Origin: Halovivax gelatinilyticus
Lineage (GTDB): Archaea; Halobacteriota; Halobacteria; Halobacteriales; Natrialbaceae
Assembly (NCBI RefSeq): GCF_024300625.1
Contig: NZ_CP101322.1
Location: forward strand, 1,563,992 to 1,627,991
DNA length: 64,000 bases
Direction: 5' to 3'
Position numbers and translations under genes: made by a program. Numbering within the stretch: the first letter of the stretch is position 1; the number at the start of each line of letters is the position of its first letter. This document shows, one piece after another, positions 1 through 64,000 of the stretch. The notes under the pieces were generated by a model that had not been told where the DNA came from, did no database searches, and worked only from the letters and a program-made list of their open reading frames with translations.

Positions 1-3000
1 ACTGAAACCGTCAGCGACGAGCGTACGTCCGTCTCGATCTCCGAAACCTCGTCGGTCACGAACGACGACGGGTTGCCGGTCGCGTCGTCTGCAATCGCGA
101 ATCCGAGCCGTCGTCCCTCGCTCACGTCGGTGAGTTCGACCGAGAGGCGGTCGGACGCGACGGACTCGTTGACTGGCGCCGAAAGGGCGATCGAGCCGGC
201 TCCGAGTTCGGCGCCGGTATCGAGATCGCGGACCGTCACCGTGGCGTTCGCGTCGATCGGTCCACGGTTACTCACGAGGACGTTTGCCTCGGCCTCGCGA
301 TCGCCATCGAAGTGTTCGGTCACGCTGTAGCGAATCGGCTGGTGCACGCCGAGCGTGGGCGCGAACAGCCGCGTGGTCACGGTTCCGTACCGCGGTTGTG
401 TCGCTCGCTCGTCCAGCAGCCCGTCGGGATCGATTCGAACGCGATCGACCGTCGTGGTATTGAACGAGTCGGTCGTGATCGGCACCTCGACCTGGATCGT
501 GTCGCCCGTAGCCAGGTGTGATACCGTCTCGTCGACGGTCCACTCGTCGCCGTCCGTGAGTCGAATCGGCACGCCGGCCGCGTCGACGCCGCCGCGATTT
601 TCGAGTTCGACGGCGACGGTCCCGTTGGTCGGCGTCCCCGTCTCGGAACCGGGTTCGGCGTCGACGGCCGTTATCGCGAGATCGGGTGCTCCGAGCGCGA
701 GCGTGGCGTTCTGGGCGTACCACTCGTCGGTCGGCCCCGTTTCGCTCGATTTGACCGTGACCTCGACGATTCCGTGATCGGGGACGGTCACGTTCAGCGC
801 GTACGTGCTCGTCTCGTTCGAGGCCAGCGGCTCGACCGATTCCGTCGCGAGTTCCGTCTCGCCGTCGGTGACGAGGAGCGTGCCTTCGTCGCTGTCCGTC
901 GAGCCGACGTTTCTGACGGTTGCCTCGAGCGAGACCGTCTCGCCGGCCGTCGCGTTCGTCGGCCCTGTCACGTCAACGTCGAACGCCGGGCCGAATTCGA
1001 CCGTCGACTGGAAGATGTCGTTGCGGTTGTTCGCCATCGGTTCGCGTAGCGTGTAGACCGAGACGAGTCCGTCTGCAGTGGCGATGGCGTCGGCGTGTTG
1101 TACCGAGGCGTTCTCGTCGAAGCCGGTCGTTGCCCGGCGCTCGCCGGACCAGGTGCCGTCGGTCGCGCTGCGATAGAAGACGTCGGTGGTCGTCTGCCCC
1201 TCGGGGGTCCCGCGGTAGGAGATGACCGTCTCGTCGTCGGTGCTGTCGACGGAAAGGTGGCCCAGCGAGAGCAACGTCGATTCGACCGGAAGCCGGTTCG
1301 GCTCGCCGTCGATAGCTTGCCACAGAGCGGCCGTTTCGTCGGTCGCAGTCGCCCAGAGCAGCGATTCGCCGTCGACGTCGTGATCGACGTAGTCGACGAC
1401 GGCGTACTCGGCCGCGGCGTCGAATCCATCCGCGTCGATCGTACCGTGTCCGATCGATCCCGCGGCGAACCAGTCTTCGGCGGCGTAGTAGGCGAGTTCG
1501 ACGGCCCCGTCGTCGGTCAGACCGAGCGCCGGCAGGGACGCGTTCTCGATCGTTCCCGCCGCGTCGACGCTTCCGGCGGAATCGAGCAGTCGGTACTCGA
1601 CGGAGGCGTTCGCGAGGTCGAGCCGATCCGAGTTCGGATGGTGGTGCCAGGCGACCGCCCAGCCGTCGTCGGTCGCTTCGACGACCGGCGCCCGGTCGAG
1701 CGCTTCGGAATCGGTGAGGAACTCGGGGTCGCTCCACGAGTCGCCGTCGAAACGGCTCATCGCGATGTCGAAGTGAGCGGCGATCTCGTCCGGATCGTCG
1801 AACGAGTCGGCCGGTTCGGACAGCCGCGTCCAGACCGCCAGCAGGTCCTCAGAATCCGCTGGCGAGGCGAGCGCCGGTTCGATGTCGTGGCGGTCGTCCG
1901 CCGTGACGGAGATTGGGTCGGACCATCCGGTCTCATCGTCGTAGAGACGGACGATGACGTCGTTCCCGTCGGCCGTGTCGGCTCCGTCGGGGAGGTAACT
2001 CCAGCTGACGGCGTGGCCGCTGTCGGTCGCGGCGATCGACGGCTCCGTATCCTCGTACGGCCGGTCGGTCAGTCGAACGAGGTCTTCGCCCGACGCCGTC
2101 GGGAGACGTGTGCTGGCCGCGTTCGCCGCGTCGCCGTCGACAGACGCGACGGTCGGGAACACGGTGGTACCGCGAGCATCGCGAAGCGTCATTCCCGCTG
2201 TGGAGTCGGTGTGTTCGTCGTACCAGCCGGACCAGTCGATGTCACAGTAGAACGGGTTGCTGGTGATGGCCGGCACATCCGGCTCGTCGGCCGTCGCCGC
2301 GGTCGAGTCTGGCCCGACGTCCCACTCGTTTTCCCACTCGATGCCACACTCCACCTCGCCTTCGACGAGCCCCCAGAGCGTCGCGGATCCGCCGATGTCG
2401 GCAGCGAGGCCGTATTCGACCGTCTCGACGGGAGTCTGTCCCTGCTGGGATATCCTCGTCTCGGATCCGCCGGAGACACCGACATCGGCCGCGGCCCCCA
2501 GAATCGATAGTTCACCGAACCCGGACAATTCACCACTCGACTCGGTCGAGCGTTCGACGATTCCGAACTGCTCGTCGTACGATACGATACTCGTTAGATC
2601 GAGCCCAACGGCAACTTTGAGATCCGCCCCAGCGAGCCCGTCCTCCGAGTACGAGTCCTTCTGTCGGTCGCTGAGAACGGAGACGGACACCCCTGCTTCG
2701 GTGTGTTCTTCGAGGGTCGAACCTAAGAAATCGATCCCGTCGAAGTCGAGTGACTCCGCGCCGCCGATGTCGGCCGATCCGCCGAAAATGCCGATTTTGG
2801 CCGCGGTCTCCATTTCTCCCTGCAGGTCTCCATCTGGAACGCCCGACTCGATGAGCGTTCGATCGGTCAGCCGAACTTCGAGCCCTTCCTTGAGCAACGG
2901 CACGTTCGGGATTCCTGCCCAGTCGAAGACGAACCCGTCCTCGTGGGGGTGCCAGTCGAATGCATCCTCGTGACGGAGTTCACAGCGCTCGCCGTCGGGC

Positions 3001-4259
3001 CAGCCGCCGTCGAGCGCACACCACTCGCCCGATCCCGGTTCGGAATCGAATAGCTGGTTGAACGCGAGCACCCACTCGAGTTGACGGAAGCTGGCGGCTT
3101 CCTCGGTCGTTTCGAGCACCTCGCCGTCGTCGAATTCGGCGACGACGTCGACGGTTCCACCCTCGTCGCCGGCGGCGAACGGATCGAGCGCGACGCGGAA
3201 GTCGTTCTCGTCGATTTCGTTGGCGCTGACGCCGCCGACGGTGACGTCGACGAGCGTGCGATCGGGGTCGAGATTGCTCACCCGGTAGTACTCCTCGACT
3301 TCGTCGGTGAACCACTCGTCGGGAAGGGCTCGCGTTATCTCGAGGTCGCCGACGGTGACGTTGACGCGGTGAGCCGCTCCCTTGTGCGGCCCGATCTCGT
3401 AGACGCCGGGTTCGTCGAAGGTGTGGACGATCTCGTCACCGGGTAGGATCGTTCCGTCGTCGAGGTCCCACTCGAGTTCGTAATCGTCCAGGGCGACGAA
3501 CGGATCACAGCCGCTGATCGTGATCGGTTCGCCGACCTCGGGGTTCTCGTTGGTCACCGAGATGCCCGGTTCCCAGACCGGAACGTTCGGGTTGTCGCCG
3601 CCGTGGTCTTCTTCGGGGGGTTCCGGTGGCGGTGGGTACAATCCATCCGGGCCCTGATAATACCGGCCGCACGGCATCCAGAAGTGTATCCACGCTGGGG
3701 AATCAGGGACCGTGTACCGGTAGACGCGGAGATAATCGGGCGCGTCGAAGAACGGGTACCCCTCGAAGTACATGTGCTGGATGTATTCGCCACTATCCAC
3801 CACCGGCCCGCTCCAGTATCCTTCGTCGTCAGACACGCCGGTCCCACCCTCACCGTAAATCTCGACACCGGCGATTGGCATTCGATCCGAGAAGAGCAGC
3901 GGCGAGTCGTTCGTCGGCGGTGCTGGCTGGTAGAAGTACGAGCGCAACGGCCTCGACTGGTCGACCGAACCGTTCCCGTCACGAAGCGACGGCCTGTCGA
4001 TGGCGTGGTCGGTGACGGGGCCGTCGATGCCCAGGTCGCCCGGCGTCGTCACCGCCGGTCGATCGAGCGTCTCGTTCGACACCTCGAGGGCGGAAACGGT
4101 TTGGTCGCCGATTTCGAGCGTTACCGGTCCGTCGGAGACCGGATCAGTGCCGGTGGAACCGGCTCCAGCGACGATCAGTCCGAACGAGCCGAGAAGAAAG
4201 CCGACGGCGCAGACGAGCAGTATCGACTCCCAGACGGTGATCGCGCCCGGTTCACGCAT
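1..4259 (-). CDS. Large exported protein with PKD-like, propeller-like and CARDB-like regions (C-terminus off window)
   Basis: This frame is open from an ATG at 4259 to the left edge without a stop, giving 1419 visible residues of an incomplete protein. Residues about 8-30 form one hydrophobic segment (signal peptide or anchor; no twin arginine, no lipobox Cys). A PKD-like beta-sandwich follows at about 230-305, with the sequence EWDLDDG and the ending HTFDEPGVYE. Residues about 728-1076 contain recurring blocks of the type 'EPSIAATDSGHAVSW', resembling BNR/sialidase-type propeller blades. From about 1093 there are CARDB-like beta-sandwiches (GPTNATAGETVSLEATVRN) in at least two and probably three copies. 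I infer a surface-exposed adhesion or binding protein. No catalytic motif was recognised. The missing C-terminus would show whether it carries PGF-CTERM or another anchor. Confidence 0.85.
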   Translation of the reverse strand, partial: MREPGAITVWESILLVCAVGFLLGSFGLIVAGAGSTGTDPVSDGPVTLEIGDQTVSALEVSNETLDRPAVTTPGDLGIDGPVTDHAIDRPSLRDGNGSVDQSRPLRSYFYQPAPPTNDSPLLFSDRMPIAGVEIYGEGGTGVSDDEGYWSGPVVDSGEYIQHMYFEGYPFFDAPDYLRVYRYTVPDSPAWIHFWMPCGRYYQGPDGLYPPPPEPPEEDHGGDNPNVPVWEPGISVTNENPEVGEPITISGCDPFVALDDYELEWDLDDGTILPGDEIVHTFDEPGVYEIGPHKGAAHRVNVTVGDLEITRALPDEWFTDEVEEYYRVSNLDPDRTLVDVTVGGVSANEIDENDFRVALDPFAAGDEGGTVDVVAEFDDGEVLETTEEAASFRQLEWVLAFNQLFDSEPGSGEWCALDGGWPDGERCELRHEDAFDWHPHEDGFVFDWAGIPNVPLLKEGLEVRLTDRTLIESGVPDGDLQGEMETAAKIGIFGGSADIGGAESLDFDGIDFLGSTLEEHTEAGVSVSVLSDRQKDSYSEDGLAGADLKVAVGLDLTSIVSYDEQFGIVERSTESSGELSGFGELSILGAAADVGVSGGSETRISQQGQTPVETVEYGLAADIGGSATLWGLVEGEVECGIEWENEWDVGPDSTAATADEPDVPAITSNPFYCDIDWSGWYDEHTDSTAGMTLRDARGTTVFPTVASVDGDAANAASTRLPTASGEDLVRLTDRPYEDTEPSIAATDSGHAVSWSYLPDGADTADGNDVIVRLYDDETGWSDPISVTADDRHDIEPALASPADSEDLLAVWTRLSEPADSFDDPDEIAAHFDIAMSRFDGDSWSDPEFLTDSEALDRAPVVEATDDGWAVAWHHHPNSDRLDLANASVEYRLLDSAGSVDAAGTIENASLPALGLTDDGAVELAYYAAEDWFAAGSIGHGTIDADGFDAAAEYAVVDYVDHDVDGESLLWATATDETAALWQAIDGEPNRLPVESTLLSLGHLSVDSTDDETVISYRGTPEGQTTTDVFYRSATDGTWSGERRATTGFDENASVQHADAIATADGLVSVYTLREPMANNRNDIFQSTVEFGPAFDVDVTGPTNATAGETVSLEATVRNVGSTDSDEGTLLVTDGETELATESVEPLASNETSTYALNVTVPDHGIVEVTVKSSETGPTDEWYAQNATLALGAPDLAITAVDAEPGSETGTPTNGTVAVELENRGGVDAAGVPIRLTDGDEWTVDETVSHLATGDTIQVEVPITTDSFNTTTVDRVRIDPDGLLDERATQPRYGTVTTRLFAPTLGVHQPIRYSVTEHFDGDREAEANVLVSNRGPIDANATVTVRDLDTGAELGAGSIALSAPVNESVASDRLSVELTDVSEGRRLGFAIADDATGNPSSFVTDEVSEIETDVRSSLTVS

Positions 4260-4671
4260 GTGACACCCCTGTACGGTGGCCGTATGCGTCGGGAGAGTCG
4301 TGCTGAACGTGTCGTGCTGTGGGTCGAGTTGCGGCGCGACGGTGAATCGGCGAATCCATGGGAAGACTGCACCACTCTACAATATAAAATTATCTCAAAA
4401 ATATGATGGTGCAATAAGGTGGTAGATCTGGTAGATCACTCCCCGTTCGAGCCTATAACTGGATTCGTCCCACTGAGTTCATGGCGGAACGACGCCGCCA
4501 GCGCTGTGGGGCGTGGCCGCGCTCGGTCAGCTGCTGGCCCCGACGCCGGCGTTAAATCACCGCGACCTCGCTTCGAGACGAGGTTAGGATCATCTCGTGT
4601 GACGATCGCTCGAATCGAAGTACACGGCCGTTTCGGTACGTTCTAAGTACCCGCCCACGAGAGACGCCGGT
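4260..4671. promoter_or_regulatory. Divergent intergenic region with AT-rich promoter-like tract
   Basis: This non-coding stretch lies between the divergent large exported protein (minus) and the ornithine cyclodeaminase family gene (plus). An AT-rich tract at about 4378-4406 (minus-strand reading ATTTTATATT) is the best TATA candidate for the minus gene and would imply a leader of about 100 nt. For the plus gene, TTCTAAGTA at about 4641-4649 lies some 25 bases before the ATG, the usual haloarchaeal TATA distance for a near-leaderless transcript. A short inverted repeat ACCTCG/CGAGGT occurs at 4565-4584. No gene is seen here. Confidence 0.45.
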
Positions 4672-5664
4672 ATGGAGACACTGTTCCTCTCGGACGAGGA
4701 CGTCGACGCCTACGCTGACGTACCAGGAATCATCCGTGCGCTCGAGGGCGCCTTTGCGGCCTACGAGCGCGGAAACGCACAGATGCCGGCCAAATCGTAC
4801 ATCGACCTCCCGCAGTACAACGGCGACTTCCGATCGATGCCGGCGTACCTGGAGACCGACGACTGGGACGCGGCCGGATTGAAGTGGGTCAACGTCCACC
4901 CGGACAACCCGTCGAACTTCGATCTCCCGACCGTCATGGGGACGATGATCTACTCCGATCCCGAGACGGCCTACCCGCTGGCTATCATGGACGGAACGGA
5001 ACTCACGATGAAGCGAACGGGCGCGGCGGCCGCCGTCGCGACCGATTACCTCGCCGTTTCCGACGCCACCTCGCTCGGTATCGTCGGCGCCGGCGTGCAG
5101 GCCTACAGCCAGCTCGAAGCCATCGCCGAAATCCGCCCGATCGCGGAGGTCGTCGTCAGCGACCTCGATGACGAGCGTGTCGAGCGGTTCATCGACACGT
5201 TCTCGGACGACTTCGATATCCGCGGCGGTTCGATCTCCGAGGCCGGCCACTGCGACGTCCTCTCGACCGTGACGCCGGTTCGTGATCCGATCGTCGGCCC
5301 CGACGACGTCGCAGGTCACACCCACATCAACGCGATGGGTGCCGACGCCGAAGGAAAACACGAACTCGACGACGACCTCCTGCGTTCGGCGACGATCGTC
5401 ATCGACGACCACGAGCAGTGCACCCACTCCGGCGAGATCAACGTCCCCTACCACGAGGGCGTGCTGACCGACGACGACATCCACGCCGAACTCGGCCAGA
5501 TCGTCGTCGGCGACGTAGCCGGTCGAACCGACGACACCGGCGTTACCGTCTTCGACTCGACCGGGCTGGCCATTCAGGACGTCGCCGCGGCCCACGTCGT
5601 CTACGAGGAAGCCAGCGCCAGCGAGGGCGGCAGTCCGTTCGACCTCGTCGGCGCAGGAAACTGA
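4672..5664 (+). CDS. Ornithine cyclodeaminase / mu-crystallin family dehydrogenase (archaeal alanine dehydrogenase type)
   Basis: The 330-residue protein is full length for the ornithine cyclodeaminase/mu-crystallin family. Family features visible are the substrate-side segment with GLKWVNVHPDNP (near residue 70), DGTELTMKRTGAAAAVATDYLA (about 103-124), the nucleotide-binding glycine motif GIVGAGVQAYSQ (about 133-144) and INAMGAD (about 219-225). Members use NAD(P)H. In archaea many act as alanine dehydrogenase or imino-acid reductase, others as ornithine cyclodeaminase, and sequence alone does not decide which. The start is the first ATG after a TATA-like element. It stands alone on this strand, convergent with the cupin gene 13 bases downstream. 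Confidence 0.85.
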   Translation: METLFLSDEDVDAYADVPGIIRALEGAFAAYERGNAQMPAKSYIDLPQYNGDFRSMPAYLETDDWDAAGLKWVNVHPDNPSNFDLPTVMGTMIYSDPETAYPLAIMDGTELTMKRTGAAAAVATDYLAVSDATSLGIVGAGVQAYSQLEAIAEIRPIAEVVVSDLDDERVERFIDTFSDDFDIRGGSISEAGHCDVLSTVTPVRDPIVGPDDVAGHTHINAMGADAEGKHELDDDLLRSATIVIDDHEQCTHSGEINVPYHEGVLTDDDIHAELGQIVVGDVAGRTDDTGVTVFDSTGLAIQDVAAAHVVYEEASASEGGSPFDLVGAGN

Positions 5665-5677
5665 CAGCGAGGGGGCG

Positions 5678-6157
5678 TCAGGACGGTTCGATCTCCGTCA
5701 CCTGCTCGTCGCACTCGTCGCAGAACACCTCGAACACGGCCCGATCGCGGTCGAACTCGAGCGTCTGGATCGTTTCGGTCTCGCACGCCGGACACTCGCG
5801 CAGGTACTCGAGTTCCCGGCTGCCACGCGGCGCGCCGAGGGCGAGCATCGTCGCGCGTTCGTCGCCGCGGTTTTTGGCGAGCTGGAACTCGCCGGGTTCG
5901 AAGCGAATCAGCTCGCCGGGACCGAGCACCTGGTCGCCTTCTTCCGTCTCGAACGTGACGGTCCCGGCGGTGACGAAAAAGACCTCCTCCTGGTCCAGGT
6001 GACGGTGGTAGTCCCAGCCGAGCTGACTCCCGGGGTCGAGTTCGACGTAGTTGACGGCCAGGTGGTCGGTCCCGAGCGGTTTCGATAGTCGGTGGAAGAC
6101 GTCCGCCCGCGCGATCGAGGGTCGGTCGCCGTCCCGTTCGACGTGCACTCGTTCCAT
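5678..6157 (-). CDS. Cupin-domain protein with C-terminal zinc-ribbon-like tail
   Basis: The 159-residue protein has a cupin barrel in its first 110 residues. The two cupin motifs are visible: HRHLDQEEVFFVTAGTVTFE (His/Glu metal ligands) and GPGELIRFEPGEFQLAKN. The C-terminus has two CxxC pairs (CPAC and CDEC), which suggests a small bound zinc. Proteins of this kind bind small ligands or act as simple enzymes; the substrate cannot be inferred. It is convergent with the upstream dehydrogenase and separate from the DUF2071 gene. Confidence 0.85.
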   Translation of the reverse strand: MERVHVERDGDRPSIARADVFHRLSKPLGTDHLAVNYVELDPGSQLGWDYHRHLDQEEVFFVTAGTVTFETEEGDQVLGPGELIRFEPGEFQLAKNRGDERATMLALGAPRGSRELEYLRECPACETETIQTLEFDRDRAVFEVFCDECDEQVTEIEPS

Positions 6158-6211
6158 GTGGGTCGAGGTCGGACGCAGAACGAATAAAACCGGCCGATGG
6201 GTCGCGGTCGG

Positions 6212-7003
6212 TCAACAGCCGCGAACGCGACGCGGGATCGACGCCGTCATCGCGAGTTCCGGGCAGTAGCGCGCGATCGGATCCCCGTCGGGTTCCGGCA
6301 ATCCGTTCGCCGCAAAGAGCGTGTTATCCGAGAGCGTTACCGACGCCGACTGCAGCGGCCAGGGGGCGTGGGCCACCTCGCCGACGAGGACGTTCCCGAC
6401 TCCCCGACCGTCCGGAGCGTAGAACCGGCGTCGCTCGGTCAGCCACGCGTCCCGAGAGTCCGGTTCGACGAAGGAGAGCGCCTCGTCGGGTTCGTAGTTC
6501 ACGGCCAACCGAGCGGGCGGTTCGTCGGCCGACTCCCGCGTGCTCGAAAAGGAGACCCGGTTGCCCTCGTAGTCACTGCTCCCCTCGACCCGCGAGACGT
6601 GCATACGCGCGCGGGAGACGGGTAGTCGGGTCAGGCGGCCGGCGACCGTCGCGACGGCGGCGCTGTCGACGTCGACGCTGAAGAAGTAGAGTCCAGGATC
6701 GCCCCGGCAGGTGACGTAGGTTCGCACGTTTAGCTCCGGTGCCGTCATCCGAAGCATCTTCGGCGTCATCCGCAGTCCCGCCCTGGCGAGGACGAACGGC
6801 AAGACGCTCACCCAGGCCCGCCCGTTCCACGTGTCGAGCGTCAGGGGCTCGGGAACGTGGGGTCGCAACTCGTCCGGATCGATCGGCCAGTGGAGAAAGA
6901 GCCCGTCTCGCCAGGTGAAGGCGAACGGGTGAGGAAACCGGCCGCTTGCGCGCTCGGCGCTCGTTGGGGGGCGTGACCGTTCACGTACCGTTCCGCGAGG
7001 CAT
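6212..7003 (-). CDS. DUF2071 (YqjF-like) family protein
   Basis: The 263-residue protein matches the DUF2071/YqjF family pattern. The N-terminal FTWRDGLFLHWPIDPDELRP is followed by VPEPLTLDTWNGRAWVSVLPF, then NVRTYV and GLYFFSVD, the typical beta-strand order. The family has an acetoacetate-decarboxylase-like fold but no established activity. I chose the ATG at 7003 (MPRGTV); the frame stays open 13 codons further upstream, but those residues look non-family. The C-terminal half ends near ASIPRRVRGC. It appears monocistronic. Confidence 0.8.
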   Translation of the reverse strand: MPRGTVRERSRPPTSAERASGRFPHPFAFTWRDGLFLHWPIDPDELRPHVPEPLTLDTWNGRAWVSVLPFVLARAGLRMTPKMLRMTAPELNVRTYVTCRGDPGLYFFSVDVDSAAVATVAGRLTRLPVSRARMHVSRVEGSSDYEGNRVSFSSTRESADEPPARLAVNYEPDEALSFVEPDSRDAWLTERRRFYAPDGRGVGNVLVGEVAHAPWPLQSASVTLSDNTLFAANGLPEPDGDPIARYCPELAMTASIPRRVRGC

Positions 7004-7363
7004 GTCCGCTATTCGACGACAACCGCCAAAAAGGGCCGCCACGAGGTCTGTATCCGATGATCGTCACGGTTTGGGGAGCGTCATGGAACCGCCAGACCGG
7101 TCGCGTGACAGAGTCCATCGACTCGATACCGTTTCGAATCCGTCGCGGGGACATGCGCGTTAGAATGTCCCGGGTGGTAAGAGCACCCGAGACGTGGCTT
7201 CCGAAAACCATGACCGGTTTTCAGTCACCATGTTACGCTACCAACCTCCGAGACAAAAAGGTCTCGCCCGCCCGCGGTATCGCCAGCGAGCGCTCTCTCC
7301 CGATATTGGCAGGGAATCCGGAGCGACCACGTCTCGATTCGAATTCTCATCGGAGGCTGCCTG
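7004..7363. other. Intergenic region, no gene seen
   Basis: About 360 bases lie between the DUF2071 gene and the small cysteine-rich reading frame. Open frames here have arginine-rich, low-acidity translations that look like non-coding readthrough. No convincing TATA, RNA gene or long inverted repeat was found. Confidence 0.4.
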
Positions 7364-7578
7364 ATGGGGCGATACGATCCCGACGGCCCGACGCCCGATC
7401 GACCCTGCGAGCGCTGCAGTCGGGCGCTCACCCTGAAACACGCGTCCGCCTCGTCGCCTGTCACGAGGGTGCCCACGCCGACCGGTACCGCGATTCGCAA
7501 CGACGGGTCTGCGCCGACTGCGTCGCGGCGATCGGGATGCTGGAGTTAGATTGTGGGAGCATTGACGGCCCGTCATAG
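7364..7578 (+). pseudogene. Possible frameshifted small zinc-finger protein
   Basis: From the ATG at 7364 one frame encodes a short protein with CERC near residue 15, then becomes unlike a protein. From about 7430 the frame one base back encodes VACHEGAHADRY and RRVCADCVAAIGML before a TAG at 7576-7578. Joined by a single missing base near 7425-7435, the product would be about 72 residues with CxxC, CHxxxH and CxxC, a plausible zinc finger. Two cysteine pairs in adjacent frames argue for a real gene broken by one deletion or a sequencing error. Composition does not clearly separate the frames, so chance remains possible. Confidence 0.35.
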
Positions 7579-7647
7579 CTCGGTGGGAGTCTGCGTTACG
7601 AGGCTAAACTCCTCGACATATTCACACGTACCGGATCGCGTCTGCGC

Positions 7648-8274
7648 TCACGTGTTCCGTTCGATCCGCTCTAGAACGGCCGGAAGGGACGTGAGGTCGT
7701 CGATGGTGTACGCCGGTTGCTGATATGGCACTACGTCGTCGTTCTCGACCCACACCGTCGTCATCCCGAAACAACGTGCCATCAGGAGGTCTTCGTTGAA
7801 TTCGTCGCTGACCATGACCACCTCGCCGTCTACGCCGTCCACGCAGCGGTGATACCCTCTCGGATGCGGCTTCGGTCGTTCCAGCTCGCTCGAAACGAGC
7901 ACCGAATCGAAGACGTCCCACACCCCGTGGCGTCGAAGCACCCGTTCGACCCACGGCTTTACCATATTGCTGAACAACACGAGCGAGTGGCGGGACGCTA
8001 CCGCCTCGAGCACCTCCTCGCGTTCGTTCGGGAAACGAGGATCTAGCCAGGTCCGATCGATGTACTCGCGACACGCCGATTCGGTCGCTCCCGTGAGGGT
8101 CGATAGTAGGTCCACGTATTGGGCCTGGCTATCCAGAAATCCAGTGCGAAAGCAGTAGTAAGCCAACCAGCCCGGGTACGGGTCTCGATCCGGTGACACG
8201 CCGAGGAGGTGGGCGTACTCGCGCTCGTCGACGTGGTCGACCAGGACGCCACCGTAGTCGAGAACCACTCTCAT
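7648..8274 (-). CDS. HAD-superfamily hydrolase
   Basis: The 208-residue HAD hydrolase has the N-terminal nucleophile motif VVLDYGGVLVD (Asp at residue 5; the usual DxD second Asp is Gly, a variant common in the YihX-like group). Motif II is SLVLFSN (about 97-102), the motif III lysine lies in ERPKPHP, and motif IV is VMVSDEFNEDL (about 153-162). An alpha-helical cap lies between motifs I and II. It probably dephosphorylates a small metabolite; the substrate is unknown. The start is the ATG beginning MRVVLDYGG. The gene stands alone. Confidence 0.85.
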   Translation of the reverse strand: MRVVLDYGGVLVDHVDEREYAHLLGVSPDRDPYPGWLAYYCFRTGFLDSQAQYVDLLSTLTGATESACREYIDRTWLDPRFPNEREEVLEAVASRHSLVLFSNMVKPWVERVLRRHGVWDVFDSVLVSSELERPKPHPRGYHRCVDGVDGEVVMVSDEFNEDLLMARCFGMTTVWVENDDVVPYQQPAYTIDDLTSLPAVLERIERNT

Positions 8275-8557
8275 GACTGATCAACGAGCGACTGAATTGA
8301 TAGGTCTTCTGAACGGTTCCCGAACCTCGTGATCGATTGGGTGTCCTTGCAAGTCGATCGGACTGAGGGGCTCGACGAGAGCGATGCTGGCGCGGGCGCT
8401 GGGGAGTAAATCACCACTCGGTCAACCGACCAGGGAGGTGATTTTGGCACAATTCCGGGTACGCCGACGTCGACTCACGAACCGCGCTGGATCAGTGGGC
8501 CTTCGTCTAAGCAGGTCCACCGGCGACAGCTGGGTCCGTGACCGCCAGCGCTTCGGG

Positions 8558-9079
8558 TTAGACTGGACGAGCGTAGACGACCGTCGGATAGGCCTCGCCG
8601 TCGATTTCGTGGGTCGCCTCCCCGGTGCGTTCGAACCCCTTCGCTCGATAGAACGCGTCTCCGACGTCGTTTCCGTCGAGCATCTCCAGCCTGAGCGTCT
8701 CGACGGCCTCGGGCAGAAGTGAGAGGCTCCGTTCTAGCAACGCCGTCCCGACTCCCTCGCCCCAGTGTTCGGGATCGACGTAGATCGCTTTCAGGCCGGC
8801 TTCGTTCTCGCCGACGAAGGACTTCGTCTCGATGTCGCCCCACCGAAAATCAGCGAAACCGAGGGCATCGCCCGCGTCGTCCGTCGCGAGCAAAACTCCG
8901 CGACGGTTTTCGGCCAGTTCACGCGTCCACGCGGTGACCGCCTCGTCGTCGGGCTCGGCCGTCATCCGCTCGATGATGTCCTCCGGGAGGAGTTCGGAAT
9001 ACGCCTCGCTCCAGGCGCGCCCCTGAATGTCGAACATGTGGCGCGTGTCCGTCTCATCTTCGAACTGGCGGACGTACAT
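8558..9079 (-). CDS. GNAT-family N-acetyltransferase
   Basis: The 173-residue protein has the GNAT fold. The key acetyl-CoA-binding stretch is LKAIYVDPEHWGEGVGTALLERS (motif A, Q/RxxGxG/A variant EGVGTA), followed by VETLRLEMLDGNDVGDAFYRAKGFERTG (motif B, typical FYxxxGF). It transfers an acetyl group from acetyl-CoA to an unknown amine. The start ATG at 9079 gives MYVRQFEDETD. The nearest neighbours are the HAD gene downstream and a winged-helix gene upstream, both spaced too widely to suggest an operon. Confidence 0.85.
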   Translation of the reverse strand: MYVRQFEDETDTRHMFDIQGRAWSEAYSELLPEDIIERMTAEPDDEAVTAWTRELAENRRGVLLATDDAGDALGFADFRWGDIETKSFVGENEAGLKAIYVDPEHWGEGVGTALLERSLSLLPEAVETLRLEMLDGNDVGDAFYRAKGFERTGEATHEIDGEAYPTVVYARPV

Positions 9080-9231
9080 CAGTGACGTGACAATAGGTGA
9101 GGGGGAACCTATATTTTCGCCAAGTACATGGAGACGAGCCTGTTGGCTGTGTAGAATAGTTTTATCCGCACATGCCGCCTGGCTACGTGGACTCGAAAGT
9201 CCTCGACCGCGAACGAAGTGTGGCGGCTTGC

Positions 9232-9594
9232 TCAGTTCGAAGCGTCCGCTCCGGCGGCCCTGATCGCCCCATCCAATCGGATGAGCGCCTCACTGACCGC
9301 GTTGTCCGTATCGAAACGGAACCGTTGGGGACTGGACCCATCGACGCGTTCGACGATCCCCAGCTCCGCGAGCAGGTCGATGTGGCGATTGACGGACTGG
9401 CGACTCACGTTCGCCAGGTCGGCGAGTTCTGTCTGATTGAATTCGCGGCGTGGTGGTAGATCGAGCATCGCATCGATCATCGCACACACGCTGTCGTTCT
9501 TCGTCAAGGCCCGCCACCCCGACGGATACGCGTCCCGGAACAAGACGTCGGAGCTGGCGGCCGAGGAGTGTGGGTGCGTCGTTCGTTCACTCAT
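9232..9594 (-). CDS. Winged-helix DNA-binding regulator
   Basis: The product has 120 residues if started at MSERTT (9594); an ATG five codons upstream (9609) is possible. The centre holds a winged HTH: REFNQTELADLANVSRQSVNRHIDLLAELGIVERV, with the recognition helix at SRQSVNRHIDLL, and then a short wing (PQRFRF). The N-terminus resembles haloarchaeal regulators with a SDVLFRDAYPSGWRAL lead-in. It is divergent from the gene at 9788, and an 18-bp perfect palindrome lies between them, so it is a candidate regulator of that gene or of itself (inference). Ligand unknown. Confidence 0.75.
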   Translation of the reverse strand: MSERTTHPHSSAASSDVLFRDAYPSGWRALTKNDSVCAMIDAMLDLPPRREFNQTELADLANVSRQSVNRHIDLLAELGIVERVDGSSPQRFRFDTDNAVSEALIRLDGAIRAAGADASN

Positions 9595-9709
9595 GATATG
9601 GGATGACATTCCGGCGGACCTGCGTTTTCGTGACGGACCGTCGCAAGTGTGGCCGAGATGTTGTTGCTGATGCTACGACGCATCTATTGTTAAATCTGGT
9701 GGAAAGGGG

Positions 9710-9727
9710 CGTAACACTCGTGTTACG
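9710..9727. promoter_or_regulatory. 18-bp perfect palindrome, operator candidate
   Basis: The sequence is CGTAACAC-tc-GTGTTACG, two 8-bp arms with a 2-bp spacer. It lies 21 bases upstream of the TATA box of the gene at 9788 and about 100 bases upstream of the divergent winged-helix gene. Its position fits an activator or repressor site. Confidence 0.55.
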
Positions 9728-9748
9728 ACACCTGGCGCCCGACGATAA

Positions 9749-9758
9749 TTTATATATA
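9749..9758 (+). promoter_or_regulatory. TATA box for the gene at 9788
   Basis: TTTATATATA, one of the clearest TATA boxes in the window, lies about 30 bases before the ATG at 9788. That spacing predicts a leaderless or very short-leader transcript. Confidence 0.65.
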
Positions 9759-9787
9759 ATGCCGAGTCCAGGGCGGCTGAGAGATCG

Positions 9788-10159
9788 ATGCCTCCATCTC
9801 AGAAGTCGGATTCGACGATCAAATGTAACTTGCTGTGGAAACTCTGTCGTCGTCACGGGTGGAGCACGCCGATTCCACGCGATGATCTGGTTATTGCCGC
9901 ATTGGAGAGTAGCGAACAGGGACGCGGGAAACGACTGGTTGCGGAGCTATTGACAGAACCGGATATCTCCTACCAGCGGAACAGGGGGTATCGAATTCGG
10001 AATAGCCCGGATGCACAAGCCTACGCGGCGTTTCGACTCCGCGAGAGTTGTGGGTACTCGACGTTACAGATAGAGAGTACCCTCTCTCGATTCAAGCAGG
10101 CCGGCGGATTCGATGTCTACGACAGAGAGACCGTTTTTCCGGCGAGCACCAACTGGTAA
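9788..10159 (+). CDS. Conserved small haloarchaeal protein, function unknown
   Basis: The 123-residue protein starts at an ATG placed about 30 bases after a strong TATA box. It reads KCNLLWKLCRRHGWSTPIPRDD near the N-terminus, then EQGRGKRLVAELL, YQRNRGYRIRNSPDAQAYAAFRLRESCGYS and QIESTLSRFKQAGGFDVYD. This pattern is familiar to me from small haloarchaeal proteins without an assigned function. The helix-rich, basic middle could be DNA-binding, but no clear HTH is assigned. The upstream 18-bp palindrome suggests regulated expression. Confidence 0.7.
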   Translation: MPPSQKSDSTIKCNLLWKLCRRHGWSTPIPRDDLVIAALESSEQGRGKRLVAELLTEPDISYQRNRGYRIRNSPDAQAYAAFRLRESCGYSTLQIESTLSRFKQAGGFDVYDRETVFPASTNW

Positions 10160-10204
10160 CGTGCCCGTCGGCTTGTGGCCCTTCTCACCGATTCTTGAAC
10201 GCCG

Positions 10205-12880
10205 CTACTCCACGATGTCGATCCCCGGCCGACCGGGTTCGGCGTTTTTCACCGTCGCTTCCTCGGCTTCGTCGGCTTCGAGCACCGTAACGGCCGCGTC
10301 GAACTCGCGTTCGATCAGCCAGGCGGCCGAATCCAGCGCTTCGCGTTCCTCGTCGGCCGGAAGCGTCTCCCGGAGCGCCTCGCGCTCGGCCTGGAGGTCC
10401 TGGCCGTAACTCGCGGCAGCGTCGCCCTGCTCGCGGATGTGGTCGTGGCCCATCAGCTCGCCGATCAGGTTGGGGGCGTCCGACTCGATCGCGATCTCCA
10501 GCGCGTCGTACTTCCAGGCGGGCGCGACGACGACGTCGATCCGCTCTGGATCGTCGATGCCCGCCACGTCGATGATGTCGCGGATGTCTCGGCGGGTGTG
10601 CTCGACCAGCCGTCGTCGCCCCTCCACGCGTTCGCGGTCGACCGTCGCCGTGGGCCAGTCGGCCTCGACGACGAAGCCGTCGCCGTCCAGCGCGTCCCAC
10701 AGCTCCTCACTGAGGTGGGGCGCCACGGGCGCGAGCAGCCGAACGACCACAGAGAGGCCACGTTCGAACGTCGCCGGGTCGGGATCGGTGTGGTCGGCGT
10801 ACTGGCGCAACGTCCGGACCAGATCCTGCGTCTCGCGCAGCGCGCGGTTGTACCGCAGCGCCTCGTACTCCTCGCCGGCGATGGCGACGGCGGCGTCGAT
10901 CTCGCCGTCGACGTAGGCCGCGACCGAGTCTGCCTCACCGGTCGGCGGCTCCGTCGCGTAGTCGTCGACGAGCGTCTGCAACCGCGTCAGGAAGGCGTAC
11001 GTCGAGCGGACGCCCTCTTCGCTCCAGTCGAAGGCGGTGTCGGGCTGGGCGGCCTGCATCATGAACAGGCGGGCGGTGTCGGCGCCGTACTCGTCGACGA
11101 TGCGCTGGGGCGAGACGACGTTGCCCTTCGACTTCGACATCTTCGTACCCTCCAGCTGGACCATGCCGTGAGCCAGCAGGTTCTCGAACGGCTCGCGGAA
11201 CTCGAGGCCCTCGTGGTCGGCGAGCACCTTCGTGAAGAACCGCGAGTACAGCAGGTGCATCACGGCGTGTTCGATGCCGCCGACGTACTGGTCGACCGGC
11301 AGCCAGTCGTTGGCTCGGTCGACGTCGAACGGGGCGTCGTCCAGGTCGGGCGAGACGTACCGCAGGAAGTACCACGAGGAGTCGACGAAGGTGTCCATCG
11401 TGTCCGTCTCGCGGACGGCGTCGTCGCCACAGTCGGGGCAGTGCGTCTCCTTCCACGCGTCGGCCGCGTCCAGCGGATTCCCGGTCGTGTTGATGAACTC
11501 GGGCAGTTCGACCGGAAGGTCTTCTGCGGGAACCGTGACGGGACCACACGAGTCGCAGTGGACCACCGGAATCGGCGTTCCCCAGTAGCGCTGTCTGGAG
11601 ATGCCCCAGTCGCGAAGCTGGTACTGCGTGGCCGATTCGGCGCTCTCGATGTCTTCGGTCAACCGTTCGCGGGCCGTTTCGCTGTCGAGGCCGTCGTACT
11701 CGCCCGAGTTGACCAGCACGCCGTCGTCGGTGAACGCCGTCTCGGAGATGTCCGGGACGGTCGGTTCCCCGCTGTCAGCCGAATCATCGCCATCCGCGTC
11801 CCCGGAATCCGGCGCGATCACGGGGGCGATGTCGACGCCCTTCTTCTTGCCGAAGGCGTGGTCGCGGTCGTCGTGACCGGGAACGCCCATCAGCGCACCG
11901 GTGCCGACGTCCGAGAGGACGAAGTCGGCGACGAAGACGGGAATCTCTTCGCCCGTCGCGGGGTTCGTCGCCGTCAGATCGGTCGCGACACCGTTCGGTT
12001 CGTCGCCCTCGGGGTCGGCTTCGTGTTCGACGAAGTGACGAACGTCTGCGTCCGTCTCGGCCAGTTGCTCGCTGATCGGATGATCCGGCGCGAGCGCGAA
12101 GAACGTCGCCCCGTAGATGGTGTCGACGCGGGTCGTAAACGCACGCACTGGCCCGTGATCGGAAACCCGGAATTCGAGTTCCGTCCCGTGCTGGCGGCCG
12201 ATCCAGTTGCGCTGCATCTGCCGGACCGAGTTGGGCCACCCCTCCAGGTCGTCGATCGCCTCCAGGAGTTCGTCGGCGTACTCGGTGATCTTCAGGAACC
12301 ACTGATCGAGTTCCCGCTGGGTGACGGGCGTGTCACATCGCCAGCACAGTTCGTCGTCACCCTCGACTTGCTCGTCGGCGAGAACGGTCTCGCACTCGGG
12401 ACACCAGTTGACTTCCGCCTCGCGGCGCTCGACCAGCCCTTCCTCGACGAACCGGGTGAAGAGCCACTGGTTCCACCGGTAGTACTCGGGGACGCAGGTG
12501 GTCACTTCCCGCTCCCAGTCGAAGCCCAGGCCGATCGATTCCATCTGCTCGCGCATCCGGTCGATACAATCGAGCGTCCAGTCGCGAGGGTTGGTGTCGC
12601 GCTCTTTCGCGGCGTTCTCGGCGGGCAGACCGAACGCGTCCCACCCCATCGGGTGGAGCACGTCGTCGCCGCACATCCGTCGGTAGCGGGCGTAGGCGTC
12701 GGTAATCGTGTAGTTGCGGACGTGACCCATGTGAAGCTCGCCCGAGGGGTACGGATACATTCCGAGGACGTACGTCGGATCGTCGACGTCGTCCGGCGTG
12801 CGATACACGGCCGCCTCGTTCCACGCGTCCTGCCATCGCCGTTCGACGGACGCGTGGTCGTAACCCTCGTCGCTCATCAT
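10205..12880 (-). CDS. leuS: Leucine--tRNA ligase (bacterial-type)
   Basis: The 891-residue class I synthetase charges tRNA-Leu in the cytoplasm. The HIGH-type motif is HMGH at residues 50-53 (YPYPSGELHMGHVRNYT), and KMSKS lies at about 580-584. The CP1 editing domain is marked by TTRVDTIYG (about 251) and GVPGHDDRDHAF. Zinc-binding cysteines occur in NWCPECETVL and CWRCDTP. The arrangement and motifs follow bacterial LeuRS (PYPSGxLHMGHVRNYTI, TCTPEYYRWxQ-like) rather than the longer archaeal/eukaryal form. An acidic insertion near residues 357-375 is a halophilic addition. Two adjacent ATGs (12880 and 12877) are equally possible starts. Confidence 0.97.
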   Translation of the reverse strand: MMSDEGYDHASVERRWQDAWNEAAVYRTPDDVDDPTYVLGMYPYPSGELHMGHVRNYTITDAYARYRRMCGDDVLHPMGWDAFGLPAENAAKERDTNPRDWTLDCIDRMREQMESIGLGFDWEREVTTCVPEYYRWNQWLFTRFVEEGLVERREAEVNWCPECETVLADEQVEGDDELCWRCDTPVTQRELDQWFLKITEYADELLEAIDDLEGWPNSVRQMQRNWIGRQHGTELEFRVSDHGPVRAFTTRVDTIYGATFFALAPDHPISEQLAETDADVRHFVEHEADPEGDEPNGVATDLTATNPATGEEIPVFVADFVLSDVGTGALMGVPGHDDRDHAFGKKKGVDIAPVIAPDSGDADGDDSADSGEPTVPDISETAFTDDGVLVNSGEYDGLDSETARERLTEDIESAESATQYQLRDWGISRQRYWGTPIPVVHCDSCGPVTVPAEDLPVELPEFINTTGNPLDAADAWKETHCPDCGDDAVRETDTMDTFVDSSWYFLRYVSPDLDDAPFDVDRANDWLPVDQYVGGIEHAVMHLLYSRFFTKVLADHEGLEFREPFENLLAHGMVQLEGTKMSKSKGNVVSPQRIVDEYGADTARLFMMQAAQPDTAFDWSEEGVRSTYAFLTRLQTLVDDYATEPPTGEADSVAAYVDGEIDAAVAIAGEEYEALRYNRALRETQDLVRTLRQYADHTDPDPATFERGLSVVVRLLAPVAPHLSEELWDALDGDGFVVEADWPTATVDRERVEGRRRLVEHTRRDIRDIIDVAGIDDPERIDVVVAPAWKYDALEIAIESDAPNLIGELMGHDHIREQGDAAASYGQDLQAEREALRETLPADEEREALDSAAWLIEREFDAAVTVLEADEAEEATVKNAEPGRPGIDIVE

Positions 12881-13020
12881 GTAGAGGTCCGGGCGGCGCC
12901 AATCGTTAACCTTTCCATGCGGTCGACGTGTCGCGGGCGTTCGATCTGACGAGAGAGGTGACTGATCATCGGGACGTCGGTTCTCGTCGGTGAAGAACTC
13001 GTGATTTGACCCGAATCGAA

Positions 13021-13443
13021 CTACGAGATGTCGATCTGGTGGCCACCGGTCTCGCCGGTGAGTTTCGGAAGCGTCACCGTCAGGACGCCGTTGTTGTACG
13101 ACGCACCGATCCCCTCCTCGTCGACGGGGTCCGGCAGGCGAACGCGTCGGCTCACCGTGTGCTGGGTGCGCTCGCGACGGATGTAGTCGCCTTCCTCGTG
13201 AGTCTCTGCGGCGTCACGGCTCGCTTCGAGTTTCAGCGCCCCGTCGATCAGCCGGAGGTCGATATCGTCGGTTTCGTAGCCGGGCAAGTCGGCCGTGACG
13301 ACGTACTCCTCGCCGGTGTCCGCGACGTCGACGCCGGCCTGGCCGGGGATCGTGAGGCCGCTGTCTCGAGCCATCCCCTCTTCGAACTGGGTGCTGAGCC
13401 GGTCGAACAGGTCCTCTAGGTCCTCGAACGGATTTCGGCGCAT
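13021..13443 (-). CDS. Hsp20/alpha-crystallin family small heat-shock protein
   Basis: The 140-residue chaperone binds unfolding proteins as an oligomer. After an N-terminal helix (MRRNPFEDLEDLFDRL) the alpha-crystallin domain runs from GVDVADTGEEYVVTADLPG to the characteristic GVLTVTLPK (A/GxxxGVL motif at NNGVLTV). It lacks the usual long C-terminal IxI tail; the protein ends HQIDIS, which contains an I-x-I. The ATG at 13443 is chosen because a TATA box (minus strand GCTTATTTCC, 13465-13474) lies 22-31 bases upstream; the upstream-extended frame would precede the promoter. Confidence 0.93.
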   Translation of the reverse strand: MRRNPFEDLEDLFDRLSTQFEEGMARDSGLTIPGQAGVDVADTGEEYVVTADLPGYETDDIDLRLIDGALKLEASRDAAETHEEGDYIRRERTQHTVSRRVRLPDPVDEEGIGASYNNGVLTVTLPKLTGETGGHQIDIS

Positions 13444-13464
13444 ACCTGTACGTTGGTCCCGAAC

Positions 13465-13474
13465 GGAAATAAGC
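13465..13474 (-). promoter_or_regulatory. TATA box of the hsp20 gene
   Basis: The minus-strand reading GCTTATTTCC lies 22-31 bases upstream of the hsp20 ATG. It falls in the gap between hsp20 and pheA, so hsp20 has its own promoter. Confidence 0.5.
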
Positions 13475-13514
13475 GCTCCCCCGGACCAGAGGAGCTGGGT
13501 CTTCGAACCCGTAC

Positions 13515-14315
13515 TCACTCGACGAGGGTGACGTCGTACGAACCGAGTCGGTGGATCTGTCCCGCGTCCAGAACGGATTCGATCTCCCCGAGCGCCGCCT
13601 GCGTTCGCGACTCGGAAAGCGCCGCCTCCAGGTCGAGGTGGAACTCGTACTCGCCGAGGCGTCTGCCGGTCGGCCGCGATTCGATCCGGGTCAGGTTCAC
13701 GTCGCGGTCGGCGAACGGTTCGAGGAGGGCGAACAGCAGCCCCGGGTGGTTCGTCCCGGGCGCGATCACGACCGTGCTCTTCGAGCCGGTGTCGGTACGC
13801 TCCTCACCGCTTGCGAGGACGAAAAACCGCGTGCGGTTCGACGATCGATCCTGGACGTCCTCGTCGATCACCCGGAGTTCGTCCGCGGCGTCAGGGTGGG
13901 CGATGGCCGCGACCGAGTCGTCCTCGCGGGCGCGCTCGACTCCGGCGGCCGTGCTGGTGACGGCTTCGCGGGCGAGATCCGGATACGACCGATCGAGCGT
14001 CTCGCGACACTGGGCGAGCGCCTGCGGATGGCTCGCGACGGCATCGAACGAGTCGGTCTGGGCGAGCAGCGCGTGGCGAATCGGCAGGACGAGTTCGCCG
14101 ACGACGGCCACTGGCGCGTCGACGAGCGCATCGCTCGTCTCCGTCACGCTCCCTTCGATGCTATTTTCGATCGGGACGACGCCCCGGCTGACGTCGCCTC
14201 GCGCGACGGCGTCGACGATCGCCGTCACCGATCGTTCGAACGAGACCGGCTCGCCGAGGGTTCGTGCGGCTCGATGCGAGTAGGTGCCGGCTGGGCCGAG
14301 CGTACGGACCGTCAT
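13515..14315 (-). CDS. pheA: Prephenate dehydratase
   Basis: The 266-residue enzyme converts prephenate to phenylpyruvate in phenylalanine synthesis. The PDT domain begins LGPAGTYSHRAA, contains VPIENSIEGSVTETSDAL (about 47-64) and the catalytic TRF motif (SNRTRFFVLA, about 160-169). The C-terminal ACT domain has the family phenylalanine-binding pattern GLLFALLEPFADRDVNLTRIESRP. It is a stand-alone archaeal form without a fused chorismate mutase. It is transcribed toward hsp20 but separated from it by 71 bases with an internal promoter. Confidence 0.96.
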   Translation of the reverse strand: MTVRTLGPAGTYSHRAARTLGEPVSFERSVTAIVDAVARGDVSRGVVPIENSIEGSVTETSDALVDAPVAVVGELVLPIRHALLAQTDSFDAVASHPQALAQCRETLDRSYPDLAREAVTSTAAGVERAREDDSVAAIAHPDAADELRVIDEDVQDRSSNRTRFFVLASGEERTDTGSKSTVVIAPGTNHPGLLFALLEPFADRDVNLTRIESRPTGRRLGEYEFHLDLEAALSESRTQAALGEIESVLDAGQIHRLGSYDVTLVE

Positions 14316-14520
14316 CAGGGTGGCTACGCCCGTCGGGGCTAAAACTCCGCGGCTCTCTCGACGACTCCAGACGCTGGGGCTGTTGGGTCGGTGGCTGCCT
14401 GACGCGATTATCCGACCGTGGGTAGTTCCGAACCTGTGGCTGTCGGTACGCTGCTACCTGTCAGCAGAAGGGAGCCGTCGACGCAGCGTCGTACCCGTCG
14501 TGTGGGTCGTCTGCCGGTCG

Positions 14521-14829
14521 TCACTCGTCGAGGTGCTCGATCCCCTGTTTCGAGACGTTCGCCTCGGTAATTCGATCCGGCATCCAGTCGGGCTTGTCGT
14601 CCGGGGCCGTCTCCTCCCAGGCCCAGCCTTCGTAAATGTGTACCTTCTCCGTCCCCTTCTCTCGTAAGTGTAAGTCGACACGCTCGGCCGACTCCTCGCT
14701 GTCGCCGGGTTCGAGCCGCCGGGCGGCTTTCAGCGCCGCCTGTCGGGGTGTGTTTCCTGAGAAGACGCTCGATTCGTCACCGTCGGCTTCGCGGAGCGCG
14801 AAGTTTCGCTTACCATCTTCACGTACCAT
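14521..14829 (-). CDS. Non-histone chromosomal protein MC1
   Basis: The 102-residue protein matches archaeal MC1, an abundant architectural protein that binds and bends DNA. Visible family landmarks are MVREDGKRNFALRE, SSVFSGNTPRQAALKAARRLEPG, EKVHIYEGWAWEE and PDWMPDRITEANVSKQGIEHL. The ATG at 14829 is supported by homology and by a GGAGG at about 14838-14842 upstream. The frame extends further upstream but with non-family residues. A TATA box and an adjacent inverted repeat precede it. Confidence 0.95.
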   Translation of the reverse strand: MVREDGKRNFALREADGDESSVFSGNTPRQAALKAARRLEPGDSEESAERVDLHLREKGTEKVHIYEGWAWEETAPDDKPDWMPDRITEANVSKQGIEHLDE

Positions 14830-14865
14830 GGTTCCAGCCTCCATGACAGACCAGCGCACAATGTG

Positions 14866-14891
14866 ACATAAAGATATCCCCGACAATCGGG
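14866..14891 (-). promoter_or_regulatory. MC1 promoter with adjacent inverted repeat
   Basis: The minus-strand ATCTTTATGTC (about 14866-14876) is a good TATA box about 40 bases before the MC1 start. It would leave a short leader containing the GGAGG. Immediately upstream, CCCGA-caa-TCGGG (14879-14891) is a perfect 5-bp inverted repeat where the BRE and activator sites lie. Confidence 0.5.
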
Positions 14892-15072
14892 TGACTGCGT
14901 CGGTACGTTTAAGTGAAATGCAGTTCACGACGTGGGGATTACCGCTCGTTGGCGAATTCGGGCCGTTCGATCCCGCCGACGGCTCGTTCGGCCCGTCGAA
15001 AATACGTCACCGTCGAATACATTCGGATCACGAGGCCGCGTTCGAAAATCATCGGCTGTGTCGTAGAAAACA

Positions 15073-15083
15073 CTTAAGTATAT
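15073..15083 (+). promoter_or_regulatory. TATA-like element for the gene at 15115
   Basis: The sequence CTTAAGTATATC is centred about 35 bases upstream of the ATG at 15115. It lies in an AT-rich island (AAAACACTTAAGTATATCC) in a GC-rich region. Confidence 0.5.
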
Positions 15084-15114
15084 CCTACGGCGAAGCACTC
15101 AGTAGAACCCCGCG

Positions 15115-15312
15115 ATGGTCCGGAAAAAGACGCTGAGTCCAAGCGGTGCGAAAGACGAGGATGGCAACTATCACAACGTACACCTCAATCTCCACGAAGA
15201 CGAACTGGAGGTAGCCGGGATGCAGATCGGCGACGAGGTCTTCGTCCGCGTACGGGACGGCAAAATCATCATCCAGAAAGCAGACGAGGACGAACTCGAT
15301 CACGAATTCTAG
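15115..15312 (+). CDS. Small AbrB/SpoVT-fold-like haloarchaeal protein
   Basis: The 65-residue protein reads VRKKTLSPSGAKDEDGNYHNVHLNLHEDELEVAG near its start, then GDEVFVRVRDGKIIIQKAD. The C-terminal half has the swapped-hairpin pattern (GDEVFVRVRDGKIIIQ) typical of AbrB/MazE DNA-binding domains, so a small dimeric DNA-binding protein is likely. No toxin partner is adjacent; the next gene (ATP-grasp) is 206 bases away. Confidence 0.75.
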   Translation: MVRKKTLSPSGAKDEDGNYHNVHLNLHEDELEVAGMQIGDEVFVRVRDGKIIIQKADEDELDHEF

Positions 15313-15518
15313 CACGCTGTAACCACTGGTCGGTACTGGGGCGCTCGCGAGCGACCGGTATGGCTCGCACTCCAGGTATCGACCGCACATTCGGTATCGA
15401 TCGCCTGTCCAGCATCGACTCCACCGGAAACGAGCGACGGAGTAGCCACGGCCTAGCCACCGCGCGCGCCGTCTTCGTGGCCGAATAACTACGCCTCGAT
15501 ACCGACCGAGGATAGATA

Positions 15519-16727
15519 ATGGAGACTGATTCGACCGGTGAGGCGACCCCGGCGGTGGTCGTCCCGGCGATCGACGCGCCCAGCAGCGTCGCCTGCGTGC
15601 GATCGCTCGGCCGGCGCGGGATTCGGACGATCGTCGTCTCGGACTCGCCGACCGCCCCGGCGACGCGGTCTGCGTTCTGTGACGAGACCGTCCGCGTTCG
15701 GTCCCCGGGAGACGACCTGCTCGCCTATCGCGACAGCCTGCTCGCCCTCGCCCGGCGGGAAGCCGTCCGCTCGATAATTCCGGTCCGCGAGGCGGACGTC
15801 TACGTTCTGGCGAAGTATCGAGACGAGTTCGCCCAGTACGTCGAGACGCCCTGGCCGAACATCGAGACGCTCGCCCGCGTTCAGGATCGGTGTCGGCTGT
15901 TCGAGGCGGCCGATCGAGCGGGCGTCGCGGCGCCCGAGACCGGCCTGCTGGGCGAAACGGGCGATCGCTCTCGAGAGTGGATCGTCAAGCCCCGCTACTC
16001 GATCCTGACCGACGAGTACGTCGACTGCGGACCGCGGGCGTGTATCGCGCCACCGACGACGACGTACCTCCCGCCGGGCACCGAGCCGGACGTAGACCGG
16101 CTGACCGAGGCGATGGGCCACGAACCGATCTGTCAGGAGTACGTCCGCACGCCCCACGAGTACGGCTTTTTCGCGCTCTACGACGAGGGCGAGCCGGTCG
16201 CCACCTTCCAGCACCGCCAGCGTCGGGGCTACAGCTACGCGGGCGGGCCGAGCGCCTTCCGCGAGTCCGTCGAGATTCCCGAACTGGCCGACGCCGGCCT
16301 GGCCCTGCTCGACGAACTCGACTGGCACGGCCTGGCGATGGTCGAGTTTCTGAGAGACGAGGAGACGGGCGAGTTCAAGCTGATGGAGATCAACCCCCGC
16401 TTCTGGTCGTCGCTCCCCTTCACCATCCAGGCCGGCGTCGACTTTCCGTACTATTATTGGAAGCTGTGTAACGGCGGCTGTGCGCGCATTCCCGCCGAGT
16501 GGGACGTCGGCGTCGGCGGCCACCTCATCCGCGGCGAGTTACTCTACCTCTACTCCATCCTCGCCCACGACGTCGAGCTGGTCGATCGGCCCTCCTTCCC
16601 GGCCGCCCTCGGGTCGGTCCTTCGCTCGATGGTCGCCCAGCCTCGCTTCGATTACCTCCAGCGCGACGACCCGCGACCGTTCGTCACCGATCTGCGAAAC
16701 GCGGTGGGGTCGATTCGCGGACGGTAA
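15519..16727 (+). CDS. ATP-grasp domain enzyme
   Basis: The 402-residue protein has an N-terminal Rossmann-like preATP-grasp region (VVVPAIDAPSSVACVRSLGRRGIRTIVVSD) and an ATP-grasp fold. Visible ATP-grasp residues are the Lys of WIVKPRYS, the hinge ICQEYVRTPHEYGFFALYDEG and the metal-binding LMEINPRFWSSLPF. Such enzymes form amide or ester bonds via acyl-phosphate; the closest type is the carbamoyl-phosphate-synthase-like ATP-grasp proteins seen in haloarchaea. The substrate is unknown. A TATA-like GAATAACTA lies about 32 bases before the ATG. Its stop is one base from the end of the convergent lipoprotein remnant. Confidence 0.82.
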   Translation: METDSTGEATPAVVVPAIDAPSSVACVRSLGRRGIRTIVVSDSPTAPATRSAFCDETVRVRSPGDDLLAYRDSLLALARREAVRSIIPVREADVYVLAKYRDEFAQYVETPWPNIETLARVQDRCRLFEAADRAGVAAPETGLLGETGDRSREWIVKPRYSILTDEYVDCGPRACIAPPTTTYLPPGTEPDVDRLTEAMGHEPICQEYVRTPHEYGFFALYDEGEPVATFQHRQRRGYSYAGGPSAFRESVEIPELADAGLALLDELDWHGLAMVEFLRDEETGEFKLMEINPRFWSSLPFTIQAGVDFPYYYWKLCNGGCARIPAEWDVGVGGHLIRGELLYLYSILAHDVELVDRPSFPAALGSVLRSMVAQPRFDYLQRDDPRPFVTDLRNAVGSIRGR

Positions 16728-16728
16728 G

Positions 16729-17210
16729 TCAGTGTTCGGGGAACGGTTCCGGCGACAACGCCTCCACCTCGCCGCCGATCTCGTCGTAGAGCAGCCACCG
16801 GTCGTCGTGGCGGCGGAACTCGTACCGGGCTTCGGATTGATACCGGGGTTGATCGGGACGTGTTACTCGAATCAGCGCGCTCGCCTGCGTTCGATCGTCG
16901 TCATCGAGGATCTCTTCGTGGAGGTTCGATTCGATCACGTGAGGATCCTCCGCAGGATCGTCCCACTTGGACTAATTGCGGTGACCTGCTGTTCTTCGTA
17001 CAGCGTTAGATCGATTACGTCGAAATCTACCGGTGAGTCCGGGTGGAGGTACGTGCTCGCTTCGTCGAGATCGACGGTATCGAGTGCCCTGAAGAATTCT
17101 TTGAGGGCATCCGGTGGATCGGGCGGATCGTCCTCGAAGTAGTCGGTACAGCCCGCGGTACCGAGGGTGAGGGCGGATGCCGCGAACAGTCCGAACGTTC
17201 GCCTATGCAT
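16729..17210 (-). pseudogene. Third NTF2-like lipoprotein of cassette A, frameshifted
   Basis: The ATG at 17210 opens MHRRTFGLFAASALTLGTAGC, a twin-arginine signal with lipobox ending at Cys 21. It continues with FEDDPPDPPDALKEFFRALD and HPDSPVDF like its neighbours, then hits a TGA after GTILRRILT. The adjacent frame, entered at about 16965-16975, continues the family sequence (KWDDPAEDPHVIESN, DDDDRTQASA, YEFRRHDDRWLLYDEI, EPFPEH) to a stop at 16729. The 482-nt length is one base short of a multiple of three, and restoring it gives about 160 residues like the intact paralogs. One base has therefore been lost or missequenced. The start overlaps the preceding lipoprotein gene by 8 bases. Confidence 0.85.
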
Positions 17211-17673
17211 CGTCACGCTCTGCATCAGGAAACGGCTCGGAAGTGAACGCGTCGACGTGTCCGTCTATTTCGTCGTAGACGAACCACTCGTCATCCACTC
17301 GACGCATCTCGAAGACGGTCGAGTGTGCCCGTGGCGAATCGATCGCAAAACCGGTACTGAACCATTTTCGAGCGTCATCCGCTTGCACTTCGTCCGTCAC
17401 GTTTCCACCGTGTTCCGGATCGACGCGAGTCACGGGGTCGAGCCTAATATCCCAACTTTCGTATACGTCCAGGTTGACGGAACCCAGATCGACCGGCGAG
17501 TCTGGATGCAATAGCTCCTCGGCCGTATTGAGATCGCCGTCGAAGAGGGCTTCGAAGAACTCCCGCAACGATCCGGATGGCTCGGGCAGATCGTCCTCGA
17601 AGAAGCTAGAGCAACCTGCGGTACCGAGAGCAACGATAACTGTCGCGAACAGTCCGAACGTTCGTCTATGCAT
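17203..17673 (-). CDS. NTF2-like Tat lipoprotein (second of cassette A)
   Basis: The 156-residue secreted lipoprotein starts MHRRTFGLFATVIVALGTAGC: a twin-arginine motif followed by a lipobox with the lipidated Cys at residue 21. The mature part reads SLREFFEALFDGDLNTAEELLHPDSPV and later VFEMRRVDDEWFVYDEIDGHVDAF. This is the pattern of NTF2/SnoaL-like domains (helix 'FFEAL-GD-A-LLHPDS', final strands 'D-WxVYD'). It overlaps the upstream paralog by 8 bases and the downstream frameshifted paralog by 8 bases, so the three are translationally coupled. Function unknown; probably a surface binding or accessory protein for the Tat-exported protein encoded upstream. Confidence 0.85.
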   Translation of the reverse strand: MHRRTFGLFATVIVALGTAGCSSFFEDDLPEPSGSLREFFEALFDGDLNTAEELLHPDSPVDLGSVNLDVYESWDIRLDPVTRVDPEHGGNVTDEVQADDARKWFSTGFAIDSPRAHSTVFEMRRVDDEWFVYDEIDGHVDAFTSEPFPDAERDDA

Positions 17674-18160
17674 CGGTGCGGTCCAACTCTGGAAACGGCT
17701 CGATGGCCAGGGCGTCTGCGTTTCCACTTACCTCATCGTAGAGAAGCCACTCGTCTTCTAGACGGCGGAATTCGAACACTCCGTAACTGAAAAAGTTACG
17801 TTCGGGGATGTCTAAAAACGCCCCCACCCACGTTCGATCATCGCTGTCGAGCACATCGTTTGGGACGGCCTCTTCATCGAGATCTTCTCTCGGCGTTCCG
17901 TCTGGTTCGTACCAGATCGTCCGTGGTCTACTGACGCTGTGTGATTCGTAGACTGCCAACTCAATTTCACCAAGTTCGATTGGCGAGTCAGGATGACAGA
18001 GCCCCTTCGCTGCTTCTATCTCGCCCTCGTTCAGCGCCTCGAAGAATTTTCTGAGGACGTCCGTCGGATCAGGTGGATCGTCCTCGAAGTAGCTAGAGCA
18101 ACCAGCGAAGCTGATAGTGCACACTGTCACACTGATCGTACAAAAATTTCGTCTGTTCAT
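17666..18160 (-). CDS. NTF2-like lipoprotein (first of cassette A)
   Basis: The 164-residue lipoprotein starts MNRRNFCTISVTVCTISFAGC. It has a twin arginine, a hydrophobic core and a lipobox Cys at 21, so it is probably exported folded by Tat and anchored by lipid. The mature domain has DVLRKFFEALNEGEIEAAKGLCHPDSPI and VFEFRRLEDEWLLYDEVSGNADAL, an NTF2-like fold. It is paralogous to the two genes downstream, with diverged middle portions. A strong TATA box (18191-18210) sits between it and the end of the Tat-protein gene, so the lipoprotein array has its own promoter. Confidence 0.85.
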   Translation of the reverse strand: MNRRNFCTISVTVCTISFAGCSSYFEDDPPDPTDVLRKFFEALNEGEIEAAKGLCHPDSPIELGEIELAVYESHSVSRPRTIWYEPDGTPREDLDEEAVPNDVLDSDDRTWVGAFLDIPERNFFSYGVFEFRRLEDEWLLYDEVSGNADALAIEPFPELDRTDA

Positions 18161-18190
18161 TTTGGGAGGGACTTACTAACTACTATGGAC

Positions 18191-18210
18191 AATGCCTATA
18201 TATTATTTAC
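18191..18210 (-). promoter_or_regulatory. Promoter of the lipoprotein array, cassette A
   Basis: The minus-strand sequence GTAAATAATATATAGGCATT overlaps the last codons of the Tat-protein gene and lies 31-50 bases before the first lipoprotein ATG. The same sequence is conserved in cassette B (23886-23905). Confidence 0.6.
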
Positions 18211-19276
18211 CCAATGTTTTCTCGTCCCAAAAATCGTCCGGGAGCGGACCAGTCAAGGACATTTCGACCGGGTACTGGTAGTGGAAGTCGTCATCGTCTA
18301 ATCGCGCAATCTCTGCGGCATCCAGGTCGAACCGTTCAGGGTGTGCGTTGACGGTTGCTCCGGCGTAGGCGGTCAATCCCTCGTGGATTTCTGGGAACTC
18401 GATCCCTCGCAGCCCGGCATTCAGCAGCCGATCTGAACTCACACGGGCTTCGATTCGCTCGCGGAACGAGCCGGCGTTCGCGGGCATGATAATTTCGAAC
18501 GTCCCGCCTGTGTACAATGCATACGGCTTTCCCAGCAGGTGGATTGTGTCACCAACGTTGATTTCGAGGGTTTCGTTGGGTTCAAGTTGGACGTCATACT
18601 TTGTCCACCAACTCGTCTGTCTACGGCCGCCCCAGTCCCATTGGCGTTCGTATCTCTCTGGCCAGTCGAAGACATCATCGAAGTATGATCCGAGGGCGTC
18701 AACAATGTCCTCAGCTTTATCGACGTATTCGTCCGCTTCAATCAGACGTAACCCAAAATCGATAACGTAGTCGCTGACGTTGTTCCCTTGTCCATCGTCG
18801 TATTCATCGTGGTACCCACCGATGTAGGCCGAATGATTAGATGCCTGCACGATTCCATCGGGATGTCCCTCGGCAGAACTCTCGTCCCAGGTAATCGCGT
18901 GCTCGGTGTACTCCACGTTTGATAGGAGATCACCGGAGTCGGAGTGGGTGATTGCATTTCCGTTCATCTCCAGTGTTATTCTATCCCACGGAAATTCTGT
19001 AACTTCATTGGCCGTAAATTGAACCACCGAGCTTGAAGCGTAGCCTTCCACGCTTCCGCCGTAATTATCGGTCGCTTCGTCACTGAACTCCCAGGTCCGG
19101 TTGATGTCACCGCCTCCACCGCCCGGTGGCGGATCGAACGGATTCCGGTCGTCCGTCCCCGCGTCGTCATCAGTTCCAGCCGAAACCGTCTGTGAGAGCA
19201 GACTCGCGCTCACGCCCGTCATCGCCGCAGTGTGGAGGAACTGCCGACGGGGCCGCTCGATCGTCGCCGGTCGCAT
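18203..19276 (-). CDS. Tat-exported protein of unknown family (cassette A)
   Basis: The 357-residue protein has a twin-arginine signal: ERPRRQFLHTAAMTGVSASLLSQTVSA, cleavage expected near residue 33. The mature start is low-complexity (DPPPGGGGGDINRTWEF). The remainder is acidic, tryptophan-rich and beta-rich, with GGYHDEYDDGQGNNVSDYVIDFGL, TSWWTKYDVQLEPNETLEINVGD and HYQYPVEMSLTGPLPDDFWD. I recognise no domain. The paralog at 23901-24989 is nearly identical at both ends and diverged in the middle. The ancestral start (ATG 19293, MGNDNP...) has been put out of frame by a 1-base deletion near the twin-arginine codons, so the ATG at 19276 is the usable start. Confidence 0.8.
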   Translation of the reverse strand: MRPATIERPRRQFLHTAAMTGVSASLLSQTVSAGTDDDAGTDDRNPFDPPPGGGGGDINRTWEFSDEATDNYGGSVEGYASSSVVQFTANEVTEFPWDRITLEMNGNAITHSDSGDLLSNVEYTEHAITWDESSAEGHPDGIVQASNHSAYIGGYHDEYDDGQGNNVSDYVIDFGLRLIEADEYVDKAEDIVDALGSYFDDVFDWPERYERQWDWGGRRQTSWWTKYDVQLEPNETLEINVGDTIHLLGKPYALYTGGTFEIIMPANAGSFRERIEARVSSDRLLNAGLRGIEFPEIHEGLTAYAGATVNAHPERFDLDAAEIARLDDDDFHYQYPVEMSLTGPLPDDFWDEKTLGK

Positions 19277-19314
19277 GGGTTATCATTTCCCATGAGACAG
19301 ACATTCACAACCAG

Positions 19315-19330
19315 CGCTATAAGTATTTGC
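19315..19330 (-). promoter_or_regulatory. TATA box upstream of the cassette A Tat protein
   Basis: The minus-strand reading GCAAATACTTATAGC has TATA at 19318-19323, about 25-30 bases before the ancestral ATG at 19293. In cassette B the same position reads GCAAACACTTGTGAC and no longer looks like a TATA box. Confidence 0.5.
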
Positions 19331-19542
19331 AAAATGATAATAATTAACTGTGGGGGTGAATATGGGGCACAATATTAGAATGTCTTGGGTCATTTCTTCG
19401 AAAGTGGTGGTCTTTCATCCGTTCGTTTTGGATATCGCCATCCACGCTCGCCGCCAACCACTCCGCAAACGCGATCGAAACGCGGTATCGATCCGCCAAT
19501 AGACGACGAAACGCCGACGACAACTCACCAAAAAACAGCCAC

Positions 19543-21327
19543 TCACTCGCTTCGCAGCCCACTCAGATCGAACTCGAACGCGGCGACGGGGACTTCGAGG
19601 TCGTGTTCGACGAGCACCTCGGGGTGCAGTTCGCCGATCACGCCCACGTCGGTGCCGTCGAGTACCACGCTCGCGGTCCGGCCCTCGATGAACGACGGGT
19701 GATCGATCGCCGGCGTCTCAAGCGAGACGTCGAACGCGCGGGCGAGCGCCTGCAGACGGGCCTTCGCGTCCTCGTAGGCGGCGTCGTGGCGGGCGAGCAC
19801 GGCCGCGACGCGGCGCGACTCGGCGATGCCCGTATTTTCAGACTCGTCGAGTTCGGCCACGAAGCCGACCTCGGCTAAGTCCTGCGGGTAGGCGCGGTGG
19901 GTGTTGTGCTCGAGCAGCGACAGCAGCGACGGGAGCGACCAGGTTCGCACGATGGCGAAGTCCTCGCTGTAGGGATTCTTGATCCCGGCCGGATCGCCGC
20001 CGCCGAGCACGTCCGTTCCGGGTTCGACGCCGCAGCGCTCGAAGTTGTCCGCCTCGCCGACGAGGTGGAAGTTGAGCATGTCCTCGAAGCCGAGCCCGAC
20101 GAGCGTCTCGCGGACGGCCCGTTCGACTCGGCTGCGCTCGTGGCGACCGCCCACGGTGCCGACGGACGGGTAGCGCGGTTCGAGGTCGTTGAAGCCGTAG
20201 GCGCGACCGAGGTCGTCGATCACGTCGAGCGGGTGGAGCACGTCGACGCGGTAGGGCGGGATCGTCACCGCGTAGGCGAGGTCGCCGTCGTCGGTCTCGA
20301 CCCGTGCTGCGTCCAGCCCGGCCCGCTCGGCCAGGTCGAGTATCTCTTCGGGATCCAGATCGATCCCCAGGACCGACTCGATCCGGGCGTGCGAGACCGT
20401 CTTTTCCCTCGTCGAGAGCGCCGGTCGGACGAGCGCCGGGACGTCCCCCTCGCCGGCGACGTCGCGCCCGCCGCCGGACTCGATCGCCTCGCTCGCGACC
20501 GCGGGATCGGCGTACTCGACGCGCACGTCCTCGATGGTGGCGCCGCGGGCGTCGAGCGCGTAGCAGATGATCGCACACATCCGGTCGATCGTCCACTGGT
20601 CGGTCCCCGTGAGTTCGACGAAGAGGTCGCGCGAGTCCGTCGACACCTCGGTCCGTCGGCCGTTGATCACCGGCGGGAACGAGAACAGCCCGATGTCGTC
20701 GTAGATCGCGGGCATGGCCTCGTAGTCGGCGACGACTGGCGCGTACTCCCGGCCCGTCGGGTGGTCTTCGAGCACGTCTCCGGGGGTCAGCTCCCGATCG
20801 GAGTCGAGCGGGACGAATCGCTCGCCGTCGGGCGCGACGCCCGTGTAGCGGATGGACGGATTCCCCTCGGTAGCCGGCGCCCCGCGAAGCATCGCGAGGT
20901 CGTGAATGCCGATGGCTCCTTTCACCCGGTTTCGTCCCATCGTCGCGTGGAGCTTCTCCTGGAGCTGGATGAGCGAGTCGAGCGCGTCGTCGTCCAGGTC
21001 GACGCCGCGGATCACGGCGCCGGTGACGAACGGTCGCTCGGCGGGGACGTCCTCGTCGACTTCGATCGTCCAGTCGGCCTCGGTCGTCGTCGGGACGTAG
21101 ACGCCCCGGTCCTCGCCGTACTGGTATCGAAGCGAGCGGGCGATTCCCTCGACCGAGAGTCGGTCGAGCCGGTCGGGGGCGAACTCGAGTTCGAAGTCGC
21201 CGTCTTCGGTTTCACCCTCGTACTCCAGTCCGAGCGCGAACAGGTCGTCGATCAGTTCGTCGTCTGCGACCTCGGTCGCGCCCGAGAGCGTCCGCAGCTC
21301 GTCGGGGTCGATGTCGACGGTCGGCAT
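19543..21327 (-). CDS. pheT: Phenylalanine--tRNA ligase beta subunit
   Basis: The 594-residue archaeal/eukaryal-type beta subunit of the heterotetrameric enzyme opens MPTVDIDPDELRTLSGA. It contains the B3/B4 tRNA-binding and editing region (RVKGAIGIHDLAMLRG, IYDDIGLFSFPPVINGRRTEVS) and the catalytic-like core with KNPYSEDFAIVRTWSLPSLLSLLEHN. It ends GELHPEVLVEHDLEVPVAAFEFDLSGL. Its ATG overlaps the pheS stop by one base (TGATG), so the two subunits are co-translated. The downstream boundary abuts the duplicated upstream region of cassette A. Confidence 0.97.
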   Translation of the reverse strand: MPTVDIDPDELRTLSGATEVADDELIDDLFALGLEYEGETEDGDFELEFAPDRLDRLSVEGIARSLRYQYGEDRGVYVPTTTEADWTIEVDEDVPAERPFVTGAVIRGVDLDDDALDSLIQLQEKLHATMGRNRVKGAIGIHDLAMLRGAPATEGNPSIRYTGVAPDGERFVPLDSDRELTPGDVLEDHPTGREYAPVVADYEAMPAIYDDIGLFSFPPVINGRRTEVSTDSRDLFVELTGTDQWTIDRMCAIICYALDARGATIEDVRVEYADPAVASEAIESGGGRDVAGEGDVPALVRPALSTREKTVSHARIESVLGIDLDPEEILDLAERAGLDAARVETDDGDLAYAVTIPPYRVDVLHPLDVIDDLGRAYGFNDLEPRYPSVGTVGGRHERSRVERAVRETLVGLGFEDMLNFHLVGEADNFERCGVEPGTDVLGGGDPAGIKNPYSEDFAIVRTWSLPSLLSLLEHNTHRAYPQDLAEVGFVAELDESENTGIAESRRVAAVLARHDAAYEDAKARLQALARAFDVSLETPAIDHPSFIEGRTASVVLDGTDVGVIGELHPEVLVEHDLEVPVAAFEFDLSGLRSE

Positions 21328-22886
21328 CAGTAGATCACCTCCGCGTTCCGCAGGAACTCGAGATCGGCCAGGCTCCCGTGCAGGTCGCGGATGTCCTCCG
21401 CTCCCGTGACGAGCATCGCCAGGCGCTCTAAGGCGAGTCCCCAGGCCATCACGTCGGCCTCGACGCCGAGCGGTTCCAACATTTCCTCGCGGAAGATGCC
21501 TGAGTTACCGATCTCGATCAGCTCGCCCGTCGTCGGGTGGGTGCCGAACAGCTCGAAGCTCGGCTCGGTGTAGGGGTTGTAGTGCGGTTTGAATTGAATG
21601 TCTTCGATTCCGAACTGGGCGTAGAACTCTTCGAACGTGCCCATCAGGTCCCGCACCGAGAGCTCGTCGGCCATCACCCAGCCCTCGATCTGGAAGAACT
21701 CGAGTAAGTGCGTGGCGTCGAGCGTGTCGTTCCGATAGGCCTTCTGGACGCTGAAAAATCGAGCCGGCGGCTCGATCTCTCCGATCGCCTCGCCGGAGAG
21801 GTGCCTGGTGGTGAGCGAGGTGGTGTGTCCGCGAAGCGCGAGCGCGCGGGCGAAATCTTCGTCCCACGGCGAGCGGTAGCCTTCGCCGTCCTCGCCGACG
21901 CCCTCGCGGTGGACCCGTTCGACGCGTTCGACGAGGTCTGCCGGGAGATCGTCGATGTGCGTCGGCTCTTCGATGGCGAATCGGTCCCAGTGGGTGCGCG
22001 CCGGGTGGTCCTGGGGCATGAAGAGGCAGTCGTTGATCCAGAAGTCCGCGTCGACGTGCGGGCCGTCCATCTCGGAGAATCCCATCCCGACGAGGACGTC
22101 TTTGACCCGCTCTGCGGTCCGCCGAAGCACGTGCATCCGCCCGCCGTGGATCGTCTCCGCGTCGGCTTCGACGTTGTACTCGGCGAACGCCGCGTCGCGC
22201 CAGTCGCCGCTCGTCAGCAGGTCGGGCGTCACCTGTCCGACCGTCTCGGCGGTTTCGACGCCGGCCATGAGTTCGGTCACGCCGGCCTCGGTGAGCGTCG
22301 CCGAGCGCACCGTCGTCTCGTCGCGCTCTATCAGGTCTCGGCGTTCGAGCTGCTCTAACGCGTCCGAATCGATATCGAGGTCGTCTGCGGCGACGCCGCT
22401 CGACGTTCCATCGTCCTCACCCGCGTCGTCCGCAGCCGCGGCGATCGTCGAAAGCGCGTTCGCCTCCGCGTCGACGGATGGGTCGGCGTCCGGGTTCGCC
22501 GAGAGTTCGCCGCTGTCGATCGCCCCGTAGCCCTTCCGGGCGTAGTTCGAGAGGGCGATGTCGACCTGCGGTCCCTCGAGCCCCGACGCGCCGATCACCC
22601 GCCCCATCTGGACTGGTTCGTCGGCTCCGCCGGCGTCGATGGCGGCCTCGTAGAGTCGCACCTCCGGGAGGCCGTCGGCCTCGTACTCGCGTCCTTCGTC
22701 GGTCAGTTCGACGGTTTCGTCGACGCGTTCTGATACGGCGACCAGCCCCTCTTCTTCGAGTGCGAACAGCGCACCCGTGACCGTCTCTGGGGGCAGGTCG
22801 GTCGCCGCGGCGATGGCGTCGACGGACTGTTCCTCGTCCGTACTCGCGGTCTCAAGGACCGCAACCTGTGCCTGTGGCAATTGCAT
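21327..22886 (-). CDS. pheS: Phenylalanine--tRNA ligase alpha subunit
   Basis: The 519-residue catalytic subunit has N-terminal winged-helix modules (about 1-200; DEEQSVDAIAAATDLPPETVTGALFALEEEGLV), an acidic halophilic insert near 130-160 and then the class II core. Motif 2 region is RFFSVQKAYRNDTLDATHLLEFFQIEGW, and motif 3 is VMAWGLALERLAML (about 485-498). FMPQDHPART marks the entry to the active site. It is first in the pheS-pheT operon. A weak TATA candidate (GCGCTAACTGAG) lies about 30 bases upstream. Confidence 0.97.
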   Translation of the reverse strand: MQLPQAQVAVLETASTDEEQSVDAIAAATDLPPETVTGALFALEEEGLVAVSERVDETVELTDEGREYEADGLPEVRLYEAAIDAGGADEPVQMGRVIGASGLEGPQVDIALSNYARKGYGAIDSGELSANPDADPSVDAEANALSTIAAAADDAGEDDGTSSGVAADDLDIDSDALEQLERRDLIERDETTVRSATLTEAGVTELMAGVETAETVGQVTPDLLTSGDWRDAAFAEYNVEADAETIHGGRMHVLRRTAERVKDVLVGMGFSEMDGPHVDADFWINDCLFMPQDHPARTHWDRFAIEEPTHIDDLPADLVERVERVHREGVGEDGEGYRSPWDEDFARALALRGHTTSLTTRHLSGEAIGEIEPPARFFSVQKAYRNDTLDATHLLEFFQIEGWVMADELSVRDLMGTFEEFYAQFGIEDIQFKPHYNPYTEPSFELFGTHPTTGELIEIGNSGIFREEMLEPLGVEADVMAWGLALERLAMLVTGAEDIRDLHGSLADLEFLRNAEVIY

Positions 22887-23178
22887 TCGCTTGTCTACTA
22901 CCGCGTCCGTCTCTCAGTTAGCGCTTCCGACTCGCCGACGGCGGTCGTCGGGAGGTCCCGATCGGTCGGTTTCATCCGGGGACGACCGGTGGGGTCGCCC
23001 CGGGTTCCACCGCGCCCGTCACCGGGCGCCAAAAAAGCCAGGTCCCGTCGTCGAACGCGGCGGCTCGTACGCGATACACCGACGGCGGGAATCGCTCGTC
23101 ATAGCTCAGACGGCGTCGAGTACCGACATAAGCCTTGCGACGGCCCCTCACTGCGCTGGGACCTTCCATCGGACGGGG
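22887..23178. other. Intergenic region upstream of pheS
   Basis: About 290 bases lie between pheS and the decayed end of cassette B. The open frames are arginine-rich and unlike haloarchaeal proteins. No RNA gene or strong inverted repeat was seen; a weak pheS promoter is possible near 22915-22925. Confidence 0.4.
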
Positions 23179-23391
23179 TCACACGCCGAACAGTCGCGAA
23201 AATACCTTCGACCCGGCGACCCGCTGATGCGTTCTGATGGCCACTCGTTCGATACCGGGTTCCGCCGCGACATCGTACGCGTTGAAGAACTCCGGCAGGT
23301 TGGGCGGGTCATCTTCGATGTAGTCGGTACAGTCACCGCTACCGAGGGTAAAGACGGACGCCGCGGACAGTCCGTACTCACGCCTCTTCAT
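23179..23391 (-). pseudogene. Truncated remnant of the third lipoprotein (cassette B)
   Basis: The 70-codon frame starts MKRREYGLSAASVFTLGSGDCTDYIEDDPPN, clearly related to MHRRTFGLFAASALTLGTAGCTDYFEDDPPD of cassette A. Homology fades after LPEFFNAYD, and the rest (ERVAIRTHQRVAGS) is unrelated. The lipobox is degraded (GDC instead of AGC) and the twin-arginine context has changed. It overlaps the preceding lipoprotein remnant by 14 bases. It is probably a non-functional fragment. Confidence 0.7.
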
Positions 23392-23854
23392 CGTCACGCT
23401 CTACATCGGGAAACGGCTCGGAGGTGAACGCGTCGACGTGTCCGTCTATTTCGTCGTAGACGAGCCACTTGTCATCCACTCGGCGCATCTCGAAGAGACC
23501 CGAGTGAGCCCGCGGCGACTCGATCGCAAAACCGGTGCTGAACCACTTTCGAGAGTCATCGGCCCGAACCTCTTCAGTAACGTTTCCATCTTGTTCCGGA
23601 TCAACGTGAGTAACAGGGTCGAGTCTAATATCTCAGTTTTCATACAGTCCCAGATCGACCGTGTCAAAATCGACTGGCGAGTCGGGATGCAGTAGCTCCT
23701 CGACAGTCTCGTGATCCCCTTCGAAGAGGGCTTCGAAGAACTCTCTGAGGACGTCTGGCGGGTCGGATGGATCGTCTTCGAAGTAGCTAGAGCAACCTGC
23801 GAAGCTGATAGTACACACTGACACACCGATCGTGCAAAAATTCCGTCTGTTCAT
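23378..23854 (-). pseudogene. Chimeric NTF2-like lipoprotein with internal stop (cassette B)
   Basis: The ATG at 23854 opens MNRRNFCTIGVSVCTISFAGC (lipobox Cys 21), like the first lipoprotein of cassette A. After 73 codons a TGA occurs at 23635-23633 (GLYEN-stop). The same frame continues DIRLDPVTHVDPEQDG, RKWFSTGFAIESPRAHS and FEMRRVDDKWLVYDEIDGHVDAF to a stop at 23378, matching the second lipoprotein of cassette A. At the stop, the paralog has TGG (Trp in YESWDIRL). The gene is thus a first/second-lipoprotein fusion of 158 codons that later acquired a nonsense mutation. Confidence 0.88.
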
Positions 23855-23885
23855 TTCGGGAGGATCTTACTGACTACCATGGGCA

Positions 23886-23905
23886 ATACCTATATATTAT
23901 TTACC
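23886..23905 (-). promoter_or_regulatory. Promoter of the lipoprotein remnant, cassette B
   Basis: The minus-strand sequence GTAAATAATATATAGGTATT is conserved with 18191-18210 and lies 32-51 bases before the lipoprotein ATG. The promoter survives although the gene is broken. Confidence 0.55.
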
Positions 23906-24989
23906 CAACGTGTTTATCGTCCCAAAAATCGTCCGGAAGCGGACCGGTCAACGACATTTCGACCGGGTACTGGTAATGGAAGTCGTCATCGTCTAATTGC
24001 GCAATCTCTGCGGCATCCAGGTCGAACCGTTCAGGGTGTGCGTTGACGGTGGCTCCGGCGTAGGCGGTCAGTCCCTCGTGGATTTCGGGGAACTCGATCC
24101 CGCGCGTTCCGGCACGCAGTAGTCGATCCGAACTCACACGGGCTTCGATTCGCTCGCGAAACGAGCCGGCGTTCGCGGGCATGATGATCTCGAACGCTCC
24201 ACCCATGTGCAGCGCACCCGGTTTACCCCACAGGTCGACCACGTCACCGACGTTGATCTCAAGTGTTTCGTTAGGTTCGAGCTTTACCTCGTACTTCGTC
24301 CACCAGCTGGTCTGTTTCCGTCCGTCCCAGTCCCAGTCGCGTTCGTAGGTTTCTGGTGGTTCGAAGTAGTCATCGTAAATTGATCCGAGTGCATCAACGA
24401 TCGTCTCAGCGTGATCAACATACGCGTCGGCACCGATCTGACTCAAGCCGAAATCGATCACGTAGTCGCTGACGTTGTTGCCTTCGCCGTCGTCGTACTC
24501 GTCGTGATAGCCACCGATCCAGTCGGAATCTGGTGATGCGTGTATGAGCCCCTCTTGTGGTCCGGCAGCGGAATCATCGTCCCAGGAGATCGCGTGTCCG
24601 GTTCGCTCTACATTGGGTAACAGCACGCCAGTGTCGGAGTGAGTGATTGCGTTTCCGTTAATTTCGAGAGAAATTATGTCCCAGTCTTTGTTTTTCCTCC
24701 CATCTGCAGTAAACTGAACTACCGAACTCGACGCGTACCCTTCCACGCTTCCGCCGTAGTTGTCGGTCGCTTCGTCACTGAACTCCCAGGTCCGGTTGAT
24801 GTCACCGCCTCCGCCGCCCGGTGGCGGATCGAACGGATTCCGATTGTCTGTCCCTGCGCCGTCATCGTCTCCGGCCGAAACCGTCTGCGAGAGCAGACCC
24901 GCACTCACGCCCGTCATCGCCGCAGTTTGGAGGAACTGCCGACGCGGGCGGCTCGATCGTCGTCGGTCGTATGGGTTGTCATTTCCCAT
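23901..24989 (-). CDS. Tat-exported protein of unknown family (cassette B)
   Basis: The 362-residue paralog of 18203-19276 starts at MGNDNPYDRRRSSRPRRQFLQTAAMTG; the twin-arginine signal is intact and in frame with this ATG. The mature protein has the same glycine/proline-rich start and the conserved blocks GGYHDEYDDGEGNNVSDYVIDFGL, TSWWTKYEVKLEPNETLEINVGD and VEMSLTGPLPDDFWD. The central part differs clearly from copy A. The TATA region of copy A is not conserved here, so expression may be reduced. Function unknown; no recognised domain. Confidence 0.8.
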   Translation of the reverse strand: MGNDNPYDRRRSSRPRRQFLQTAAMTGVSAGLLSQTVSAGDDDGAGTDNRNPFDPPPGGGGGDINRTWEFSDEATDNYGGSVEGYASSSVVQFTADGRKNKDWDIISLEINGNAITHSDTGVLLPNVERTGHAISWDDDSAAGPQEGLIHASPDSDWIGGYHDEYDDGEGNNVSDYVIDFGLSQIGADAYVDHAETIVDALGSIYDDYFEPPETYERDWDWDGRKQTSWWTKYEVKLEPNETLEINVGDVVDLWGKPGALHMGGAFEIIMPANAGSFRERIEARVSSDRLLRAGTRGIEFPEIHEGLTAYAGATVNAHPERFDLDAAEIAQLDDDDFHYQYPVEMSLTGPLPDDFWDDKHVG

Positions 24990-25195
24990 GAGACAGACAT
25001 TCACAACCAGCGTCACAAGTGTTTGCAAAATGATAATAAATAACTGTATATGTGAATGTGGGACACAATATTAGAATGTCCTGATTCTTTTCTTCGAAAG
25101 TAGCGTCTTTTCAACCATTTGTTTTGGACATCGCCACTCACTTCCTGTGTCAATTACTCCGCGAACGCGATCGAAACGTAGTATCGAACCGGCAA

Positions 25196-25377
25196 CCGGA
25201 TACTGATACACCAGGAGAGGCGGCTTCTCAGTCTCGGCGTGAGTACCGATACCCTCCTCTACGCTTCGGCCGGAGTCTGGGGCACCATTGACGGAGATCG
25301 ACCGATGGTAGCACGCCGGAACGGGGCGACGGTAACATTCGGAACGTTTTCGACGCGAGTGCCCGTGCGTCCACGGG
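25196..25377. other. Intergenic region before the methyltransferase
   Basis: This unique sequence lies between the end of duplication copy B and the methyltransferase start. No clear TATA box, RNA gene or protein-like frame was found. Confidence 0.35.
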
Positions 25378-26013
25378 ATGGGGTTTCACTGGGACGATCT
25401 CTACAGGGAGGACGACTACGAGCGGCGAATCTACCTCGGCGACGAGTCGATGGCCGACTACCTCGAGACGTTTCTCGCGCGCTTCGGCCCGGTCGACGAC
25501 GTGGTCTCGGTCGGCTGCGGGCCGGGGGTCGTCCCGTTCGAACTCGCCGAGCGGTATCCCGACCTTCCGATCACCGGACTGGACTACGCCGAGACGATCG
25601 TCGCCGACAACCGCACACTCGCCGCCGAACGCGGCCTCGAGAACCTTTCGTTCGCGGTGGACGCGCTACCCGACCTGGCAACCGACCGGCGCTTCGATCT
25701 GGTCTACTGCGTGGCGACGCTCTTTTTCGTCGCTGACGCGGCGCGAGCGATCGAGTCGCTGTACGACCTCGTCCGTCCCGGTGGCTACCTCGTGGTTAAC
25801 TACCCCAACGAGCACACACAGGAGTGGGCGCGCGAGGCCGATCCCGAAAAGCGAGCAGATTTTTCGCTCGTCGCGGCGGGCGAAAACACGCTCTCGCGCG
25901 AGGAGATCGAGTCGATCCTCAATACTGACTCCCACGACTACTGGGAGGCGGTCGACGCCGACGACGAGGAGTTCGTCTCACCGGATCTTCCGATGGTGTA
26001 CGTCCGTCGGTGA
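25378..26013 (+). CDS. Class I SAM-dependent methyltransferase
   Basis: The 211-residue protein has the Rossmann methyltransferase fold: motif I VVSVGCGPGVVPFELAERYP (about 42-61), the acidic end of strand 2 ITGLDYAE, motif II region ALPDLATDRRFDLVYCVATLFF and the RPGGYLVVNYP strand. It methylates an unknown small molecule or macromolecule. The N-terminal GFHWDDLYREDDYERRIYLGDESMADYLETF is typical of small haloarchaeal methyltransferases. The rimI gene follows 64 bases downstream. Confidence 0.85.
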   Translation: MGFHWDDLYREDDYERRIYLGDESMADYLETFLARFGPVDDVVSVGCGPGVVPFELAERYPDLPITGLDYAETIVADNRTLAAERGLENLSFAVDALPDLATDRRFDLVYCVATLFFVADAARAIESLYDLVRPGGYLVVNYPNEHTQEWAREADPEKRADFSLVAAGENTLSREEIESILNTDSHDYWEAVDADDEEFVSPDLPMVYVRR

Positions 26014-26077
26014 GCCAGCCGTCGCGAGCGGTCGGGTGCGGGAACGTTTCTTAACCCGCAGGCCCGTACAGCCTACC

Positions 26078-26551
26078 GTGACGATCACCCGGCCGGATCC
26101 CGACGGCGTGACCATCCGCCGCGCCGAGCGAGCGGACGTGCTCGCCGTCGTCCACATCGAGTCCGCCTCGTTCGACGAGCCGTGGCCGGCGAACGCGTTC
26201 GAGGCGTTTCTCGGCGAACCCGGATTCGTCGTCGCCGTCGACCCGGACGGGCCGATCGTGGGTTACGCCGTCGCCGACGTCACGGCGACACACGGCGGCC
26301 CCCTCGGCCACCTCAAAGACATCGCCGTCCACCCGGACCGGCGCGGCGAAGGGATCGCCACGGCGCTGCTCGAACGCGTCCTGTTCGTGTTGTACCGGGG
26401 CGGCGCCGGAACCGTCAAACTCGAGGTTCGCGAGTCGAACGAACCGGCGATCTCGCTCTATCGGCGCTTCGGATTCGAGTCGCTTCGCCGAACCGAGGGC
26501 TACTACGCCGACGGCGAGGACGCGATCGTGATGATTCGCGATCTCCGGTGA
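26078..26551 (+). CDS. rimI: Ribosomal-protein-alanine/N-terminal acetyltransferase (RimI-like GNAT)
   Basis: With the GTG at 26078 as start the protein has 157 residues. The GNAT core is ATHGGPLGHLKDIAVHPDRRGEGIATALLERVL (motif A with RRGEGIA), then TVKLEVRESNEPAISLYRRFGFESL (motif B; NxxAxxLYxxxGF signature of RimI). It acetylates protein N-termini. The GTG start is chosen because TTTCTTAA lies about 25-32 bases upstream. The frame continues upstream, but those residues are the antisense-like overlap with the methyltransferase. It is followed by the DUF5810-DUF5809 pair. Confidence 0.88.
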   Translation: MTITRPDPDGVTIRRAERADVLAVVHIESASFDEPWPANAFEAFLGEPGFVVAVDPDGPIVGYAVADVTATHGGPLGHLKDIAVHPDRRGEGIATALLERVLFVLYRGGAGTVKLEVRESNEPAISLYRRFGFESLRRTEGYYADGEDAIVMIRDLR

Positions 26552-26620
26552 TCGGCTCGAAGCCGACGCGCTCGCCGATCGAGCGTGGCCGTTTTCTCCC
26601 TGGCGACGCAATCGCTTCGT

Positions 26621-27199
26621 ATGGGATACGCGTGTCCGGTCTGCGACGCGCCGCAGATAGACGGCGTCCACCTGGCGAACCACCTCGCGGTCACCGCCTC
26701 GCTCGACCGCCCCGACCACCGCGAGTGGCTCGCCGAGTACGCTCCCGACTGGCGCGATTGTGGACCCGAGGAACTCGCCGAGCGGGTCGTGACGCACGCT
26801 CCGGAGGCCGAGACGCCCGATTTCGAAACCGATGCTGGCGGCCGCCCCGACGTCGGATTTGAGGAGCAGTTGGCCGCCCAGAGCCGCCAACCCGGCCGCG
26901 GCGGCCCGATCGATGCAGCCAGCAGGTCCACCGGAACCCGATCGTCGGAGGTGGCTGAGATTCTCGACGAAGCCCGTGAACTGACCGAGTCGATGACCGC
27001 GAGCGGTGCGGACGGAGCGCAGACCGGAACTGACCGAGCGAATGTCGGAGATAGCCGAGTAGAGATCGGCGACGACCGAGCACAGGCCGACGACTCGACA
27101 ACGGGAGATGGGTCGACGACCGAAGCCGTCGAATCGTCGTCCGGAGACGGTGAGTCGTCGTCAGGAGCCGACCCGACGCCTCGAGACGAAAACGCGTAA
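26621..27199 (+). CDS. DUF5810 haloarchaeal protein
   Basis: The 192-residue protein starts MGYACPVCDAPQIDGVHLANHLAVTASL, a single zinc-finger-like CPxC...H...H motif, then WLAEYAPDWRDCGPEELAERVV. From about residue 75 it is acidic low-complexity sequence rich in Ser, Asp, Gly and Thr, expected to be disordered. The N-terminal pattern is that of the haloarchaea-specific DUF5810 family. It is 25 bases upstream of the DUF5809 gene, a pairing that suggests co-transcription. Molecular role unknown. Confidence 0.8.
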   Translation: MGYACPVCDAPQIDGVHLANHLAVTASLDRPDHREWLAEYAPDWRDCGPEELAERVVTHAPEAETPDFETDAGGRPDVGFEEQLAAQSRQPGRGGPIDAASRSTGTRSSEVAEILDEARELTESMTASGADGAQTGTDRANVGDSRVEIGDDRAQADDSTTGDGSTTEAVESSSGDGESSSGADPTPRDENA

Positions 27200-27224
27200 C
27201 TAGTCGCCGTTCCAGTGGACAGGT

Positions 27225-27641
27225 ATGGAGACAGCGGGATTCTTCGCACCCGACGACGCGGCCGAAGCGAGTGACTACTACGAGGGGGTCGGCCCGGCGG
27301 CCCAGACGACCGTCCGCGAGGTAGCCAAGGCGATGGAATTCGACCGTGAGGAGTATCGCGAACGCGTAACGGGCGACGTCGTCGAGACCGCCCGCGACGC
27401 CACGTTCGCGAGCCTGCTCGAAGTCGCGGTCGGCACGCGCGAGGAGTACGAAGCTTGGCGGGAGACGTACGACGGCGACGTTCACGAGATGGGCCACGAG
27501 GCCGTCGACAACGTCGCCTGGCACGCGGGGCCAGAGGACGAGGCCGTCGCCGCGACCTTCCAGAACGAACCCGAGGCGGCCGTCGCGACGCTGCGCCGGC
27601 AGTCGTTCGGACGGCTCTACCGGCCCCTGTTCGAGGAGTGA
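27225..27641 (+). CDS. DUF5809 haloarchaeal protein
   Basis: The 138-residue protein opens METAGFFAPDDAAEASDYYEG, then TTVREVAKAMEFDREEYRERVTGDVVETARDATFASLLEV, VGTREEYEAWRETYDGDVHEMG, VDNVAWHAGP and RRQSFGRLYRPLF. This agrees with the haloarchaeal DUF5809 family. It is mostly alpha-helical and soluble, with no catalytic motif. It is paired with DUF5810 upstream; function unknown. Confidence 0.82.
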   Translation: METAGFFAPDDAAEASDYYEGVGPAAQTTVREVAKAMEFDREEYRERVTGDVVETARDATFASLLEVAVGTREEYEAWRETYDGDVHEMGHEAVDNVAWHAGPEDEAVAATFQNEPEAAVATLRRQSFGRLYRPLFEE

Positions 27642-27717
27642 ACCGATCGTCGAGACCAGTCAATTTCCGTCCGTGGTACGCCACACAATTTAGGTACTCT
27701 TCACCGAAGTGGTACCA

Positions 27718-28002
27718 ATGAACGTCGACGAAACGGTCGAAACAGTCGATGAAAAGGGGCGCGTAACGCTCCCGAAGTCGGTTTTCGAATTACTCGGCCT
27801 CGAAGGCGGAGAGCGCGTCCGAATCACTGTCGAAGATGGACGGATCGTCATCCGCCCACACGGTTCCCGAGAACAGTTCATCGAGACGATGGAGGGATGT
27901 ATTTCGGACGAAACGAAGGCCGAAGACGCGCCGTCGGTGACGCCGTCGGATGTGAAAGCCGACTGGACGAGCGATCTGCCGAACGCTTCGTCTTCCGAGT
28001 GA
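27718..28002 (+). CDS. AbrB/MazE-type transcription regulator (orphan)
   Basis: The 94-residue protein has an N-terminal AbrB/SpoVT swapped-hairpin domain: VETVDEKGRVTLPKSVFELLGLEGGERVRITVEDGRIVIRP. A charged tail follows. It resembles VapB/PhoU-type antitoxins and small archaeal regulators, but no toxin gene (PIN or MazF) is next to it. The ATG at 27718 is chosen because a TATA-like AATTTAGG lies about 30 bases upstream; a GTG three codons earlier is possible. It is convergent with the RND gene, one base between stops. Confidence 0.85.
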   Translation: MNVDETVETVDEKGRVTLPKSVFELLGLEGGERVRITVEDGRIVIRPHGSREQFIETMEGCISDETKAEDAPSVTPSDVKADWTSDLPNASSSE

Positions 28003-28003
28003 C

Positions 28004-30562
28004 TCACTCACCCGAGACGGCGTCGGTTCGGGACGTAGCGACGTCCGAGTCGCCGTACTCGACCCACAGCCACAGCAGGCTCGGGAGGACGAAGACGCTC
28101 AACAGGAACGACACGCCGAGTGCGAGCGCGACGATCAGCCCGAACGAGGTCATCTGGGGCTCGGGAACGAGAATCAAGAGCGAGAAGGCACCGCCGGAGG
28201 TCACCGCGCTTCCGAGCAGCGCGCCGCCGGTCCCGGTTACGGCTTCGCGAAGCGCCGTCGCCGCGTCCAGTCCGCGCTCTAATTCCTGGCAGAACCGATC
28301 GGAGAGGTGGATGTTGTAGTCGATGCCGAGGCCGATCGTGATGCTGACGAGCAGCGCCGTCACCATCGTCAGCGGCTGTCCGGCGAGGTACATGCCGCCG
28401 AAGACGAGCCCGAGCGCCAGCGCGATCGGAACGACGGTGATCGCCCCGAGCGCGAGGCTACCGTGGACGAACCGGTAGACGAGCGCGAGCGCGCCCAGGA
28501 CGCCCGCCATCGCGATCAGGAGCGTCCAGACGATCCCGCTCGCGATCTCACCCATCTCGGCTTCGTTGAACGTCCCCACGCCGACGGCCGTCACCGACAG
28601 CCCGGAGTCGGCTTCCATCTCGTCGGCGATCCCGTTCATCACCGCGGCCCGATCCGAGCCGAACGCCTGGCTGGCCGGCACCTGGACGAGCGTCGAGGCG
28701 TAGGTTCCCTCGTCGGTCCGCTCGACGACGACGCTCGCCTCCTCGGGCGCGACCTCGAACAGTTCGTCGAGAACGGCCGCGACGTCCTCGTCGGGGACGT
28801 CGTCACCCGTCGTGTCCGCCGCCTCGAGCGTCTCCGCGAACGCCTCGTCCTCGGCGGCGACCGCCTCCATCACGGTCAGGACGGAGACGACGTCCGCCTC
28901 GCCGTTGCGGGTGAGAACGACGTCGTCCGCCGCCCCGGCCGCCTCGTGTCCGGCGGCGACGGCCGCCATTCCCTCCGCGGATCCGATATCGACGCCGTCG
29001 CCGCCGACGAGCATCGTGGTGTAGCCGGAACCGCCTTCGGCGAAGCCCGCCTGATCGGTCTGGAAGTTCGCCTGGACGTACGACAGCTGGTCGACGAGGT
29101 CGGATTCGTGGCTCTCGATCGCCATCGGACCCGGTAGCTGCGTTTGCCAGTCGGGGACGTCCTCTGGGTCGAACTCCTGCCAGGCTTCGCGATCGAGTTC
29201 GGCGAACGCCACCCCGCCGGCGAGCCCGGCGATCAGGGCGACGGCGACGACGGCGACCGGCGCCTTCTGAGCGAGCGTGGCCCCGACGCCGAGGACGCGA
29301 CTGAGGTGGCGGCCCTTCCCGAGCGCCGTCTTTCGCCGGTCGAATCCGAAGCGCTCCCACAGCCCGTCGGCGCTCACTTTGAGCGCGGGGACCAGCGTCG
29401 TGAAGATGACGAGCGCGGCGATTACGCCGAGGGTTATCGCGACGCCCAGGTCGCGAATCAGCGGGACGGGACTGAACTGGTTCGAGAGGAAGCCGATCGC
29501 CGCCGTCACCGTGACGAGGACGAACGCGACCGAGACGGCCGCCGTCGACCGACTGAGCGCGCTTCGGATCGCTTCCGCCGGACCGCGACGCTCCCTGTAG
29601 CGCATGAAGACGTGAAAGCCGAAGTCGATACTCAGCGCGGCGACCAGGATCGGTGCGATGAGCGCCGTCGTCTGGTTGAGTAGTCCCATCCAGCCCATCA
29701 GTCCGGCCGTCCAGACGAGGGCGACCACCGTTCCGGTGAACCCGATCAGCACGTCGGTGAGGTCGCGGTAGGCGAAGCCGAGGATGACGAGCAGCAAGGC
29801 GAGCACGGCCGGGACGATCAGCCAGGCGAGTTCGGTGAGCAGTTGCTGGTTGAGTTCGGCCCAGACGGGCTGTCCCTCGGCGTATATGGCGGGCGAGTCG
29901 TACTCGGCCGCGTGGTCGAACAGCGCCTGTTCGATCTCGAACCCGGGGCCGGCCGTCGCCGGATCGTCGTCGGCCGCGTCCGCGAAGGCGAAGGTCATCC
30001 GGAAGCCGTCGGCGTGGGTCGCTCCGCCCTCGTAGGTCGCCGGCATGAAGAACGCCGCCTCCTCGCCGCCATCGAGTGCCGTCGCGATCGCCTCCTCGAG
30101 TTCCGCGTCGCTCGCCGACTCGATCGCCTCGTACTGGGCGTCGAGGTCGGTCGACGCGTCGTCGAGTAGCGCCGCCGCGATCAGGTTCGGCGCACCGTTC
30201 ACTCCATCCTCGGCGAGCGCGTCTGCGACCGTCTCGTCGGCCGTAACCGTCCGCTGGTACTCGATGGCCGACAGGAGCGCCTCGCGTTCTAAGACCGACT
30301 CGCCGTCGCCGATCACGTAGACGTCCGCCAGTGCGGGGTCGTCACCGTCCTCGTCGTCTCCGTACCGCTCGTCGATGTACTCAGTCGCGGCGTAGACGTC
30401 CGTCTCCCCGATCGCGTCCTCGTCGATTCCCTGGTCGATCTCCCCCTGATCCTGGACGATCCCGAACGCAACCCCCGCGGTCAGGACGAGCACGGCGAGG
30501 ATGACCAGCCGGTTGTGCGTCGTCACGACCCTCGCGAACCGTTCGATTGCATCCTGAAACAT
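28004..30562 (-). CDS. RND/MMPL-family exporter
   Basis: The 852-residue membrane protein has the SSD/RND plan duplicated: one TM near residues 20-38, a large extracytoplasmic domain (about 45-240), then about five TMs (LIVPAVLALLLVILGFAYRDLTDVLIGFTG; APILVAALSIDFGFHVFMRYRE, the RND family D/F-rich segment). The plan then repeats (TM, domain about 460-680, and YLAGQPLTMVTALLVSITIGLGIDYNIHLSDRF). Such proton-driven pumps export lipids or hydrophobic compounds. The ATG at 30562 is preferred because a TATA-like tract (GAGATAATTAATG, about 30628-30645) would place the transcript start below the longer alternative. A 21-bp inverted repeat occupies the leader. Confidence 0.88.
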   Translation of the reverse strand: MFQDAIERFARVVTTHNRLVILAVLVLTAGVAFGIVQDQGEIDQGIDEDAIGETDVYAATEYIDERYGDDEDGDDPALADVYVIGDGESVLEREALLSAIEYQRTVTADETVADALAEDGVNGAPNLIAAALLDDASTDLDAQYEAIESASDAELEEAIATALDGGEEAAFFMPATYEGGATHADGFRMTFAFADAADDDPATAGPGFEIEQALFDHAAEYDSPAIYAEGQPVWAELNQQLLTELAWLIVPAVLALLLVILGFAYRDLTDVLIGFTGTVVALVWTAGLMGWMGLLNQTTALIAPILVAALSIDFGFHVFMRYRERRGPAEAIRSALSRSTAAVSVAFVLVTVTAAIGFLSNQFSPVPLIRDLGVAITLGVIAALVIFTTLVPALKVSADGLWERFGFDRRKTALGKGRHLSRVLGVGATLAQKAPVAVVAVALIAGLAGGVAFAELDREAWQEFDPEDVPDWQTQLPGPMAIESHESDLVDQLSYVQANFQTDQAGFAEGGSGYTTMLVGGDGVDIGSAEGMAAVAAGHEAAGAADDVVLTRNGEADVVSVLTVMEAVAAEDEAFAETLEAADTTGDDVPDEDVAAVLDELFEVAPEEASVVVERTDEGTYASTLVQVPASQAFGSDRAAVMNGIADEMEADSGLSVTAVGVGTFNEAEMGEIASGIVWTLLIAMAGVLGALALVYRFVHGSLALGAITVVPIALALGLVFGGMYLAGQPLTMVTALLVSITIGLGIDYNIHLSDRFCQELERGLDAATALREAVTGTGGALLGSAVTSGGAFSLLILVPEPQMTSFGLIVALALGVSFLLSVFVLPSLLWLWVEYGDSDVATSRTDAVSGE

Positions 30563-30575
30563 GGTCTGGTGGTGC

Positions 30576-30596
30576 GGTCGTCGCGGCGCGACGACC
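30576..30596. promoter_or_regulatory. 21-bp perfect inverted repeat in the RND exporter leader
   Basis: GGTCGTCGCG-g-CGCGACGACC has 10-bp arms and a 1-base centre. It lies 14 bases upstream of the exporter ATG and downstream of its probable TATA box, around the expected transcript start. This is the typical place for a repressor of an efflux gene; a leader hairpin is the alternative. Confidence 0.6.
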
Positions 30597-30880
30597 TGCG
30601 GTTCGAACGGGAATTCCCACCTCACCTACATTAATTATCTCTTTTCGTTGCACAGTCAGGCGCGGCTATCTTCGTGTCACAACCGGGCATCGTAATCTCA
30701 CGGTTGATTCTCTCACGGCGGGATTGGTTTCCATCCGGGCGCGTGCACCGCGGGCCAACGGCGATTTCGTCTCATCCCGGTTGCCGAGACGGGCTCCCCG
30801 TGGGATTTCGGGGGCGGATCGCTGCCGAGTTGCGCGACGGATCGTCACCTTCTATCGTGTCCGCCCCGACGTCGAACGCA

Positions 30881-31417
30881 ATGACCGACGCCGACGGATG
30901 GCCGGTGATCGAATCGGAGACCGAGTACGAGACCGGGTGGTACGACGGCGGCTACGACCTGGTCGAACAGCCGGACGGCAGCGAGAAGCGCTACTACTGG
31001 GCCGAACTCCCGCCGGCCGTCGTGATCGTCGCGCCCACCGACGAGGGGATCCTGTTCGTCGAGCAGTATCGACCGACGACGGGCAGTACGCACCTCGAAC
31101 TGCCGGCCGGAATCGTCGAAGACGGCGAGTCCTACACGGGAGCGGCCGCCCGCGAACTCGAAGAAGAGACCGGCTTTCGGCCGTCGAGTACGGCCCTGAT
31201 CCAGGAGTACGCCGTCGCGACGGGCGTCTTGCGCCACGACCGCGCCGTCGTCTACGCCGACGGCCTCGAACCCGGCGAGCGCGAACTCGACTCGAACGAG
31301 TTCCTCGAGGTCCGGACGGTGCCGGTTGCGGAGGCGCTCGATCGAGCCCGCGCGGACCCCGCCAACGACGCCTCGATCAGCGCGCTCTTGCTGGCGAGCG
31401 AAGACGGCTTTCTCTGA
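30881..31417 (+). CDS. NUDIX hydrolase (ADP-ribose pyrophosphatase-like)
   Basis: The 178-residue protein has a complete Nudix box, GIVEDGESYTGAAARELEEETGF, with the catalytic REx2EE residues. The surrounding LFVEQYRPTTGSTHLELPAG is typical of ADP-ribose/nucleoside-diphosphate-sugar pyrophosphatases (QxRP-like loop). It hydrolyses a nucleoside diphosphate linked to another moiety; the substrate is inferred only. The ATG at 30881 (MTDADGWP) lies about 30 bases after a weak TATA-like TCTATCG. It is divergent from the RND exporter and followed 43 bases later by the rhodanese gene. Confidence 0.88.
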   Translation: MTDADGWPVIESETEYETGWYDGGYDLVEQPDGSEKRYYWAELPPAVVIVAPTDEGILFVEQYRPTTGSTHLELPAGIVEDGESYTGAAARELEEETGFRPSSTALIQEYAVATGVLRHDRAVVYADGLEPGERELDSNEFLEVRTVPVAEALDRARADPANDASISALLLASEDGFL

Positions 31418-31460
31418 CCGACCCGTGGCCTTATTCCGTTCGCACCCGAACGGACCACCG

Positions 31461-31823
31461 ATGGACGCCGAGATCGACCCCGATTCGGTCTACGACCTCG
31501 TCGATCGCGACGACGTTCGCGTCGTCGACATCCGCGATCCGACGAGCTTCGCCCGCGAGCACATTCCCGGAAGCGAGAACGTCCCGTTTGGGCGACTCCC
31601 ACAGCGGGTCGAGGAGCTATCGGGCGCGACGCGGATCGTCACGGTCTGTCCGCACGGCAAGGCGAGCGTCCAGGCGGCTCGCCTCATCGCCTCGTTCGAA
31701 GGCTGTACGGACGCCCGCGTCGAGAGCATGGCCGGCGGCCTGGAGGCCTGGCGCGAGCGGTACGAACTGGTTTCGGTCGACGGTGAGGCCGACGTCGCCG
31801 GCGAATCGGAGCCGCCCTTCTGA
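31461..31823 (+). CDS. Rhodanese-like sulfurtransferase
   Basis: The 120-residue single-domain rhodanese contains VRVVDIRDPTSFAREHIPGSENVPFGRL and the active-site loop VCPHGKASVQAARLI, with Cys as the sulfur carrier in CxxGxxS form. AGGLEAWRERYEL is the closing helix. It transfers sulfane sulfur in an unknown pathway. The preceding NUDIX gene is 43 bases upstream, so co-transcription is likely. Confidence 0.9.
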   Translation: MDAEIDPDSVYDLVDRDDVRVVDIRDPTSFAREHIPGSENVPFGRLPQRVEELSGATRIVTVCPHGKASVQAARLIASFEGCTDARVESMAGGLEAWRERYELVSVDGEADVAGESEPPF

Positions 31824-31941
31824 CGGTCCGTCGCCCCGCTCGACTCGTGTACGACGTTCGCATCCTCGGCTCTGGCACTACCGTCGTCGCTCGTCGGATC
31901 GATTAGCCGGCGAGAAGTGAGGTGAGGCTTAGATCATCGCA

Positions 31942-32235
31942 TCAGGCGACGTTGAATCCGCGATCGCGGAGGAAGTCCTCGATGCGGCCGGTGTGGTTGC
32001 CCTGGAGTTCGATGTGCGAGTCCTCGACGGTCCCGCCGCAGGCGAACTTCGATTTGAGGTCCGAGGAGAGACTGTCGAGATCGACGTCCTTCGGATCGAA
32101 CCCTTCGATGATCGTTACCTCTTTGCCGTACCTGCGCTCGTCAATGCGGATTGTGAGTTGCTGCTGGCCCTTTGCGACGTCCTCGCAGACGCAGAGCTCG
32201 TCGGGCAACCCGCACGTCGAGCAGACTTCCGACAT
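31942..32235 (-). CDS. Translation initiation factor aIF1 (SUI1 family)
   Basis: The 97-residue protein has an N-terminal zinc-like motif ([13 protein letters not shown]) and the SUI1 core: [58 protein letters not shown]. It acts at the ribosomal P site in start-codon selection. The TATA box (minus GTTTAATAT, about 32260-32268) lies 25-33 bases before the ATG. Confidence 0.95.
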
Positions 32236-32259
32236 TACATCAGGGGCTACGAAATGAGC

Positions 32260-32268
32260 ATATTAAAC
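32260..32268 (-). promoter_or_regulatory. TATA box of the aIF1 gene
   Basis: The minus-strand GTTTAATAT lies 25-33 bases upstream of the aIF1 ATG at 32235. It sits in an AT-rich island between aIF1 and the transglutaminase gene. Confidence 0.5.
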
Positions 32269-32409
32269 ACTATCGGGACCGCGACGCCGTCGGTCGGTTC
32301 TTTTTGAGCGATCGGCCACGTCGGATGGTCGATTCGCCACCTCGACGTCCGATGTGGTGGACGAAAGGGTACCGCTTGATCCGGTGGCGCGCCCGTCGAA
32401 CCGACCGCC

Positions 32410-34596
32410 TCACGCGGGTGCCGCGCCGACACCGCGGATGGGTCTGGTGGCGTAGACCAGTTCGTCGACAGCCGCGATGGCCTCGTCGGCCGTCACCCGG
32501 TCGACGCCCGGGCCGAACGTCGCCTGCTCCCTGGCGGCCGCGACGGCGTGGACTCGCTCGTCGAGGTCGGCGGACGCGGAGAGCGCCTCCAGGTAGGCGC
32601 GGGGTGATTCGGTCGGCGACCGCGGTCTGTATCGCGCGCCGAGGTAGTCTTCGAGTCGTCGGTAGGCGCGCTCGGCGTCGGCGTTCGGCGACCCGGTCGG
32701 CCGCTGCCAGTAGAGGCGGCCGAGTCGCGCGAGTCGGGAGGGCGCCCCGAAGCGGTGTGCGCCGGCGACCAGTCCCAGGAGGGCGAGTCCGGTGAACGCG
32801 AGCTGTTCGCGCGAGGGTTGCGGGATGGATAGTCCGCCGTCCGAATCGTCTCCATCGTCGGCGCGGTCGTCGTCGCCGTTCGTTCGATTATCGTCGCGCG
32901 TCGACTCGTTGTCGCGATCGATGTCGATCCCCTCGCTCTCGTCGGTGTCGATGTTCGATTCATCGTCTTCGCGAGCTTCTTCGAGCCGCTCTGCGTGATC
33001 ATCGTCGCGGTCGCTCATCGGCGTCGGTTCGAACTCGACCCAGCCGTGGCCCGGGAAGTAAACTTCCGGCCAGGCGTGCGCGTCGAGACCCCGGACGACC
33101 CAGGTGTCCTCGTCGACCTGCTGTCCCTCGGTGTAACCGGTCGCGTAGCGGGCCGGAATCCCCTCGCTTCGGAGCATCTGGACCATCGTGGTCGCGGCGT
33201 AGACGCAGTAGCCCTCGTCCATCTCGAACAGGTACGCTTCGGCGACGTCGCCGCTCGGTCGATCGACGTCGAGCGAGTACTCCTTCGTATTCCGGAGGTA
33301 CTCTTCGATCGCGACGGCCGCGTCGTACGGGGTGTCCGCGTCGCCGACCACGTCGCTCGTGTACTCGGCGAACTCGTCGGTGCGATCGTCGGGTTCCTGG
33401 AGGTAGCGGCTCTCGATATCGTCAGCGTAGTTCGTCCCGGCCGCGCGCAGTTCCTCCGGCGACGGATCGATGACGGCGCTCTCGACGGTGTACTCGTCGC
33501 CTTCGAACAGGGTGGCTGACGGGCGAACCTGTTCGTGCTCGGTCACTTCCAGGTAGTCCTCGACGGTCCCCGAGAACCTGATCGCCTTCGCGGCCGCGGG
33601 AGTCGCCCTGACCTGCGTTTCGATCTGGACGGTCTGTACCATCGATTCGTGCCGGCCCGGCGGCGCCGAGACAGACCCATCGAACTGTTCGGCCTCGCCG
33701 GTCGTCACCCACTCGTCTCCGGTAAACCGGTCGTAGACGCCGCTGCGCCAGTAAGCCGGTTCGTCACTCTCGATCGTAAACCGAACCTCCGGCGAGAGAT
33801 CGACGCTCCCGGTGATCGTCGATCGGTCGGCGTCGGCGGCGACGCTCCCTTCGAGCGTGCCGGATCCCGCTCCCGGAACGAGCGACTGACCCTCACTCGT
33901 TCCGCCGGGCACCAGCGGGACGAACAGCGAGAGGAAGATCATCGCCGCGATCAGGACGACGAGCAGATCCGCCTGGCCGAGCCCGCCGCCGTGTCGATCG
34001 AGTTCACCGAACGCGACCATTGCGACCCCCGCGATCGTCCCGCCCAGCGTGAGCGAGAGGCCGGCGTCTCCGGTGAGGACGAGAAACCCGAGCGCCAACC
34101 CGCCCGGGATCGTCGCCAGCGCGTAGCGCCTGCGTAACGCGAGATACCAGGTGAGAAACGTCGGAACGGGGACGTAGGCCAGCGCCCAGGTGCGCGCCTC
34201 GTGAACCCGGATGAGTTCGACGCCGGTCGTCAGGGTGTAGGCGTCCGAGAGCACCTGATCGAGTGCGGTGAGCGCCGTCGCCAGGTCGATTCCGGCCGCG
34301 CTGAAGTAATAGGCGAACGCGCCGACGCCGGCCAGGACGGAGACGGTGATGGCCGTCCGCTCACCGACCGTCAGCGCGGCGACCGTCCCGAGGACCAGGC
34401 TCGCGACGACGAGCAGCGTGAGCGTCTCGGTTCCGCCGACGGCCCGGGTAATCTCTCTCAGGATGCGAACGTACGCGAGCACGAGCGCGATCGAGCAGGC
34501 GAGCGCCGCCAGCCTGACGGCGGCCACCGAGCCGTCTGCGCCGTAGACCAGGTCGGTTTTCGCCCGATCGAACCAGGAGCTGTTCGCCGCGCTCAT
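32410..34596 (-). CDS. Membrane transglutaminase-like protein (DUF3488/transglutaminase core)
   Basis: The 728-residue protein has about six to seven N-terminal TMs (residues about 25-210), then an extracytoplasmic domain with the transglutaminase core. The catalytic Cys lies in EGYCVYAATTMVQML and the His in VVRGLDAHAWPEVYFPGHGWVEFEPTP. A highly acidic linker (about 530-595) precedes one more TM and a cytoplasmic C-terminal DUF4129-like region (DAERAYRRLEDYLGARY). The start ATG overlaps the DUF58 stop (ATGA), so it is translationally coupled. It probably works with MoxR and DUF58 in processing exported proteins. Confidence 0.87.
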   Translation of the reverse strand: MSAANSSWFDRAKTDLVYGADGSVAAVRLAALACSIALVLAYVRILREITRAVGGTETLTLLVVASLVLGTVAALTVGERTAITVSVLAGVGAFAYYFSAAGIDLATALTALDQVLSDAYTLTTGVELIRVHEARTWALAYVPVPTFLTWYLALRRRYALATIPGGLALGFLVLTGDAGLSLTLGGTIAGVAMVAFGELDRHGGGLGQADLLVVLIAAMIFLSLFVPLVPGGTSEGQSLVPGAGSGTLEGSVAADADRSTITGSVDLSPEVRFTIESDEPAYWRSGVYDRFTGDEWVTTGEAEQFDGSVSAPPGRHESMVQTVQIETQVRATPAAAKAIRFSGTVEDYLEVTEHEQVRPSATLFEGDEYTVESAVIDPSPEELRAAGTNYADDIESRYLQEPDDRTDEFAEYTSDVVGDADTPYDAAVAIEEYLRNTKEYSLDVDRPSGDVAEAYLFEMDEGYCVYAATTMVQMLRSEGIPARYATGYTEGQQVDEDTWVVRGLDAHAWPEVYFPGHGWVEFEPTPMSDRDDDHAERLEEAREDDESNIDTDESEGIDIDRDNESTRDDNRTNGDDDRADDGDDSDGGLSIPQPSREQLAFTGLALLGLVAGAHRFGAPSRLARLGRLYWQRPTGSPNADAERAYRRLEDYLGARYRPRSPTESPRAYLEALSASADLDERVHAVAAAREQATFGPGVDRVTADEAIAAVDELVYATRPIRGVGAAPA

Positions 34597-35671
34597 GCCT
34601 CTGCCCACGAAGTATCTCCGTTTCGCGCCGTCGTAACCGATTCGGCGCGCGCGTTCGCGTCGGTCGTTCGCCTCGCCGTCGCGTCGGACGAACGGCTGCC
34701 GTCGAACGTACAGAGGTCGAAGAAGTCGACCGCCCGCCGACCGAAGTCGACGGTGATGCCGTCGTCGGTCGCGTCGATCCGGAGGTCCGGATCGTGGTCG
34801 TCGGTCGGGTCGGTCGCCGCTCCGTCGAACAGCGCGAGCGCTTCGAGCGCACCGGAGCGCCGATCCGGCGTCACCTCGATCCGCACCTCCCCGGGCAGCC
34901 TGAGAACGACGCCGACGTCGAGTTCGAGCAGGTGGTCGACGACCGTCGCCGTCGCGGCGGCGAGTTCGTCGTCGTCACCGGACGGACACGACGCGGTCAG
35001 GGAGACGCGATCGAGTCCGTCGTCTGCGACGAACTCCTTGACGACGAGTTCGTCGTCGGGGTTTCTGGCGGCCGACTTCCAGTGGACGTCGCGGAGCGAG
35101 TCGCCGCGTTCGTACTCGCGCAACTGCTCGAACACGGCCCGGTCGAACTCGCGTGCGGTGTTCGCGTACTCGGTCAGTTCCCGTCTTGCCGACGGCGTCA
35201 GTTCGTACACCGGCGGGTAGACGACTACCGGTTCCGTTTTCTCGTAGTCGAATCGACGGCGGAACAGGCCGAAGAGATCGGTTACCTCGATCGAGAGCGG
35301 TCCGATCGTCCGTTCGCCTCGTTCGAGAAACTGCACGTCGTACTCGACGGTGGTCGCGCCCTCCAGAACGTATTCGGACCGGTCGCGCTCGCGTCGCAGT
35401 CCGGGTCCGATCTCGTCGGTCACGGTCGCGGTAACCGCTCTGCCCGTCTCGACGTCGATCACGACCGACCGACGCTCGCCGACGTATCCCGCCCCGATCG
35501 GTCGGCGCGCGACGGTCGGGCGGCCGGCCACGGCGACGCTGACCGCCCCGGCGACGGTGACGACGGCGAGCGGAACGACGATCGCGTTCAGCGACCGGGG
35601 ACCGGCGTAGAATCCGTGTGCGACGAGGACACCGAGGACGGCGAGTGCCCCGATCGCGCGCGGTGTGGGTC

Positions 35672-35675
<4 letters not shown>
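34593..35675 (-). CDS. DUF58 domain protein
   Basis: The 360-residue protein has two N-terminal TMs (about 8-24 and 30-50), then a beta-rich region and the DUF58 motif at ERGDSLRDVHWKSAARNPDDELVVKEF (about 205-231). The rest resembles a von Willebrand-A-like fold. In MoxR operons this protein works with the ATPase to assemble or mature partner proteins. Four-base overlaps with both the MoxR gene and the transglutaminase gene show tight coupling. Confidence 0.9.
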
Positions 35676-36658
<983 letters not shown>

Positions 36659-37030
36659 AAGGATAGGGCACTCGGTAGCGGGCAGCGAATTCGTTGGTCG
36701 AACGTCGTGTCGAATCCAGATAACCTTTTGGTTACTAATGGTCCCGTCGTATGGAGGGCTCCGAGTAGGCGGGTGCTACGGCGGGTGGCCGCTCGATCGT
36801 CGGGCCGCTACGAGCGTGACCGGTCACGTCGAATCGACGCTTCTCATCGGGTCGGACCGCCTGGTCGAATCGGACCGCCTCGCCGGATCGACGTCAGTCG
36901 TCGGAGAGGCCGGTCGCGTCGAGTGATCGTCGGATGATGCTCTGTGGTAACGCGACGCACAGCTATAGAATGCGGCTCCCGCTCGCGTCGTGTCGTGTCG
37001 ATTTGAAACCGATACCTCCGTGGATTCGCC
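36659..37030. other. Intergenic region upstream of the MoxR operon
   Basis: About 370 bases hold the likely MoxR promoter. TAACC-tttt-GGTTA at 36721-36734 is a candidate regulatory site. Near 36850-36890 there is a short imperfect direct repeat (TCGGACCGCCT occurring twice). No protein-like frame or RNA gene was found. Confidence 0.4.
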
Positions 37031-37225
37031 CTACAGGCGCTCGACGTTCGATGCGCGCGGGCCCTTGTCGGCCTCGACGATGTCGAACTCCAGCTCCTGA
37101 CCTTCCTCTAGGTCCGGACCGCCGATGTCCTCCATGTGGAAGAAGACGTCTTCGTCCGCGTCGTCAGTCTCGATGAATCCGTAACCGCCCGTATCGTTGA
37201 AGAACGCAACCGTTCCTTTCGCCAT
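37031..37225 (-). CDS. cspA: Cold-shock domain protein
   Basis: The 64-residue single cold-shock domain reads MAKGTVAFFNDTGGYGFIETDDADEDVFFHMEDI, with RNP1-like GYGFI and RNP2-like DVFFH, then GQELEFDIVEADKGPRASNV. It binds single-stranded nucleic acid. The ATG at 37225 is fixed by the family start (MAKGTV) and a TATA box (minus CATTTATGCA, 37251-37260) 26-35 bases upstream, so the longer upstream frame is not used. Confidence 0.96.
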   Translation of the reverse strand: MAKGTVAFFNDTGGYGFIETDDADEDVFFHMEDIGGPDLEEGQELEFDIVEADKGPRASNVERL

Positions 37226-37250
37226 TGCATCTACACAGTGTCGTGACGAG

Positions 37251-37260
37251 TGCATAAATG
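37251..37260 (-). promoter_or_regulatory. TATA box of cspA
   Basis: The minus-strand reading CATTTATGCA lies 26-35 bases before the cspA ATG at 37225, the standard archaeal spacing. Confidence 0.6.
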
Positions 37261-37311
37261 TTCTGGAGGTACCCGTTCGGGTCCTCCGTGCGTGCGGCCG
37301 GTGCCGTGAAC

Positions 37312-37515
37312 TCACCACTCGACGCAGTCGGGACAGACGAATCCGTCATCCGTTCGCCACAACCTGGTCGCGTCGGCCGAACACGTCGCACAGGGCCGAT
37401 CCGATCCGACAGCGAGGGTGACCGCGGGACCGTCCGTCTCGGCCGCCGTCTGGCGGTCCTCGGACCCGTCCGCCCCAGAGCTGGCGGCGAAATCGTCGAG
37501 CGTGGCGCGCTTCAC
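37312..37515 (-). CDS. Small C-terminal zinc-ribbon protein
   Basis: The 67-residue protein has an N-terminal helix (MKRATLDDF), an acidic spacer and a C-terminal zinc ribbon CATC...CPDC ending VEW. It resembles haloarchaeal DUF7573-like small proteins. A TATA-like GGTTTAAGTTTA lies about 25-30 bases upstream on this strand. It precedes cspA on the same strand with an 86-base gap that contains the cspA promoter. Function unknown. Confidence 0.75.
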   Translation of the reverse strand: MKRATLDDFAASSGADGSEDRQTAAETDGPAVTLAVGSDRPCATCSADATRLWRTDDGFVCPDCVEW

Positions 37516-37626
37516 GGTCGGTGTCTCGCGCCGTCTAAACTTAAACCGTCCGTCGATGATCGCTCACCGCCGCGGCCGGCGACGCCAACCGGCACCGCCA
37601 AGTACGATCGGTTTCAACCGACGCGT

Positions 37627-37821
37627 ATGAACGTCGTGATGCCGTACAACGTGCTCGTCGATCAGCTGACGGAGGCGAACGACCACTTCATGGACGTCGC
37701 CGCGGGCGACCTCCTGGCGCCGGTGCTGCTCGCCGCCGGCACGCTCCTCATCGCCTTCTCCGTCGCCGTAATGGGCTACCTTCTGGCCGGCTCGGCCGTC
37801 GATCTGGTTACGCGCAGCTAG
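37627..37821 (+). CDS. Small single-span membrane protein
   Basis: The 64-residue protein has one clear TM (LLAPVLLAAGTLLIAFSVAVMGYLLAG, about 29-55) with short polar ends. No family recognised. A perfect inverted repeat TCGGTT-tc-AACCGA (37608-37621) lies five bases before the ATG. The frame stays open upstream, but the upstream residues do not look coding. Coding status rests on the TM and GC-3 pattern. Confidence 0.6.
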   Translation: MNVVMPYNVLVDQLTEANDHFMDVAAGDLLAPVLLAAGTLLIAFSVAVMGYLLAGSAVDLVTRS

Positions 37822-37887
37822 TTCGTCTCAATCCGACCCTCTTGACGTTTCATTGCGCCGCTCGGGTTCTCCGTGTTAGTCGATCCC

Positions 37888-38907
37888 TCACTGGCCTTCA
37901 GCGTGGCGGAGCGCCGTCGCGCTCGCTTCGATCGCCCACTCGATATCCGGCCCGAGCGGCGAGCCGACGACGATGCCGTCGACGAACTCGAGCGCCCGCT
38001 CGTAGCGCTCCGTGACCGTTTCGACCGTTCCCGCCGCGCAGAACGCGTCGATCATGGCCGGCGTCACCCGTTCGAACGCCGACGCGAGGTCGCCGCGTTC
38101 GAGCGCCTCGCTCACCGCTGCGGCCGCGTCGCGGTCAATTCCGTGTCGGTCGAGCACCGGCTCCGCCGCGCCGCCGGCGATGAACGCCACGGGCGGTCTG
38201 GCGGCCTCTCTGGCGGCCGCCTCGGTTTCGGCGACGCTCGTGCTGGCGAACGCGAGTTTCTGGACGGGCGCGCGGTCGTCCGGCCGTTTCTCCCGGCCCG
38301 CTGCGAGTCGCTCGCTCGCCCACTCGAGGTCGGCGGGATGGGCGGCGTTGATCAACACGCCGTCGGCGTGGGCGGCGCTCATCCCCAGCATTCCCGGCCC
38401 CTGCGCGCCGACGAAGAGGGGAACGTCGACCGGATCGAGGTTGAGCGAGGCGTCGCGAACGGTGACGGCTCCCTCGCGGGTGACCGTCTCGCCCGCCCAG
38501 AGTGAGCGTGCCACCTGCATCGTCTCTAAGACGCGCCGGAGCGGCCGGTCGCGTTCGACGCCGAGCGCGGACAGGGTCGACCGGTCGCCGGCGCCGAGCC
38601 CGCACACCGCCCGCCCGTCGCTCGCTTCGTCGAGCGTGGCGACCGCCGAAGCGATCGTCGCGGGGTGACTCTCGTATGGGTTGACGACGCCGGGTCCGAG
38701 GGCGATGGAGTCGGTCGCCTCGGCCATTCGTGAGAGCGAAATCCACGGGTCGCGGTTGAAGTAGTGCGAACTGGTGAACGCCGCGTCGAACCCCTCGGAT
38801 TCGGCGCGTGCGGCGAACCTGGCGAGCCGATCGACCGGGTGTTCGGGCGTCAACTCGATCGCCCGGGTCACCGACGCCGGATCCACGCCCTCCGGCGCGT
38901 CGGTCAT
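37888..38907 (-). CDS. mer: F420-dependent LLM-class reductase (methylene-H4MPT reductase-like)
   Basis: The 339-residue protein is a TIM-barrel LLM-class, F420-binding oxidoreductase. It shows FAARAESEGFDAAFTSSHYFNRDPWISLSRMAEATDSIALGPGVVNPYESHPATIASAVATLDE, the typical N-terminal barrel signature, and later VPLFVGAQGPGMLGMSAAHADGVLIN. Family members in haloarchaea are annotated as 5,10-methylenetetrahydromethanopterin reductase; with no methanogenesis here the true C1 substrate is uncertain. The ATG at 38907 overlaps the cofE stop (ATGA), so it is coupled to F420 synthesis. Confidence 0.85.
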   Translation of the reverse strand: MTDAPEGVDPASVTRAIELTPEHPVDRLARFAARAESEGFDAAFTSSHYFNRDPWISLSRMAEATDSIALGPGVVNPYESHPATIASAVATLDEASDGRAVCGLGAGDRSTLSALGVERDRPLRRVLETMQVARSLWAGETVTREGAVTVRDASLNLDPVDVPLFVGAQGPGMLGMSAAHADGVLINAAHPADLEWASERLAAGREKRPDDRAPVQKLAFASTSVAETEAAAREAARPPVAFIAGGAAEPVLDRHGIDRDAAAAVSEALERGDLASAFERVTPAMIDAFCAAGTVETVTERYERALEFVDGIVVGSPLGPDIEWAIEASATALRHAEGQ

Positions 38908-39740
38908 TCGAACGACCACTCCCGGAGCGCCTGGCGGACCTGATCCGACTCGACCGGTCTGAACAGCTCGTCACTCCCCGACAGCGGGCCGAACTCGAAG
39001 CCGCGGACGACGACCGCGGGCGTGCCGTCGGCGCCCTCGCCGGTGACGAGGTTGGCCGCCGAGGCGAGTTCGTCGACGATCGACTGGACGGTCACGCCGA
39101 GTTCTCTGCCGTCGCGGTCGGCTTCGCCGCGCCAGTCGCGACTCGCGGGCATGCCAGCCCAGCCGAGCGCCACCCCGCGCTGGCCGTGTCTGAACGGCCG
39201 GCCGCAGGTGTCGGTGACGACGACGCCGATCTCGTCGATGCCGTCCGGGACGTACTCGTCATCGGCGCCACCGCCGATCCGATCGGCCGCATCCGAGTCG
39301 AGCCCGTCGGCGTACTCGAGCAACCCGGCTCTGATCTCGGCGGCGCGTGCGGCCGGCCGACGCGGCAACAAGAGTAGGTCGTGGTCGGGGACGTTCGAGC
39401 GATCGATGCCGGCGTTGACGCAGGTGTGGCCGAACGCTGTCTCGGTGAGCAGAAACGGCGCCTCGACGATGATCTCCGTGCTCTCTTCGAGCACCGCCTG
39501 GGCGAATCGGGGGTCTTTCTCCTCGCCGGTCAGCGCTTCGAAGTTCTCGGCGATCTCGACGGCGCGCGGACCGGCCGGGTACGCGTCGAGATCGGCCGTG
39601 CGTCCCCGCGCCTTCGAGACCACCGTGCTCGCGACCGTCACCACGTCGCCGGGGGCGAGATCGGCCCGCTCGGCGATGAGCGCGGCGAGGTCGTCGCCCG
39701 GCTCGATCTCGGGCAGGTCCGGGACCGGGTGTAGTTCCAT
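38904..39740 (-). CDS. cofE: Coenzyme F420-0:L-glutamate ligase
   Basis: The 278-residue enzyme adds glutamates to F420-0. Family landmarks are VVTVASTVVSKARGRTADL, LLTETAFGHTCVNAGIDRSNVP, GVVVTDTCGRPFRHGQRGVALGWAGM and VQSIVDELASAANLVTGEGADGTPAVVVRG. The start is placed at MELHPVPDLP (39740); a longer frame of nine codons is possible. It is followed with a 4-base overlap by an F420-dependent reductase. Confidence 0.94.
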   Translation of the reverse strand: MELHPVPDLPEIEPGDDLAALIAERADLAPGDVVTVASTVVSKARGRTADLDAYPAGPRAVEIAENFEALTGEEKDPRFAQAVLEESTEIIVEAPFLLTETAFGHTCVNAGIDRSNVPDHDLLLLPRRPAARAAEIRAGLLEYADGLDSDAADRIGGGADDEYVPDGIDEIGVVVTDTCGRPFRHGQRGVALGWAGMPASRDWRGEADRDGRELGVTVQSIVDELASAANLVTGEGADGTPAVVVRGFEFGPLSGSDELFRPVESDQVRQALREWSFE

Positions 39741-39814
39741 ACCTGCGAAGACGGAAAGCGACGCCAAAAGGTCACCGTCACCGGCGCGTGAAACCGGTAG
39801 GACGGTCTCGATCG

Positions 39815-42800
39815 TTACCGCCGTGGCTGCGCTCCACCGCGTTTCGCCCGACCGATGACGAGCCCGGCCGACAGGGCGAGAACGAGCGCGAAGAGCGCGA
39901 CCAGGGGACCGAAACCGGGTATCCCGTCGTCATCGTCCGCGTCGTCGCTCTCCGGTGGCTGTTGCCCGTCGTCGGCCGGATCGTCTGCGTCGTCGTGTTC
40001 AGGTGGCTCGTCACCGTCGTCAGCGCCGGTGCCCGATTGGTCATCGTCACCGACGGCTGAATCCTCGTCGTCGCCCGCGTCGTCCGACTCGTCGTCATCC
40101 GATTCGTCAGTCCCGTCGTCCGATCCATCGTCGTCGTCATCGTCTTCGGGTGGCTCGGGGATGCCGGCCGGTTCGTCGACCGCGAACGTGGTTTCGAAGG
40201 TCGCCTCGTTTCCGGCCTCGTCGGCCACGGTGAGCGTCGCTTCGTAGGATTCACCGTCCTCGACCGTGAGGACGTGTTCCGTCCACGACGACGTGATGCT
40301 GGTCGCGTCGTCGGTCGTGACGTCCGTCCCGTCGATTTCGAGTTCGATCGAGCCCACGTCGACGCCGGACTGCTCGTCGTCGTACTCGAAGCGGACGGTC
40401 ACCTCGTCGGTGCCCGCGTCCAGTTCGTCGCCGTCTGTCGGCGAGACGTTCGTGAGCACCGGCGCGTCTTCGTCGAGCACGAGCGCGCCGTAGGTCGAGA
40501 AGCCGTGGACGTCGGCCGTGAGGAACGGATCGTCGCCGTCGTAGACGATCTCAGAGTCGACGTCGTTCCAGCCGTCGTCGTAGTGGTACAGCCCCACGTC
40601 GTCGACGGTGGCGCCGGCCGGCAGCGCGTCCTCGTCTACCGCCAGCTCGATCGTCGCGTGTTCGATCGTCCCCTCGTCGAGGTAGTGCCCTACCAGGCCG
40701 TCGAGGTCGGCGGTCAGGAAGCCGACCCCGAGTTCCTCGCCGCCGAGGTTGGCGTCGACGGCGTTCTCCGAGAGGGCGACGTAGAGGTCCTCCTCGGTGA
40801 ACGCGGCGTCCTCGACGAGTTCGAAGTCGATCGAGGTTCCGGTTTCGGCGATCTCGATCGTGCCGTCGGCGAGGGTGAAGCCGGTGTGGATCACGACCGA
40901 GGCGGTGTCTTCTCCGACGTTTCCGGCGCGGTCCGTCCCGGTGACGGTGACTTCGTACTCGCCGGAGTCGCCGAACTCGAGCGTTCCCTCGAACGTCGTG
41001 TTCTGCCCGTCGGTCGGTTCGAGCTCGACCGGATCGAGCTGGGCCGTCGACGGATCGGTGAACTCGACGTCGACCGTCGGCGGTTCGACCAGCGGCGCGT
41101 CGCTCTCGACGACGATCGTGGCATCCTCGTCGTCGACGTCTTCGATGCTGACCGACATCGACGGATCGTCCCGGTCGATCGTGAGCGCCCCGTCCCAGGC
41201 GTCCGTGTCGAACGTGCCTCGTTCGTCGACGGCGACCACGGAGAGATCGTAGCGCCCGTCGTCTGGAAGATCGTCGAGCGGGACTGACGCACTCCAGGTC
41301 TCTCCGCTCGCGAGCGCGTCCAGATCGGATTCTGTCGCGGGCTCGAGAACGGTGTAACTCGTCTCTTGGGATGATACCTGGAGCGTCACCGACTCCAGGT
41401 CGAGATCCGCGGCGACGTCGACCTCGACGGTGGCCTCGTCGCTCGCGTAGACGAGGTCGACGTCGGCGTCCGCATCGAGCCCGGTCGAGGCGCCTTCGAC
41501 GCCGGCGATCGTCGCTTCGACGGTCGGGGCGGTGACGGTCAGTTCGCCGACCGAGCGCTCACCGAGTTCGAGCTCGTAGGTGCCGACCTCGTCGATGGTG
41601 GCCGAGACGTTGATGGCGCCGAGGTGGTAGAAGCCGGGGGCGAGTTCGACCTCCCGAGTACCGAGGACGGTCTCTTCGTCCGTCTCGGTGTTGGTGGCGA
41701 CGAGTTCGATCTCCTCTGGGCCATCGATCGTTCCGTTCTGGTAGATACTTCCGACGACGTGGAATTCGCCGACGCCTTCGACGACCTCGTCTTCGGACGC
41801 GGAGGCGGCGATAACCTGGATATCGGACGTTGCTGGGAGCACTTCGATAGTGCCGGCGTAACGGTCGCCGAGTTCGAGGTCGTACGTTCCGGGATCGTCG
41901 ATGGTGTTCGAGATGTTGATGGCGCCGAGGTGGTAGAAGCCGGGTGCGAGTTCGACCTCCTGGCTGCCGAGGCTGATCTCGTCGTCCGTCTCGGTGTTGT
42001 TCGCGACGAGTTCGATCTCCTCCGTGCCGCCGGTGGTCCCGGCCTGATAGATACTCCCGACGACGTGGAACTCGTCTTCGCCGTCGACGATCTCGTCTTC
42101 GGAGGCGGAGGCGGCGATGACCTGGATATCGGAGTAGGCCTCTTCGACTTCGATGGTACCGGCGTAACGGTCGCCGAGTTCGAGATCGTAGGTGCCGGCC
42201 TGGTCGATGGTGGTGGAGATGTTGATGGCGCCGAGGTGGTAGAAGCCGGAGGCGAGTTCGACCTCCTGGCTGCCGAGGCTGATCTCGTCGTCCGTCTCAG
42301 TGTTGTTCGCGACGAGTTCGATCTCCTCCGTGCCGCCGATGGTCCCGGCCTGGTAGATACTGCCGACGACGTGGAACTCGTCAACACCTGCGACGATCTC
42401 GTCTTCGGAGGCGGAGGCGGCGATCACCTGGACGTCGGAGTAGGCTTCTTCGACCTCGATCGTACCGGCGTCGCGGTCGCCGAGTTCGAGATCGTAGGTA
42501 CCGGCCTGGTCGATGGTGGTCGAGATGTTGATCCCGCCGAGGTGGTAGAAGCCGGGGGCGAGTTCGACTTCCTGGCTGCCGAGGACGATCTCTTCGCCCG
42601 TCTCGGTGTTGGTGGCGACGAGGTCGATCTCCTCTATACCTTCAATGGTTCCGGCCTGGTAGATGCTCCCGAGGACGTGGAACTCGTCGACGCCCGCGAC
42701 GATCTCGTCTTCGGACGCGGAGGCGGCGATGACGTCGATCTCGGAGTACGCTTCCTCCACGACGATCTCGCCCGCGCCGTGACCGCCGAGTTCGAGATCG

Positions 42801-45800
42801 TAGGTGCCGGGATCGTCGATCTGGAAGTCGATCTCGATCGCACCGAGGTGGTAGTACCCCGATTCGAGCGTGACCTCCTGACTACCCAGGTGCGTTTCCT
42901 CGCTCGAATTCTGGTCGATGGCGACGAGATCGATCTCCTCGGTCCCGCTATCACCGGCCTGGTAGATACTTCCGGTGACGTTGGCCTCCTCACCTTCGAG
43001 CATTTCGATCTCCGAAACCGTCGCGGCGATGACCTGGATGTCCGAGGGCGACTCGTCGACGCCGACCGTGCCGACGTCGTAATCGCCGAGGGTGAGATCG
43101 TACGTGCCGGCGTCGTCGATCGACGTGGTGATGTTGAGCCCGCCGAGGTGGTAGAAGCCGGGTTCGAGTTCGACGGACTGGTTTCCGAGGTGAATCTCCT
43201 CACCGCTCTCGTTGTTCGTCGCGACGAGGTCGATCTCCTGTGAGTCGTCGACGGTTCCGTTCTGATAGATGCTGCCGACGACGTGGAACTCTTCACCCTC
43301 CGTGAGGACCATTTCAGAGACCGACGCGGCGACGACCTGGACGTCGGAGTAGGCTTCTTCGACCTCGATGGTACCGGCGGGGCGGTCGCCGAGTTCGAGG
43401 TCGTAGGTGCCGGCGTCGTCGACGGTGGTGGTGATGTTGATGGCGCCGAGGTGGTAGTAGCCCGGTTCGAGTTCGACATCCTGGCTGCCGAGGACGGTTT
43501 CTTCGCCGTCGTCGTCGACTGCGACGAGGTCGATCGTCTCGGATCCGCCGATCGTTCCGCTCTGGTAGATGCTGCCGATGACGGAGAACTCGCCTTCTCC
43601 GGCGACGATCTCGTCTTCGGAGGCGGAGGCGGCGATGACCTGGATGTCGGAGTAGGCTTCCTCGACTTCGATGGTGCCGGCGGGGCGGTCGCCGAGTTCG
43701 AGGTCGTACGTTCCGGGATCGTCGACGGTGGTGGTGATGTTGATGGCGCCGAGGTGGTAGTAGCCGGGTTCGAGTTCGACTTCCTGGCTGCCGAGGACGG
43801 TCTCTTCGCCGTCGTCGTCGACTGCGACGAGGTCGATCGTCTCGGATCCGCCGATCGTTCCGCTCTGGTAGATGCTGCCGATGACGGAGAACTCGTCTTC
43901 GCCGGCGACGACCTCGTCTTCGGAGGCGGAGGCGGCGATGACCTGGATGTCGGAGTAGGCTTCTTCGACTTCGATGGTACCGGCGGGGCGGTCGCCGAGT
44001 TCGAGATCGTAGGTGCCGGGATCGTCGATGGTGTTCGAGATGTTGATGGCGCCGAGGTGGTAGAAGCCGGGGGCGAGTTCGACCTCCCGAGTACCGAGGC
44101 TGATTTCGTCGTCCGTCTCGGTGTTGTTGGCGACGAGTTCGATCTCTTCTGGGCCGCCGGTGGTCCCGGCCTGATAGATACTCCCGACGACGTGGAACTC
44201 GTCTTCGCCGGCGACGATCTCGGTTTCGGAGGCGGAGGCGGCGATGACCTGGATGTCGGAGTAGGCTTCCTCGACTTCGATGGTGCCGGCGGGGCGGTCG
44301 CCGAGTTCGAGGTCGTACGTTCCGGGATCGTCGACGGTGGTGGTGATGTTGATGGCGCCGAGGTGGTAGTAGCCGGGTTCGAGTTCGACTTCCTGGCTGC
44401 CGAGGACGGTCTCTTCGCCGTCGTCGTCGATTGCGACGAGGTCGATCGTCTCGGATCCGCCGATCGTTCCGCTCTGGTAGATGCTGCCGATGACGGAGAA
44501 CTCGTCTTCTCCGGCGACGATCTCGTCTTCGGAGGCGGAGGCGGCGATGACCTGGATGTCGGAGTAGGCTTCTTCGACTTCGATGGTACCGGCGGGGCGG
44601 TCGCCGAGTTCGAGATCGTAGGTGCCGGCCTGGTCGATGGTGTTCGAGATGTTGATGGCGCCGAGGTGGTAGAAGCCGGGGGCGAGTTCGACCTCCTGGC
44701 TTCCGAGAACGGTTTCGTTGCCGGTCTCCGTATTGGTCGCGACGAGTTCGATCGTCTCCGGCCCGGCGTCGGTGCCCGCCTGGTAGATGCTGCCGACGAC
44801 GTGGAACTCGTCTTCGCCGGCGACGATCTCGGTCTCGGAGGTCGACGCGGCGATGACCTGGATGTCCGACTCCTCGTCCGTCACCGTCACTTCGCCGACG
44901 AACACATCGTTCACGGAGAGCGAGACCGTCGCGTTCGTCGCCCCGTCTAGGACGTCTTCGGTCGGCGTCCACGTGAGCGATTCACCGCGTGTGACGCTAC
45001 CGGCCGCCACGTTAGCGGTCGTCGAGTCGACCGAACCGTCTCCGATCTGTTCGCCGTAGCCATCCTCGACGAAGAGTTCGAGCGTTTCCTCGCCGTCGAC
45101 GTCGCCGTCGTTCAATAGATCGACGTCCACCGTGAGCGTCTCGCCGAGGCCGACGGTCTCGTCGACGCTCGTCCCGAAGACGATCACGTTCGCCGGGGCG
45201 AGGACGTCGACCGTGCCGGCGTCGAAATCGCCGACGGAGACGTCGTATTCGCCGGGTTCGTCGAACGTGTGGGTAAATTCGATACCGGTAGTCTCGTTCT
45301 GCTCCAGATCGACCGTCACCGTGTCGACGGTCGTATCGTCTACCTCGAGTGCCACCGTCACGTTGCCGTCCGACCCGCCGACGTTCTCGACATCGGCGGT
45401 GATCGTCACGTTCTCGCCCGCGACGAGTTCGTCGGGACTCAGATCGACGTTCGAGACCGACGCGACGGGCACCGGCCCCTCGCTGAACGCGCCGAATGTG
45501 GAGAACTCGGTCACGTTCTCGGCCCAGACGTACTGTTCGGTCGTGTTGACGCCACTGACGTAGGCCTCCTCCGCCGGGGATGACCAGCTTTCGTTCAGCC
45601 GCCAGATCTCGAGCGTCGATTCGTCCATCCCGGTCACGTCCGCGGCGTCGTAGTGGACGTGCAGTTGTGCCAGGTGAGGCACGTCGCCGCTTGCGGTCAC
45701 GTTAACGAACGCACCGATCGGGGTGCGCTCATCGGGGAGCGTCTCTGGCGTAGACGTCCCGTCGATCACGACGTCCTGTGCCTCGAACGAGAACGTCGTC

Positions 45801-48800
45801 CCGCCGAGGACGATCGATTCGAAGGCGGTGTCCGTCGCCGAACCGACCGAGACGTCGGTTTCGCTGTCGGTGACCGTCACGTTCGACAGGGTGTTGTCCG
45901 TACCGGCGATCGAGAGCCCGACGGTCGCGCCGTCGACCGTGACGTCCGACACCTGATTGTTCGTCGGCGACCCGAACATACCCACGCCCGTAGAGGCGTT
46001 GGTGATCGAGACGCCCGAGACGGCGCTGTCGGCGGCCGAACCGGAGACGCTGATGCCGGTTCCAGTGACGTCCTCGACGGTCAGGTTCGTGACGGTCGTC
46101 CCGTCGCCGAAAATCGACAGCCCGCCCTGGGCTCCCGTGACCTGGACGTTCGTGAACGTGTTGTCGTAGTTATCACTTGGTGCAAGGTAGACGGCGCTCG
46201 CGGTTCCACCGGTGACGGTCACGTCGGTGAACTCGTTGTTCTCCGCGTTGCTCGAGATGCTGACTGCACGTCCATCGCTGTCCACGTACGTAACGTCGGT
46301 AAACTCGCTGTAGACGGCATTACTGAGCCCAATAGCGTCTTCGTCGGTGTCGGCGACAGTCACCGACTCGAAGGTATTCCCCCGAACGGGCGGGTCGGTA
46401 CTCACGCTTGTAAGGGAAATCGCCGTTCCGTGCTCGCCACTCGCGGTCACGTTCGACAACGAGTTCCAGTCCCCGTTGACGCGAATGTCGTGCCAGCCGT
46501 TGCCGGAGACGTTCACCCCGTCGAACGTGTCGCCGTTCGACGACTCGAGGTTCAGGCCGTATCGGTCGTTGTCGTGGGCTTCGACGTCGACGAGCGTGTT
46601 CGACGACGAACCGCTGGCCGTTCGGATACCGGCGACGCCATCGGAGGCGCTCACCCCGATGAACTCGTTGTTGCTCGCGGCCCAGCCGAGGTTGATCGAA
46701 CCCGGGTTGGAGCCAGCACTCTGCTCAGTGTCGTACGCGGTGACGTTGGTGAAGACGTTCCCGCTGGCCGCACTGTGGGAGAATCCACCCACGATGAGCG
46801 CTCGGCTTTCGGTGTAGCGAACCGTGAGGTTCGTCACCTCGTTGTCGTGCGCGTTAGCGAACTCGGCACCAGTATCTCCGTTCTCGACGAGCACGTCCGT
46901 GACCACGCCGTCACTTCCAGAGAAGTACAATCCGGTGTCCCAACCGTCTAGCGTCACGTCCTCGACGGTGACGTCGTCCACCCCGTCGACGTGGATGCCA
47001 TACTGAGATTCGTTGTCGTCCACGCCGACGCCCTGGATCGTGTGCCCGTTGCCGTCGAAGTGCACGTCGCTCGCGGTGATCTGGATACAGGTGTTGGATC
47101 CCGCGAGATCGCCGGTCAGCGTGTAGTTGCCCGGCATCGAGATCGTCGTACAGGTGCCGATCTCGATGGTCTCGCCCGTGAGGATTGCCACCTGCTCGGT
47201 GATCAACTCGTCCTCGCTCCGGACGGTGACGTAGTCCAGGCCGGCGTCCGCACTCGTCGTCGACCAGGTGAGCGTCAGCGTCTCATCGTCGCCCTCGGCC
47301 AGGGTGACGTCCTGGCTGTCGACCGTACTCCCGTCGAAGTCCTCGAGTTCGATCGTCTGGGTTCCCGTCTCCCCACCCGCGTTGGTGACAGTGACGTCGA
47401 TCACGAGGTCGTCGCTCGCGTCCACCGGCGAGTTCGTGTCGTCGATCGCCACGTCGAAGTGCGCGTCGAGCGGCGCCGCATCGACGGGGTCCTCGTCGAG
47501 GAACGGCTCGTAGTCGATGGCCGTTCCGACCGAGTCACCCTGTCCGGTACCCTCGCCACTCGGGCCACTTTCGTGACCCCACCAGTTGTTGGTGGCGTCC
47601 AGACACGGCCCATCGTAGAGCCCTTCACACGAATCTTCAACGTAGGTGACGCCGTCAGCGTTACCCGAGATGCTGTTGTACACGATCAGGACGTCGTCAG
47701 ACTCGTCGAGATCCTCGAGAACCGCGATCCCTGTTCCCGGGTTGTTCCAGATCGCGTTTTCGGTGACCACGACGTCCGAAAACGCCGGGCTTAATCCACC
47801 GTCGACGTCCAGTGAGAGGCCGTCCTCATTGTTCGAGATCGTGTTCGATTCGATCAGGAAACCGCCACCAGAGCCCGACTGCGTCAGATCGAGTCCGTGG
47901 CCGGCGTTGTCGGCGATCACTGAGTCGGCGATCACCAGGTTCGAAAGCCCAACGCCGTAGACGCCGTCGCCGTCGTTGTTCCGGACAGCGCTCTCGGTCA
48001 GCTCGAATCCCGACGCGGACGAGATGTCGATCCCGACACCGTTGTTCTCGATGGTCGCGTTCTCGGCGTGGACGTCGTCGGATTGCGAGATCGCCAGCCC
48101 GACCCCGTCGTTGTCGACGATTTCGACGCTGGTCAGCTGCGCACCGTCGACCGAATTGTATCCCCACTCCCCGAATACGACGCCGTCGCCGCCGCTCCCG
48201 GCCACCGTGACGTGCTCGATGAGTGGCGCTACCACGCCCCGCATCACGAGGCCGTCCCCGTCGTTGCCCGAAATCGTGCCGTCGGTGAGCGTGGCGTCGT
48301 CGACGTCCTCGATCCAGACACCGGTCGAAGCGCCGTCGAGAACGCTGATATCGTGGAGCAAAACCGTTTCCGCAGTGTGTACGTGAATACCAGTCCCGTC
48401 GCGTTCCGTGACGTCGGTTTGCTGAACGTCCACGCTGCCGACGTCCTCGAGCCAGATGCCGCTGCCCAGACCGGGATCGACCGCGGTGTTCGTAACTGTC
48501 ACCGACCCCGAACTCTCGACGTAGATCGCCGCCGGCGTCCCGCCCGCCACGGTCGACTCCGTCACGGAGACGTTCCCCGAATTCGTGACGTGGAGCCCGA
48601 GGCCGTCCGCGAGGCTTAGGTCGTCGACGTCAACATCGCCGCTCTCGGTGATCTGTATCGATGCGAGGTCGTCGCCGACGTTGACGCCTCCGACGTCGAC
48701 GTCGTCGGCGAACGCCACGATCAGTTGCCCCACGTCGGCGCCGAAGGTGTGGTCGTCGTCGCCGAGGAACACCTTAATCGGGCCGCCGTTGACCGTCGAG

Positions 48801-51800
48801 CCGTTGAACTCGTGCTCGAAATGGGATTCGTCACCCTCGATCAGGACGCCGGTCTGGAAGGTGTTGTCGTGCGCGATGGTGTCGGTCGCCTCGTCGAGGA
48901 AGAGGTCGGCGTGGTTGTTCGACGCCGTGTTGTTGTGGGCCGAGAGTTCGTCGGCGCCGTCGACGACGATGCCGTGGCTCGGGTTGTCCGTGACGGTGTT
49001 CCAGGCAATCTCGACGTCGTTGGCCTGGTGGGTCGCTCGAATTCCGCCGTCGCCGTTATCGGTGATTTCGTTGTGTTCGACCACTCCCTCGGCCCGGTGG
49101 AGGTTGATACCGTACCCGGCGGCCCCGGAAATCGTGTTGTCGTGCAGGTCCAGGTCCTCGGTTATCCACCAGCTGTTCGACGAACTGAAGTGAATTCCGT
49201 TGCTGCCCGCGTCCGTCACGGTGTTCCCGTGAATGGTTGTCCCGTCGAGCACGTTGCGTACCCAGATGCCGTGGTCTTCGCTGGCGGTCACGGTGTTGTT
49301 CACGAGCGTCGCGTAGCTGGACCGATCGCCGTTACCGTTGATAGCGATCCCGCTGGCGCCGGCGTTCTCGATGTGGTTTTCCTCGATCGTCACGTCCGCC
49401 TGGTTCGTATAAATACCGTGATTTGTTCCGCCGGTGACGGTGTTGTTCAGCGCCGTTCCGTCCGAGTCGAGGAGCCTGATCGAGACGCCGGTACCGTCCT
49501 CGACGACGTTCGAATCGACGAGCGCCGAATCGGAGTTTCGGACGGTGATCGGCTGCCAGCCGTCGGCGACGTAGTTCTCTGTGATCACGATGCCAGGCGA
49601 GTCCCAGACGGAGATCCCGTCGGAGTTCGCCACGAGGTCGTTGTCCGCGACGGTCGTACCGGGCGAGCCGCGAACCGAGATCCCGATCCCCGCGTTGGAC
49701 ACATCGTTCCCGTTGACGTCGTTTGCGGAGACCTCGGCATCCGTGGATCCCTCGACGCTAATGCCGTGTCGGCCGTTGTCGTTTGCGGTATTATCCGACA
49801 CGACCACGCCGTCCGAATGCTCCACGCGCAGCCCGTTTCTGTCGTTATCGGTGACGACGTTGTACTGAATGACGACATCCGTGGATTCGTACACGCCGAT
49901 TCCGCCGGGTTGGGTCATCGTGAATCCGCGAATCGATCGGTACGTGCTGTTCGTGACCGTGTTATCGGTGAATTCGGCCCCGTCGCTGTAGGCGACCTGT
50001 ACACCCACGGCAGTACCGTCGATTTCGAGCCCGTTCACGTGAAGGTCAGTTGTATCGACGAAGATGACCTGACCGGGGTTCGACGGCATGGCCGGATCGA
50101 TGGCTCCCGAAACGTAGTGAATTGGGGCACCGCCGGCGGTGTTCGTCGTTTCGATGGTGTGCAGGTAGTGATCGAGTTCGTCACCGTCGAGGAACAGTCC
50201 CCGTTCGAACGTGTTGTCTCGCACCTCGGCGTTCGTCGACTCGCGCAACACGAGGTCGACGGCCTGTCCGGACGACGTCGTATTCTCCACGATCGTCCCG
50301 TTCGATGTTTCCACGAAAATTCCGTGTTTGCTGTTCGCTATCGCCGTGTTGTCCAGGAGGGTAACGTCCACCGAATTGGTCACGTAGAACCCGGTTCCGA
50401 AGTGGGTATGTCCGTTGTCGTTCGCCGTGTTCGTCGTCACCGTAATCGCCTCGGAGTCGTCGATCACGATCCCGTCGTCGTTGTCGATCGCGTCGTTCGC
50501 CTCGACGACGACATCGTTTGAGTCGACGATCCAGATCGCGTTGCCGTCGGTGACGTCGTCGCCCTGCGTGAAGTCGCTGTTCCCGGTCACGTTGTTGTGT
50601 TCCACGACGCCGCCATCGGCTCCCTCGAGCACGATCCCGGCAGCGTTGTTCGTGACTTCGTTTTCGGCGAACGTGCCGCCGACCGACCCCAACACGTGAA
50701 TCCCGCTCTCGTCGTTACCGTCCAGCGAGTTCTCGCTGACCTGTACGCCGGTGGCGTCGACGACCCGGATGCCGTCCGCCCCGTTGTCCGCCGCGTCGTT
50801 TGCGACGACCTCGACGTCGTCGCCGCCGACGACGCGGATGCCGTACACATTGTTCTCGCTCGCGTCGTTGTCCTCGACGACGGTGGCGTCGGCCCCGGAG
50901 ACGCGGATCCCGTCGCGCCCGTTTGCCGTCGCGGAGTTGTTCGTCACCGTGCCGCCGGTCGCGTCGGCCACGTAGATGCCGACCTCGCCGTTGTTCGTGA
51001 CGACGTTCTCCCGGACGATCGCGTCGGTCGAACCCGAGAGACTCAGCCCGTGGTCCAGGTTGTCGCTGACGGTGTTCGCCTCGACGATCGCGCCATTCGA
51101 GGCGTGGATCGCGAGCGCGCCCGCGTCTCCCCACTCCTCGATGGTGGCTCCCGAGACGGTGTTGTTCCGTACCTCGGCGTCGTCGCTGAACGCGATCTGC
51201 AGCGGCGCGGCCGAGCCCTCGAAGGCGTGGTCTTCGACGACGAGGTCCGTCGCGTCGACGAAGATGTGCTGGCCCGCGCTCTCGTCGACTGCCGGCGCGG
51301 TCTCGCCCGCGGAGTAAACCAGCGCCGCCCCGTCGACCGTGTTCCCGTCGACGGTGTGGACGAAGTGGTCCAGAATCTCGCCCTCGAGCAGGATTCCCGT
51401 CTCGAACTCGTTGTCCACGAGTTGGGCGTTCGTCGCGTTCTGAAGCACGACGTCGACGCCGAAGTTGCCACCCGAAATGTTGTTCGAGTCGAGCGTCACA
51501 CCGCCGGACTCCGCGACCAGCACCGACGGCGTTTCGGGGTTGGTGGTCCGCTCGTTGTCGGCGATAACGTTGTTCGAGAGGGTGACGTCCGTCGAATCCG
51601 CGATCTCGATTCCCTCCCAGTTGTCCACGAACGTGTTCGCGTCGACGGTGACGCCGGTCGACTCGACGATGTCGATTCCGTCCCGGCTGTTCTCGAAACT
51701 GTTCGCGTCGACGGAGACGTCGGTCGAACCGTCGACCACCAGCGTCCCCGCGCCGTGTTCTCTGACGTCGTCGAACAAATTGTCCGTTACCACGATCCCC

Positions 51801-52651
51801 TCCGAGTCGATCGCGGCGATGGCGCTCCCCGATCCTTCGAATTCGTTGTTCAAAATCTGCACGTCGCTCGCGATGTCGACCTCGACGCCGACGTCGTTTC
51901 CATCGATCGAACTGTCCTTGATCTCGACGCCGTCGGCGCCTCCGACCTCGATCCCGATCGGACTGTTCGTGACGTCGACGTTCTCGACGATCGCCCCGTG
52001 GGCTCCATTGAGCCGGATACCGTGGCTGTCGTAGTGTTCGACTCTGAAGTTCTCGATGGTGACGTTCTCGGCCGTGACGGAGATCCCCACGTTGTCACCC
52101 CAGCTTCGAGAGAGGGTCGGCGTGTCGCCCACACCGACGAGGGTGAGCCCGTCCGTCGCGATATCCAGCTCCCCCTGGTAGACGCCGGTCTCGACGCAGA
52201 TCGTGTCACCGGGAGCGGCAGCGTCGATCGCGTTCTGGATCGACTCGCCGTCTTCGACGGTCAGATCACACGACTGGGTACTGGTGGACGTCGTCTGCAC
52301 CGGGTCGAGGTCGCTAGCATTGCCGGACTCGCTAGCCGTTCCATCGCCCCCATCCGACTCGTCAGACCCGTTCGTCGCTCCATCGTCCCCGTCTGACCCG
52401 GACGCTCCATCTCCGTCACCCGCATCATCGCCGTCGTCCCCGGCGACCGACGTCGAATTCGTCCCCTCCGCATCGAGCCCCGTCGATACTAATCCGTCGG
52501 CTTCGCCGTTCTCCGTACCGTCGTCGACGCCCGTCGCGCCTGCGGCACCGACGGGTGCGAAGACCGAGGTCAACATCAATATCGAGAATAACACGGCAAA
52601 CGCCTGACTTCTACAAAATCCGCTACGTGCACCCGTGGACCCATTGCTCAT
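39815..52651 (-). CDS. Giant PGF-CTERM surface protein with two beta-helix regions and eleven tandem repeats
   Basis: The protein has 4278 codons. Order: signal peptide (about 1-37), an Asp/Gly/Ser linker, a NosD-type parallel beta-helix (about 127-1690; repeated 'DNxVxxNxxDGI' coils, ending near NNWWGHESGP), a CARDB-like sandwich, a second beta-helix (about 1815-2325) and CARDB-like domains (about 2390-2590). Eleven repeats of about 100 residues follow (about 2593-3705), then Ig-like domains, an acidic Pro/Asp/Glu linker and a C-terminal anchor GIPGFGPLVALFALVLALSAGLVIGRAKRG (PGF-CTERM). The last motif marks archaeosortase A processing and lipid attachment at the cell surface. Many N-x-S/T sites suggest heavy N-glycosylation. 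It is probably an adhesin or polysaccharide-binding protein; no enzyme motif was recognised. Confidence 0.93.
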   Translation of the reverse strand: MSNGSTGARSGFCRSQAFAVLFSILMLTSVFAPVGAAGATGVDDGTENGEADGLVSTGLDAEGTNSTSVAGDDGDDAGDGDGASGSDGDDGATNGSDESDGGDGTASESGNASDLDPVQTTSTSTQSCDLTVEDGESIQNAIDAAAPGDTICVETGVYQGELDIATDGLTLVGVGDTPTLSRSWGDNVGISVTAENVTIENFRVEHYDSHGIRLNGAHGAIVENVDVTNSPIGIEVGGADGVEIKDSSIDGNDVGVEVDIASDVQILNNEFEGSGSAIAAIDSEGIVVTDNLFDDVREHGAGTLVVDGSTDVSVDANSFENSRDGIDIVESTGVTVDANTFVDNWEGIEIADSTDVTLSNNVIADNERTTNPETPSVLVAESGGVTLDSNNISGGNFGVDVVLQNATNAQLVDNEFETGILLEGEILDHFVHTVDGNTVDGAALVYSAGETAPAVDESAGQHIFVDATDLVVEDHAFEGSAAPLQIAFSDDAEVRNNTVSGATIEEWGDAGALAIHASNGAIVEANTVSDNLDHGLSLSGSTDAIVRENVVTNNGEVGIYVADATGGTVTNNSATANGRDGIRVSGADATVVEDNDASENNVYGIRVVGGDDVEVVANDAADNGADGIRVVDATGVQVSENSLDGNDESGIHVLGSVGGTFAENEVTNNAAGIVLEGADGGVVEHNNVTGNSDFTQGDDVTDGNAIWIVDSNDVVVEANDAIDNDDGIVIDDSEAITVTTNTANDNGHTHFGTGFYVTNSVDVTLLDNTAIANSKHGIFVETSNGTIVENTTSSGQAVDLVLRESTNAEVRDNTFERGLFLDGDELDHYLHTIETTNTAGGAPIHYVSGAIDPAMPSNPGQVIFVDTTDLHVNGLEIDGTAVGVQVAYSDGAEFTDNTVTNSTYRSIRGFTMTQPGGIGVYESTDVVIQYNVVTDNDRNGLRVEHSDGVVVSDNTANDNGRHGISVEGSTDAEVSANDVNGNDVSNAGIGISVRGSPGTTVADNDLVANSDGISVWDSPGIVITENYVADGWQPITVRNSDSALVDSNVVEDGTGVSIRLLDSDGTALNNTVTGGTNHGIYTNQADVTIEENHIENAGASGIAINGNGDRSSYATLVNNTVTASEDHGIWVRNVLDGTTIHGNTVTDAGSNGIHFSSSNSWWITEDLDLHDNTISGAAGYGINLHRAEGVVEHNEITDNGDGGIRATHQANDVEIAWNTVTDNPSHGIVVDGADELSAHNNTASNNHADLFLDEATDTIAHDNTFQTGVLIEGDESHFEHEFNGSTVNGGPIKVFLGDDDHTFGADVGQLIVAFADDVDVGGVNVGDDLASIQITESGDVDVDDLSLADGLGLHVTNSGNVSVTESTVAGGTPAAIYVESSGSVTVTNTAVDPGLGSGIWLEDVGSVDVQQTDVTERDGTGIHVHTAETVLLHDISVLDGASTGVWIEDVDDATLTDGTISGNDGDGLVMRGVVAPLIEHVTVAGSGGDGVVFGEWGYNSVDGAQLTSVEIVDNDGVGLAISQSDDVHAENATIENNGVGIDISSASGFELTESAVRNNDGDGVYGVGLSNLVIADSVIADNAGHGLDLTQSGSGGGFLIESNTISNNEDGLSLDVDGGLSPAFSDVVVTENAIWNNPGTGIAVLEDLDESDDVLIVYNSISGNADGVTYVEDSCEGLYDGPCLDATNNWWGHESGPSGEGTGQGDSVGTAIDYEPFLDEDPVDAAPLDAHFDVAIDDTNSPVDASDDLVIDVTVTNAGGETGTQTIELEDFDGSTVDSQDVTLAEGDDETLTLTWSTTSADAGLDYVTVRSEDELITEQVAILTGETIEIGTCTTISMPGNYTLTGDLAGSNTCIQITASDVHFDGNGHTIQGVGVDDNESQYGIHVDGVDDVTVEDVTLDGWDTGLYFSGSDGVVTDVLVENGDTGAEFANAHDNEVTNLTVRYTESRALIVGGFSHSAASGNVFTNVTAYDTEQSAGSNPGSINLGWAASNNEFIGVSASDGVAGIRTASGSSSNTLVDVEAHDNDRYGLNLESSNGDTFDGVNVSGNGWHDIRVNGDWNSLSNVTASGEHGTAISLTSVSTDPPVRGNTFESVTVADTDEDAIGLSNAVYSEFTDVTYVDSDGRAVSISSNAENNEFTDVTVTGGTASAVYLAPSDNYDNTFTNVQVTGAQGGLSIFGDGTTVTNLTVEDVTGTGISVSGSAADSAVSGVSITNASTGVGMFGSPTNNQVSDVTVDGATVGLSIAGTDNTLSNVTVTDSETDVSVGSATDTAFESIVLGGTTFSFEAQDVVIDGTSTPETLPDERTPIGAFVNVTASGDVPHLAQLHVHYDAADVTGMDESTLEIWRLNESWSSPAEEAYVSGVNTTEQYVWAENVTEFSTFGAFSEGPVPVASVSNVDLSPDELVAGENVTITADVENVGGSDGNVTVALEVDDTTVDTVTVDLEQNETTGIEFTHTFDEPGEYDVSVGDFDAGTVDVLAPANVIVFGTSVDETVGLGETLTVDVDLLNDGDVDGEETLELFVEDGYGEQIGDGSVDSTTANVAAGSVTRGESLTWTPTEDVLDGATNATVSLSVNDVFVGEVTVTDEESDIQVIAASTSETEIVAGEDEFHVVGSIYQAGTDAGPETIELVATNTETGNETVLGSQEVELAPGFYHLGAINISNTIDQAGTYDLELGDRPAGTIEVEEAYSDIQVIAASASEDEIVAGEDEFSVIGSIYQSGTIGGSETIDLVAIDDDGEETVLGSQEVELEPGYYHLGAINITTTVDDPGTYDLELGDRPAGTIEVEEAYSDIQVIAASASETEIVAGEDEFHVVGSIYQAGTTGGPEEIELVANNTETDDEISLGTREVELAPGFYHLGAINISNTIDDPGTYDLELGDRPAGTIEVEEAYSDIQVIAASASEDEVVAGEDEFSVIGSIYQSGTIGGSETIDLVAVDDDGEETVLGSQEVELEPGYYHLGAINITTTVDDPGTYDLELGDRPAGTIEVEEAYSDIQVIAASASEDEIVAGEGEFSVIGSIYQSGTIGGSETIDLVAVDDDGEETVLGSQDVELEPGYYHLGAINITTTVDDAGTYDLELGDRPAGTIEVEEAYSDVQVVAASVSEMVLTEGEEFHVVGSIYQNGTVDDSQEIDLVATNNESGEEIHLGNQSVELEPGFYHLGGLNITTSIDDAGTYDLTLGDYDVGTVGVDESPSDIQVIAATVSEIEMLEGEEANVTGSIYQAGDSGTEEIDLVAIDQNSSEETHLGSQEVTLESGYYHLGAIEIDFQIDDPGTYDLELGGHGAGEIVVEEAYSEIDVIAASASEDEIVAGVDEFHVLGSIYQAGTIEGIEEIDLVATNTETGEEIVLGSQEVELAPGFYHLGGINISTTIDQAGTYDLELGDRDAGTIEVEEAYSDVQVIAASASEDEIVAGVDEFHVVGSIYQAGTIGGTEEIELVANNTETDDEISLGSQEVELASGFYHLGAINISTTIDQAGTYDLELGDRYAGTIEVEEAYSDIQVIAASASEDEIVDGEDEFHVVGSIYQAGTTGGTEEIELVANNTETDDEISLGSQEVELAPGFYHLGAINISNTIDDPGTYDLELGDRYAGTIEVLPATSDIQVIAASASEDEVVEGVGEFHVVGSIYQNGTIDGPEEIELVATNTETDEETVLGTREVELAPGFYHLGAINVSATIDEVGTYELELGERSVGELTVTAPTVEATIAGVEGASTGLDADADVDLVYASDEATVEVDVAADLDLESVTLQVSSQETSYTVLEPATESDLDALASGETWSASVPLDDLPDDGRYDLSVVAVDERGTFDTDAWDGALTIDRDDPSMSVSIEDVDDEDATIVVESDAPLVEPPTVDVEFTDPSTAQLDPVELEPTDGQNTTFEGTLEFGDSGEYEVTVTGTDRAGNVGEDTASVVIHTGFTLADGTIEIAETGTSIDFELVEDAAFTEEDLYVALSENAVDANLGGEELGVGFLTADLDGLVGHYLDEGTIEHATIELAVDEDALPAGATVDDVGLYHYDDGWNDVDSEIVYDGDDPFLTADVHGFSTYGALVLDEDAPVLTNVSPTDGDELDAGTDEVTVRFEYDDEQSGVDVGSIELEIDGTDVTTDDATSITSSWTEHVLTVEDGESYEATLTVADEAGNEATFETTFAVDEPAGIPEPPEDDDDDDGSDDGTDESDDDESDDAGDDEDSAVGDDDQSGTGADDGDEPPEHDDADDPADDGQQPPESDDADDDDGIPGFGPLVALFALVLALSAGLVIGRAKRGGAQPRR
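41536..44873 (-). repeat. Eleven tandem ~303-nt repeats inside the giant gene
   Basis: Each unit encodes about 100 residues of the form SDIQVIAASASE...VVGSIYQ...VELxPGFYHLGAINI...DxGTYDLELGDR. Units 2, 4 and 5 form one subtype (DDDGEETVLG, PGYYHLGAINITTTV). Units 1, 3 and 8-11 form another (NTETDDE, PGFYHLGAINIS), and units 6 and 7 are the most diverged. The near-identical units are consistent with recent unequal crossing-over. Confidence 0.92.
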
Positions 52652-52670
52652 GCAGACTCTCTTCGGCAGA

Positions 52671-52724
52671 TGAACATAACGTAGCGCTTACCCCGAGGTG
52701 CGGGTGGCAGTTACCTCGAGGTAA
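52671..52724 (-). promoter_or_regulatory. Promoter of the giant gene with two operator-like sites
   Basis: A TATA-like TACGTTATG (about 52671-52684, minus) lies about 25 bases before the ATG. Directly upstream are TTACCCCGAGGTG at 52688-52700 and a perfect 14-bp palindrome TTACCTCGAGGTAA at 52711-52724. They share the core TTACCyCGAGGT and their centres are 23 bp apart, about two helical turns. Confidence 0.55.
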
Positions 52725-52858
52725 TTGGGAAAATTGATAGGTTATAGTGGAACCGTCGCGACGAGGGGTGATGCGCCGCTGTGGCGGACCGAACGATCGT
52801 CCAGCGTTCGATCGACGACGCGACACCCGACAGGTCCACGCGACCTCCGCTCTAACGG

Positions 52859-54913
52859 TCACGATGTCTCGATCTCGAACCGGGCGCCGCCGTCTGCTCC
52901 CTCGCGGACCCCGACGTGCCACCCGTGGGCTTCGACGACGTCTCGGACGATGGCGAGGCCGAATCCAGCCCCCTCGCGTCTGGTGGTGTGGCCCCGCTCG
53001 AACACGTACGGCCGGACCGATTCCGGAACGCCCGCGCCGTCGTCCTCGACGAAGAACCCGCGATAGACGTCGTCTCCCTCGCGCGCTTCGTCGATGCCGC
53101 GAGGGATTTCGTGGCTCCCGCCGTCAGATTCGGTTTCGAGCACTCCGACCCGAACGGTTACGGGTCGGTCGTTGTGGTCGACGGCGTTTCGAAACAGATT
53201 CTCGAAGACGTGGCGCAATCGATCGGCGTCGCCCTCGACCGTCCAGTCGGACGGGAGCGAACGCTCGAGCGTGCATCCGTCGGTCTTCGTCGCCGTCCAC
53301 GATCGCTCGACGACAGAGCGGAGGTCGACCGGTTCGGTCTCGGTGATCGTCGTTCCGGCCCTGGCCATCGTCAAAAATTGTCGAATCATCCGCTCCATCC
53401 GGTCGAGGACCGATTCGACCATCGCCACATCCTCCGGATCGCGTGACTCTCTGGCCAGCCCGGCGTAGGTCTTCGCCATGCCGAGCGGGCTCTGTAAGTC
53501 GTGACTGACGACGCCGGCGAATTCGTCGAGGCGCCGGTTCGTCCGCTCGAGTTCGCGCTCGCGCTCGTTTCGCTCGGTGACGTCCCGGATGCTGACGACG
53601 ACGCCGCCGACGATGTCGTTGTCGAGCAGATCGACCGAGCCGCCTTCGAGCCCGATCCAGGAACCGTCGCGGTGGCGGCCCCGGTACTCGAATCGCGTCT
53701 CGTCGTCCGGTCCCGTTCGAAGCTGTTCGAACGCTTCGATCGCTCGCGGCCGGTCGTCCTCGTGGACGTACTCGAACACAGTCTCTCCGACGAGGTCGGC
53801 GGGTTCGTACCCGAGAACGGTGCGGACGGATGGACTCACGTACGTGATCTCGCCCTCGCCGGTCACCACCACGACGACGTCGGAGACGTTCTCGATGAGC
53901 GCCTGGAAGCGTCGTTCCGCCCGGCGCTGCTCGGTGACGTCTCTGAGCATCAACACCGCCCCGTCGACTCGCTCGTCGCCGACGATCGAGGCGGTCGCGT
54001 CGACGATCCGTCCACCGCGAGAGAGTGTCAACTCGCCCCGATCACCGTCGAGAACCGGGCCGCTTTCGGGCAGGACGTCGCGTATCGGCTCGCCCAGCGA
54101 GACGTCGCCACCGACCAGCGTTCGGGCCGCCGAGTTGTAGTCGACGACGCGTCTGTCGTCGTCGACGACCAGGTAGCCGTCGCGCATCTCGTCGACGACG
54201 CGGTCGCGGGCGATCGGAACGAGGTCGAGCCAGCGGTACCGGTAGAGGGCGATCGCGATGAGGATGCCCGTCGCGCCGAATCCCCAGACCGAGTAGTTGA
54301 TCGCGGTCACGCCGCCGAAGGCGAGGACGTTCGCGGCACCCGGAATCAGCGGTGCGAGCACGACGAGTCGCGACTGCTTGTGGTAGACGCCGCTCCCGCG
54401 GGCGTCGACGAACTCGACGAAGAAGAGGAAGATGCCGCCGGCAGAGAGCGACCAGTTCCAGAAGACGTAGAGCCAGTACCCGACGTTCTGGTACTCGACG
54501 ACCGGGAGGAGGACCTGCGTGTACTCCATCGGCTGGTGCATCCAGTGGTGGATCGGGTCGGTCCAGATGACGACGAGCCACGCGCAGGTGCCGAGATAGA
54601 TCAGTCCGAGCCGGCCCGGACGAAGCCACTCGGTTCGCCCCGTGTACGCGAGCGCGAAGTGAAACAGCCCGGTCGCCATGATAACGGCTCCGGCGTTGAT
54701 CACGATCGATAGCACCAGTCCGACGGTCGGATCGGTCTCGACGAGCAGCAGTCCCTGCGGGATGGTCCACAGCGAGATGCCGACGAGAAACCCGGCGAGC
54801 GGGACCACGTCCTGATCGGATCGCGTTCTGAGGATCTGGACGCCGAGACCGGCGTTCAAGAGCCCGATCCCCACGAGAGACGCCGCGTGGAGCGACGTGA
54901 ACGCGTCAGACAC
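52859..54913 (-). CDS. Membrane sensor histidine kinase with PAS domains
   Basis: The 684-residue kinase has an N-terminal seven-TM region (about 1-240, with WTDPIHHWMHQPMEYTQ), a first PAS-like domain (about 245-360) and a second PAS/PAC (FQALIENVSDVVVVVTGEGEITYVSPSV to VVVSIRDVTERNERE). HisKA follows with the phospho-His in VVSHDLQSPLGMAKTYAG (about residue 471), then the HATPase core: N-box FENLFRNAVDHN, G1 VEDDGAGVP and G2 GAGFGLAIVRDVVEAHGW. The GTG at 54913 (VSDAFTSL) is chosen because the TATA-like GTATTTGAC lies about 30 bases upstream; an upstream GTG would add 30 residues. No response regulator is adjacent. It is divergent from the NUDIX-eIF2B gene. Confidence 0.92.
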   Translation of the reverse strand: MSDAFTSLHAASLVGIGLLNAGLGVQILRTRSDQDVVPLAGFLVGISLWTIPQGLLLVETDPTVGLVLSIVINAGAVIMATGLFHFALAYTGRTEWLRPGRLGLIYLGTCAWLVVIWTDPIHHWMHQPMEYTQVLLPVVEYQNVGYWLYVFWNWSLSAGGIFLFFVEFVDARGSGVYHKQSRLVVLAPLIPGAANVLAFGGVTAINYSVWGFGATGILIAIALYRYRWLDLVPIARDRVVDEMRDGYLVVDDDRRVVDYNSAARTLVGGDVSLGEPIRDVLPESGPVLDGDRGELTLSRGGRIVDATASIVGDERVDGAVLMLRDVTEQRRAERRFQALIENVSDVVVVVTGEGEITYVSPSVRTVLGYEPADLVGETVFEYVHEDDRPRAIEAFEQLRTGPDDETRFEYRGRHRDGSWIGLEGGSVDLLDNDIVGGVVVSIRDVTERNERERELERTNRRLDEFAGVVSHDLQSPLGMAKTYAGLARESRDPEDVAMVESVLDRMERMIRQFLTMARAGTTITETEPVDLRSVVERSWTATKTDGCTLERSLPSDWTVEGDADRLRHVFENLFRNAVDHNDRPVTVRVGVLETESDGGSHEIPRGIDEAREGDDVYRGFFVEDDGAGVPESVRPYVFERGHTTRREGAGFGLAIVRDVVEAHGWHVGVREGADGGARFEIETS

Positions 54914-55017
54914 GAGTGACAGAGGGTGGCTCGCTGTCAAATACGTTGTGGAGCCCGGTGGCCGACGCGCCGGGACGATTCCGAAGGCAATTCCACCCGG
55001 CACGCGTACGCACGTCC

Positions 55018-56466
55018 ATGACCGACACCGGTCAATCGGGAGCGAGCAGTCACGTCCCTCGATCGCGGTCCGTCGAAACCGACGGTGGCGTCGACGAACC
55101 CAGTCACGTCGTCACCGCCTTCCTCAGAAACCGCGGCGAGGTGCTCTTCGGTCGACGGAGCGACGCCGTCGGCACGTACGCGGGCGACTGGGGTGCGATC
55201 TCCGGCTACGCGGAGGGCGATCCCGACGCGCAGGTGTGGACGGAGATTCGCGAGGAAACCGGTCTCGACGCCGACGAGGTGACGCTCGTTCGGTCGGGTC
55301 GGCCGGTTACGGTCGGCGATTCGACCCTCGTCCGCGAGTGGGTCGTCCACCCGTACCTGTTCGACGCCGAGACGCGCGAGGTCGACCCGAGCGCCGAACA
55401 CGACGAACTCCGGTGGCTCGCGCCGACGTCGATCGTCACGGGAGAGCGCGAGACCGTCCCCGCGCTCTGGGAGGCCTACGAACGGGTGGCACCGACCGTC
55501 CGGTCGATAACGGCGGACGGCGTTCACGGGGCGTCGTCCCTCTCGATCCGGGCGCTCGAAGTGCTGCGCGATCGGGCCGGATTGCTGATTCGCGAACGCG
55601 AGGGTGAGTCGACCGACCGGTCGGAAGAGTGGGACGAACTCGCCGCCCTCGCCAACCGACTGCTCGAAGCCAGACCGAGCATGGCCGTGCTGCGAAATCG
55701 GGTCAATCGGGCGATGGCGGACGCCGCAACCGTCGACTCACCGGACGGTGGCGCCCTCGACGACCCGGGCGCAGCGGCCGTCCTCGAATCGACGATCGAG
55801 GGAATCGAGCGCGCCGTCGACGCGGATCGATCCGCCGCCGAACAGGCCGCCGACCTCGCGACGGGTCGAATTGTGACGCTCTCGCGATCGGAAACGGTCG
55901 CAGACGCACTTCGGTCGGGATCGCCGGATCGGATTTTCGTCGCCGAATCCTGGCCGGGTAACGAGGTCGAGCGCGAGCGAGACCTCGGAATAGAGGACGG
56001 TGAGCGAAGGTGGACCGCCGGAGAGGGCGTCGCCGTCGCCGAGGAGCTTCGCGAGCTCGCGCCGGTCACGCTCTGTCCCGATTCGGCGGTCGCCCACCTT
56101 CTCGCGTCGGAGTCCGTCGATCGCGTCCTCGTCGGCGCGGATACGATTCTCCCGGACGGGCGGGTCGTGAACAAGGTCGGGACCCGGGCGGCGGCACTCG
56201 CCGCGGCCCACGAGAACGTCCCGGTGTACGCGATCGCCGCGAGCGAGAAGGTTTCGACCCGGGACTCGGTCAACCTCGAATCGGGCGACCAATCCGCGGT
56301 GTACGACGGTGACGCCGCCATCGACGTCGTCAATCCGACGTTCGACGTGACGCCGGCCGGGGCGATTACCGGGATCGTCACCGAGAACGGCGTCGTCGAT
56401 CCGGCGGACGTGGGCGATATCGCGACGACGCTGCGGAAGTACGAGACCTGGAACCGCGAGGCCTGA
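55018..56466 (+). CDS. NUDIX hydrolase fused to eIF-2B-like (ribose-bisphosphate isomerase type) domain
   Basis: The 482-residue protein has an N-terminal Nudix domain (about 28-165): HVVTAFLRNRGEVLFGRRSDAVGTYAGDWGAISGYAEG, with a divergent Nudix box GDPDAQVWTEIREETGLD. The eIF2B alpha/beta/delta-like domain (about 180-482) follows with MAVLRNRVNRAM, LSRSETVADAL, VLVGADTILPDGRVVNKVGTRAAALAAAHENVPVYAIAASEK and a final NPTFDVTPAGAITGIVTENG. The latter signature is shared with ribose-1,5-bisphosphate isomerases and eIF2B subunits. The fusion suggests linked processing of a nucleotide-derived sugar phosphate (inference). The ATG at 55018 is preferred over the upstream extension. Confidence 0.87.
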   Translation: MTDTGQSGASSHVPRSRSVETDGGVDEPSHVVTAFLRNRGEVLFGRRSDAVGTYAGDWGAISGYAEGDPDAQVWTEIREETGLDADEVTLVRSGRPVTVGDSTLVREWVVHPYLFDAETREVDPSAEHDELRWLAPTSIVTGERETVPALWEAYERVAPTVRSITADGVHGASSLSIRALEVLRDRAGLLIREREGESTDRSEEWDELAALANRLLEARPSMAVLRNRVNRAMADAATVDSPDGGALDDPGAAAVLESTIEGIERAVDADRSAAEQAADLATGRIVTLSRSETVADALRSGSPDRIFVAESWPGNEVERERDLGIEDGERRWTAGEGVAVAEELRELAPVTLCPDSAVAHLLASESVDRVLVGADTILPDGRVVNKVGTRAAALAAAHENVPVYAIAASEKVSTRDSVNLESGDQSAVYDGDAAIDVVNPTFDVTPAGAITGIVTENGVVDPADVGDIATTLRKYETWNREA

Positions 56467-56751
56467 GCGTCGAACATCCCGGCTCTCCGCTCGAAGCGAT
56501 AGACCGAAACGGTGCGGGCGCGTAGGTGCCCTCGGGCGGCGGTGACGAAGTGTTACCCCCACCGAGCCCCGTGTGACGAGGGATTTCCCCGAGCCGCCCG
56601 ATCTCGACCGAGACGAAGTAGCAGATCCGATACCGCGTCGAGCCGAACGGCACTCGGCGACCGACGATGGACGCCGACCACCCGAGCCAGGGACGATGGG
56701 TTTAACTGTCGGCCCGGGGACTCTCGACCAAGAGCTTCTCTGGTGGTTCGC

Positions 56752-58557
<1,806 letters not shown>

Positions 58558-58668
58558 TCGTCCGGGCCCGGCGCAGTTCGGCTATAAGTGACGATTGTCT
58601 CTCGATTCCTGTCGACGAACTGTCCGCTCGCCAGAATCGTTTTGTGCTACCGCTCGCATCGAAGTGGC

Positions 58669-58881
58669 ATGGATACCGTCTGGCGCCAGTTCGACAGCCG
58701 CTTCGGCGTCGTGGGGCTGCTCGTTCTGGTGAGTCTTCTCGCGGGGTTTATCGTCGTCTCGGATGCCGTTCTCTCGGGTGACCGAGTCTCGGTCTGGTAC
58801 TTCATCGCGTTCGTCGTCGCACTCGTCGCCGCGTTCGTCGGCGGCACGGTCGGCTGGCAACGAATTAAATCGACCGAGTAG
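58669..58881 (+). CDS. Small two-span membrane protein
   Basis: The 70-residue protein has two TMs (FGVVGLLVLVSLLAGFIVVSDAVL, about 12-35; VWYFIAFVVALVAAFVGGTVGW, about 42-63), a short loop between them and charged ends. No family recognised. It lies 111 bases after infB. The ATG at 58669 (MDTVWRQFDSRFG) is preferred over an upstream GTG. Confidence 0.7.
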   Translation: MDTVWRQFDSRFGVVGLLVLVSLLAGFIVVSDAVLSGDRVSVWYFIAFVVALVAAFVGGTVGWQRIKSTE

Positions 58882-58908
58882 CGTCTCGATACTGCGGACA
58901 ACGGCGCG

Positions 58909-59307
58909 TCAGCGAGCCGTCGGCGTGATGTCGTCCCCCATCGCCTGCTTGACCTGGAGGGCGGCGCTGGCGGCGAGTCCTCTCGCCACCTCGTCACACT
59001 CGTCGTCGTCGATGACCGAGTCGGCCTCCTCTACCGGCTCCAGGTCGGGTGCGAACCCGGCGCTGACGGGATGGCCGATCGGCGGCTGGACCGCGACGGT
59101 CACCTGCGGACCGGCGACGCCCTGGGAAATGTCGCTGTCGACGACGTACTCGTCGGGCAGAAAGTCACGGGTGCGCGCGGCGACGCGGGAGACGTCGCGC
59201 CGGAGGACGCGACGCTGTCCGGGCGTCACCTCCTCGACGTCGTCGACGGATCGGTGGCCGGCCTGCGTCGTTCCCGGGCGGCCCGCGTACGGAGTATTGC
59301 CATTCAT
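58909..59307 (-). CDS. DUF5811 haloarchaeal protein
   Basis: The 132-residue protein starts MNGNTPYAGRPGTT, then RRVLRRDVSRVAARTRDFLPDEYVVDSDISQGVAGPQVTVAVQPPIGHPVSAG and ends RGLAASAALQVKQAMGDDITPTAR. This agrees with the haloarchaeal DUF5811 family. It is soluble, with no catalytic motif. It lies 69 bases downstream of the arginine decarboxylase gene on the same strand and may be co-transcribed. Function unknown. Confidence 0.8.
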   Translation of the reverse strand: MNGNTPYAGRPGTTQAGHRSVDDVEEVTPGQRRVLRRDVSRVAARTRDFLPDEYVVDSDISQGVAGPQVTVAVQPPIGHPVSAGFAPDLEPVEEADSVIDDDECDEVARGLAASAALQVKQAMGDDITPTAR

Positions 59308-59376
59308 GAGAAAGTCGGTACCGACTCAACGTGGTGGCCGGTGAAAAGCGTTTGGCTCTCTCCACCGAATCGGCCG

Positions 59377-59856
59377 TCAGACGATCGGCTCGCCCTCGCC
59401 GTAGACGGCGGCCACGACGGCCGCCGCGTACTCACCGACGTCGGCGCTGGCTCGTTCGACGTGGACGCTGGGTTCGCCGAGATTCCAGTCTCGCAACTCG
59501 CTCCCGGCGGCGAGCCCCTCGCGAATCCGCCGTTCGACGTCTCCCGGCTCGATTTCGCCGGCGGCCTCGTAGAACAGCCCCGGCCCGCCGTCGACCGATT
59601 CGACCCAGCCGACCCCGGCGCTCACGCTCGTCGGGCCGGCCGCCTTCGCGCGCCCTTCGACGACGGTCAGTCGCGACCCGGCGGGACCGAGATCCGGTGC
59701 GGTTCCGACCGCCTCGACGGGGACGTCAGCCGGAATCACCGACGAGACCGACACGAGGTTGTAGTTCTCGATACCCGCCTCGGCGAGTGCGGCGTCGTAG
59801 GCCGACATCTCCGTCGGCCCGGTCGCCGCGCCCCAGACGACCCTGATCGTGCTCAT
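59377..59856 (-). CDS. Pyruvoyl-dependent arginine decarboxylase
   Basis: The 159-residue proenzyme cleaves itself to make a pyruvoyl group and decarboxylates arginine to agmatine. The cleavage-site region is NYNLVSVSSVIP (Ser pair at about 38-39), and GPTEMSAYDAALAEAGI precedes it. AGVGWVESVDGGPGLFYEAAGE follows. In haloarchaea agmatine also feeds synthesis of the tRNA-Ile2 agmatidine modification. The ATG at 59856 starts MSTIRVVWGAATG; an upstream frame overlapping the pan gene is not used. The pan gene ends 97 bases upstream on the same strand. Confidence 0.9.
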   Translation of the reverse strand: MSTIRVVWGAATGPTEMSAYDAALAEAGIENYNLVSVSSVIPADVPVEAVGTAPDLGPAGSRLTVVEGRAKAAGPTSVSAGVGWVESVDGGPGLFYEAAGEIEPGDVERRIREGLAAGSELRDWNLGEPSVHVERASADVGEYAAAVVAAVYGEGEPIV

Positions 59857-59953
59857 TGTCGGCGTTCGGGGCCGGACGGCGTAAGGCGTTGTGATTCGCG
59901 TGCGGACGACTCTCGCGTCTGTCCAGTCCACTCGAGCGGAGGGCTGATCGACG

Positions 59954-61183
<1,230 letters not shown>

Positions 61184-61303
61184 TCTGTCGAACAGTGGAT
61201 AATCGGTCGGCGTAAATGTGCCTTTGGGTAGCGGGTGGGAGTAGGCCCGGGCGCGGTAGATTCTCGTTCCGGAGTGGCGTGTGTTCGTCTCGCGGTTCGG
61301 TCG

Positions 61304-62071
61304 TCACGCGGAGACTTCGTCGAAGGGTTCGTCGTCCGTCGTCACGGCGAGAAAGACGTCTTCGAGCGTACCGTCCCCGTCGGATTCCATCCGACCGACG
61401 AGCGCTTTCGGCTCGCCCTCGGCGACCAGTTCGCCGTTGTAGAGGATGCCGACCGTCGAAGCCAGCTGGTCGACGACCGAAAGGACGTGCGTCGAGTAGA
61501 ACACGGTCGATCCGCCCTCGGCGTATTCGACGAGGAGTTCGCTGACGGTTCGGGCGGCTCGCGGATCGAGTCCGCTGATCGGTTCGTCGAGGATAACGAC
61601 GTCTGGCTCGTGCATGAGCGCTTGAATCAGGCCCGTCTTCTTTCGCATTCCCTTCGAGTACGTCCCGATGCGATCGTCGGCCGCCTCGGAGAGGCCGAGT
61701 CGGTCGAACAGGTGTTCGAGCCGTTCGCGTATCGCGTCGGGGTCCATATCGCGCAGGCCGCCGTGATACTCGAGCTGCTCGCGGCCGGTGAGTTCGTTGT
61801 ACAGCGGCGGCGTTTCGGGGAGGTACCCGATGTGAGGAACGATCGCCGCCCGATCGGTGATCGGTTGGCCGGCGATCGTCCCGGTGCCGCTCGTTGGGTT
61901 CGTGAGGCCGGTGAGCAACCGGATCGTGGTCGTCTTGCCGGCCCCGTTCGGGCCGAGAAAGCCGTAGATGGTCCCGGCGTCGATCGTGAGATCGAGGTCG
62001 CCGACGGCCACGGTCGATCCGAAGCGCTTGGTCAGTCCGTCCGTCGTGAGTATCGGTGGTGTCTCCGTCAT
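61304..62071 (-). CDS. ABC transporter ATP-binding protein
   Basis: The 255-residue ATPase has Walker A GPNGAGKTTTIRLL (about 40-53), the signature segment GTYSKGMRKKTGLIQALMHEPDVVILDEPISGLDP (signature SKGMRKK, Walker B VVILDEP) and the H-loop YSTH. It is 9 bases downstream of its permease gene. The DrrA/CcmA-like type suggests an exporter of an unknown substrate. Confidence 0.93.
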   Translation of the reverse strand: MTETPPILTTDGLTKRFGSTVAVGDLDLTIDAGTIYGFLGPNGAGKTTTIRLLTGLTNPTSGTGTIAGQPITDRAAIVPHIGYLPETPPLYNELTGREQLEYHGGLRDMDPDAIRERLEHLFDRLGLSEAADDRIGTYSKGMRKKTGLIQALMHEPDVVILDEPISGLDPRAARTVSELLVEYAEGGSTVFYSTHVLSVVDQLASTVGILYNGELVAEGEPKALVGRMESDGDGTLEDVFLAVTTDDEPFDEVSA

Positions 62072-62080
62072 AGTCGTGGG

Positions 62081-63808
62081 TCACTCTTCGAGTCGATATC
62101 GCCCGTAGCGGCGGAGCGAGCGATCGTAGGCGAGTCGAGACAGCCCCAGCGCGAGACCCGTCGCGGCCAGGAGCGATCCCATCCGAACCACGGAATCGGG
62201 GAGGCCGGTGGCGGTTCCGATCGGCTCGAACACGAACGGCGAGTAGACGACGATCGGGACGAGCGCGACCGAGGCCACGGCGACCAGCACGGCTCCCATC
62301 CGGACGAACCCCATCGTGCCGACCTCCGTGTAGACCGTCGCGTCCGTGTAGGGAAGTCCGACGGGCTGGTGGGCGTCGTAGGGGACGGTCAGGCCGACGA
62401 GCGTGGCCACGCAGACGCTGAAGAGACACAGCGTCGCGCCCATCGCCGCGACGACCGCCGTCTCGACCGCCCCGATCGGGCCGGCGACGCCGGTGAGGAT
62501 CGCCGCGAGGGCCGTCGCGGGAATTCCGACGGCGCTCCCGGCGAGGACGGTCCCGCCGACGAAGTGGGTGGCGGTGGTAGCGGTGAGCGTCCCGGGCAGG
62601 CCGGGATACTCGACGTTGATCACGCCCACACCGAACGCCAGCCCGGCGGTCAGCGCGCAGACGGTAGCCGCGAAGACGGGGATAACTGGTGGAACTCGAC
62701 CGCCAGTGACGAACGGAACGACGACGAGCGGGACGAACATGACCGTGTAGAGTCCAACCATCACGCCGTAGGGAACTCGACGCTCCTGAAGCCAGCGCTT
62801 TCTGGCGACTGCCAGCGTCGGTCGGGAAACGGACGCGCCGAACAGTCGGTCGGCCGGTCCCTCCCCGATTCGCAGGTGCGACCCGCGCCGCGCGGTCGAC
62901 TCGACGGCATCGGTCGTCCAGACTCGCGTCGCCGTCGAGACGGTGAGCCCGCCCAGGACCGGGACGGCCACGGCGAGCGCGCCCAGGGCGGCGAGCCCGC
63001 GTGAGGCGTCTCCGGCGCCGGCCGTCCCCAGGAACGCGAGGTCGACGATCCAGGTCGGGGCGACGGCGCTCGCGTCGACCCGAACGTCGGCCGTCGACGC
63101 GGCCCCGTCGAACGAACCGGCGATCAGCCCGATCCAGACGCCAACGAGCGCGAGCGCGCCGACGAGCGCGAGCGGGTTCTTGTACCGCCGGGCGCGCGGC
63201 GAGCGCGTCCCGACGTACAGTGCGACGAATGCGACCCAGACGCCGCCGATGACGCCGACCGCGACGAGTCCACCGCCGGCGACGGCGACGGTGAGACCGC
63301 CCGTGATCGAGCCCGTCCCGACGGCGAACCCGATGGCGGTGGCGAGTATCGACGGTCCCGATCGCATCGCGGCCCGCCCCAATGCGTACCAGCACAGGCC
63401 GAGCGCTACCTCGCGTCCGGGGACGGTCGTGAGCAGCAGGTCGGTCTCGATCCGCTCGTTTCTGGTCAGCGTTCGCTTTCCGGCGTCCCACCCGACCGCG
63501 ACGAGCAGCGCCAGCACGCCGAGGCGAAGGAGATCGATCGAGACGAACGGGTCGCCGGCCGCGAGCCCGCGACCGAAGAGAAGCGCAGCGACGCCGACCA
63601 CGACGGCGAAGCCGAGGATGGCAAGGAGTCGGACCAGCCGAAGCACGGGCGATCGGTGTTCGAGCCGTCGCTCCTGTCGCGCCTGCATCCGGGCGATCGA
63701 TCGAACGCGTCGAAGCGACCGTCGGATCGGCCGTCGCGGGCAGTCGCTCGGTCGTCTCTCTCGCTCGCTAGCGGGCGGCCGTTCACGCGGCGTCGGCGAC
63801 TCGGACAC
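62081..63808 (-). CDS. ABC transporter permease (multi-span membrane protein)
   Basis: The 575-residue protein has a basic N-terminus (PRRPIRRSLRRVRSIARMQARQERRLEH) and about ten to twelve TMs (e.g. LAILGFAVVVGVAALLFG, GVMVGLYTVMFVPLVVVPFVTGG, VVAAMGATLCLFSVCVATLVGLTV). The 9-base spacing to the ATP-binding gene makes it the partner permease of an exporter. It starts with GTG at 63808, six bases after the stop of the upstream gene. Substrate not inferable. Confidence 0.85.
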   Translation of the reverse strand: MSESPTPRERPPASERERRPSDCPRRPIRRSLRRVRSIARMQARQERRLEHRSPVLRLVRLLAILGFAVVVGVAALLFGRGLAAGDPFVSIDLLRLGVLALLVAVGWDAGKRTLTRNERIETDLLLTTVPGREVALGLCWYALGRAAMRSGPSILATAIGFAVGTGSITGGLTVAVAGGGLVAVGVIGGVWVAFVALYVGTRSPRARRYKNPLALVGALALVGVWIGLIAGSFDGAASTADVRVDASAVAPTWIVDLAFLGTAGAGDASRGLAALGALAVAVPVLGGLTVSTATRVWTTDAVESTARRGSHLRIGEGPADRLFGASVSRPTLAVARKRWLQERRVPYGVMVGLYTVMFVPLVVVPFVTGGRVPPVIPVFAATVCALTAGLAFGVGVINVEYPGLPGTLTATTATHFVGGTVLAGSAVGIPATALAAILTGVAGPIGAVETAVVAAMGATLCLFSVCVATLVGLTVPYDAHQPVGLPYTDATVYTEVGTMGFVRMGAVLVAVASVALVPIVVYSPFVFEPIGTATGLPDSVVRMGSLLAATGLALGLSRLAYDRSLRRYGRYRLEE

Positions 63809-63814
63809 GACCGC

Positions 63815-64000
63815 TCACCACTCCGGTTCGCTCGTCAGTTCATTCGACTGCTGGCCGTGGCCTCGATCGCTGCGCACCAGGAGGTAGGCGACGAGCGCGA
63901 GGATTCCCAGGGGAAGGAAAACGAACACCGTCACACCGACGCCGACCGCCCAACCGAGTTCGCTGTTCGGTCGACTCTGGGCGTCGCGGTACACCCAGTA
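63815..64000 (-). CDS. Small single-TM protein, N-terminus off window
   Basis: Sixty-one C-terminal residues are visible: YWVYRDAQSRPNSELGWAVG, one TM (VTVFVFLPLGILALVAYLLV) and a short polar tail ending SNELTSEPEW before the TGA at 63815-63817. The frame is open to the right edge. It is six bases upstream of the ABC permease start, so it belongs to the same operon. Its identity needs the missing start. Confidence 0.7.
   Translation of the reverse strand, partial: YWVYRDAQSRPNSELGWAVGVGVTVFVFLPLGILALVAYLLVRSDRGHGQQSNELTSEPEW

What the first reader, a model, noticed from the sequence alone, without database searches (positions are those of the whole stretch)
16729..25195. Direct segmental duplication of a Tat-protein/lipoprotein cassette on both sides of pheST
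Two segments (16729-19505 and 23179-25195) share gene order, coding sequence, internal promoters and about 200 bases of upstream sequence, and run in the same direction, with the essential pheS-pheT operon between them. Homologous recombination between them would excise pheST, so the arrangement should be unstable unless the copies diverge or pheST exists elsewhere. Why an unrelated export cassette brackets a tRNA-synthetase operon is unexplained.
Basis: seen in the sequence. Interest (0 to 1): 0.7.

Follow-up and report, generated by a model that had tools for sequence, protein, structure and literature searches.

The report
Duplicated export cassette flanking pheST operon
Old, diverged copies of a rare export-gene cassette were inserted on both sides of an essential tRNA-synthetase operon in one salt-loving archaeon, which is a mostly ordinary insertion history; the operon itself turns out to carry a short phenylalanine-rich leader peptide, conserved across nearly all haloarchaea sampled, that looks like an amino-acid sensor.

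Summary
The repeat is real, but neither recent nor two-copy. The Tat-protein/lipoprotein cassette occurs three times in this genome: A (16729-19499), B (~23290-25195) and C, 380 kb away. A-B identity is 81% (dS ~0.7, as deep as the split from congeners). All four congeners have the same pheST neighbourhood without any cassette, so A and B are insertions beside an old operon. B and C are sisters. C carries a 128-bp remnant of the pheT 3' end, so it descends from a cassette downstream of pheT. The excision risk is muted: the longest identical A-B run is 52 bp and pheST is single-copy. Lipoprotein genes carry lesions in every copy, while Tat genes show purifying selection. The family is nearly orphan (3 of 391 haloarchaeal genomes); its function is unresolved.

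The more interesting feature lies between B and pheS: a 27-codon ORF ending in Phe codons. Such ORFs precede pheS in 54 of 60 haloarchaeal genomes (strict criterion 49; shuffles 0-1), usually with a TATA box 29-30 nt upstream. A published dRNA-seq study lists a 26-aa pheS uORF in Haloferax volcanii without this interpretation. It resembles PheM-type leader peptides; regulation is untested.

The parts
16729..19499 (-). Cassette copy A: TatA, LP1, LP2, frameshifted LP3, with upstream region
   Evidence: Homology to B and C; absent at this site in four congeners
18203..19276 (-). TatA: 357-aa exported protein with twin-arginine motif RPRRQFL; start region frameshifted relative to B/C, downstream ATG used
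17666..18160 (-). LP1: lipoprotein (lipobox AGC), intact, NTF2-like by weak evidence
17203..17673 (-). LP2: lipoprotein, intact
16729..17210 (-). LP3: lipoprotein gene broken by a frameshift near 16935-16960 (copy C has it intact)
19543..21327 (-). pheT
   Evidence: synteny and homology in four congeners
21327..22886 (-). pheS, single copy in genome
22967..23012 (-). Predicted hairpin closed by CGGU/ACCG just after the leader stop codon
   Evidence: RNAalifold on 21 relatives, z -5.2, some compensatory changes
23019..23102 (-). pheST leader ORF MTSDSRRRCIAYEPPRSTTGPGFFGAR*; TATA-like element about 30 nt upstream (near 23132)
   Evidence: Conserved in 54 of 60 class genomes
23290..25195 (-). 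Cassette copy B: TatB, LP chimera, truncated LP3, with upstream region
   Evidence: absent at this site in congeners
23901..24989 (-). TatB: 362-aa Tat protein, signal above the TIGR01409 cut-off
23389..23854 (-). LP1/LP2 chimeric lipoprotein gene with in-frame TGA at 23635-23633
23179..23391 (-). Truncated, diverged LP3 remnant; similarity to other copies lost below about 23290

Best explanation
pheST is an old, conserved operon whose two flanks received copies of an accessory cassette (one Tat-exported protein plus tandem NTF2-like lipoproteins) on the lineage of this species. Shown: neither cassette is present at pheST in four congeners; the cassette has three copies; B and C are sisters; C carries a remnant of the pheT 3' end; the copies are old and partly homogenised. 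Inferred order: (1) a cassette settled in the short spacer between pheT and the ATP-grasp gene (position A); (2) a copy that took along the pheT 3' end reached site C; (3) a sister of C was placed upstream of the pheST promoter (B). B and C share an LP1/LP2 fusion. Gene conversion kept the ends of the Tat genes similar while the middles diverged and lipoprotein genes decayed. The cassette has no functional link with pheST; the insertions left the operon's promoter, leader and coding sequence in place, which is why they were tolerated. The likely work of the cassette, a secreted effector or surface protein with membrane-anchored partner lipoproteins, is inference with weak support.
For: Empty sites in four congeners with conserved flanks. 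Third copy. B-C sister relation by site counts, tree, shared chimera junction and contiguous alignment. pheT remnant upstream of C, score 84 against a shuffle maximum of 34, best match to this genome's own pheT. dS 0.71/0.66/0.48 between copies against 0.53-0.64 for pheS between species. Synonymous difference 0.10-0.28 at the ends of the Tat gene against 0.44-0.78 in codons 60-240. Operon unit seen as a Tat+lipoprotein pair in another genus.
Against: B shows no significant pheT remnant, so its route is not fixed. The copies are as diverged as the species split yet congeners have no trace, so separate import of already diverged copies, or loss in congeners, is not excluded. No mobilising enzyme or terminal repeat was found. 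The site of C is not syntenic in congeners, so no empty site could be shown there.
Confidence: 0.72

Rival explanations
1. B is the remnant of a tandem duplication of a whole pheST-cassette block, of which the outer pheST was later deleted. This would explain the bracketing directly.
For: Order and orientation fit (cassette-pheST-cassette, all on one strand), and A lies directly downstream of pheT.
Against: No pheT or pheS trace between cassette B and the methyltransferase (score 30 against shuffle maximum 29; rank 105 of 913 in a sliding control). B's nearest relative is C, not A.
Confidence: 0.12
2. The copies were imported separately by horizontal transfer from donors that carried diverged versions.
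For: Patchy distribution; lower GC than the surroundings (about 0.54-0.58 against 0.64-0.67); deep divergence with no trace in congeners.
Against: C carries a pheT tail closest to this genome's own pheT; conversion between copies shows long residence together. No donor was found in plasmids, phages or the genome-contig scan.
Confidence: 0.15
3. Function: the cassette is an exported toxin with an array of membrane-anchored immunity lipoproteins, amplified because an unprotected cell is harmed.
For: One exported protein with up to three tandem, mutually diverged lipoproteins; patchy distribution; diverged middle of the Tat protein; intact LP1 and LP2 remain in A and LP3 in C.
Against: No toxin domain or fold recognised; structure prediction failed. 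NTF2-like folds are not specific to immunity. A surface-binding or enzyme-partner role is equally open.
Confidence: 0.25
4. The bracket is an assembly artefact.
For: Repeats can cause misjoins.
Against: Single 3.70 Mb contig; copies differ by 16-19% and by indels, so they are distinct loci; the flanks keep the gene order seen in congeners.
Confidence: 0.02

Closest known systems
Lineage-specific paralogous gene-cluster expansion with gene conversion (general phenomenon)
   Same: Three diverged copies, converted ends, pseudogene decay in part of each copy
   Different: Copies bracket an essential operon, and one copy carries a fragment of that operon's last gene
NTF2-like / DUF4878 lipoproteins
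   Same: Lipobox, then helices followed by beta strands in a low-confidence model; weak profile matches to NTF2-like proteins
   Different: Only the G050 homologue touches DUF4878, below the curated cut-off; fold search uninformative
Bacterial pheST leader peptide attenuators (PheM of E. coli; from general knowledge)
   Same: Short ORF with clustered Phe codons ahead of pheST, hairpin following
   Different: Archaeal; ORF appears to start at the 5' end of the mRNA (TATA 29-30 nt before the ATG); no U-run terminator seen; peptide unrelated in sequence; regulation untested
uORF of Haloferax volcanii pheS (HVO_2948), PMC4983044 Table 2
   Same: 26-aa uORF in a mapped long 5'-UTR of pheS with no second start site
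   Different: The text found contains no mention of attenuation or a leader peptide; sequence of that uORF not read here

Membership tests
Recent segmental duplication able to recombine | Long near-identical copies | tested here: not met
   81% identity, dS 0.71, longest identical run 52 bp
Insertion-sequence or composite-transposon mediated copies | Transposase and terminal inverted repeats at the borders | tested here: inconclusive
   No border inverted repeats among those listed and no transposase-like ORF recognised by eye in or beside the copies; decayed ends would hide them
Tat-exported protein | Twin-arginine signal above a curated cut-off | tested here: met
   TatB 19.5 bits against cut-off 16.7; TatA 13.0, below it
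NTF2-like lipoprotein (DUF4878) | Pfam score above the gathering cut-off | tested here: not met
   Best 16.0 against 24.1, in the G050 homologue only; LP1 and LP2 give no Pfam match
Toxin-immunity pair | Toxic activity neutralised by the partner | not testable with these tools
   Needs expression experiments
Amino-acid leader-peptide attenuator (PheM type) | Short ORF with clustered cognate codons ahead of the operon | tested here: met
   49 of 60 strict, 54 of 60 with variants, shuffles 0-1 of 60; Phe 4 of 837 residues outside the last ten
Amino-acid leader-peptide attenuator (PheM type) | ORF lies on the operon's transcript | tested here: inconclusive
   TATA 29-30 nt before the leader ATG in 47 of 49; published mapped long 5'-UTR with a 26-aa uORF in Hfx. 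volcanii; no transcript data for this species
Amino-acid leader-peptide attenuator (PheM type) | Mutually exclusive terminator and antiterminator structures | tested here: inconclusive
   One conserved hairpin after the stop; no alternative structure or U-run terminator established
Amino-acid leader-peptide attenuator (PheM type) | Expression responds to charged tRNA-Phe through the leader | not testable with these tools
   Needs reporter assays

The most novel reading that the evidence does not exclude
The pheST operon at the centre of this arrangement is controlled across haloarchaea by a leaderless, Phe-codon-rich leader peptide and a following RNA hairpin: an archaeal ribosome-mediated sensor of Phe-tRNA charging, analogous to but unrelated in sequence to bacterial PheM attenuation.
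Probability: 0.6. Interest if true: 0.78.

Novelty: new variant of a known kind. Interest (0 to 1): 0.5.

Why it matters
The cassette history is a case where the tail of an essential neighbour (pheT), carried along with a copy, reveals the direction of duplication, and it shows that direct repeats around an essential operon can persist once they have diverged. The leader matters more: I found no paper in the library searched on leader-peptide control of a tRNA-synthetase operon in archaea. One in which promoter, peptide and hairpin are conserved across a class can be tested directly in Haloferax volcanii and bears on how transcription, translation and amino-acid supply are coupled in archaea.

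Tried and rejected
Relatives of the Tat protein in plasmids, phages and the genome-contig scan: none. AlphaFold of TatA from a two-row alignment: pLDDT 28, discarded. AlphaFold of LP2: pLDDT 51, helices then strands, Foldseek uninformative. The weak Tat hits in G028 (inside a longer ORF with an HELVHALQ motif, read by eye) and G062 (336-aa Tat protein of doubtful kinship) were not used. B as remnant of a pheST tandem duplication: no pheT trace. A target-site-like repeat of the ATP-grasp 3' end upstream of A: not significant (215 of 914 control segments score as high). Empty site for C in congeners: region not syntenic. Rfam at the locus: only chance-level matches. Trp-rich leader upstream of trpS as an analogue: not found, though strand choice is uncertain for some loci. 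An alternative pairing of the post-stop CGGU with the conserved GGAACCGCTAAC motif was considered but fails in the congeners (GGAAGCGC), so it is not claimed.

Full report
1. Is it there? Yes, with corrections. The window is G000:C1:1563992-1627991 of a 3.70 Mb single-contig genome. From the sizes of the congeneric genomes I infer the genus Halovivax; that is from memory and was not tested. A direct-repeat search finds blocks of 80-91% identity at a spacing of about 5,695 bp, and one more at 6,181 bp: two segments in the same orientation on either side of pheT-pheS, with B shorter than A by about one lipoprotein gene. BLASTN gives 81.4% over 1,529 columns and 81.5% over 513 columns. The 3' portion of A (16729-17109) is missing from B.

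2. A third copy. The Tat protein has three places in the genome, A, B and C at 1204592-1205641; the lipoproteins give seven matches in the same three places. C spans about L011 7596-9832. B and C align contiguously over 1,858 bp at 84.3%, whereas A differs from both by an extra lipoprotein-sized stretch. B and C both have an LP1-head/LP2-tail chimera with the switch at the same place. Shared-site counts (117 B=C, 54 A=C, 52 A=B) and a protein tree with the G050 homologue (99/96, long outgroup branch) agree that B and C are sisters.

3. Where the copies came from. In all four congeners the order is ATP-grasp(+), pheT-pheS(-), then methyltransferase and/or GNAT genes(+), with only a short spacer after pheT and no cassette on either side. 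One congener has other genes between pheS and the methyltransferase, among them what reads as a cytochrome P450, so that flank accepts insertions. The Tat family is found in 3 of 119 relatives and 3 of 391 class genomes, this one included. So pheST is the old resident and both cassettes are additions, unless all congeners lost them. Upstream of C lies a 128-bp remnant of the pheT 3' end, in the same position relative to the cassette as the real pheT is to copy A (score 84 against a shuffle maximum of 34; three-way alignment). It matches this genome's own pheT best. Hence C descends from a cassette that lay just downstream of pheT. B has no such trace.

4. Age and stability. Synonymous divergence between copies (dS 0.71 A-B, 0.66 A-C, 0.48 B-C) is about that of pheS between this species and its congeners (0.53-0.64). 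It is uneven: synonymous difference is 0.10-0.28 at both ends of the Tat gene and 0.44-0.78 over codons 60-240, which suggests partial gene conversion. The longest identical A-B run is 52 bp. Recombination that deletes pheST is possible but handicapped, and should be lethal because pheS is single-copy. dN/dS of 0.14-0.21 shows that the Tat proteins were maintained. The lipoprotein genes decay: A LP3 frameshifted, B chimera with TGA and LP3 truncated, C chimera with TAA and LP3 intact. TatA's upstream ATG is out of frame relative to B/C, and a downstream ATG opens the frame.

5. What the cassette might do. The Tat protein has a twin-arginine signal (TatB above the NCBIfam cut-off, TatA below it) and otherwise no recognisable domain; structure prediction failed. 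The lipoproteins weakly resemble NTF2-like domains. A homologous pair, Tat protein followed at once by one lipoprotein, exists in another genus (L023 8492-10035), so the operon is a real unit. I favour a secreted effector or surface protein with membrane-anchored partner or immunity proteins, at low confidence.

6. What else is in the interval. Between copy B and pheS the minus strand encodes MTSDSRRRCIAYEPPRSTTGPGFFGAR* (23102-23019); the congeners encode MTSESRRRC...GFGFFLAR* or ...FAFFFAR*. Of 60 class genomes with a readable pheS start, 49 have an ATG mini-ORF with FF near its end, against 0-1 in dinucleotide-preserving shuffles, and five more have variants such as GFGFVFDR, 54 in all. The remaining six show none in the 420 nt examined. 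The 60 were drawn across the class and are related, so the count is not 60 independent events. Four Phe in the last ten residues is the norm (35 of 49), Phe is nearly absent elsewhere (4 of 837 residues), and the Phe codons vary synonymously (142 TTC, 37 TTT), so it is conserved as a peptide. A T-rich TATA-like box begins 29-30 nt before the leader ATG in 47 of 49, the arrangement expected of a leaderless haloarchaeal mRNA. After the stop, 21 sequences of the same family share a hairpin closed by CGGU/ACCG with some compensatory changes inside (z -5.2 against column shuffles, supportive only). A strict FGFFF pattern occurs at most once per genome in 41 genomes; the four hits I could check against pheS coordinates lie directly upstream of pheS. 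PMC4983044 (Haloferax volcanii TSS map) lists a 26-aa uORF in a long 5'-UTR of pheS without a second start site, and the text has no mention of attenuation or leader peptides. Library searches found no paper on such a leader in archaea, within the limits of an open-access library. The best reading is a leader peptide that senses Phe-tRNA charging; transcriptional versus translational control is open, since no U-run terminator is evident.

7. Verdict. The reported duplication is real but old, three-copy and mechanistically ordinary; the instability worry is weak and the ancestral-state question is answered. The Phe leader of pheST is the feature at this locus that deserves experiments; it is not part of the original finding, and the interest score reflects both.

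Noticed in passing
window 23019-23102 (-), with homologues in L015-L018 and L051-L115: Leader ORF upstream of pheS ending in clustered Phe codons, preceded by a TATA-like box and followed by a conserved hairpin, in 54 of 60 haloarchaeal genomes; looks like a PheM-type leader peptide.
   Followed up: yes
just upstream of pheS in most class genomes (window about 22905-22925, minus strand): Motif CGGAACCGCTAACTGA (GGAAGCGCTAACTGA in this genus) is conserved about 35 nt before the pheS start, even in several genomes that lack the leader ORF; role unknown.
   Followed up: no
window 13515-14315 (-): Prephenate dehydratase with ACT domain (phenylalanine biosynthesis) lies near pheST and stays there in all four congeners; the strict Phe-leader pattern gives no second hit per genome.
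   Followed up: partly
L022 8583-10896: A congener has a different insertion between pheS and the methyltransferase gene (an HTH-like ORF and what reads as a cytochrome P450), at the same flank as copy B.
   Followed up: no
L011 9945-10068: 128-bp remnant of the pheT 3' end upstream of cassette copy C, 380 kb from pheST.
   Followed up: yes

Follow-up and report, generated by a model that had tools for sequence, protein, structure and literature searches.

The window that we analysed is a stretch of 64,000 nucleotides from the genome of Halovivax gelatinilyticus (G000:C1:1563992-1627991; genome sequence of 3.70 Mb, 95.5% complete). One of its genes (39815-52651, minus strand) encodes a giant surface protein of 4278 aa with right-handed beta-helix/NosD repeats (Pfam), a signal-peptide-like start and a hydrophobic C-terminus (both read by eye); we take this C-terminus to be of the PGF-CTERM type. 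Upstream of it on the same strand lies a histidine kinase gene (52859-55003, minus strand; 7TM, PAS, HisKA and HATPase domains; exact start uncertain), and between the two genes stand two putative operator sites, neither assigned to a strand. The distal, stronger site, TTACCTCGAGGTAA, is a perfect 14-bp palindrome at 52711-52724; the proximal, weaker site, TTACCCCGAGGTGC, occupies 52688-52701, and on the minus strand the half nearer the gene reads GGTAAGC. Both the palindrome and the related second site had been reported in the earlier note, and we verified their positions: the first bases of TTACCTCGAGGTAA (52711) and TTACCCCGAGGTG (52688-52700) are 23 bp apart. The accompanying statement that the two sites share one face of the helix holds only roughly (at 10.5 bp per turn, 23 bp makes about 2.2 turns); in relatives the spacing is 22 or 23 bp. 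Elsewhere in the window, two minus-strand genes (18203-19222 and 23901-24917) have near-identical openings, MTGVSA.LLSQTVSAG...RNPFDPPPGGGGGDI, and form a duplicated pair (about 339 aa) on either side of two long genes (19543-22880), presumably those for the phenylalanyl-tRNA synthetase subunits.

An exact search of the 3.70-Mb sequence with the 12-mer TTACCYCGAGGT gave three matches, all at this locus (two of them are both strands of one palindrome), and none elsewhere. This exact 12-mer, being unique to one locus, was discarded as the motif, and the real motif emerged once the centre was left free. With up to three mismatches allowed, the 14-mer TTACCTCGAGGTAA has 96 matches in the whole genome versus 32 for the reversed pattern (the loci of the 96 were inspected in part, with no split into coding and intergenic matches). 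Perfect palindromes of at least 14 bp number nine in the window, compared with a mean of 12.3 in 60 first-order Markov simulations; palindromes with a 12-base core that recurs within 100 bp with at most two mismatches number six, compared with a simulated mean of 2.9, and the present pair, with two mismatches, is one of these six. Within the window alone, the palindrome and its pairing are not clearly beyond what chance produces, and the case rests on relatives. A functionless pair arisen by chance would agree with these window counts, but the same pair, at the same distance from the ATG, stands before homologous genes in other genera, and the permutation controls in 58 regulator loci (below) likewise speak against it; we regard such an origin as scarcely credible.

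The exact 14-mer is found in 9 of 125 genomes of the family, including the present one (reversed control, 0). In three of these (G033, G103 and G097) it precedes giant genes; those of G033 and G103 are homologous to the present one, and the distal site upstream of them is identical to TTACCTCGAGGTAA. In three further genomes (G044, G045 and G046) it is flanked by an HxlR-receiver gene on one side and, on the other, by a divergent gene (assigned by Pfam to DUF2334 in G044) with a glycosyltransferase gene behind it. The copy in G040 is separated by 165 bp from the gene of a predicted membrane protein of 144 aa, and the gene context of the copy in G123 is uncertain. The order in G033, G103 and G025 is kinase, receiver-ATPase, HxlR-receiver-HalX gene, sites and giant gene, and since G025 combines this order with a different palindrome centre (TTACC-GTTC-GGTAA), we generalised the motif to TTACC-N4-GGTAA. 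The present genome has four such sites (reversed control, 0); those outside this locus lie upstream of a 248-aa gene and before a DUF7344 gene, and one is paired. This pair, at G000:C1:1972862-1972898 (L115, L076), has its sites 23 bp apart, the second of them degenerate, with a TATA-like stretch after them; on that side, the start of the closest called gene (890 aa without a Pfam match) is 710 bp distant. Across the family, a paired pattern occurs at eight places in 7 of 125 genomes, and the reversed control once.

We also measured the position of the sites relative to the gene start. All 11 giant genes in this survey, namely the present one and ten more (lengths as read, 1400-4300 aa), have their ATG 73-76 bases away, counted from the first base of the distal site, and at the other measured sites the start falls at 74-78 bases in 12 of 19 cases (30 sites in the survey; the weak site of L142, close to the called start, was left out). 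The ten other giant proteins all match the present one in sequence, with identities that range from 27.5% across 795 aa (L137, E 2e-29) to 51% across 2905 aa (L138), and these matches persist with the low-complexity filter on, though the proteins are repetitive. The site is thus found upstream of homologous target genes at a conserved distance; this distance favours 52651 as the ATG and implies that the promoter is leaderless, with its TATA element at 52680-52673. The TATA region had at first been read beside the sites on what is probably the wrong side, where the AT-rich stretch 52725-52750 is gene-distal; by comparison with relatives, the element is probably on the gene side, at GTTATGTT (52673-52680, minus strand), about 26 bases before the ATG and aligned with AGTTATAG, ATTATATA and GTATATAT. 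A probable BRE, GCGCTAC (52681-52687, minus strand), abuts the proximal site, and its first G, C and G are kept in 17, 17 and 15, respectively, of 18 aligned promoters. These 18, chosen for a visible second site, share ACTTACC-N4-GGTAACC, then tACC-N4-GGTtAGCG, then the TATA element.

In a set of 33 promoters chosen regardless of a second site (and anchored on the distal site if two sites are strong), a second match with up to three mismatches lies 22/23 bp to the gene side of the first in 16; with up to four mismatches, the best adjacent offsets (+23/+24) collect 21 matches, compared with a maximum of 11 in 200 shuffles of the flanks. Weaker matches also occur at +11 and +33/+34, a hint of half-sites that keep to the helical phase. 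A promoter of this kind is also present in Natronorubrum halalkaliphilum (L229), a genome of the same family; a scan for bacterial promoters and terminators, which is not meant for archaea, gave no match in our sequence. This layout bears directly on the idea that the two sites pair as a hairpin in the 5' leader of the giant-gene transcript. A minus-strand stem does join them at -26.7 kcal/mol, but its z of -1.80 is weak (13 of 200 shuffles were as good), and the degenerate second site of many relatives would pair poorly. Transcription from this promoter should not include the sites, since the conserved TATA element is downstream of them and the ATG follows about 26 bases later. With so modest a z, and a layout that puts the sites upstream of the transcription start, we rejected a hairpin or attenuator and consider an RNA element very improbable.

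Because a regulator gene adjoins the sites in G033, G103 and G025, we examined 58 HxlR-receiver loci (672 kb), representing all HxlR-receiver homologues with E of at most 1.3e-30 among the matches listed for the 125 genomes. The perfect motif TTACC-N4-GGTAA occurs 15 times between genes, in 14 of these loci, and never inside a called gene (genes were called by a simple codon model, so that 'intergenic', 24% of the bases, is approximate). None of 29 permuted half-sites has more than one intergenic match (one has two inside genes), and 12 other spacers have none. With up to one mismatch, there are 37 intergenic sites in 31 loci and three inside genes, the best control reaching seven loci; the remaining 27 loci have no intergenic site at this threshold. 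Many of these loci are close orthologues and not independent (for example, L060-L062 with L147; L149, L150 and L157; L057 and L064; L120 and L128; L125 and L127), and 6 of the 14 perfect-site loci were first met via the motif, yet are also among the homologue matches; L154 and L155, found by the motif only, were left out of the 58. Among 20 loci with an HxlR-only gene (taken by rank in the homologue list, skipping two G074 matches near contig starts), a perfect site is present in four and a site with up to one mismatch in seven, the other 13 having none, compared with zero perfect and at most two one-mismatch matches for permuted half-sites. The palindromic site is thus linked to genes of the HxlR-receiver-HalX class beyond the controls, and since HxlR-only loci are also enriched over theirs, the motif follows the HxlR domain. 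In L176, L182 and L185, from three genomes, TTACC-N4-GGTAA lies in a spacer beside an HxlR-only gene, and the product of the gene adjoining this spacer begins, as we read its motif, like an FAD-dependent oxidoreductase.

Genes of at least 1100 aa that start inside the 58 loci have a site within 400 bp upstream in 11 of 21 cases and none in that interval in the other 10; one of the 11, L142, departs from the common layout, in that its one-mismatch site ends 14 bp upstream of the called start. The earlier note had put forward the pair of dimer sites as a switch for the giant gene. Neither of the two outcomes that the note named as refuting this was observed: in the regulator loci the generalised motif is far from equally frequent inside coding sequence (0 of 15 perfect matches, and 3 of 40 with one mismatch allowed), and each of the ten other giant genes measured, all homologous to the present one, has a site upstream. 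This comparison with relatives makes control of the giant gene by a paired dimer site the best reading. HxlR-receiver genes of a second clade (L060-L062, L147-L150 and L157) stand divergent to a DUF2334-type gene (for L060 alone by Pfam assignment); in seven of these eight loci, a single palindrome lies 76-77 bases away from the ATG of that gene (L148 was read from another ATG).

We then turned from regulator loci to the DNA pattern alone, searching 392 genomes of the order for the full layout (TTACC-N4-GGTAA, 18-19 bases, GTWAGC). It occurs at 12 places in 11 genomes (reversed control, 3), 10 of them with an HxlR-receiver gene no more than about 6 kb away: six in the family (G008, G019, G025, G033, G103 and G117) and four in two other families (G343, two in G365, and G387; receivers identified by eye in these four). 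The exceptions are the present genome and G386, where the place lies on a 14-kb contig of which 9 kb was read. Since the six family places had served to derive the pattern, they do not count as independent; a clean test is given by the five non-family places, four of which are near an HxlR-receiver gene. Mostly, the genes beside these five are small exported-protein operons with a signal-peptidase-like gene; in G387 the adjoining gene is one for a receiver. Of the loci L225-L228, from other haloarchaeal families, three have exported-protein operons with the layout, the site in L225 faces a receiver gene instead, and an HxlR-receiver gene is near in three of the four.

On a genome-wide basis, the correlation of site count with the presence of the regulator is weak: the 125 genomes average 1.48 sites with a full-length regulator and 1.16 without one (control, 0.33 and 0.43). 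Of 20 further sites, sampled in list order from G005 (skipping G008:C2 and G019:C3, already met, and the G009 and G010 sites), three have an HxlR gene within 1 kb. A single regulator for every TTACC-N4-GGTAA site is therefore unsupported, and similar sites may serve other proteins, or part of them may be due to chance.

In the present genome, the receiver-ATPase and HxlR-receiver genes are missing between the kinase and the giant gene, so that the kinase gene alone adjoins the sites; adjacency of the regulator gene is typical, not required. The genome has four HxlR-domain matches, one of which is an HxlR-receiver gene (G000:C1:1682482-1683234) 66 kb away, and with the local gene missing, its product is the likely binder, although a further regulator gene could be missed in an assembly that is 95.5% complete. 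Pfam finds only HxlR in this product (PF01638, 79.4 bits), with neither Response_reg nor the HalX that it detects in the relatives L057, L058 and L117; the receiver becomes visible in an alignment of the 58 members, where the acidic pair, the phosphoacceptor Asp and the Lys are all present. In the tree, a clade of seven rows (95/90) unites the product with L119, L117, L116, L058, L057 and L064, and the product groups more weakly (90/62) with the last five of these; L117, L058, L057 and L064 are encoded beside giant genes with sites. In the 42-row clade that includes the product, the phosphoacceptor Asp is kept in 39 members and the Lys in all 42, compared with 11 and 12 of 16 in the second clade. 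Among genomes of the genus, G000 and G002 combine a full-length regulator match with the presence of sites (four and two, respectively), while G001, G003 and G004 have no site and only weak best matches to the regulator (E 1e-17 to 1e-21). There is no TTACC-N4-GGTAA site within the 13 kb around the G000 HxlR-receiver gene (L130). One could suppose from the absence here of two genes present in G033, G103 and G025 that the operator is a relic, its regulator lost with them and its sites now unbound in this species; against this, the distal site is intact (14/14) while the stretch between the sites has partly changed, and the genome has the gene of a related full-length regulator at another place. 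We consider a relic doubtful.

The conservation of the sites, their layout and their linkage to HxlR-receiver genes, all obtained by computation, point to one main reading, to which we give a probability of roughly 70%: we infer that the palindromes are a two-dimer operator bound by a winged-helix response regulator of the HxlR type (HxlR-receiver, often with HalX). One regulator dimer would occupy the perfect distal site, TTACC-N4-GGTAA, and a second dimer the weaker site, which is 22-23 bp closer to the gene and borders on the BRE/TATA of the leaderless promoter. Phosphorylation of the receiver, most simply by the histidine kinase encoded in the adjoining gene, would lead to cooperative binding. 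As to the sign of control, a regulator at this position would more likely recruit TFB/TBP, and thereby activate, than block them. The same operator and regulator class could instead serve repression, the dimers next to the BRE excluding TFB/TBP until phosphorylation or some other signal releases them. In the aligned promoters, the proximal site borders directly on the BRE/TATA, near enough to hinder TFB, and the bacterial relatives include repressors such as YodB, whose solved chain our regulators match in sequence. The better-conserved site, though, is the distal one, well upstream of the TATA element at a fixed distance, which suits activator contacts better, and Bacillus HxlR itself is called a positive regulator (in a title cited in PMC7835342). 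We judge repression unlikely, though far from negligible. Under the two-dimer reading with activation, one may tentatively go further, at slightly less than even odds: HxlR-receiver-HalX proteins may be a widespread class of true DNA-binding response regulators of haloarchaea that turn on surface and exopolysaccharide genes from a rigid, BRE-docked two-dimer operator, with the kinase at this locus acting via the regulator encoded 66 kb away.

DNA-binding response regulators are described as rare in archaea in PMC5847659, whose Table 1 lists the HxlR-REC-HalX architecture of haloarchaea and which states that the HalX domain has no documented function. The regulators adjoining our sites have this same domain order (Pfam plus alignment); the census entry describes no target gene or operator, and we found no report of either for the HxlR-receiver-HalX class in the open-licence PMC literature. 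The operator, promoter layout and list of target genes given here make this class testable, and if the proposed reading is true, a two-component signal would be linked to a very large surface protein and to genes of exopolysaccharide type. The HxlR domain is common to our regulators and the HxlR/DUF24 regulators (Bacillus HxlR, YodB and YtcD; PF01638), and they match the solved HxlR and YodB chains in sequence. The dimeric binding of DNA attributed to the HxlR family in PMC7835342 fits the palindromic form of the sites. Unlike the HxlR/DUF24 regulators, whose matched chains have 107-168 residues, the haloarchaeal proteins have the DNA-binding domain fused to a receiver and often to HalX, and their candidate operator is a pair of sites before an archaeal TATA promoter. 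In its working, the proposed system resembles that of the Bat/GvpE-type haloarchaeal activators, in which the activator site is likewise immediately upstream of the BRE/TATA. Those activators, with their site next to the BRE, have a DNA-binding domain and a motif unrelated to the ones described here.
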